From: Candidatus Bipolaricaulota bacterium
GTDB taxonomy: Bacteria; Bipolaricaulota; Bipolaricaulia; UBA7950; UBA9294
Assembly (NCBI GenBank): GCA_026390315.1
Contig: JAPLGE010000057.1
Span: forward strand, 1-33,427
Direction: 5' to 3'
DNA: 33,427 nt
This document shows, piece after piece, positions 1-33,427 of this stretch (position 1 is the stretch's first letter; each line of letters opens with the position of its first letter). The position numbers and the translations under genes were made by a program. Under the pieces are notes generated by a model that saw only the letters and a list, made by a program, of their open reading frames with translations, searched no databases and was not told where the DNA came from.

Positions 1-3000
1 CGTTGGGCGCACCGCCACGTCCTCGTCGCGAGCACGATCAACCTGACCCTGAAGAGCGACGGGAGGGAGACGCTCGTCTGGGCTACAGATCTGGAGAGCG
101 GCGCGCCCGTCTCCTTCCTTCCCTTGGGCGGCTACGACGGAGACGGGAGCCGGATCGCCACGGCGACCACGGACGGAAACGGCCTCGCTCGCTTCCCTTC
201 CAGCGATCGCGCGCGCCCTGTCGCCGTCGCCGGCGAAGGCCCCTTCACGCTCGGGAGTCCGTTCTGGACGGACGGGATCTCTCCGTGGGAGTTCGGCTTT
301 GACGCGGGGTACCTCGAAGACGCAAGGGCGCACATCGACACGGATCGGCCGATCTACCGGCCCGGGCAGACCGTCCACTTCCGCGGCGTCGTCCGCCTCG
401 AGGACGACGCGCGCTACCGGCTCCCCGGCGCGGGGACGGTCGAGGTCAAGGTGTACGACGCCGCGTGGGAGCTCGTCTTCGACGCCCCTCTTCCACTCGA
501 CTCCTTCGGGACGTTCAGCGGCGACGTGACGCTCGCCGCGGGAGCCGCGCTGGGGGAGTACCGCGTCCAGGCGACGCTTGGCGACGCGACCTTCTCGGGC
601 TCCTTCCAGGTCGCGGCCTACCGCCCGCCGGAGTTCGAGGTGACCGTCGCGCCGGAGAAGGACGAGATCGCTCGCGGCGAAGAGACGGGCGCCGCGGTCC
701 AGGTGCGCTACTTCTTCGGCGGCCCGGTGAAAGACGCTCCGGTTGAGTGGAACGTCCTCTCTGGGGAGTACCGCTTCCAGCCGCCGCAGTTCGACCGCTA
801 CCGCTTCACCGACGAGGACGACCCGTGGGTCTGCTTCGACTGCTGGTGGCGGCGTCCCGAGCCGCCGCTCGTGATCCTGAGCGGGTCGGGGATGACGGAA
901 GCCGATGGGGCGCTCCTCGTCGAGATTCCAGCCGAAGCGACCGCCGGCCCCTCGGCCGTGCAGACCCAAGGGAGCCGCATCCTGACCGTGGAGGCGACGG
1001 TCCGCGGCGCCGACGGCCAAACCCTCTCCGGCCGGGGCACCGTTGTCCTCCACCGCGGCGACTTCTACGTCGGCCTTTCGCCCAGGGAGTCGGTGGGACG
1101 CGCCGGCGATGAGATGAGGGTCGATCTGGTGGCCGTGGACTGGGAAGGGAGACGCCTCCCGGAGCGATCTCTCGAGTACCTCCTCTACCGCCGCGACTGG
1201 ACGAACACGTTCGTCAAGGACGAGGCGGGAGGCGGCCGCTGGGAGTGGACGACGAACGACGTGGAAGTGACTCGTGGGACGCTCTCCACGGACGCGGCGG
1301 GGGAGGGCGTCCTGACCTTCATCCCGCCGGAAGGGGGATCCTATAAGGCCGTCGTGCGCGCCAACGACGCGGGCGGCCGCCGGGTCCAGTCGAGTGTCTT
1401 CGTCTGGGCGAGCGGCAAGGAGTACGTGTCGTGGCGGCGGACGAACGACGACCGGATCGCGCTCGTCTCCGACAAGCCGACTTACGTGCCAGGCGAGACG
1501 GCGAAGATCCTGATCCCGAGCCCCTTCTCTGGAGAGACCTGGGCTCTGGTCACCGTGGAGCGGGGGAGCGTCCTCTGCCACGAGGTCATCCTTCTCGAGT
1601 CGAACAGCACGGTGTACGAGCTTCCGATCACCGCGGACTACGTGCCGAACGTCTACGTCGGGGTCGTGCTCGTCGAGGGGCGCGCCAGGGCGCAAGCCGC
1701 CGCGGCGGGGGCTCCCGCGGCCGCCTCGCACAAGGTGGGCTACGTCGGCCTGACGGTCGAGCCAGTCCCGCAGAGGCTTCACGTCACCGCGGCCCCCTCG
1801 GCCGTGCAGGCTCTCCCGGGTTCCCAGGTGTCTTTCGACCTCTCTGTGACCGACTCGAGAGGGGACCCGGTCGAGGCGTCCCTCGCGGTCGACCTCGTGG
1901 ACAAGTCGATCCTGACCCTGCGGCCTCGGGTTCCGGAGGCGATCGTGGAGGCCTTCTACGGTCTCCGGGGGCTCGGGGTGACGACCTCGAGCGGCCTGGC
2001 CGTGTCGATCGACCGGCTCCTTCTCGAGCAGTTGCGGCAGGCGGCTACGTTGCGCGACGCCGAAGCGCCTCCGTACGGAACGGGAGAACTGCAGCCTGCT
2101 CGGCTCCTTGCAGCGGCGCCGGAGGGCGGAGCCGAAGGGATGACGGCGGACAGGGTCGCCAAGAGCGCCGCGAGCCAGCTCCCCGCAGGCATCGCGCTCC
2201 GGGAGGAGTTCGCGGACACGGCGTACTGGAACGCTCAAGTCGTGACCGGGCTAGACGGAAAGGCGCGCGTCCAGATCGACCTCCCGGACAACCTCACGAC
2301 CTGGGTCTTCCGCGCGGTCGGGACGAGCCGCGCCACGCAGGTCGGCGAGGCGACGGACGAGCTCTTGGTGACGAAGCCTCTCCTCGTCCGCCCGGTTACG
2401 CCGCGCTTCTTCGTCGTCGGGGATCGGGTGGAGCTTGCGGCCCTCGTGAACAACAACACGGCTGGAGAGCTCGTCGCTGGGGTGACGCTTGGCTCGGTCG
2501 GCCTGGCTCTGGGAAGCGGAGTCACCCAGACCGTGAGCGTCCCGGCCGCGGGCGAGGCGAAGGTGACGTGGTGGGCGACGGTCGAGGACGTACCGCAGGT
2601 CGACCTCGCGGTGAGCGCGGTCGCGGGCGACTACAGCGATGCCGCGCGGCCGCGCCTGACGACGGGACCCGAAGGGACTCTGCGCGTCTTCCGCTACACG
2701 GCTCCCGAGATCGTGGGGACCGCCGGCGAGCTCGTCGGAGAAGGGACGCGGACCGAGATCGTCGCGCTTCCGCCGCGCTACGACGACCGACGGGGAGAGC
2801 TCGCTGTGGAGCTCGATCCGTCCCTTGCGGCTGGGATGCGCGAAGGGCTCACGTATCTCGAGCACTTCGAGTACGAGTGCACTGAGCAGGTCGTCAGCCG
2901 CTTCCTCCCGAACGTTCTTACCTACCGGGCGCTCGTCGGCCTGGGGATACAGGACGCCACGCTCGAGGCGAAGCTCCCGGGTCTCGTCGAGGAAGGACTC

Positions 3001-4380
3001 TCCAAGCTCTACGTAGAGCAGCACGAGGACGGGGGGTGGGGCTGGTGGTGGGACGACTCGTCGAGTCCGTACCTCACCGCGTACGTTGTCTTTGCCTTGA
3101 CGAAGACGCGCGAGGCGGGGTTTGAGGTGCACGACGGAGCGGTCGAGCGGGGCCTCGATTTCCTCGAGGGAGAGCTCGTCTCGGCGCGCGAACTCGACTC
3201 GACGGGCGCGGCGAACCGGCAGGCGTGGGTGCTGTACGTCCTGGCCGAGGCGGGGCGGACGAAGGCGGCGAGCGAGTGGACGGCCGACCTCTTCGCGTCC
3301 CGCGGGAAACTCGCTCACTACGCTCGGGCCTACTTCGCGCTCGCGTTGTCGCTCGTTGGCCCACAGGACGGCCGTGTGGCGACGCTTCTCTCCGACGTCG
3401 AGAACGCGGCGATCCTCTCCGCGACCGGAGCGCACTGGGAGGAGAAGAACTACGACTTCTGGGCGATGAACACGGACACCCGCTCGACGGCGGTCATCCT
3501 CGAAGCCCTTGCCCGACTCGACCCACAGAACCCGCTCATCCCGAACGTCGTGCGCTGGCTGATGGTGGCGCGTCGGGAGGGGATCTGGGAGACGACGCAG
3601 GAGACCGCCTGGGCGCTCATCGCCCTGACGGACTGGATGATTCTGACGGGCGAGCTCAACGGGCGGTACGACTACGGGGTGACTCTTAACGGCGCCCTCC
3701 TCTCCTCGGGAAACGTTACGCCGGAGACGGTCGGGGACCCGATCCGTCTCTCTGTGGACGTGGCGCGGCTCCTGAAGGGGGTCGGCAACCGGCTGACGAT
3801 CGACCGGGGGCCGGGGGAGGGGAGGCTCTACTACACGTCTCGCCTCAAGGTCTACCTACCGGTCGAGGACCTCAAGCCGCTCGACCGGGGGATCAGCGTG
3901 AGCCGCCAGTACGTGCCTGCCGGGCGCGCTCCCGGCGAGGCGGGGGTGGAGATCGATCGGGCGGCCGTCGGTGAGAGCGTCCAGGTGCGCCTCACGATCG
4001 TCGCGTCGCGCGACCTCTACTATGTCGTCGTCGAGGATCCGCTTCCCGCGGGGGCCGAGGCGATCGACCCCTCACTTGCGACGACGAGCCGCCTCGAGAA
4101 GGAGCCGGGCCTGTTTCGTGACACGGACGGCGGCGGGGCTCCGTGGCGGTGGCTCGACTGGTGGTGGTGGCGCTGGTACAGCCGGAGCGAGCTCCGGGAT
4201 GAGAAGGTGGTTCTCTTCGCGGACTACCTCCCCGCCGGGACCTACACGTACCAGTACGCCTTCCGCGCGACCCAGGCGGGCGAGTACCGCGTGATCCCGA
4301 CGAGCGCCCAGGAGTTCTACTTCCCGGAGGTCTTCGGCCGCGCGGCGGGGCGCCTGTTCACCGTGACGGAGGGGAAGTAG
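1..4380 (+). CDS. Alpha-2-macroglobulin-like protein (bacterial A2M), 5'-truncated by the window edge
   Basis: Frame 1 is open from base 1 (RWAHRHVLVASTINLTLKSDGRETLVWATDLESGAPV...) and joins the 124..4380 ORF. MG-type motif 'DTDRPIYRPGQTVHFRGVVR', thioester-type motif 'YECTEQVVSRFLPN' (CxEQ), and a C-terminal 'ELRDEKVVLFADYLPAGTYTYQYAFRATQAGEYRVIPTSAQEFYFPEVFGR' typical of the A2M receptor-binding region. Confidence 0.95.
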   Translation, partial: RWAHRHVLVASTINLTLKSDGRETLVWATDLESGAPVSFLPLGGYDGDGSRIATATTDGNGLARFPSSDRARPVAVAGEGPFTLGSPFWTDGISPWEFGFDAGYLEDARAHIDTDRPIYRPGQTVHFRGVVRLEDDARYRLPGAGTVEVKVYDAAWELVFDAPLPLDSFGTFSGDVTLAAGAALGEYRVQATLGDATFSGSFQVAAYRPPEFEVTVAPEKDEIARGEETGAAVQVRYFFGGPVKDAPVEWNVLSGEYRFQPPQFDRYRFTDEDDPWVCFDCWWRRPEPPLVILSGSGMTEADGALLVEIPAEATAGPSAVQTQGSRILTVEATVRGADGQTLSGRGTVVLHRGDFYVGLSPRESVGRAGDEMRVDLVAVDWEGRRLPERSLEYLLYRRDWTNTFVKDEAGGGRWEWTTNDVEVTRGTLSTDAAGEGVLTFIPPEGGSYKAVVRANDAGGRRVQSSVFVWASGKEYVSWRRTNDDRIALVSDKPTYVPGETAKILIPSPFSGETWALVTVERGSVLCHEVILLESNSTVYELPITADYVPNVYVGVVLVEGRARAQAAAAGAPAAASHKVGYVGLTVEPVPQRLHVTAAPSAVQALPGSQVSFDLSVTDSRGDPVEASLAVDLVDKSILTLRPRVPEAIVEAFYGLRGLGVTTSSGLAVSIDRLLLEQLRQAATLRDAEAPPYGTGELQPARLLAAAPEGGAEGMTADRVAKSAASQLPAGIALREEFADTAYWNAQVVTGLDGKARVQIDLPDNLTTWVFRAVGTSRATQVGEATDELLVTKPLLVRPVTPRFFVVGDRVELAALVNNNTAGELVAGVTLGSVGLALGSGVTQTVSVPAAGEAKVTWWATVEDVPQVDLAVSAVAGDYSDAARPRLTTGPEGTLRVFRYTAPEIVGTAGELVGEGTRTEIVALPPRYDDRRGELAVELDPSLAAGMREGLTYLEHFEYECTEQVVSRFLPNVLTYRALVGLGIQDATLEAKLPGLVEEGLSKLYVEQHEDGGWGWWWDDSSSPYLTAYVVFALTKTREAGFEVHDGAVERGLDFLEGELVSARELDSTGAANRQAWVLYVLAEAGRTKAASEWTADLFASRGKLAHYARAYFALALSLVGPQDGRVATLLSDVENAAILSATGAHWEEKNYDFWAMNTDTRSTAVILEALARLDPQNPLIPNVVRWLMVARREGIWETTQETAWALIALTDWMILTGELNGRYDYGVTLNGALLSSGNVTPETVGDPIRLSVDVARLLKGVGNRLTIDRGPGEGRLYYTSRLKVYLPVEDLKPLDRGISVSRQYVPAGRAPGEAGVEIDRAAVGESVQVRLTIVASRDLYYVVVEDPLPAGAEAIDPSLATTSRLEKEPGLFRDTDGGGAPWRWLDWWWWRWYSRSELRDEKVVLFADYLPAGTYTYQYAFRATQAGEYRVIPTSAQEFYFPEVFGRAAGRLFTVTEGK

Positions 4381-4423
4381 CGACCGGGAAGAGGGTCGCC
4401 ATGGATTCGCCACTTCGACTGAC

Positions 4424-4459
4424 GCCGGCCGATCCGATCGGCGGGGTTCTGCGGCCGGC
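4424..4459. terminator. Possible bidirectional terminator hairpins between convergent genes
   Basis: GCCGGCC (4424-4430) pairs with GGCCGGC (4453-4459). A nested GCCGATC-C-GATCGGC lies at 4428-4442. It lies between the A2M stop and the stop of the convergent ACT gene. No clear U-tract. Confidence 0.3.
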
Positions 4460-4863
4460 TAGCGCTCGCGGAGCATCTGAACGGCTTTCCCGTTGTTGGA
4501 AGAGGTGAAGATGACCAGGGCTCTCGCCGCGCCCTCGGCGACCGTGGCGTAGAGATCGTCGATGGTGATCTCCTTTCGCGCGAGGGCCTCCGTCACCCGG
4601 CACAGGAACCCGGGTCGGTTGGGGAGCTCGAGGACGATCACCTCTCGCTCCTCGACCGGGTAGCCGGCCTCTCGCAGGGCGTCGCGGGCGTAGAGCTGGG
4701 CGTCGGTCAAGAGATGCAGCGCCGCCGTCTCTCCTTCGACCCGCACGGTCACGGTGAGGAGGTTCATCCCCATGTCCGCGAGGAGTCGCGCCATGTCGGC
4801 GAGGAGTCCAATCCGATTCTCGACTCGAACGACGAGCTCCTGCCGAATCTGGGCGTCCAACAA
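4459..4863 (-). CDS. Tandem ACT-domain protein, probable TTG start
   Basis: Two ACT-like halves: 'ELVVRVENRIGLLADMARLLADMGMNLLTVTVRVEGETAALHLLTD' and 'VIVLELPNRPGFLCRVTEALARKEITIDDLYATV'. The listed ORF extends to 5007, but AAGGGAGG just upstream of TTG(4863)/TTG(4860) and a promoter-like sequence inside the longer ORF favour the short form. Confidence 0.8.
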   Translation of the reverse strand: MLDAQIRQELVVRVENRIGLLADMARLLADMGMNLLTVTVRVEGETAALHLLTDAQLYARDALREAGYPVEEREVIVLELPNRPGFLCRVTEALARKEITIDDLYATVAEGAARALVIFTSSNNGKAVQMLRER

Positions 4864-4896
4864 CGCACTCGCCTCCCTTGTGGCCCGAACTCCCCC

Positions 4897-4925
4897 ACTA
4901 TACACGGTTCCTGGGGCCCTGTCGC
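4897..4925 (-). promoter_or_regulatory. Putative sigma70 promoter of the ACT gene
   Basis: Minus strand: GCGACA (4925-4920), 17 nt, TATAGT (4902-4897); lies about 35 nt upstream of the proposed TTG start. Confidence 0.45.
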
Positions 4926-5070
4926 GGGGAACGCTTGCGCGCTCTTGGGAACGAGGCGCGGAGGGTCTCGACTCGCGGCTGACTCCGGTCACTCCGAGGC
5001 GCGACAAAGGTCTCCCGAGCTTCCTTTTTCAGTCCGTTCCGGGACTGGAGGCCTCGGCTAACCTCGGTGC

Positions 5071-7983
5071 GTGATGCGCGAGAGTCCTCGCCGGCTGGAG
5101 GGTGCCCTTCTCGTGGGGGCGCTCGTGGTCGCCTTTGGCCTTCACGCTTTCGGCGCGGCGCGGGTAAGCGTCCTCTCCCCGATCCGCGAGGCTGGCCCGG
5201 GCGAGTTCGTCACGCACGTCTTCTCGGTCCTGAACGAAGGAGGGGCAGCGGCGACCTTCCGCCTTGAGCTCGAGGTGCCGCCGCGATGGGGCCTCCTTGG
5301 CGTCCCGCCGGAACTTGCGCTCGCGACGGGTGAGGAGGGCACGCTGTTCGTGACCGTGACCGTCCCGCCTGGCGCAACGGCGGGGGAGTACCAGATCGTC
5401 CTGTACGTCGTTTCGGCGGCCGACCCGGAGGACCGCGCCTCGGCGAGCGCCCTCATCTCCGTGCGGGCTGAGAACGCTGTTTCGGTCATCATTTCGGCAG
5501 GGCAGAGCGTGGTCCCGGGAGGCGAGGCTCGCTACGACGTCACGCTCGTGAACCGGGGAAACGTCCAGGACGTCTTCCGAGTGGAAGCGATCTCGGGAAG
5601 CGGCTTCCGAGTCGCCCTCTCCCGCGACCTGGTCAGCCTCGCCCCGCAGGAGCGGGGGACGGTCGAGGTTCGAGTCCAGGTCCCCGGCGACGCGGCTCCC
5701 GGTCGCGACATCCTCACCGTTCGCGCCACCTCCACCGTGTACTCAGCCGTGAAAGAGGAGGCGGTCGTGTTCAGCACGACTCTCCCCCCTCCGCCGCAAG
5801 TCGTGGGGGGGACCCTCTTCGAGGAGCTTCCCGTTCGCCTTGAGCTCTCGGCCCGCGAGAACCTCCTCACCGGAAGCGTCCTGAGCGACCTTGTCTTCTC
5901 CCTGGCCGGCGCGGTCGGGGGCGGCTACCTCTCCGCGTTCGCTCGCGCCTCTCCCCTTTTCGGCCCCAGTTCCCTGGAAGTCGATTCCTTTCTCGTCTAC
6001 TACCGGAAGACTCCGACGACCTACACGATCGGAGACGTCTTCCAGAGGTTCACGGACCTGCTGGGCGTCTCCTGTCGCGGAGGAAGCGTGCTCGTTGACG
6101 AAGAACGCTACGACGTGAGGTTCGTCGCTGGCGGCAGGGACGGCGAGACGCGGGTCGGAGGGTACCTTGCTCTCGGACCGGAAGAGGCGAATCTGGGGAT
6201 CGCCCACACCGACCGGCGGGAGGGCGCTGACCAGAAGACGGTCTGGAGCCTCACGGCCGCCTGCGAGCCACTAGAGGACGTCCGGCTTCGCCTCGAAGGA
6301 GCCCTCGGGATCAACGGGGGCCTCACCAGCCACGCCTTCTTCTTCAACACGACCGTCGACACCTCCGGGTACTTCTTGAGCGGCGAGGCCTTCTCCGTGG
6401 GGACGTACTTTCCGGAGCTCCGCGCGGACGAGGCGGGGATCGCCCTGTCGCAGCGCCTGCGCCTCCAGGGGCTCTCCCTCGCCGCGTCCCTGGCACACCG
6501 CTGGGACAACGTGATCGGCGACCCGCGCTCCCCGACCACCACGAGCGACGAACTGGGGCTGAACGTGTTGCTCGTCCCGGGAGAGCCATGGCCGACAATC
6601 GCAGGGACGGTGGAGTTCTCCTGGGATCGGAGCGGAGCGCCCGCGCCGTCGAGCGACCTGGAGCGGCTTCTCTCGATCACGCTGGGCCGAAGTGAAGGGG
6701 CCTTCCCCTATGCGTTCTCAGGTCGGTGGAAAAACCAGGTCGATGCGCTCCTCGGGACGCACCTGCGGACCCTCTCGTTCAGCGAAGGCGCCGGGCTTTC
6801 GCTCGAGGGGTTCTACCTCTTCCTCAGGCTGACCCAGGAGGAGGTCGTCGACGCGGGGACCGGAGCCCTCCTCTCCGGGGGCACGGACGTCTCCCTCACC
6901 GTTCGCCCGAAGGGGGCGCTTCATTCGGCAAGCCTCACTTGGATGAACGAACAGGACGTCTCCAGGCTCTCCCTGGACCTCGACGTCCACATTCTGGAGG
7001 GGTTCCACGTTGTCTTCAGCGGCGCCTTGGGCTTTGACCGGACGGACGCCGCGGCCGCCACGTTTGAGTGCGGGGTCGCATTCAACCTCGCGTTCGACCT
7101 CCCCGTTCCATTCCTTGTGACGAAAGGACGGGTGGAAGGGCGGGTCTTCCTCGACCGGGACGGCGACGGCCGCTGGAGCCCGGCGGATCAAGGAGTGGGG
7201 AAGGCCGTCGTGTCGGCGGGGCAGAGCAGGGTGTCTACGGACGAGACGGGCCAGTTCCGCTTCCCGCCGTTCGGGCCTGGCTCGTACGTCTTCTCCGTGA
7301 GCGACCTTCCCTCGGCCGCGGCGCCGCCGCGAGCGCCGCAGGTCGAACTTCGCGCTGGGAAGACCGTCTGGATTGACATTCCCCTTTCGCCGGTGGTCGT
7401 CGTCTCCGGCGTCCTGTTCAACGACGTGGACCGGAGCGGGACCTTCTCCGCGGGGGAGGGTGGGTTCGCTCAGGTTCGGGTCCTCCTTCGGGGAGCGGGC
7501 GGGGCCGCGATCGGCGAGGCGCATACCGACGGGAACGGCCGGTTCGAGTTTCGTCAGGTTCGTCCCGGGACGTACACCGTGGTGGTCGATCGCACGACCC
7601 TGCCGGAGCGGTTCGTCTTTACCACGCCCGAGTCGGCGTCCGTAACGATCGGGGCGGGCGCCCCGACGGAGGTCCTCCTGGGGGGGACGATCAGGCCGAA
7701 GGCGGTCGTGATCACGTTCCAGCCCCCGACAGCAGACTTCGCGTACACACCGGCGCATCCCAAAGCAGGGAGCCCGGTTCACTTTGACGCCTCCGCGTCC
7801 TTCGACTTCGACGGCGAGATCGTCCTCTACGAGTGGGACTTCAACGGCGACGGAGCGCGGGACGCGGTCGGGCCGACGGTGGACCACGGCTTCCCCTCGG
7901 CGGGATCGTATGACGTGACCCTGACCGTGACCGACGACTCCGGGAGCTCGGACTCCATCACGATCACCGTGACCGTGGACTAG
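5071..7983 (+). CDS. Exported multidomain protein: NEW3-like tandem, predicted beta-barrel, two SdrB/Cna-B-like repeats, PKD domain
   Basis: GTG 5071 or ATG 5074. Hydrophobic N-terminus (GALLVGALVVAFGLHAFGA). N-terminal 'VLNEGGAAATFRLELEVPPRWG...GEYQIVLYVVSA' and 'VTLVNRGNVQDVFRVEAISGSGF...PGRDILTVRATS'. The middle is rich in alternating amphipathic strands. 'VEGRVFLDRDGDGRWSPADQGVG...STDETGQFRFPPFGPGSYVFSV' and 'GVLFNDVDRSGTFSAGEGG...TDGNGRFEFRQVRPGTYTVVVD' are SdrB-like. 'PTADFAYTPAHPKAGSPVHFDASASFDFDGEIVLYEWDFNGDG...YDVTLTVTDDSGSSD' is PKD. Confidence 0.85.
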   Translation: MMRESPRRLEGALLVGALVVAFGLHAFGAARVSVLSPIREAGPGEFVTHVFSVLNEGGAAATFRLELEVPPRWGLLGVPPELALATGEEGTLFVTVTVPPGATAGEYQIVLYVVSAADPEDRASASALISVRAENAVSVIISAGQSVVPGGEARYDVTLVNRGNVQDVFRVEAISGSGFRVALSRDLVSLAPQERGTVEVRVQVPGDAAPGRDILTVRATSTVYSAVKEEAVVFSTTLPPPPQVVGGTLFEELPVRLELSARENLLTGSVLSDLVFSLAGAVGGGYLSAFARASPLFGPSSLEVDSFLVYYRKTPTTYTIGDVFQRFTDLLGVSCRGGSVLVDEERYDVRFVAGGRDGETRVGGYLALGPEEANLGIAHTDRREGADQKTVWSLTAACEPLEDVRLRLEGALGINGGLTSHAFFFNTTVDTSGYFLSGEAFSVGTYFPELRADEAGIALSQRLRLQGLSLAASLAHRWDNVIGDPRSPTTTSDELGLNVLLVPGEPWPTIAGTVEFSWDRSGAPAPSSDLERLLSITLGRSEGAFPYAFSGRWKNQVDALLGTHLRTLSFSEGAGLSLEGFYLFLRLTQEEVVDAGTGALLSGGTDVSLTVRPKGALHSASLTWMNEQDVSRLSLDLDVHILEGFHVVFSGALGFDRTDAAAATFECGVAFNLAFDLPVPFLVTKGRVEGRVFLDRDGDGRWSPADQGVGKAVVSAGQSRVSTDETGQFRFPPFGPGSYVFSVSDLPSAAAPPRAPQVELRAGKTVWIDIPLSPVVVVSGVLFNDVDRSGTFSAGEGGFAQVRVLLRGAGGAAIGEAHTDGNGRFEFRQVRPGTYTVVVDRTTLPERFVFTTPESASVTIGAGAPTEVLLGGTIRPKAVVITFQPPTADFAYTPAHPKAGSPVHFDASASFDFDGEIVLYEWDFNGDGARDAVGPTVDHGFPSAGSYDVTLTVTDDSGSSDSITITVTVD

Positions 7984-8013
7984 CCCGTCGGTGCGCGTGA
8001 CGGGTCTCCTCCT

Positions 8014-8044
8014 CGTCGTCCGGCCGTCGGGCGGCGGGACGACG
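8014..8044 (+). terminator. Possible terminator/stem-loop downstream of the 970-aa gene
   Basis: CGTCGTCC (8014-8021) pairs perfectly with GGACGACG (8037-8044); no U-tract. Confidence 0.3.
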
Positions 8045-8051
8045 GTCCGCC

Positions 8052-8081
8052 TTGACACGAAACGGACTTCCTCGCTAACAT
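8052..8081 (+). promoter_or_regulatory. Putative sigma70 promoter of the mbh-like operon
   Basis: TTGACA (8052-8057), 18 nt, TAACAT (8076-8081), about 50 nt upstream of the first start codon. Confidence 0.6.
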
Positions 8082-8129
8082 GGGCGGGCCTCTCGGGGCG
8101 GCGAGGGGTCCGGCGACAAGAGGGGGGAT

Positions 8130-8657
8130 GTGATGCTCGCTTTCTCGATGACCTCGGTCATCGCCTTTGCCATGTACCTTGTCTTGACCCTCTTCTCCGG
8201 GAACGTGGGCCTGTGGAGCGTGGAAGAGCTCATCGCAGGAGCCGTTCTCGCCCTGGTCGCAGGCTGGGTCAGCCGCCGCGTCCTAGTTGGGGAACACGAA
8301 CGCGGGACGCCGTCGCCTTGGAGGATGCTCAACCCGCTTCGGCTCCTCCTTTTTTCCGCCTACTTCGTCGGGCCGTTCTTCGTCGCCCTGGCGAGAGCAA
8401 ACGTTGACGTCGCGTACCGCATCGTCACGGGGAGAATCCGGCCGGGGATCGTGAAGTTCCAGAGCGGCTTGAAGACCGACTTAGGAAGGACGCTCCTCGC
8501 CAACTCGATCACCCTCACTCCGGGGACGCTCTCCGTGGACGTGGACGACGAGACGGGCGACTTCTACGTCCACTGGATCAACGTGACGGACCCCGAGGCC
8601 TCGGCCGAGGCCATCTGCGGATCGTTCCCCGCGTGGGCGCGGAGGATCGCCGAATGA
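8130..8657 (+). CDS. mbhA: MnhE/MrpE-like subunit (MbhA position)
   Basis: GTG 8130 or ATG 8133 after a G-rich SD. 'LWSVEELIAGAVLALVAGWVSRRVL...FVALARANVDVAYRIVTGRIRPGIVKFQSGLKTDLGRTLLANSITLTPGTLSVDVDDETGDFYVHWINV' is a typical MnhE signature. Confidence 0.92.
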   Translation: MMLAFSMTSVIAFAMYLVLTLFSGNVGLWSVEELIAGAVLALVAGWVSRRVLVGEHERGTPSPWRMLNPLRLLLFSAYFVGPFFVALARANVDVAYRIVTGRIRPGIVKFQSGLKTDLGRTLLANSITLTPGTLSVDVDDETGDFYVHWINVTDPEASAEAICGSFPAWARRIAE

Positions 8658-8920
8658 TCGTCTCCCCGATCCTCTTCTTCATCGTGTGCGCCTTCCTCCT
8701 CCTCTTCGCCGCTTTCGGCATGGCGCGGATCGCTCTCGGGCCGACGGCGGCGGATCGAGTGGTGGCGTTGGACACGATCAACACCCTCGTGGTCGCGGTC
8801 ATGATCGTCCTGGGCGCCGCGTACGATCAGGTCGTCTTCGTCGACGTGGCGATCATCTACGCCCTCGTTTCCTTCGTGGGAACCCTGTACATCGCCCGCT
8901 ACCTGGAGGGGGGACTGTGA
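8654..8920 (+). CDS. mbhB: MnhF/MrpF-like subunit (MbhB position)
   Basis: ATG 8654 overlaps the previous stop (ATGA). 'MARIALGPTAADRVVALDTINTLVVAVMIVLGAAYDQVVFVDVAIIYALVSFVGTLYIARYLEGG'. Confidence 0.92.
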   Translation: MIVSPILFFIVCAFLLLFAAFGMARIALGPTAADRVVALDTINTLVVAVMIVLGAAYDQVVFVDVAIIYALVSFVGTLYIARYLEGGL

Positions 8921-9252
8921 GATTCCTCATCTACGTCCTCGTCGGGATCGGGATCGCTGCGAACGGGCTCGGGGCCTTCTCTCTCCTGCGCTTCCCCGAC
9001 GTCTACACCCGCCTGCACGGGGCGACCAAGTGCACGACCTTCGGGTCGATCTTCACGACGCTGGGCGTGATCGTGTACGGCTTCGCCCGCGGCGGGCCGG
9101 CGTACCAGACCCTGGCCGTGCACGCCTTGATCGCGCTGGTCGCGCTCTTGATCACGAATCCGACCGGATCGCACGCCATCGCCCGAGCGGCCTACCGCAG
9201 CGGGGTCAAGCCCAAGGGCGCCGTGGTGGACAGGCTGGAGGAGCGGCGATGA
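8917..9252 (+). CDS. mbhC: MnhG/MrpG-like subunit (MbhC position)
   Basis: GTG 8917 overlaps the previous stop (GTGA). 'GLGAFSLLRFPDVYTRLHGATKCTTFGSIFTTLGVIV' is an MnhG signature. Confidence 0.92.
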   Translation: MRFLIYVLVGIGIAANGLGAFSLLRFPDVYTRLHGATKCTTFGSIFTTLGVIVYGFARGGPAYQTLAVHALIALVALLITNPTGSHAIARAAYRSGVKPKGAVVDRLEERR

Positions 9253-9500
9253 TCGCCCAGGAGATCGTCCAGGTCATCACGCTCGTCTTAATCCTCGTAG
9301 GGGCGGCCCTTGCGGTCTCGTTCAAGGATCTCCTCGCCTCGATCCTCGCCCTGGCCGGGGCGAGCCTGCTCGTGTCGCTCGAGTTCTACATCCTGCAAGC
9401 TCCGGACGTCGCGATCGCCGAGGCGGCCATCGGAGCGGCTCTCACCACGGCGATCTACGTCATCGCGCTCCGCCGCACACGGCGGAAGGAGAAGGAATGA
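9249..9500 (+). CDS. mbhD: DUF4040-type hydrogenase/antiporter subunit (MbhD position)
   Basis: ATG 9249 in an ATGA overlap. 'KDLLASILALAGASLLVSLEFYILQAPDVAIAEAAIGAALTTAIYVIALRRTRR'. Confidence 0.88.
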   Translation: MIAQEIVQVITLVLILVGAALAVSFKDLLASILALAGASLLVSLEFYILQAPDVAIAEAAIGAALTTAIYVIALRRTRRKEKE

Positions 9501-9772
9501 AGAAGGCCGCGGTCTTCGCTGCCTTTGTCTTCGTGGCCGCGTTCCTACTCTTCGCGGCGGGTCGCCTCCACCCGTTCGGGGAGCCGAGCGCCCCGGCGAT
9601 GGACGACTACTTCCTCGCTCACTCCCAGGCCGAGACGGGGGCGAACAACGTCGTGACGGCGATCGTCTTCGACTACCGCGGCTTCGACACTCTGGGCGAG
9701 GCGACGGTGCTTTTCGCCGCCATCCTCGGGGTCGTGGCGGTCTTTCGCGGGCCGCGGGAGGACGAGCGATGA
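9497..9772 (+). CDS. mbhE: MbhE-like subunit
   Basis: ATG 9497 in an ATGA overlap. 'AETGANNVVTAIVFDYRGFDTLGEATVLFAAILGVVAVFR' matches the MnhB N-terminal/MbhE type. Confidence 0.88.
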   Translation: MKKAAVFAAFVFVAAFLLFAAGRLHPFGEPSAPAMDDYFLAHSQAETGANNVVTAIVFDYRGFDTLGEATVLFAAILGVVAVFRGPREDER

Positions 9773-10239
9773 GGGGGGAGATGTCGGTCATCGTCCGGAC
9801 GATCGCTCGCATCACGTACGCCCTGATCCTCGTCTTCGGGTTCTACGTGATCCTACACGGCCATCTGACTCCCGGCGGAGGCTTCCAGGGAGGGGCCGTG
9901 GTCGCGTCAGGGTTCGCGCTTCTGCCGGTCGCTTTCGGCGCGGCCGCCGCGAAACGCTACCTGAACCCAAGCCTCATGCGCCACCTCGAAGAGGTCGGTT
10001 CGCTCGCCTTCCTCGCGCTCGGCTTCCTGGGGATTGGGATCTCCTTCTTCTACAACGTCCTCGCGAACTCGGGATCACTCTTCGGCGCCGCCGTCCCGTT
10101 CGGCCCCAACTCCGGGATCCTGAACAGCGCCGGGACGCTTCCATTCATGAACTGGGCGGTGGGCCTCAAGGTGATGACCGGCCTCATGACGATCGTCCTC
10201 GTCCTGCTCATCGGCGCGGGAAAGGAGGGGAAGGACTGA
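9769..10239 (+). CDS. mbhF: MnhB/MrpB-like subunit (MbhF position)
   Basis: ATG 9769 in an ATGA overlap. 'ITYALILVFGFYVILHGHLTPGGGFQGGAVVASGFALLPVAFG' is an MnhB signature. Confidence 0.92.
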   Translation: MRGEMSVIVRTIARITYALILVFGFYVILHGHLTPGGGFQGGAVVASGFALLPVAFGAAAAKRYLNPSLMRHLEEVGSLAFLALGFLGIGISFFYNVLANSGSLFGAAVPFGPNSGILNSAGTLPFMNWAVGLKVMTGLMTIVLVLLIGAGKEGKD

Positions 10240-10241
10240 CG

Positions 10242-10592
10242 ATGGGCAACTTCCCGTTCGTCGTCGCGATGCTGCTCGTGATTCTCGGGCTGTACACGCT
10301 CCTGTTCAAGCGGAACCTGATCAAGCTCGTGATCGGGGCGTCGCTCATCGAGACCGGCGTGAACTTGTTCCTCGTCGCTCTCGGATACCGCACGGCCGGG
10401 ATTGCCCCGATCTACACGTACGCGCCCCCGGCGCTCGCCGACCGGATGGTTCTTCCCACGCCCCAGGCCCTCACCCTGACAAGCATCGTCATCGGCCTCG
10501 CGACGACGGCGCTCCTGCTCTCGTTCGCCGTCGTCATCCACCGGCACTACGGGACGCTCGACGTCCGCGAGGTGAAGGAACTCAAAGGATGA
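10242..10592 (+). CDS. mbhG: MnhC/NuoK-like subunit (MbhG position)
   Basis: 'ILGLYTLLFKRNLIKLVIGASLIETGVNLFLVALGY...LPTPQALTLTSIVIGLATTALLLSFAVVIHRHYG'. Confidence 0.92.
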   Translation: MGNFPFVVAMLLVILGLYTLLFKRNLIKLVIGASLIETGVNLFLVALGYRTAGIAPIYTYAPPALADRMVLPTPQALTLTSIVIGLATTALLLSFAVVIHRHYGTLDVREVKELKG

Positions 10593-12145
10593 ACGCCCTC
10601 TCCGTGCACGCTCCGGTCCTTCTCGTCGCGACCCCGCTGTTGGCGGCCTTCGTGGTGCCTTTGGTCGCGAAGCTCGGTTCGACCGTGAGAAACGCCGTTG
10701 TCGGCGTCTTCACCCTGTTGACCGCGTCGCTCGCCGGCCTCGTCGCGGCGAACGTCCTCGCGGGGAGCGGGGCCCCGTCCGTGTACGTGTTCGGCGCAAA
10801 CCCGCTCAACCTGACCCTTCCCTCAGGCATGCACGTCCCGATCCGGATCCTGTTCGAGGTGGACGGAATGAGCGCGTTCATGATCCTCATCACGGCGCTC
10901 GTGGCGGTCGCCGCGACCTTGTATAGCTTCTCCTACTTCAAGGAGCATTCTGGGGGAGAGATGTACTACCCGCTCCTCTTCCTCCTTCTCGCCGCGATCT
11001 TCGGGATGGAAGAGACAGGCGACCTGTTCAACTTCTTCGTCTTCCTTGAGATTGCGGGCATCGCCGCGTGCGGCCTGATCGGATTCCGCCCTTGGCGGGG
11101 GCGGTCGCAAGAGGCGGCGTTCAAGACGATGGCCCTGTACACCCTCTCCGGCCTCTTCGTCCTGATCGCTCTCGGCCTTCTCTACGGCCAGCACGGCGGG
11201 CTCAACATCGCCTACCTCTCGAGCCGCGTCGGAGCGGGGATGCTCGACCTGGTGGCGCTCGGCCTTCTGGTCGTCGCCCTGGGGACGAAGGCGGGGGTCG
11301 CGCCGATGCACATGTGGGCCCTGGACGCGTACGGGGAGGCACCGGCTCCCATCTCCGCGGTCCTCGTGGCGAGCAGCCAGGCGAGCCTGTACGGCCTCTT
11401 TCGCGTCTTGTTCACGCTCTTCGGCGCGGCGGTCAGCGTGGCCGCGTTGGGGTGGTTCCTGATCGCTCTTTCCGTGCTCACCCTCTTCGTGGGGGTGACG
11501 ATGGCTCTCCTCCAGAAGGACATCAAGCGCCTGATCGCCTACGGAGCGGTCTCCCAGATCGGGTACATGCTCCTGGGGGTGGGGGTCGGCTTCACCACGA
11601 GCGGGAGTCGCCCGGCGTACGGGTTCGTGGCGATGCAGGGCGGGATCTTCCACATGGTGAACGACGCCGCCTGCATCGGGCTCCTGTTCCTGGCGGCTGG
11701 GGCGGTCCACCGGGCGTCCGGGACGCGCGACCTGAATCGGATGGGCGGGCTCGGGCACGATATGAAGTGGACGGCCGCCCTCTTCGCGATCGGGGCGCTC
11801 GCCCTGGCCGGGGTCCCGCCGTTCAATGGGTTTTCCTCGAAGCTCCTCATCTACGAGTCGTCGTTCGCGGCGAGCCCGATCTTGGCCGCCATCGCTATCC
11901 TGTCGAGCATCCTCCTCCTTGCCGTGTTCATGAAGGTCTTCCAGGCGGCGTTCCTCGGGCCCCGCCTCCTCGAGAACGTGCGCGAGGCTTCTCGCGGCAT
12001 GCTCGTGTCCATGCTCATGCTGGCGGTCGTGGTCGTCGTCTTTGGCCTCTTCCCGGGTTTCTTCGTCGACAAGCTGGTGACCCCGGCGGCGAAGGCGCTG
12101 TGGCTGGGGAGAGACGCCTACGTCCGGGCCGTGCTGGGAGGCTAG
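10589..12145 (+). CDS. mbhH: MnhD/NuoN-like proton-translocating subunit (MbhH position)
   Basis: 518 aa polytopic. 'EETGDLFNFFVFLEIAGIAACGLIGF...GTKAGVAPMHMWALDAYGEAPAPISAVLVASSQASLYGLFRVLF...LLQKDIKRLIAYGAVSQIGYMLLGVGVG'. Confidence 0.95.
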   Translation: MNALSVHAPVLLVATPLLAAFVVPLVAKLGSTVRNAVVGVFTLLTASLAGLVAANVLAGSGAPSVYVFGANPLNLTLPSGMHVPIRILFEVDGMSAFMILITALVAVAATLYSFSYFKEHSGGEMYYPLLFLLLAAIFGMEETGDLFNFFVFLEIAGIAACGLIGFRPWRGRSQEAAFKTMALYTLSGLFVLIALGLLYGQHGGLNIAYLSSRVGAGMLDLVALGLLVVALGTKAGVAPMHMWALDAYGEAPAPISAVLVASSQASLYGLFRVLFTLFGAAVSVAALGWFLIALSVLTLFVGVTMALLQKDIKRLIAYGAVSQIGYMLLGVGVGFTTSGSRPAYGFVAMQGGIFHMVNDAACIGLLFLAAGAVHRASGTRDLNRMGGLGHDMKWTAALFAIGALALAGVPPFNGFSSKLLIYESSFAASPILAAIAILSSILLLAVFMKVFQAAFLGPRLLENVREASRGMLVSMLMLAVVVVVFGLFPGFFVDKLVTPAAKALWLGRDAYVRAVLGG

Positions 12146-12146
12146 G

Positions 12147-12485
12147 GTGAACGGGATCAACTCTGGATTCGGAGCCTGGAATCCGCTCGTGTGGACGGCG
12201 CTCTTCCTTGGGATCGTCGCGGTGGCGCTTGCGATCCGCGCTCTGGGGCGGAAGGACTACAAGAAGAAGACGGGCCAGACGAAGGTCTACCTTTCCGGAA
12301 ACGAAGAGCCGGAGCCGGAAGACCTCCACGTGCGCGGAGACGCCCTGTACTGGGGAATGGTGGAGGCGCTCTCTGGCTACTACCGCCGCGCCCGTGCCCT
12401 GCACACGGGGATCCTCTCCGACTACTTCGCGTGGATCATCGTGACGCTCGGGATCGTCTTCGTCCTGCTCGCGGTGGGACGGTGA
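12147..12485 (+). CDS. mbhI: MbhI-like small membrane subunit
   Basis: GTG 12147. 112 aa with hydrophobic segments at both ends. Lies between the MnhD-like and NuoB-like genes, as MbhI does. Confidence 0.75.
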   Translation: MNGINSGFGAWNPLVWTALFLGIVAVALAIRALGRKDYKKKTGQTKVYLSGNEEPEPEDLHVRGDALYWGMVEALSGYYRRARALHTGILSDYFAWIIVTLGIVFVLLAVGR

Positions 12486-12489
12486 GCGC

Positions 12490-12933
12490 GTGAGACGACT
12501 GCCTCGGTCGTTCAAGCGAGCCTTGTGGGTCTACCACGTCGCCACCGGCTCCTGCAACGGCTGCGACATCGAGATCGTGGCCGCGCTGACGCCGCGCTAC
12601 GACGCGGAGCGATTCGGGATCATGCTCACGGGGACCCCGCGCCACGCGGACGTCCTTTTGGTCACGGGGCCGGTGACGCGGCCGATGCGCGAGCGTCTCA
12701 TCCGGATCTACGACCAGACCCCGGATCCCAAGGCGGTGGTCGTGGTCGGGGGCTGTGGCTCGACGGGAGGCGTCTTCTACGACTCGTACAACGTGAGGGG
12801 GCCGGTGGACGCCGTGGTGCCGGTTGCCGTCTACGTGCCGGGCTGTCCCTGTCGGCCTGAGGCGATCCTCGACGGGGTCGTCAAGGCGGCCGTCGAGCTC
12901 GAGAAGCTCGAGCGAAGCGAGGTGAGCGCATGA
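12490..12933 (+). CDS. mbhJ: Hydrogenase small subunit, NuoB-like (MbhJ position)
   Basis: GTG 12490. 'GSCNGCDIEIVAALTPRYDAERFG...HADVLLVTGPVT...VVGGCGSTGGVF...PVAVYVPGCPCRPEAILDGV' retains the four cluster cysteines. Confidence 0.95.
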   Translation: MRRLPRSFKRALWVYHVATGSCNGCDIEIVAALTPRYDAERFGIMLTGTPRHADVLLVTGPVTRPMRERLIRIYDQTPDPKAVVVVGGCGSTGGVFYDSYNVRGPVDAVVPVAVYVPGCPCRPEAILDGVVKAAVELEKLERSEVSA

Positions 12934-13454
12934 CCCCCGAGGCGCTCCTCTCCACGTTCCGCGAGGCGTTCGGGGAGAAGATCCTCTCGACGCGGACCGT
13001 CACCCACTCGGTCGGACGCGAGCGCCATGCGGTGCACAACGTCTGGATCGAGATGGGTCGGGAGACGCTCCACGACGCGGTCGCGCACCTCACGTCGTTC
13101 TCCCATTTGCATCTCTCGGTCATCTCGGGGGACGACCTCGGAGAGGCGATCGCGTTCAACTACCACTTCGCGGTTGGGTTCGGAGAGCGCTTTGGCGAGG
13201 TCGTCCTCACGATCCGTGTCGTGGTCCCGAAGGGCGACCTGCGGCTTCCCACCCTCACCGACCTCATCCCCGGCGCCCTGACCTCGGAGCGGGAGAAGCA
13301 GGAGTTCTTCGGGGTCGTCGTCGAGGGGATCCCCGATCCGCGGCACCTGTTCCTTCCCCAGGAGGCGACGTTCCACCCCTGGCGGAAGGACGAGGCGGCC
13401 GCGATCGGGCGGGAGACCCGTCACCTCGTTGACTGGGAGACGCCGCATGAATAA
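12930..13454 (+). CDS. mbhK: NuoC-like subunit (MbhK position)
   Basis: ATG 12930 in an ATGA overlap. 'LRLPTLTDLIPGALTSEREKQEFFGVVVEGIPDPRHLFLPQE' is NuoC-like. Confidence 0.88.
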   Translation: MTPEALLSTFREAFGEKILSTRTVTHSVGRERHAVHNVWIEMGRETLHDAVAHLTSFSHLHLSVISGDDLGEAIAFNYHFAVGFGERFGEVVLTIRVVVPKGDLRLPTLTDLIPGALTSEREKQEFFGVVVEGIPDPRHLFLPQEATFHPWRKDEAAAIGRETRHLVDWETPHE

Positions 13455-14703
13455 CGAGTCGCAGAAGATCACGACGCCGAGGCAGGGGAAGACCTACACG
13501 ATCCCGATCGGACCGGTCCACCCCGCCCTGAAGGAGCCGATCGAGTTCTCCTTTGAGCTCGACGGCGAGAGGATCGTCGGTGTGGACATCCGGCCCGGCT
13601 ACGCCCACCGCGGAATCGAGTTCATGGGGATGAAGCGGAACCTCATCCAGGTCCTCTACCTCTCCGAGCGGATCTGCGGGATCTGCTCTATATCCCATCC
13701 CCTCGCCTTGACGCAGGCCGTCGAGAACGCGGCCGGGATCGAGGTCCCACCGCGCGCCCAGTACATCCGCACGATCATCGGCGAGCTGGAGCGGATCCAG
13801 TCGCACCTCCTGTGGGCGGGAGTGGCCGCGCACGAGCTCGGGTTCGACACCCTCCTCCACCTCACCTGGAAGGTGCGGGAGAAGGTGATGGACCTCCTGG
13901 AGGACCTCACGGGGAACCGGGTCGACTACGCGATCCCGATCTTCGGCGGCGTGCGGCGCGACATCCCCGCGGCGAAGGGCGACCTCGCACACGCGGTCCT
14001 CCGCTATTACCGGGACCTTCTTCAGGGGCTGATGGACGCCTTTCTGGAGGATAAGTCGGTCGAGATGCGGACGCGACACGTCGGAGCCCTCTCGCGCGGC
14101 GACGCGCTCCGGCTCTGCGCGGTCGGGCCGACGGCGCGCGCTGCGGGCGTCGAGAAGGACGTCCGCCAGGACATGCCCTATTTCGCCTACGCGGACCTGG
14201 AGGTTCGAGCCATCACTCCAAGAGACTTCGAGCAGGAGCCCGTGGGCGACGTGTTCGACACGATCATCGTCCGCCTCCTCGAGGTCGCGCAATCGATCGA
14301 GATAGTCGAGCGTGCGCTTTGCGAGATGCCGGAGGGGGAACTCGTCTCGATCCCCAAGGTGGCGGCGCTCCTCTCCTTCTTGAAGAAGGCGGAGGGAGAG
14401 GGGATCGGCCGCCACGAGGCCCCGCGCGGGGAGGTCTTCCACTACGTTCGGCTCGAGGCGGGCATCGAGGAGCCGATCGTGTGGAAGGTGAAGGCCCCCA
14501 CCTACTCAAACCTCATGGCGTGGGTCCCCAAGTTCATGGGGGCGGAGGTGGCGGACATCCCGATCATCGCTGCCTCGATCGACCCGTGCATGTGCTGTAT
14601 GGACCGCGTGCACGTCGCCGATCGATCCGGGAGGGCGTCGATCCGGATGAAGGAAGAGCTGATTCGGCTCTCGCGGGAGAAGACACGGAGGATCCTGGGA
14701 TGA
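13447..14703 (+). CDS. mbhL: [NiFe]-hydrogenase catalytic large subunit, group 4 / NuoD-like (MbhL position)
   Basis: ATG 13447, 8-nt overlap with the previous gene. N-terminal 'SERICGICSISHP' (CxxC) and C-terminal 'DPCMCCMDRVHV' (CxxC) both intact. Confidence 0.96.
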   Translation: MNNESQKITTPRQGKTYTIPIGPVHPALKEPIEFSFELDGERIVGVDIRPGYAHRGIEFMGMKRNLIQVLYLSERICGICSISHPLALTQAVENAAGIEVPPRAQYIRTIIGELERIQSHLLWAGVAAHELGFDTLLHLTWKVREKVMDLLEDLTGNRVDYAIPIFGGVRRDIPAAKGDLAHAVLRYYRDLLQGLMDAFLEDKSVEMRTRHVGALSRGDALRLCAVGPTARAAGVEKDVRQDMPYFAYADLEVRAITPRDFEQEPVGDVFDTIIVRLLEVAQSIEIVERALCEMPEGELVSIPKVAALLSFLKKAEGEGIGRHEAPRGEVFHYVRLEAGIEEPIVWKVKAPTYSNLMAWVPKFMGAEVADIPIIAASIDPCMCCMDRVHVADRSGRASIRMKEELIRLSREKTRRILG

Positions 14704-15695
14704 CGGGTGGGATCGGGGCGGCGATTTGGCAAGGAGCGACGGTCCTCATCGGCGGCGCCCTCCTCGGCCTCGTGTATAAGGGGATCGATCGGAAGCTCGC
14801 CGCGCGCATGCAGGCGCGGATCGGGCCGCCGCTTCGACAGCCGTTCTTCGACGTCGTCAAGCTCCTGGCCAAGGAGAACGTCGTCCCCGATCACGCGATC
14901 GCGTGGCTGTTCAACGGGGCGCCGGTCGTCTCTCTGGCCGCGGTCTCAAGCCTCCTCTTCTACCTCCCGCTCGGAGGGTTCGCTCCCCTCCTGGGAGGGC
15001 ACGGCGACCTTGTCCTCGTCATCTACCTCCTTGCCGTCCCGGCGATCGCGATGATGGTCGGCGGGTTTGCCGCCGCGTCTCCGTACGCCTCGGTCGGGGC
15101 GCAGCGCGAGATGGTGATGCTGATGAGCTACGAGTTTCCCCTCGTCATCGCCCTCGTCTCGATCGCCTGGAGGCTCTCCACGATCCTGCCTGAGGCGTCT
15201 GTCTTCTCGCTTTCCGTGCTCGCCGCCAATCCTCTCTGGGACTGGGTCGGGCCGCTGGGAGCCGTGGGGCTCGTCCTCCTCGCCCTGGCCCTTCTGGTCG
15301 TCACGCCGGCCGAGCTCTCCAAGATCCCGTTCGACATCCCGGAGGCGGAGACCGAGATCGCGGGAGGACTCCTCGCCGAGTACTCGGGTCGGAACCTCGC
15401 CCTCTTCTACCTCGCCGACGCGGTGAAGACCGTGGCGATGGCGGCGCTCCTCGTTGCCCTCTTCTTCCCTTACGGACTGGCCGACCGCTTGTGGCTCTCC
15501 GGCCCGCTCGCCGGGCTGGTCGACGTCGCCTTCTTCCTCATCAAAGTGCTCGTTGTGGTCTTCTTCTCCGTCATTGTGGTCCGGGTCGGGTTCGCGCGCC
15601 TGAAGATCGACCAAGCCGCTCGCCTCTTCTGGATCCCGGTCACGGGGATCTCCCTCGTGGGGATGGTTCTCCTGATCCTTGATCGCGTGGCCTAG
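14700..15695 (+). CDS. mbhM: NuoH-like membrane subunit (MbhM position)
   Basis: ATG 14700 in an ATGA overlap. 'GIDRKLAARMQARIGPPLRQPFFDVVKLLAKENVVP...PYASVGAQREMVMLMSYEFPLVIAL...IPFDIPEAETEIAGGLLAEYSGRNLALFYLADAVK'. Confidence 0.96.
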   Translation: MTGGIGAAIWQGATVLIGGALLGLVYKGIDRKLAARMQARIGPPLRQPFFDVVKLLAKENVVPDHAIAWLFNGAPVVSLAAVSSLLFYLPLGGFAPLLGGHGDLVLVIYLLAVPAIAMMVGGFAAASPYASVGAQREMVMLMSYEFPLVIALVSIAWRLSTILPEASVFSLSVLAANPLWDWVGPLGAVGLVLLALALLVVTPAELSKIPFDIPEAETEIAGGLLAEYSGRNLALFYLADAVKTVAMAALLVALFFPYGLADRLWLSGPLAGLVDVAFFLIKVLVVVFFSVIVVRVGFARLKIDQAARLFWIPVTGISLVGMVLLILDRVA

Positions 15696-15704
15696 GAGGG
15701 AACG

Positions 15705-16097
15705 TTGATCTTCGTGACCCTGGTGAGGCAGCTCCTCGATCGGCCGGCGACGAACCCGTTTCCGACGAGGCACATGCCGCGGTCCATCATCCGGCTCCTC
15801 GAGCGCGCAAGACGAGGGAAGGGGGCGATCCATCCGCCGGTCCCCGTCCCGGCCGGGATGAGAGGAAAGCTAGTCTACGATAGAGACAAGTGCATTGGCT
15901 GCCAGCTCTGCGTCCGAGTCTGCCCGGCGCGCGTGATCGAATTCAGGTCGGAACAGAAGAAGATCCGCATGCACGTCGCGCGCTGCACCTTCTGCAGCCA
16001 GTGCGTGGACGCCTGCCCGGTCGCGGCGCTCGCCACGAGCCGGGAGTTCCTCCTCGCCGACACGGATCGCCGCTCGAGGAACCTGATCGTCGAGTAG
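15705..16097 (+). CDS. mbhN: NuoI-like 2x[4Fe-4S] ferredoxin subunit (MbhN position)
   Basis: TTG 15705 preceded by AGGAGGG. 'CIGCQLCVRVCP' and 'CTFCSQCVDACP'. Confidence 0.94.
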   Translation: MIFVTLVRQLLDRPATNPFPTRHMPRSIIRLLERARRGKGAIHPPVPVPAGMRGKLVYDRDKCIGCQLCVRVCPARVIEFRSEQKKIRMHVARCTFCSQCVDACPVAALATSREFLLADTDRRSRNLIVE

Positions 16098-17291
16098 CTA
16101 GATCGCTTCCGCGAAGGCGCGCTTCCCGACCTGGATCAGGAGCGGCGGAGCGAAGGGAACGTCGAGGTCCTCCCGCGCGACCCGCTCGCCCCCGATCTTC
16201 ACCCCGCCCTGGGCGATCAGGCGCTTCGCCTCAGCGCGGCTCGTGACGAGGCCCGAGGCCTCGAGGAGGTCGACGACCCAGATCGTGCCGCCCTCCTTCA
16301 GGAGCGCGCGGTCGATCGACACGCGTGGCACGTCGCTCGGCCGTTCGTGCTGCACGAAGACCCGATCGAACTCGGCCTGAGCGGCGTCGGCTTCCTCCGC
16401 GGAATGGAACTCCTTCACGACCTCACGGGCGAGCTGCCTCTTCCTGTCTCGCGGGGAGGACTCGCGCTGTTCGTCCGGGACATGGGTGAGGGCGTCAAAA
16501 TACGGGCCGGTCGCACCATCGGGAATCGACATGAGCTTCCCAAACATCTCCTTCGGCTCTTCTTGAACGGCGATGTAGTTGTTGAACGACTTGCTCATCT
16601 TCTGCACGCCGTCCGTCCCGACGAGGATGGGGACGAGAACGGCCACCTGCGGGTCCTGGCCGTACTCGCGTTGGATCTCCCGGCCGGCAAGGAGGTTGAA
16701 CCGCTGGTCCTCCCCGCCGAGCTCGACGTCCGCTTCGATCGCCACCGAGTCGTAGGCCTGGGCGAGGGGGTAGAGGAACTCGAGGACCGTGATCGGACGT
16801 TCCTCGGCGAAGCGCTTAGCGAAATCGTCACGCTCGAGCATCCGTGCCACCGTGTACTTCGAGGCCAATTCGATCACGTCGGCGAAGGTGAGTCGCCCGA
16901 GCCACTCGGAGTTGTACCGCACCTCGGTCCTCTTGGGATCGAGGATCTTGAACGCCTGCTCTTCGTAGGTCGCCATGTTCCGCTCGATCTCTTCGGCGGT
17001 GATCATGGGCCGGGTCGCGGAGCGTCCGGACGGGTCACCGATCCGACGCGTGAAGTCCCCCACAACGAGGACTCCCGTGTGGCCGAGGTCCTGGAATTGG
17101 CGCATCTTGCGCAGGGGAACGGCGTTGCCAAGGGTCAGGTGAGGGGCGGACGGGTCGATCCCGAGCTTGACGCGCAGCGCCCTTCCCGTCGCCTCGAAGC
17201 GCTCGAGCTTCCTCGCGAGCTCCTCGCGAGGGACGATCTCGGTCCTCCCTCGCTCGATCTCCGCGAGAGCCTCGGCAATGGGGCGGGTCAT
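16098..17291 (-). CDS. tyrS: Tyrosyl-tRNA synthetase
   Basis: 'GIDPSAPHLTLGNAVPLRKMRQFQDLGH', 'KMSKSFNNYIAV', and a C-terminal S4-like 'EASGLVTSRAEAKRLIAQGGVKIGGERV'. Confidence 0.97.
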   Translation of the reverse strand: MTRPIAEALAEIERGRTEIVPREELARKLERFEATGRALRVKLGIDPSAPHLTLGNAVPLRKMRQFQDLGHTGVLVVGDFTRRIGDPSGRSATRPMITAEEIERNMATYEEQAFKILDPKRTEVRYNSEWLGRLTFADVIELASKYTVARMLERDDFAKRFAEERPITVLEFLYPLAQAYDSVAIEADVELGGEDQRFNLLAGREIQREYGQDPQVAVLVPILVGTDGVQKMSKSFNNYIAVQEEPKEMFGKLMSIPDGATGPYFDALTHVPDEQRESSPRDRKRQLAREVVKEFHSAEEADAAQAEFDRVFVQHERPSDVPRVSIDRALLKEGGTIWVVDLLEASGLVTSRAEAKRLIAQGGVKIGGERVAREDLDVPFAPPLLIQVGKRAFAEAI

Positions 17292-17299
17292 CGCGTCTC

Positions 17300-19702
17300 C
17301 TAGGTCCTCACGACCGCGACGATCCGGTCGTCCGGCTCGAGCTCCATCAGGCGCACTCCGCGCGCGTAGCGACCGTAGGTGTTGATGTCTCCGGCGAAGA
17401 TGCGGATCACCTTCTCGTCCGTGATGATGATGATCTCGTCTTGGTCGGAGACGATTCCGACGGAGACGAGCGAGCCGGACTCGCGATCGAGCTTGATTCC
17501 CTGAACGCCCTTGCCGCCGCGGCCCTGGAGGGGGAAGTCGACGAGCGAGGTCCTCTTCCCGTAGCCGCGCTCGGTCACCATGAGGAGCCTCTTGTCCATC
17601 GTCAGGTCGCGCTCCATGGCGGCCATCCCGATCACTTGGTCGGCCTCTTCGAGGCGGATCCCGATCACTCCACGGGATGGGCGCTTGGTCAGGCGCACTT
17701 CTTCCTCGCGGAAGCGGATGGTCTGCCCTTGGCGCGTGGAGAGGATCAGCTCGCCGTCCCCCGCGCTCGCCGCCACGTCGACCAGGCGGTCATCGTCGTC
17801 GGCGTTCAAGGCGATGATCCCCGCGGTGTGAACGTTCGCGTAGTCGGCGAGCCGGTTCTTGTTGACGATCCCGTTCGCCGTCGCCATGAGGCAGACGCGG
17901 TCCCCGACCTCGGAGAAGCTTTGGACGGGCAGGATCGCCCGCACGACTTCCTCTTGGCCGAGGGCGACGAGGTTGCGCAGGTTCTTCCCCTGCGCGTCCC
18001 GCTTGAGAGAGGGGAGCTTGTACCCCTGCGTGCGGTAGACTTGACGTCGGTCGCTGAACAAGAGGAGTTCATCACGGGCGTTCACGAGCGCCGTACAGCA
18101 GATGTAGTCGTCCTCCTTCGTGCGCTGGCCGATCACTCCCTTGCCGCCGCGTCCCTGGCTCTTGAAGTCGCTCGCCCGCGGGGCGTTGGCGTAGCCCTTC
18201 TGAGTCACGCAGGCCATGAGGTCGTAGTCCGGGATGAGGCTCGCGAAGTCGACCTCCCCGCCCTCGTTCGCGATGAGCGTTCGCCGTTCGTCTCCGTGCT
18301 TCTCGGCGACCTCGCGCAGCTCGCGCTTGATGGTCTCGTCGAGGAGGACCTCGCTGCCGAGGATCTTCTCGTACTCGCCGATCGCCTCGAGCTTCTCCTT
18401 GTGCTCGGCGTCGATCTTCTCCCGTTCGAGCGTCGTGAGCTGGGACAGGCGCATCTTGAGGATGGCGTCCGTCTGCTCATCGGAGAGACCCAGCTCGTCC
18501 TTCAGTCCGGCGGCCGCGCCGGCCGTGTCCTTTGCCTTGCGGATGAGCTCCACAACCCGCTCGATGCGGTCGAGGGCGATCCGGTAGCCTTCCAGGACGT
18601 GGGCCCGCTTCCGGGCGACGTCCAGGCGGTGCTCGGTTCGGCGGCGGACGACCTGGCGGCGGAAGTCGATGAACGAGTTTAGGATCTCCTTCACGGAGAG
18701 CGTGCGCGGGTTTCCATCCAGGATGACGAGGAAGAACGCGGCGAAGGTTCGCTCCAGAGGAGTGAACTTGAAGAGCTGATTGAGCACGACGTTGGGGTTG
18801 GCCGTCTGTTTGAGCTCCACCACGACGCGCAGGCCCGACCGGTCGGATTCGTCGCGCAGGTCGGAGATGCCGTCGATCTCGCCGGAGCGAGCCTTCTCCG
18901 CGATCGCCTCAACGATCGCCGACTTGCGGACCTGGTACGGGATTTCGCTGATCAGGATCGTCTGATCCTCGATCGTCGCCTTCCCTCGCAGCGTGATCTT
19001 GCCCTGACCCGTTCGGTACATCTCTTCGATGCCTTCCCGTCCCATGATGATCCCGCCGGTGGGGAAGTCCGGGCCGGGGATGCGGGCGAGGAGGTCCTTC
19101 ACCGTCGCCTCGGGGTGGTCCATGAGGAAGACGGTCCCCTCGACGAGCTCTCCCAGGTTGTGGGGCGGGATCTGCGTCGTCATCCCAACGGAGATTCCCC
19201 AGGCTCCGTTCATCAGAAGGCTCGGGACCTTCGCCGGCAGGACGACCGGCTCCTGCAGGGAGTCGTCGAAGTTCGGCATCCAGTCGACCGTTTTCTCGCC
19301 CAGCTCCTCGAGGAACTCGCCGGCAATCGGCGTGAGGCGCGCCTCGGTGTAGCGATTCGCCGCCGGGGCGTCGCCGTCGATCGAGCCGAAATTCCCCTGG
19401 CCGTCGATCAGGGGGTAGCGATAGGAGAACGGCTGCGCCATGTTGACCATGGTGTCGTAGATGGCGATGTCCCCGTGCGGGTGGAACTTTCCCATGACCT
19501 CGCCCACGATGCGCGCCGCCTTTTTGTGCGGCTTGCCCGCGGTGAGACCGAGCTCGCTCGTTCCGTAGAGGATCCTACGCTGAACGGGCTTCAGGCCGTC
19601 ACGCACGTCGGGGATCGCTCGGCCGCGGATGACGCTCATCGCGTAGTTGATGTAGGACTGCTCCATCTCGTCTTCGATGAACGTCCGCTCGATTCTCTCC
19701 AT
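17300..19702 (-). CDS. gyrA: DNA gyrase subunit A
   Basis: '[32 protein letters not shown]', '[41 protein letters not shown]', '[11 protein letters not shown]', and two GyrA-box-like motifs 'QGRGGKG' in the C-terminal part. Confidence 0.97.
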
Positions 19703-19736
19703 GGTCGATCGTCCTTCTCTCGTGGACTAGAGGGCA

Positions 19737-19765
19737 AGATTACCGAAACGACGGACAGGATTCAA
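19737..19765 (-). promoter_or_regulatory. Putative sigma70 promoter of gyrA-tyrS
   Basis: Minus strand: TTGAAT (19765-19760), 17 nt, TAATCT (19742-19737), about 35 nt upstream of the gyrA ATG. Confidence 0.5.
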
Positions 19766-19889
19766 GTTCGCGCCGTTTTGCCGACGGTCTTGGCGTCGAG
19801 ACTACCGCGGGCCGAAAAGGCCGGGCCAAGGGCACGGGAACCCCGACCCAAGGTCCGTCACGTCGCAGGAAAGGCCGCGACAGTCGAAT

Positions 19890-21050
19890 CTAGGTGATGC
19901 TGAACGGGTCTACCGCGTCGCGCAGGGCGTCTCCCATGAAGTTGAACGCCAGCACCGAGATGACGATGAACCCGCCCGGAATGAGCTGCCAGGGGTGCGT
20001 CTCGATTCCGGCGATGTTGGACGCGCCGTTCAGGAGCTGCCCCCAACTCGTCATGGGCTCTCGGATCCCGTACCCAAGGAAGCTTAGGCCCGCCTCGGTG
20101 AGCATCATGCCGGGGATCGTCAGGGTCGCCGAGACGACGAGGAAGCTCGTGACGTTCGGAATGATGTGGCGCAGGATCACGCGAACGTCGCTCGCGCCGG
20201 CCGCTCGAGCCGCGTTGACGAAGTCCATCTCGCGAATGGCGAGGATCTGCCCGCGGATGACGCGAGCCGTGCCGGCCCAGCTGATGAGCGCCAGCGCGAT
20301 GATGATCCCGAGGAAGACGGCGACCGGAGAGAGGCCGAGGCCGGCCAGGGCCGCGCCCGCCGCGAGGAGGATGGGGAAGCCGGGGATGGCCATGAAGACC
20401 TCTCCGATGCGCTGCAGGATCATGTCCACCCCGCCGCCGTAGTAGCCGGAGACCCCGCCGAGGAAGATGGCGATCGGGAAGGCGATCAGGACGACGAGAG
20501 GCCCGACGGCGAGAGAGACTCGGCTCCCGTGGATCGTCCGCGAGAAGACGTCGCGGCCGAACGTGTCGCTTCCGAAGAGGAAGAGCGGAGCCTGAGTCCC
20601 GTCTGTCGCCTGCGCGCCGAGGAGGTGGATGTTCGACTTGAAGAGCCCCAAGACCTTGTAGTCGGCCCCCCGGACGAAGAAGCGGATGTAGTACTTCACG
20701 GATCTATTCTCGGTGAACTTCGGCGCGTAGGTCTCCGGATCCACCGTTCGCTGGGTGGCGTAGATGAAAGGGCGCACCGTCGTCCCCTCCTCGCTCCGGA
20801 AGTGGAGCGACGACGGCGGGGCGAACGGGTACTGCCGGAACTGCTGGGCGTACGGGTACGGAGCGAAGAAGTCGGCGAAGATCGCGAGGAGCGCGAAGAT
20901 CGCGATGATCACCATGCCGATGTTTCCCAGCCGATGCCTTCGGAAGGCCCGCCAGATCATCTGGCTCTGGGAGCGGCTGACGTAGCCAGGCTGTGCGACT
21001 TCCCTTGCGCCTTTCTTCTTCCTAGACCTATTCCAGAATCCCTTGGCCAT
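19890..21050 (-). CDS. oppC: Oligopeptide/dipeptide ABC transporter permease, OppC/DppC type
   Basis: 'FGSDTFGRDVFSRTIHGSRVSLAVG', 'MDFVNAARAAGASDVRVILRHIIPNVTSFLVV', 'EAGLSFLGYGIREPMTSWGQLL'. The ORF extends to 21101, but ATG 21050 (MAKGFWNRS) with GAAGGA upstream is the better start. Confidence 0.93.
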   Translation of the reverse strand: MAKGFWNRSRKKKGAREVAQPGYVSRSQSQMIWRAFRRHRLGNIGMVIIAIFALLAIFADFFAPYPYAQQFRQYPFAPPSSLHFRSEEGTTVRPFIYATQRTVDPETYAPKFTENRSVKYYIRFFVRGADYKVLGLFKSNIHLLGAQATDGTQAPLFLFGSDTFGRDVFSRTIHGSRVSLAVGPLVVLIAFPIAIFLGGVSGYYGGGVDMILQRIGEVFMAIPGFPILLAAGAALAGLGLSPVAVFLGIIIALALISWAGTARVIRGQILAIREMDFVNAARAAGASDVRVILRHIIPNVTSFLVVSATLTIPGMMLTEAGLSFLGYGIREPMTSWGQLLNGASNIAGIETHPWQLIPGGFIVISVLAFNFMGDALRDAVDPFSIT

Positions 21051-21070
21051 GGTCCTTCGGCACTCCCTTT

Positions 21071-22063
21071 CTAGTTGTAGCGGATGCGCGGATCGACCCA
21101 AGCGAGGAGGATGTCAGCAACAAGGTTCCCGATCAGCAGGAACAGGCTGAAGAAGAGAAGGGCGCCCATGATCACGTAGTCGTCCTGGGCCGTGAGGGAG
21201 CTGAAGAACGCGCGCTCCACGGTGGGGAGGTTAAGGATCGTCGCTGCGATCAGCGACCCGCTGACCAGGTTGGGGAGGGAGAGTCCCAGTAAGCTCACCA
21301 GAGGGTTGATCGCGTTTCTCACCGCGTGCTTGTAGATGACGATCCTCTCGGAGAGGCCCTTGGCGCGGGCGGTCTGGATGTACTGAAGCGAGAGCGTGTC
21401 GAGGAGGCTCGCGCGCATGTAGCGCAAGAGGCCCGCCATGCCGATCGTCCCGATCACGAGCCAGGCCGGCCAGATGTGCCACAGGAAGTTGCCGAGCTTG
21501 GCGAACGACCACGGGGCGTCGATGAAACGGTTGTCGAACAGGCCGCCGATTCCGAGGCCGTGCTGGCCCACGTGGAAGACGCCGACGAGGAGCCACAGGA
21601 GAACGAGGGCGAAGAAGAAGGCGGGGAAGGAGAGCCCGAGGAACCCAAAGAACGTGAGCGTGTGGTCGCTCAGCTTGTACTTGTGCGTGGCCGAATAGAT
21701 CCCCAAAGGGATGGCGATCGCCCAGGTGACGAACATGGTCGTGAGGGAGACGATGAAGGTCCACATGAGACGACCGCCCTCGAAGAGCGTGTAGAAGACC
21801 GGGCGTCTCGTCTCGAAGGAGGTTCCGAAGTCGCCTCGCGTGAGGATCCCCTTGAACCAGTACCAGTAGCGCACAAGGGGCGGCTGGTCCAGGCCGTAGC
21901 GCTTCGCCATCTCGGCGATCGTCTGCTGAGTGACGAACGGATTCGTCTTCATCTTCGTCAGGTAGTCGCCCGGCATGATCTCGATCAGCATGAACGAGAT
22001 GAGCGAGACGACGAGGAGGAGGGGGAGCATGTACAAGGTCCGCCGCACGATGAAAGTCAGCAC
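21071..22063 (-). CDS. oppB: Oligopeptide/dipeptide ABC transporter permease, OppB/DppB type
   Basis: 'MLTFIVRRTLYMLPLLLVVSLISFMLIEIMPGDYL', EAA-type loop 'QYIQTARAKGLSERIVIYKHAVRNAINPLVSLLG'. GTG start 22063 with AAAGGAG. Confidence 0.94.
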   Translation of the reverse strand: MLTFIVRRTLYMLPLLLVVSLISFMLIEIMPGDYLTKMKTNPFVTQQTIAEMAKRYGLDQPPLVRYWYWFKGILTRGDFGTSFETRRPVFYTLFEGGRLMWTFIVSLTTMFVTWAIAIPLGIYSATHKYKLSDHTLTFFGFLGLSFPAFFFALVLLWLLVGVFHVGQHGLGIGGLFDNRFIDAPWSFAKLGNFLWHIWPAWLVIGTIGMAGLLRYMRASLLDTLSLQYIQTARAKGLSERIVIYKHAVRNAINPLVSLLGLSLPNLVSGSLIAATILNLPTVERAFFSSLTAQDDYVIMGALLFFSLFLLIGNLVADILLAWVDPRIRYN

Positions 22064-22084
22064 GGGCGCTCCTTTGGGGTGAAT

Positions 22085-22117
22085 CCTGGGGCACGGTCAC
22101 GAGGACCGTGCCCCAGG
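22085..22117 (-). repeat. Perfect inverted repeat (14-bp stem, 5-nt loop) between oppA and oppB
   Basis: CCTGGGGCACGGTC (22085-22098), ACGAG, GACCGTGCCCCAGG (22104-22117). The arms are exact reverse complements. No U-tract in the minus-strand transcript. Confidence 0.9.
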
Positions 22118-22136
22118 CACTTGTGTGTCTTGGCTC

Positions 22137-23963
22137 CTACGACTTCCGGAAGATGAAGTCCATCGTCAGACCGTTGTTCCCGCTCGGCGTGGCGTTTGGA
22201 CTCGCCACCTGAGCGTTCCCGATCCGGTTGTAGTAGGAGTAGACGAACGCCTGGTTGATCGTGTAGAGGAAGCCGAGGTCCTGAGAAAGGATGATCTGGT
22301 ACTCTTTGTAGTACTCGAACACCTTGTCAAGGTCAAACTCGGCCGCGGCCAGGTTGGTCAGTTCGTCGACGCGCTTCTCAACTTCGGTGATGTCGCCCGT
22401 CGCCGCGGAGTAGTGCCAGGCGTGCAGGCCGCCCGTGGACATGTAGACGTTCGCCCCGCTGTGCGGCTCGGTGCCGCCGGTCAGGCCGAGGTAGATCGCC
22501 TTGTAGTCCTCCTGGCCCATCAAGCGGTTCACGAGGACGTTGAAGTCGATGAACGCGGTAGTAACCTTAAGGTTCACCTTCTTTGCGTCGTCGGCGATGA
22601 TCAGGCACGCGCCCTCGCGGGTGGTGTTCCCGGCGTTGGTGTTGAGCTCGATCTCGACGGGCGTCCCGTCGGCGAAGTCTCGGTAGCCGTCGCCGTTCGT
22701 ATCCTTGAGCCCGATCTCGTCGAGGAGGGCCGCGGCCTTCTCCAGGTCATACGGGAAGACGACCGCGTTCTTCTCGGTCACGGGGCCCGCGTACTTCTCG
22801 CGTCCGGCATAGTACGGCGAGAGGTAGCTGACCGGGCTCCACTGCGGCACGGCCAGGCCGTTGAAGAGGTTCCGGATCATCGTGTCCTTGTCAAAGAGGT
22901 GAGCCAAGGCCTGGCGGAACTTGAGGTTCCGGAAGAGCTCGCGGTACTTGGTGTCCTGGGTGTCCCAGTTGAGGACGACCCACGTCGTGCCGAAGCCCGG
23001 CATCTCCTTGTTCACGAGGACCGTCAGGTTCTTCTGCTTCTCTTCGGGCTTGAGGATCGGGATGTCCTGCGGCCGCGGCGCGAAGCAATCGATCTCGCCG
23101 TTCTGATACTTCAGGAGCAGGACGTCCTGGCTCGCGACCGTGAGCACCACGTACTTGTCGAGGTACGGGAGCTGGGTGCCCTTCGGGTCGTAGTGATAGT
23201 AGTAGGGGTTCCGCTTCATGACCACGTTCAGGTCGGGCGTGTAGCTCTCGACCATGAACGCGCCCATGCCGACGAGATCCTTGGGATTCGTGTCGAGGCC
23301 CCAGACCTGGTTGAACGCGTCCGCGGCCACCTCGGGATGAAGCTTGTGCACGAACTGCTCAAGCTTGTGCTTCGGCAGGATGTTCGCCGTCATGCTGTTC
23401 AGGATCGGGCGGAACGCCACCGAACAGACGACCTTCACCGTGTAATCGTCGACCTTCTCCACGACCGGGAAGTTCCCGTCGGGGAGCTGGAGGACATCGC
23501 GGGTGTCGGTCTCGACGTCCTCGTTCAGGTAGAGGTCCATGAACGAGAAGACGACGTCATCCGCCGTGAACGGCGTGCCGTCGGACCACTTGAGGCCCTG
23601 CCGGAGCTTGAACGTGATGACCTTGTTCTCGTCCGAGACCTCCCAGCTCTTGGCGAGCTCGGGGTCGTAGCCGGCCGTGATCGGGTTCAGGTTGACGAGA
23701 CCCGGCTGCATGATGTTCGTGTACTGGGTCGTGCTCGTCTCGTGAGCCGTGACCGCATTCCACTTCTTCGGGTTCGAGATGGTGCCGACGTAGACCGTCC
23801 CGCCGCGGACGCCCGGCTCGAGCGCCGCGTAATCCGTCCCTGCGACTCCCAAGGGGACGATGACCGCGTCGGCCGGCTGCTTGTCATAGCCTTGGGCCGA
23901 GACGGCGACCGGGATCATCAGAATGGCCGTCAAAGCCGCCAAAATCACGATCAGTCTTTTCAT
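22137..23963 (-). CDS. oppA: Extracellular solute-binding protein family 5 (OppA/DppA type), Sec signal peptide, no lipobox
   Basis: 'MKRLIVILAALTAILMIPVAVSAQG' signal. 'PGLVNLNPITAGYDPELAKSWEVSDENKVITFKLRQGLKWSDGTPFTADDVVFSF' is the SBP family 5 signature. Confidence 0.95.
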   Translation of the reverse strand: MKRLIVILAALTAILMIPVAVSAQGYDKQPADAVIVPLGVAGTDYAALEPGVRGGTVYVGTISNPKKWNAVTAHETSTTQYTNIMQPGLVNLNPITAGYDPELAKSWEVSDENKVITFKLRQGLKWSDGTPFTADDVVFSFMDLYLNEDVETDTRDVLQLPDGNFPVVEKVDDYTVKVVCSVAFRPILNSMTANILPKHKLEQFVHKLHPEVAADAFNQVWGLDTNPKDLVGMGAFMVESYTPDLNVVMKRNPYYYHYDPKGTQLPYLDKYVVLTVASQDVLLLKYQNGEIDCFAPRPQDIPILKPEEKQKNLTVLVNKEMPGFGTTWVVLNWDTQDTKYRELFRNLKFRQALAHLFDKDTMIRNLFNGLAVPQWSPVSYLSPYYAGREKYAGPVTEKNAVVFPYDLEKAAALLDEIGLKDTNGDGYRDFADGTPVEIELNTNAGNTTREGACLIIADDAKKVNLKVTTAFIDFNVLVNRLMGQEDYKAIYLGLTGGTEPHSGANVYMSTGGLHAWHYSAATGDITEVEKRVDELTNLAAAEFDLDKVFEYYKEYQIILSQDLGFLYTINQAFVYSYYNRIGNAQVASPNATPSGNNGLTMDFIFRKS

Positions 23964-23990
23964 ACCGGTTTCCCTCCTTTTCGTTTCAGG

Positions 23991-24797
23991 CTACAGACCA
24001 AACTGATAGGCCAACGCGTCCTGGTACGCCTGCCGATACTCGGCGCTCTTGATGTTGAGGACGCCAAGGAGCTTCGTCTCAAGATCCGTGACCGACGTGC
24101 TGAGGAGGAGCGGCGTCAGCGCCACTTTCCCCGCCACGCGGAGCCCTTCGCTCGAACCGCTGATCGCGAGGGTCTCGTACTCGGCCTGGGTCTTGGGGGC
24201 GAAGGACAGGTACCAGCCGCCCAGGGTCTCCCCGGCGGCGTAGGCGAGCTCGGCGCTCTCGCTCGTCACGGCCGCCTTCTCCAGGACGGGGATGCTCACG
24301 ATGTTCACGTTGGTGCGCGACTTGACGTAATAGGCCTTCGCGGCCGCGAGCCGCGATTCGTGGGTCGCCGCCGTGTCCGTGGCCATCGTTTTCAGAGCCG
24401 CCGCTGCCTTGGTGATGAGGAGCACCTGGATCGGATCGATCGCGGCGACCCGCACCATCTCAGCGACCTTCGCGTCGTTGATGATGGCCGTCAGATCGGC
24501 CTCAGTCATCGTCTTGGCGCTGACCTTTCCCGTCCAGATGATGGACAGGGCCCCGCTCGCCGCCGTGCGGAGGCCGATAGTCAGGCCGTTCGCGGCGAGA
24601 TCCTTCAGATAGTCTTCGGTCTTCGTCCCCGCGTAGCTCTTGGCCAGCGCGATGCCGGCCGCGGCGTTGATCTCGGGGATCAGTTCGCCGGTGGCAACGG
24701 CCTCAAGCTGTGCCGCCGTATAGGCGAACGCCGTAAACGCGAACAGCGCGAGCATGCAGGCGAACGCACCCAATGCCCGAAGGCGCGAAACTCCCAT
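23991..24797 (-). CDS. Secreted all-helical repeat protein of unknown function, first gene of the opp operon
   Basis: Signal-like 'LRALGAFACMLALFAFTAFAYTAA'. HEAT-like internal similarity: 'EDYLKDLAANGLTIGLRTAASGALSIIW' versus 'AEYETLAISGSSEGLRVAGKVALTPLLL'. Strong SD AAAGGAGGT. Confidence 0.75.
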   Translation of the reverse strand: MGVSRLRALGAFACMLALFAFTAFAYTAAQLEAVATGELIPEINAAAGIALAKSYAGTKTEDYLKDLAANGLTIGLRTAASGALSIIWTGKVSAKTMTEADLTAIINDAKVAEMVRVAAIDPIQVLLITKAAAALKTMATDTAATHESRLAAAKAYYVKSRTNVNIVSIPVLEKAAVTSESAELAYAAGETLGGWYLSFAPKTQAEYETLAISGSSEGLRVAGKVALTPLLLSTSVTDLETKLLGVLNIKSAEYRQAYQDALAYQFGL

Positions 24798-24823
24798 TGG
24801 TAACCTCCTTTAGTATCCTCCTA

Positions 24824-24842
24824 AGCCAAGCGAACCTTGGCT
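24824..24842 (-). promoter_or_regulatory. Leader hairpin upstream of the opp operon
   Basis: Minus strand AGCCAAG-GTTCG-CTTGGCT, just upstream of two SD-like sequences (TAGGAGG and AAAGGAGGT). Confidence 0.5.
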
Positions 24843-24900
24843 CTGCCTCGGACGCTCTTTCGATCCAGTGGAGAGTCCGCTAACCGACCAGACTTATCCC

Positions 24901-24929
24901 ATACTACCAGGAACCTGCGGGACGGTCAA
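24901..24929 (-). promoter_or_regulatory. Putative sigma70 promoter of the secreted repeat protein-opp operon
   Basis: Minus strand: TTGACC (24929-24924), 17 nt, TAGTAT (24906-24901). The -35 overlaps the stop region of the upstream gene. Confidence 0.6.
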
Positions 24930-26725
24930 CGACCATTGCAGCGCAGGACCGAGCCGACCAAGGCGGTCTCCAACTCCTCTCGGCGCATTCCGTACGTCTC
25001 CGCCAAGGCCCGGTCGAAGGAGACGAAGCGATCCTCCGGCGAGGTAGCGGCCCAGACGGCTCGGATTCCCTCCGGTCCGCCCGACGCGAGGAGGTACTGC
25101 AGGAGGAGGCCGGCCTCGACCCAGACCACCGCCGGTTCGGCCGAGCCAAAGTCGACCGCGCGCAGGGGAACCCAGCGCCCGTAGCTTCTGAGGCGGCAGG
25201 CCTCCTCGATCAGGGCGCCCTCGTCGCGGGTGAGCGCGGCGGCCAGGCCTTCCCGCAGGAGCCTCGAGTACGAGTCGCTCACCCAGGCGTAGGTGGGGAG
25301 GACCTGGGCGACGCGGAAGGCGACATCCTCGGTCGCGGCGAGGTGAAGGACGGCGTTGCGCGTCTCCCCGAGCGGCGCGAGCGTGGCTCCCTGATCACGC
25401 GACGCCTGGTCGGGGTAGACGAAGACCGTCAGGCGGGGAGGGAGCTGCGCGGGAGAGAGGCCGAGGCTCCTCGAGACGGACTCGCAGGCTTGTTCGACCG
25501 AGAGGGCGAGCGTCTCGAGGGCCGCCGCGGAGGGATCGGAGGAGAGGACTCGGATCCGATCTCGCTCTGCGACGCCCCATCCCTGGTAGAGGCCGATCAG
25601 GCCCTCCAGTTCGCTGCGGGATTCTCCCACCGCGAGGCGCTCGGCGGCGCGAGCGGCGTCGGCGAACGCCCCCACGACGCAGGCGCACCGTCCGGCGAAG
25701 AGAAGGCGCTCTGCGGAGAGCCCGGAGAGCGACCAGCGTTGCGTCTCGGCGAACGCCGCGTCCGGGTCGCCGCTCGCCAAGAGGTAGACGGCCTGGAGGT
25801 AGGGCAGCTCTGGAGATGTGCCTCCGCGGCGGCTCGCTGCCTCCTTCCATTGGGCGGCGAACGCGGCCAGTCCGCCGGGGACGAGCGTGCGGAGGGCCTT
25901 CTCGGTCGGTCCCTCTCCCCACAGACTCCGCAGGCTCGCCATCCCTCCGAACTCCTCGACGATGAACTGGACGAGCGAGGCGACCTCCCACGTGGAAAGG
26001 TCGGCGGGATCGGCCTTGTCCGCCGAAAGCCGGAGGAGCGCCTTGAGGTCTGCGAGGTCGCCGACGGCGGCCGGAGCGTAGGGCGCGTCGACGCGCTGGT
26101 AGAGGCTGACCGGGAGGCGATTCGCCTCCTCGAGGCGGATGAGCTGAAAGGGGGAGAGGAACAGGCGATCGGGAAGCGCGGCGACGAAGGCGTGGTAGTT
26201 CCGGTCGGGCGCGGCGGCGTAGAGGGCCGTTCCGATCTGAAGGATCTGCGATGTGGACCTTCCCCAGCCGAAGGCGAGGACGAGCTCGGCAAGCCGCGGA
26301 CGCGGCGCCTCGGAGGCCAGCAGGTCCAGGGCCGGACGGTAGGTGGGGATCGCTCCCCCGCCCTTCCGACTGAAGATGGACGCCCTCATGGCTTGCACGC
26401 TGTCGTGGACGAAAACGTCAATCTCTCCGGGGATCAAGCTCGGGTCCACCCTGAGGAAGCCGGTCAGATCCTCGAGCTCCCGGTCGAGAGTGCGGGCAAG
26501 CTCGGCGTGCCCTCCCCGGGCGGGGGAGTCGTCTCGATACCAGAGAGTGAACGTCTCGCCTCGATAGCCGGCGCCGCCGCGTTCTTGGGGCCGCCAGAGC
26601 GGCACGACGACGAGCTGAAAGACGAGGAGGATGCCCCCCACAGCGACTCCCGTGAGGAGGAGCCCGCCGAGGGGCGCGAGGATCGGGTTGCGAAACGCCT
26701 TCTTGAGAGACTCCGTGACGCTCAT
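24926..26725 (-). CDS. Membrane-anchored protein resembling two degenerate peptidase-MA-like domains
   Basis: N-terminal TM 'PLGGLLLTGVAVGGILLVFQLVVVPLW'. Repeated pattern: 'EIDVFVHDSVQAMRAS...' with 'EVASLVQFIVEEFGGMASLRSLWGEGPTEKALRTLVPGGLAAFAAQWKEA', and 'RLTVFVYPDQASRDQGA...' with 'REGLAAALTRDEGALIEEACRLR...VWVEAGLLLQYLLASGGPEGIRAVWAATSPEDRFVSFDRALAETYGMRREELETAL'. No HExxH. Confidence 0.6.
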   Translation of the reverse strand: MSVTESLKKAFRNPILAPLGGLLLTGVAVGGILLVFQLVVVPLWRPQERGGAGYRGETFTLWYRDDSPARGGHAELARTLDRELEDLTGFLRVDPSLIPGEIDVFVHDSVQAMRASIFSRKGGGAIPTYRPALDLLASEAPRPRLAELVLAFGWGRSTSQILQIGTALYAAAPDRNYHAFVAALPDRLFLSPFQLIRLEEANRLPVSLYQRVDAPYAPAAVGDLADLKALLRLSADKADPADLSTWEVASLVQFIVEEFGGMASLRSLWGEGPTEKALRTLVPGGLAAFAAQWKEAASRRGGTSPELPYLQAVYLLASGDPDAAFAETQRWSLSGLSAERLLFAGRCACVVGAFADAARAAERLAVGESRSELEGLIGLYQGWGVAERDRIRVLSSDPSAAALETLALSVEQACESVSRSLGLSPAQLPPRLTVFVYPDQASRDQGATLAPLGETRNAVLHLAATEDVAFRVAQVLPTYAWVSDSYSRLLREGLAAALTRDEGALIEEACRLRSYGRWVPLRAVDFGSAEPAVVWVEAGLLLQYLLASGGPEGIRAVWAATSPEDRFVSFDRALAETYGMRREELETALVGSVLRCNGR

Positions 26726-26788
26726 GTCAGCGGGTTATCTTACTGCGGAGCGAGGAATCTGCCATCATCCAAGGGGGAACGGGGGCTG

Positions 26789-26820
26789 CCCTCGCGAGGG
26801 GCCGAGCCCGACCCGCTCGG
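26789..26820. repeat. Adjacent palindromes in the divergent intergenic region
   Basis: CCCTCGCGAGGG (26789-26800), then CCGAGC-CCGACCC-GCTCGG (26802-26820). Confidence 0.6.
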
Positions 26821-26874
26821 GCGATGGGACGGTGGAAGATGGGGGACGGGGAGAGCGCTTCCAGACGTGCGCTT

Positions 26875-26903
26875 TTGACAGGTAGGCCCCAAACGGCTAT
26901 ACT
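26875..26903 (+). promoter_or_regulatory. Near-consensus sigma70 promoter upstream of spoVS
   Basis: TTGACA (26875-26880), 17 nt, TATACT (26898-26903). Confidence 0.8.
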
Positions 26904-26974
26904 TACGGCGATCTTCGCGCAGTCACGGCGGCTGGGAGGGAAACGGAAAGGGCACATACGAGGGAGGAAGAGCC

Positions 26975-27235
26975 ATGGAAGTGCTCAAGGTCGCGTCCCG
27001 CTCGAACCCGAACTCGGTCGCGGGGGCGATCGCCGGTGCCCTGGAAGAAAGAGGAGTGGTGGAAGTCCACGCGATCGGCGCGGGCGCGGTCAACCAATGC
27101 GTGAAGGCGATCGCCATCGCCCGCCGGCTGGTGGAGAAGGGAGCCGACGCGCCGATCAAAGTTATTCCCGGGTTCATGGAGCTGAAGATCGCGGGGGAAG
27201 ACAAGACGGGGATTCGGTTCATCATCGAGAAGTAG
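26975..27235 (+). CDS. spoVS: Stage V sporulation protein S (SpoVS) family protein
   Basis: 86 aa 'MEVLKVASRSNPNSVAGAIAGALEERGVVEVHAIGAGAVNQCVKAIAIARRLVEKGADAPIKVIPGFMELKIAGEDKTGIRFIIEK'. SD GGGAGG. Confidence 0.95.
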   Translation: MEVLKVASRSNPNSVAGAIAGALEERGVVEVHAIGAGAVNQCVKAIAIARRLVEKGADAPIKVIPGFMELKIAGEDKTGIRFIIEK

Positions 27236-27268
27236 CGCCGGTCCGTCGTCCGCATTCGAATCGACATC

Positions 27269-28897
27269 ATGCTGAAATCATCCGTTAGGGAATGGCTTGC
27301 CTCGGCGTGGGAAGGGCTGGGGCTTCCGCCGGTCGCCGTGGAGGTCTCCCCCTCCGATCGGCCGGAGTTCGGCGACTTTTCCTCGAACCTCGCGCTCGTC
27401 GGCGCGAAGGTCGCGGGGGTCCCTCCTCGCGAGCTGGCCGCTCGCCTCTCTGCCTCGCTCGACCGGGGAGGGCTCAGCCGGGCGGAGGTGGCGGGGCCGG
27501 GCTTCGTCAACGTCTTCCTGAAGCCGGAGGTGCTGCACGGCGCTCTGAAGGAGCTTCTTCAGGGCGGCGGTCGGCCACTCCTTCCCGCACGGGCCGAGCA
27601 GGGGAGGCTCCAGATCGAGTTCGTAAGCTCGAACCCCACCGGGCCCCTCACGGTCGGGCACGGCCGACAGGCGGTCCTCGGGGACGTCCTTGCGTCTCTG
27701 TACGCCGCTCTCGGATACGAGGTGGCCCGCGAGTACTACTTCAACGACGAAGGGCGCCAGGTCGACCTCTTGGCGCAATCGCTGTGGGCCAGGTACAAAG
27801 AGGCGCTGGGCGAAGCGTCCGAGATCCCCGAGGGGGGCTACCACGGAGACTACCTCGTCGGAATGGGGCGTGACCTGAAGGACCGTTTCGGAGCGCAGTT
27901 TGCCACGTTCGACGCGAGGACGGCGAAGCACCTCAAGGAAGAGGCGGTCTCGCGGATCAGCGCGACGATCAAGGACGATCTCGCCGCGTTGGGCGTCCGT
28001 TTCGACCGATGGTTCAGCGAGGCAGACCTCCACCGATCCGGTGAGGTGGCACAGGCCTTGGAGGCCCTGCGGTCCGCGGGCGGGGTCTATGAACGCGAGG
28101 GCGCGGTCTGGCTCGCGGCCGAGAAGCACGGAGGCGTGAAGGATTCGGTCCTCGTGCGGAGCGACGGCCGGCCCACGTACCTGCTCGTCGACATCGCCTA
28201 TCACATCAACAAGCGCCGGCGCGGCTTCGACCGCGTGATCGACATTCAGGGGGCCGACCACCAGACCGAGCAGTCCTCCATGAAGGCGGCGATGCGGATC
28301 CTAAGCTTTCCCGAGGAGTTCCTGACCTACGGATTGCACCAGTTCGTCAGCATCAAGGAGGGAGGCGAGGCGGCGCGCATGTCCACGCGCGCCGGGCGCT
28401 TCATCCTGCTGCACGACCTCTTGGACGAGGTGGGGCGTGACGTCGTGCGCTACTTCCTCGTCGCGCGCAAGCCCGAGAGCCACCTGGAGTTCGACATGGA
28501 CCTCGCGTGCGCCGAGTCCATGGATAACCCGGTCTACTACGTGCAGTACGCGCACACGCGTATCGTCTCCATCTTCCGCAAGGCACAGGCCGAGGAGACC
28601 GACTGGGAAACGGTCGACCTCTCCCCCCTTGCGGCTCGCGAGGAGCTCGAGCTGATCAAGGAGGTCGACCGCTTCGGCGAGGTCGTCGAGGAGGCGGCGC
28701 TGGGATTCGCCCCGCACCTGGTTGCGGAGTACACCCTGGGGCTTGCGCGGACTTTCCACGCCTACTACGTCGACCACCGTGTGTTGGGCGAGCCGCTGCC
28801 ATTGATGACGGCGCGCCTCGCCCTCTTGCGCGGCGTGCAGTCAGTCTTTCGCCAGGGCCTGGAGATCCTCGGCGTCACCGCTCCGGAGGCGATGTGA
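27269..28897 (+). CDS. argS: Arginyl-tRNA synthetase
   Basis: 'SSNPTGPLTVGHGRQAVLGDVLASLYAALGYEVAREYYFNDEGRQ', 'RMSTRAGRFILLHDLLDEVGRDVVRYFLV', 'NPVYYVQYAHTRI'. Confidence 0.96.
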   Translation: MLKSSVREWLASAWEGLGLPPVAVEVSPSDRPEFGDFSSNLALVGAKVAGVPPRELAARLSASLDRGGLSRAEVAGPGFVNVFLKPEVLHGALKELLQGGGRPLLPARAEQGRLQIEFVSSNPTGPLTVGHGRQAVLGDVLASLYAALGYEVAREYYFNDEGRQVDLLAQSLWARYKEALGEASEIPEGGYHGDYLVGMGRDLKDRFGAQFATFDARTAKHLKEEAVSRISATIKDDLAALGVRFDRWFSEADLHRSGEVAQALEALRSAGGVYEREGAVWLAAEKHGGVKDSVLVRSDGRPTYLLVDIAYHINKRRRGFDRVIDIQGADHQTEQSSMKAAMRILSFPEEFLTYGLHQFVSIKEGGEAARMSTRAGRFILLHDLLDEVGRDVVRYFLVARKPESHLEFDMDLACAESMDNPVYYVQYAHTRIVSIFRKAQAEETDWETVDLSPLAAREELELIKEVDRFGEVVEEAALGFAPHLVAEYTLGLARTFHAYYVDHRVLGEPLPLMTARLALLRGVQSVFRQGLEILGVTAPEAM

Positions 28898-29814
28898 CGG
28901 CCTGGATCGACCGGCTGAAGCAAGGCCTTGCCCGGACCCGCGCCGGGCTGACGGACGCGATCGCCCGCGTGGTCGGGCGCGGGCCGAGCCTCGGGGCCAC
29001 GCAGCTCGAAGAGATCGAGGAGATTCTCATCTCCGGCGACGTGGGAGCGCGCCTCGCGGCGGCGATCGTCGGGGAGCTGGGCGCGCGACTGCGGCGCGAC
29101 GGTGGGAGCGCCGCCGCGGCTCTCGCCACTCTCAAGGCGTTGGTGGCGGAGCGGCTGGCCGGATGCGAGAGGGTGTTTGGGCTCCGCCAGGACGGCGAGC
29201 CGACGGTCGCCCTCGTCGCGGGGGTGAACGGGTCGGGAAAGACGACCACCATTGCCAAGCTCGCGAGCCATCTTCGCGAGCGCGACCCCTCGCTTGTCGT
29301 GACCCTCGCCGCGGCGGACACGTTCCGCGCGGCGGCCATCGAACAGCTCACCGTCTGGGCGGAGCGGGTGGGGGCGGACGTTGTGAAGCATCAGCTGGGA
29401 GCCGACCCGTCGGCCGTGGTGTTCGACGCGCTGGAACGCGCTAGGCGTCGCGGAGGAGTCTTGCTCATCGACACGGCGGGAAGGCTTCAGACCAAGCACA
29501 ATCTCATGGAGGAGCTGAAGAAGATCGAGCGGACGGTCGAGAAGCGTCTGGGCCGCCCCTCGGACGAGCGTCTGCTCGTCGTCGACGCGACGACGGGGCA
29601 GAACGCGATCTCCCAGGCGAGCCTGTTCCACGAGGCAATCGGTCTCACCGGCCTCGTGTTGACGAAACTCGACGGCACGGCCAAAGGGGGCGTCGTCCTC
29701 TCCATCTGGGAGGAGCTCAAGCTTCCGATCCTCTACATCGGGGTGGGGGAGACGCGGGAGGACCTGCACGAGTTCTCCGCGAGAGAGTTCGTCGACGCCC
29801 TGTTCGGATCGTAA
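28894..29814 (+). CDS. ftsY: Signal recognition particle receptor FtsY
   Basis: GTG start in a GTGA overlap with argS. 'VAGVNGSGKTTTIAKLASHL', 'AADTFRAAAIEQLTVWAERVGADVV', 'LLIDTAGRLQTKHNLMEELKKI', 'TKLDGTAKGGVVLSIWEELKLPILYIGVGE'. Confidence 0.96.
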   Translation: MTAWIDRLKQGLARTRAGLTDAIARVVGRGPSLGATQLEEIEEILISGDVGARLAAAIVGELGARLRRDGGSAAAALATLKALVAERLAGCERVFGLRQDGEPTVALVAGVNGSGKTTTIAKLASHLRERDPSLVVTLAAADTFRAAAIEQLTVWAERVGADVVKHQLGADPSAVVFDALERARRRGGVLLIDTAGRLQTKHNLMEELKKIERTVEKRLGRPSDERLLVVDATTGQNAISQASLFHEAIGLTGLVLTKLDGTAKGGVVLSIWEELKLPILYIGVGETREDLHEFSAREFVDALFGS

Positions 29815-29844
29815 CGGACCAAGGCATTGTGGAGGTGCATCAGC

Positions 29845-32559
29845 GTGGCAAAGGCAAAGCGAGTCTACTTCTTTGGCGAAGGCAAGGCCGAGGGAGACGC
29901 GTCGATGAAGCAGATCCTCGGGGGAAAGGGCGCGAACCTGGCGGAGATGGCGCGCCTGGGGATCCCCGTTCCGCCTGGGTTCACGATCTCAACCGACGTC
30001 TGCAACTACTTCTACCAGCACGGGAAGAGCTACCCCGACACGCTGGTCGAGGACGTCGACGCGGCGCTGGGGGAGGTCGAACGGGCGATGGGGATGCGCT
30101 TCGGCGATCCCAAGAATCCGCTCCTCCTCTCGATCCGCTCTGGGGCGCGCAGCTCGATGCCGGGGATGATGGAGACGATTCTCAACGTGGGCCTCTGTTC
30201 GGCGACGATCCCGGGCCTCGTCAAGAAGACGGCGAACGAACGCTTCGTCTACGACGCCTACCGGCGCCTGATCATGATGTACTCCGACGTCGTCATGGAG
30301 AAGGCGGCAGGCGTCGAGCCGGCCGAGGGGCGGGGGATCCGCCAACAGCTCGACCGGATGCTCGGCGAGGCGAAACAGGCGAAGGGGGTCAAGACCGACG
30401 CCGATCTCGAGGCCTCCGACCTGAAGGACCTGGTGACCCGCTTCAAGGCTCGCGTGAAGGAGGTCCTCGGGAAGGAGTTCCCCGACGACCCCCGCGAACA
30501 GCTGTGGGGCGGGATCGGTGCGGTGTTCGCCTCGTGGAACGGCAAGCGCGCGGTCTCCTACCGGCGGATCGAGGGAATCCCCGACGAATGGGGGACCGCC
30601 GTCAGCGTCCAGGCGATGGTCTTCGGCAACATGGGAGATGCGTCCGCGACCGGCGTGGCGTTCACGCGTAACCCGGCGACGGGTGAGGCCAAGTTCTACG
30701 GGGAGTGGCTCCCGAACGCCCAGGGGGAGGACGTGGTCGCTGGTATCCGGACGCCGAACCCGCTCAACGAGGCGACGAAGAGCGAGCACAACCGCATGCT
30801 CCCGTCGCTCGAATCGGCGATGCCGGCGACCTATCGCGAGCTCGACCAGATCCGCACGAGACTCGAGAAGCACTTCACCGACATGCTGGACATCGAGTTC
30901 ACCATCCAGGAAGGCCGCCTGTGGATGCTCCAGTGCCGCGTCGGCAAGCGTACGGGGACGGCGGCGCTGAACATCGCCATGGACATGCTGGGCGAGGGGT
31001 TGATCGACGAGAAGCGAGCCGTCTTGCGGCTCTCGCCGGCGCAGCTCGACGAGCTCCTCCACCCGATCGTCGACCCCAAGGCCGAGGCAGGCGTCAAGCG
31101 GCTCGCCGGCGGCCTCCCGGCCGGACCGGGCGGGGCGGCGGGGCAGATCGTGTTCACCGCACACGACGCGGTCGAGTGGGCCAAGCAAGGCAAGCACGTC
31201 CTGCTTGTCCGCGAGGAGACGAACCCCGAGGACGTCGAGGGGATGCGCGCGGCCGACGGGATCCTCACCGCTCGCGGCGGGATGACCTCGCACGCGGCTC
31301 TCGTCGCCCGCGGCTGGGGCAAGTGCTGCATCGTCGGGTGCTCGGCGCTCCACGTCGACGCCCACGCGAAGACCCTCAAGGTCGGCGATCAGACGTTTGC
31401 CGAGGGGGACTTCCTCACGCTCAACGGCACCAAGGGCTACGTCTACGCAGGCCGGTTGCCGATGGTCAGCTCGACGGAGAACCCGCGCTTCGTCCAGTTC
31501 ATGGCGATCGCCGACACGTTCCGGAGGCTCGGCGTGCGGACGAACGCCGACACGCCCGAGGACGCGGCGCAGGGACGCCGCTTCGGCGCGGAGGGAATCG
31601 GCCTCTTCCGCACGGAGCACATGTTCTACGGCAAGCACTCCGAGAAGCCGCTCTTCGCGCTGCGCAAGATGATCATCTCGAAGACAGAGGCCGAGCGGCG
31701 GGCGGCGCTGGACGAGCTCTTCCCCTTCGTGAAGAAGGACGTGAAGGACACGATGGCAGTGATGGATGGCCTGCCCGTGACCTTCCGACTCCTGGACCCG
31801 CCGCTCCACGAGTTCGTGCCGAACGGAGCCGACGAGCGCGCGAAGCTCGCCGCGTCGCTCGGCATCTCCGCGACCGAGTTCGAGAAGCGCGCCGAGGCGC
31901 TGCACGAGACGAACCCGATGATGGGTCACCGCGGCGTGCGACTCGGGATCACCTACCCCGAGGTCTCGGAGATGCAGGTCCGGGCGATTCTCGAGGCGGC
32001 CGTGGAGCTCACACGGGAAGGGAAGAAGGCGCTCCCCGAGATCATGATCCCCGTCGTCGGCATCAAGGCAGAGCTCGACCATCAGAGGGCGCTCGTCGAC
32101 CGGGTCTACGCCGAAGTCCGCGCGCGGACGGGCGTCGAGAAGATCCCCTTCCTGTACGGGACGATGATCGAGATCCCGCGCGCCTGCCTGACCGCGGACC
32201 AGATCGCGCAGTCGGTGGAGTTCTTCTCGTTCGGCACGAACGACCTGACCCAGATGGGCTTCGGCTTCTCGCGGGACGACATCGGGGGGTTCGTGCCGGA
32301 CTACGTCGCCAAGAAGATCCTCCCCGCTGACCCGTTCCAGACTCTCGATCAAGAGGGGATCGGGCAGCTCGTCAGGATGGCGATCGAGAAGGGCCGAGCG
32401 GCACGGCCGACCTTGAAGCTTGGGATCTGCGGGGAGCACGGCGGAGATCCCGCTTCGGTCGCCTTCTGTCATCGCGCCGGGCTCCACTATGTGAGCTGTA
32501 GCCCCTATCGCGTGCCGATCGCGCGCCTGGCCGCCGCGCAGGCGGCCCTGGCGGGCTAG
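29845..32559 (+). CDS. ppdK: Pyruvate, phosphate dikinase
   Basis: 'GGKGANLAEMARLGIPVPPGFTIST', 'GVAFTRNPATGEAKFYGEWLPNAQGEDVVAGIRTP', 'GGMTSHAALVARGWGKCCIVG', 'GIGLFRTEHMF', 'SFGTNDLTQMGFGFSRDD'. GTG 29845 with GGAGGT 8 nt upstream is preferred over 29827. Confidence 0.98.
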   Translation: MAKAKRVYFFGEGKAEGDASMKQILGGKGANLAEMARLGIPVPPGFTISTDVCNYFYQHGKSYPDTLVEDVDAALGEVERAMGMRFGDPKNPLLLSIRSGARSSMPGMMETILNVGLCSATIPGLVKKTANERFVYDAYRRLIMMYSDVVMEKAAGVEPAEGRGIRQQLDRMLGEAKQAKGVKTDADLEASDLKDLVTRFKARVKEVLGKEFPDDPREQLWGGIGAVFASWNGKRAVSYRRIEGIPDEWGTAVSVQAMVFGNMGDASATGVAFTRNPATGEAKFYGEWLPNAQGEDVVAGIRTPNPLNEATKSEHNRMLPSLESAMPATYRELDQIRTRLEKHFTDMLDIEFTIQEGRLWMLQCRVGKRTGTAALNIAMDMLGEGLIDEKRAVLRLSPAQLDELLHPIVDPKAEAGVKRLAGGLPAGPGGAAGQIVFTAHDAVEWAKQGKHVLLVREETNPEDVEGMRAADGILTARGGMTSHAALVARGWGKCCIVGCSALHVDAHAKTLKVGDQTFAEGDFLTLNGTKGYVYAGRLPMVSSTENPRFVQFMAIADTFRRLGVRTNADTPEDAAQGRRFGAEGIGLFRTEHMFYGKHSEKPLFALRKMIISKTEAERRAALDELFPFVKKDVKDTMAVMDGLPVTFRLLDPPLHEFVPNGADERAKLAASLGISATEFEKRAEALHETNPMMGHRGVRLGITYPEVSEMQVRAILEAAVELTREGKKALPEIMIPVVGIKAELDHQRALVDRVYAEVRARTGVEKIPFLYGTMIEIPRACLTADQIAQSVEFFSFGTNDLTQMGFGFSRDDIGGFVPDYVAKKILPADPFQTLDQEGIGQLVRMAIEKGRAARPTLKLGICGEHGGDPASVAFCHRAGLHYVSCSPYRVPIARLAAAQAALAG

Positions 32560-32598
32560 GAGAGAACGCGGAAGACATCCATCCTTCATGCTCAGGAC

Positions 32599-32621
32599 GG
32601 GGAGCGCCGCCGGCGCTCCCC
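32599..32621 (+). terminator. Putative intrinsic terminator downstream of ppdK
   Basis: GGGGAGCGCC-GCC-GGCGCTCCCC, perfect 10-bp stem, followed by CTCTCTT. Confidence 0.6.
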
Positions 32622-32724
32622 CTCTCTTGGGAGGCAAAGCGGGAGCGGTGCGGACGCCTTTCCGCGTCCGGGCGGGACGCCGAGGTATACTCAGCGTGCG
32701 GCCGGGAGCGCGGAGGGAAGCGGG

Positions 32725-33427
32725 GTGACAGCGTACCTGGGGAGACGAGTCGTCGGGCTTCTGGTGACGCTCTTTCTCATCTCCATCGCGGTGTTTGCGG
32801 TCCTCACGGTGATCCCAGGCGACCCCGCCCAGATGGTGCTTGGGGCGGACGCGGACCCCGCGGCGTACCAGGCAACGCGGGTGCGCCTCGGCCTCGATCG
32901 CCCGGCCGTGAGTCGCTATCTCGCCTGGCTGGCTCGCGCCGTGCGGGGGGACCTGGGGCGTTCCCTCTACCAGGAGAGGCCTGTCTCGTCGCTCATCGGG
33001 GCCCGCCTCGGCCTCACTTGCGCCCTGACCGCGTTCGCCACTCTGCTTGCCCTGATCGTGGGAATCCCGCTCGGCGCGTTCGCAGCGACGCATCACGGCC
33101 GGGCCGGAGACCTCGTCGGACGCCTCCTCGTCCAGGCCGGGATGATCGTGCCGGAGTTTTGGGTCGGGATCCTGCTCGTCCTCGTCTTCTCCATCCTGCT
33201 CCACTGGTTCCCGGCCGGAGGATTCCCCGGTTGGTCGGCCGGATGACGCGGGCCTCCTTGCTCGAGGTCCTGGAGGAGCCGTACGTCGCGGTAGCCCGCG
33301 CCAAGGGACTCTCGGGTTTCGTCGTCCTGTACAAGCACGCGCTCAAGAACGCGCTCATCGCCTTGGTCACGGTCCTGGGGCTTCTCGTGGCACAGCTCGT
33401 CGCGGGAAGCATCATCATCGAGAGCGT
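32725..33427 (+). pseudogene. OppB/DppB-type permease, apparently split by a frameshift/internal deletion; continues past the right edge
   Basis: 32725..33246 encodes the normal N-terminal part (MTAYLGRRVVGLLVTLFLISIAVFAVLTVIPGDPAQMVLG...LLHWFPAGGFPGWSAG*). A second frame from ATG 33243 encodes the C-terminal part (MTRASLLEVLEEPYVAVARAKGLSGFVVLYKHALKNALIALVTVLGLLVAQLVAGSIIIES). Homologues normally have a linker and TM segment between them. Confidence 0.7.

Follow-up and report, generated by a model that had tools for sequence, protein, structure and literature searches.

The closest described counterparts of the locus analysed here are the ushers FimD and PapC (PF00577), in which, as predicted here, a large single-chain outer-membrane barrel is followed by two small beta-sandwich domains, and whose systems include, as putatively here, partner genes for a PapD-like chaperone and for small Ig-like subunits. 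Archaic chaperone-usher systems are described as more widespread than the classical ones (PMC4654587), which makes an extension of the pathway plausible; the proteins described below lie outside the standard family models. Donor-strand fibres are also known outside classical chaperone-usher systems, as TasA/TapA fibres and archaeal thread filaments, and the TasA fibre has a chaperone-like partner (PMC10151520, PMC9715654); neither an usher nor an outer membrane takes part in these assemblies. WxLIP, a DUF916-DUF3324 protein of Firmicutes, is predicted to complete the sandwich of its small partner WxL by inserting a strand, without making a pilus (PMC10599100). For one bacterium of the Bipolaricaulota (Acetothermia), the searches reported in a genome paper turned up neither flagella nor fimbriae, pili or adhesins; the same paper left undecided whether the cell has one or two membranes (PMC6092417). 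In the literature searched, we came across no account of chaperone-usher systems from Bipolaricaulota or Acetothermia, and no such pathway has so far been recognised in the two deep-branching phyla concerned, Bipolaricaulota and Deinococcota.

The window, a stretch of 33,427 nucleotides, is contig C221 of a Bipolaricaulota MAG with a genome of 1.76 Mb, and one of its genes, with a GTG start, encodes the large protein whose features are collected in Table 1. Judging from predicted structure and gene order, we consider it probable (about 0.7) that this barrel protein is the outer-membrane assembly platform, functionally the usher, of a cryptic chaperone-usher-like pathway. The computed observations behind this reading are a conserved gene and its domain order, a predicted barrel, fold matches to ushers and chaperones, and an operon found in two phyla.

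Table 1. Position and basis of the features assigned to the barrel protein and its gene (window coordinates).
Feature	Residues (aa)	Window position (nt)	Strand	Basis
Usher-like outer-membrane barrel protein (putative), whole gene	970 aa	5071..7983	+	ORF; full-length conservation in relatives; model
Signal peptide (approximate)	1-29	5071..5157	+	N-terminal hydrophobic helix aa 8-23, sequence and model
Ig-like NEW3-type domain 1	30-131	5158..5463	+	Pfam NPCBM_assoc; model strands
Ig-like NEW3-type domain 2	137-237	5479..5781	+	Pfam Ig_VWA7/FixG_C; model
Predicted 26-strand beta-barrel	250-683	5818..7119	+	Model pLDDT, Foldseek, alternation, loop lengths
SdrB/transthyretin-like domain 1	686-774	7126..7392	+	Pfam SdrD_B/CarboxypepD_reg (two stretches); model
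SdrB/transthyretin-like domain 2	776-874	7396..7692	+	Pfam SdrD_B 782-856; model
PKD domain	885-969	7723..7977	+	Pfam PKD_4, E 1.6e-19

Standard databases show the barrel protein merely as a series of generic surface domains. Besides the PKD domain, Pfam detects a pair of NEW3/FixG_C/VWA7-Ig-type domains (residues ~43-223) and two SdrD_B/CarboxypepD_reg domains (~700-866), with no family assigned to residues ~240-695, and no NCBIfam family exceeds its cut-off. The initial annotation had read the gene as a single exported chain of tandem NEW3-like domains, a barrel, SdrB-like repeats and a C-terminal PKD domain, and both Pfam and the AlphaFold model back this order. The SdrB-like repeats can now be counted as two, a small correction, and the single C-terminal PKD domain holds for the window protein, while its relatives carry from one to several in tandem. 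Using the central 463 residues as a query, we obtained a match in 64 of 100 Bipolaricaulota genomes, mostly one per genome, and 41 relatives could be aligned with the barrel protein. Relatives throughout the phylum share the whole domain chain (28-52% identity), which identifies the barrel protein as the product of a conserved gene.

The AlphaFold model of the barrel protein, built with the alignment of the relatives, has a mean pLDDT of 87.9 and places two Ig domains, 26 strands, two small sandwich domains and the PKD domain in succession. The central strands are contiguous and long (9-20 residues), without sandwich-type breaks, with pLDDT values mostly of 90-95, and the turns between them are all short (2-10 residues). 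Their hydrophobic alternation is strong relative to permutation (z = 9.1, versus 4.9 for the pooled sandwich strands of the same protein). No plug-like insertion is present in the barrel protein, and a sizeable insertion occurs in only one or two relatives. When the model was compared with the PDB using Foldseek, FimD and PapC ushers ranked first, the top usher match being 3rfz (E 3e-15, ~760 aligned columns); the TM-scores of the usher matches, for a query that is itself a predicted structure, are modest at 0.3-0.48, with 0.48 by target length for the PapC pore 2vqi. From these features we infer that the central region forms a closed outer-membrane barrel. The usher-like flavour that the initial annotation had sensed in this strand-rich, amphipathic stretch is supported, and the structure model yielded a barrel, not the stack of Ig domains that had been named as the refuting outcome. 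The 26 strands also raised LptD as a candidate identity, which we dropped since the flanking domains differ and LptD is not among the best 50 Foldseek matches.

Resemblance to ushers does not extend to sequence. PF00577 is absent from the barrel protein at E<=1 in Pfam and from all 100 Bipolaricaulota and all 81 Deinococcota genomes searched, a profile comparison with the six ushers of E. coli K-12 was negative, and an hmmsearch of the PDB with the barrel protein gave no link to ushers. The predicted barrel has 26 strands instead of 24 and is without the plug that is inserted in the barrel of ushers. The usher N-domain is missing, with the NEW3-type Ig pair in its place, and SdrB/transthyretin-like domains and a PKD domain follow the barrel, unlike in FimD and PapC. 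The two beta-sandwich domains directly after the barrel do match usher C-terminal domains 1 and 2 in position. The usher-like idea is therefore supported by independent lines, whereas membership of the usher family fails on sequence, plug and N-domain. An even strand count would leave the NEW3 and SdrB pairs and the PKD domain in the periplasm, which is also the arrangement of ushers. With both ends, PKD domain included, on the periplasmic side, the adhesin half of the proposed 'outer-membrane assembly or adhesin architecture' becomes unlikely, and it is the assembly half that is supported.

Many relatives have, immediately before the barrel gene, a gene for a secreted protein of two Ig domains, a domain set shared with PapD-family chaperones, including the archaic CsuC and the alternative CfaA. 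This chaperone-like gene is present in 87 of 100 genomes of the phylum and in all 38 high-quality ones; PapD_N (PF00345) occurs in none of the 100. Pfam assigns WxLIP_PGBD to one member (E 2e-6, 28.2 bits against a cut-off of 27.3), the others scoring below the cut-off, and the family's sequence match in the PDB is to WxLIP chains (9i1y/9i25, E 0.003). A model built from three sequences only (mean pLDDT 64) has WxLIP among its top fold matches, followed by dozens of PapD-family chaperones of classical and non-classical kinds (FimC, CsuC, CfaA, Caf1M). At the profile level, 62 sequences of the family match the seven chaperones of E. coli K-12 weakly but end to end (score 17.1, P 0.0027), compared with a highest score of 6.0 in 40 column shuffles and with scores of 0.0 against E. 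coli pilins and 1.6 against ushers. In an alignment of the two families, RIKLF of the chaperone G1 strand lies opposite RFGVKVY, and NDYG opposite DYGG of the chaperone-like family. The PapD-like traits of the family include a G1-like strand (R..VKVY) with conserved, positively charged residues and a DYG-like motif.

The closest relative in both sequence and fold is WxLIP, which differs in having a C-terminal transmembrane helix and in belonging to monoderm cells, with no outer-membrane barrel as a partner. As WxLIP is predicted to insert a strand into its partner, both of the nearest families, WxLIP and PapD, suggest strand donation. Unlike PapD-family chaperones, the chaperone-like proteins of the window's closer relatives contain a large insert, and many members of the family end in dockerin-like calcium-binding tails (e.g. 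L116:7267-8271 and L131:3910-4989), which is unusual for a periplasmic chaperone; at L131, a second gene with a dockerin (5004-6167) adjoins the chaperone-like gene. Compared with the two NEW3 domains of the barrel protein, the 62-sequence profile gives an end-to-end match (probability 98.9, E 3e-16), so the N-terminal part of the barrel protein is itself chaperone-like; the family also lies near generic NEW3 domains. Two proteins of one operon, the barrel protein and the chaperone-like protein, point independently to the same pathway. A second conserved cluster was noted at L169, L181 and L182, where a chaperone-like domain lies beside proteins of ~800 and ~440 residues that start like MKHECRRKPFWIAVVAIAAVGVAVLVVW.

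Upstream of the chaperone-like gene lie one to three genes for small secreted proteins of Ig size. Seeding an iterated profile with two modules from the window's own genome brought together ~90 such pilin-like proteins, whose extreme C-terminus is formed by a conserved strand (..G.Y..T..YT.T). Some are two-domain proteins with the module in C-terminal position and resemble two-domain tip adhesins. For the pilin-like proteins, Pfam and NCBIfam gave no match and the PDB none of significance, and the WxL family was not found in the small proteins tested. Compared with E. coli pilins, their profile is not significant (P 0.05), the lower P of another comparison having been favoured by signal peptides, and the match to TLP-1/TLP-2 in the PDB is at chance level only.

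These genes recur in the order pilin-like, (tip-like), chaperone-like, barrel. A barrel-family gene directly follows the chaperone-like gene at 28 Bipolaricaulota loci (21 selected through the barrel, 7 through the chaperone-like gene), and pilin modules immediately precede the chaperone-like gene at 23 Bipolaricaulota loci. In the window's own genome, the barrel gene stands apart from the chaperone-like gene, which is on another contig, C25 (locus L164), in a row with a pilin-like gene (6992-7465), a gene for a 442-residue protein carrying the pilin module at its C-terminus (7589-8914) and then the chaperone-like gene itself (8981-10132). The search for pilin- or chaperone-like genes elsewhere that the initial annotation had proposed therefore found them both here and in the operons of relatives. 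Outside the phylum, the chaperone-like profile matches 40 of 81 Deinococcota genomes, and 12 of 15 inspected Deinococcota loci show the operon order of small proteins, chaperone-like protein and barrel-family protein, frequently with a further small protein before the last. The Deinococcota barrel-family genes match the full profile with E-values of 1e-34 to 1e-64, mainly through the flanking domains, and a Thermaceae match has the domain chain of the barrel protein. Omp85 was detected in four of five Bipolaricaulota genomes tested, so the cells look diderm. Just upstream of several operons lies a conserved gene for a secreted, strand-rich protein of ~400 residues (L134:3546-4739, L009:1925-3112), possibly a further barrel, with a sigma-factor-like gene that may encode a regulator.

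In the pathway that we propose, small secreted Ig-like subunits would enter the periplasm and be capped by the two-Ig PapD/WxLIP-like chaperone, which would donate a beta-strand to them. The chaperone-subunit complexes would then be received in the periplasm by the barrel protein's NEW3 pair, which is itself related to the chaperone, and strand exchange would polymerise the subunits as they traverse the wide 26-strand barrel, giving a surface fibre. The SdrB-like pair after the barrel would fill the role of the two C-terminal domains of the usher, the PKD domain remaining periplasmic. Of all these steps, gating is the hardest to explain without a plug of the usual kind, and the lumen of the barrel may instead be occupied by an Ig or SdrB domain. 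Going further, and more tentatively, with odds slightly below even, the barrel protein could define an usher class of its own (26-strand, plugless, with an N-terminal chaperone-like fusion) within a fibre system of Bipolaricaulota and Deinococcota, maybe ancestral or independently evolved, that links PapD chaperones, WxLIP and ushers. If these readings are correct, the usher-like barrel and its partners supply the Bipolaricaulota with a surface fibre as well as a marker for the outer membrane, chaperone-usher-like export reaches deep-branching lineages in which standard Pfam models do not see it, and a plugless barrel with a fused two-Ig module informs the evolution and gating of ushers.

The same gene set could instead build an outer-membrane anchor or adhesin complex, in which the barrel would hold WxLIP-like and small Ig-like proteins at the surface or envelope without polymerising or exporting a fibre; it would be the diderm equivalent of the Gram-positive WxL clusters. 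That WxLIP is the closest relative of the chaperone-like protein and, by prediction, itself lends a strand to WxL with no pilus resulting (PMC10599100) agrees with such a complex, as do the many dockerin-like tails. WxL clusters are, however, without a barrel, while the best matches of the barrel found here are ushers, and several small-subunit genes together with a two-domain, tip-like subunit suit a fibre better, so that we regard the anchor complex as unlikely.

Less probable still, the barrel might serve as a wide porin or as an exporter of different cargo (polysaccharide, nutrient or lipid), with the Ig, SdrB and PKD domains acting as periplasmic tethers and the neighbouring genes being incidental. 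Short barrel loops and the lack of a visible plug would fit a channel, and several genomes of the window's own family pair the barrel gene with alpha-2-macroglobulin and ACT genes and not with the chaperone-like gene; yet chaperone-like and pilin-like genes are found linked to the barrel gene time and again, in many genera and in two phyla, and no porins are found among the best 50 fold matches, nor is LptD. As every flanking domain is a beta-sandwich, the whole chain might also be imagined as an extended surface protein of stacked sandwiches with no barrel at all, but the run of 26 consecutive strands, their confidence and alternation and the usher matches largely refute this, leaving it highly improbable. 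The assembly platform of a chaperone-usher-like pathway remains our preferred reading of the barrel protein.

Within the window, the region just upstream of the barrel gene holds a bacterial alpha-2-macroglobulin gene that is cut off by the window edge (1-4380, +) and, between it and the barrel gene, an ACT gene (4459-5007, -). This trio is syntenic in several genera, but only in part, of the window's own family, for which reason we took it as context and set aside a functional link. Two further ORFs (24926-26725, -, 599 residues, and 23991-24797, -, 268 residues) have no Pfam match at E<=0.001. Positions 8130-15695 (+), immediately 3' of the barrel gene, encode an Mrp-antiporter and hydrogenase/complex-I-like membrane complex that includes MnhE, MnhB, Proton_antipo_M, the 49-kDa/NiFe large subunit and NADHdh.
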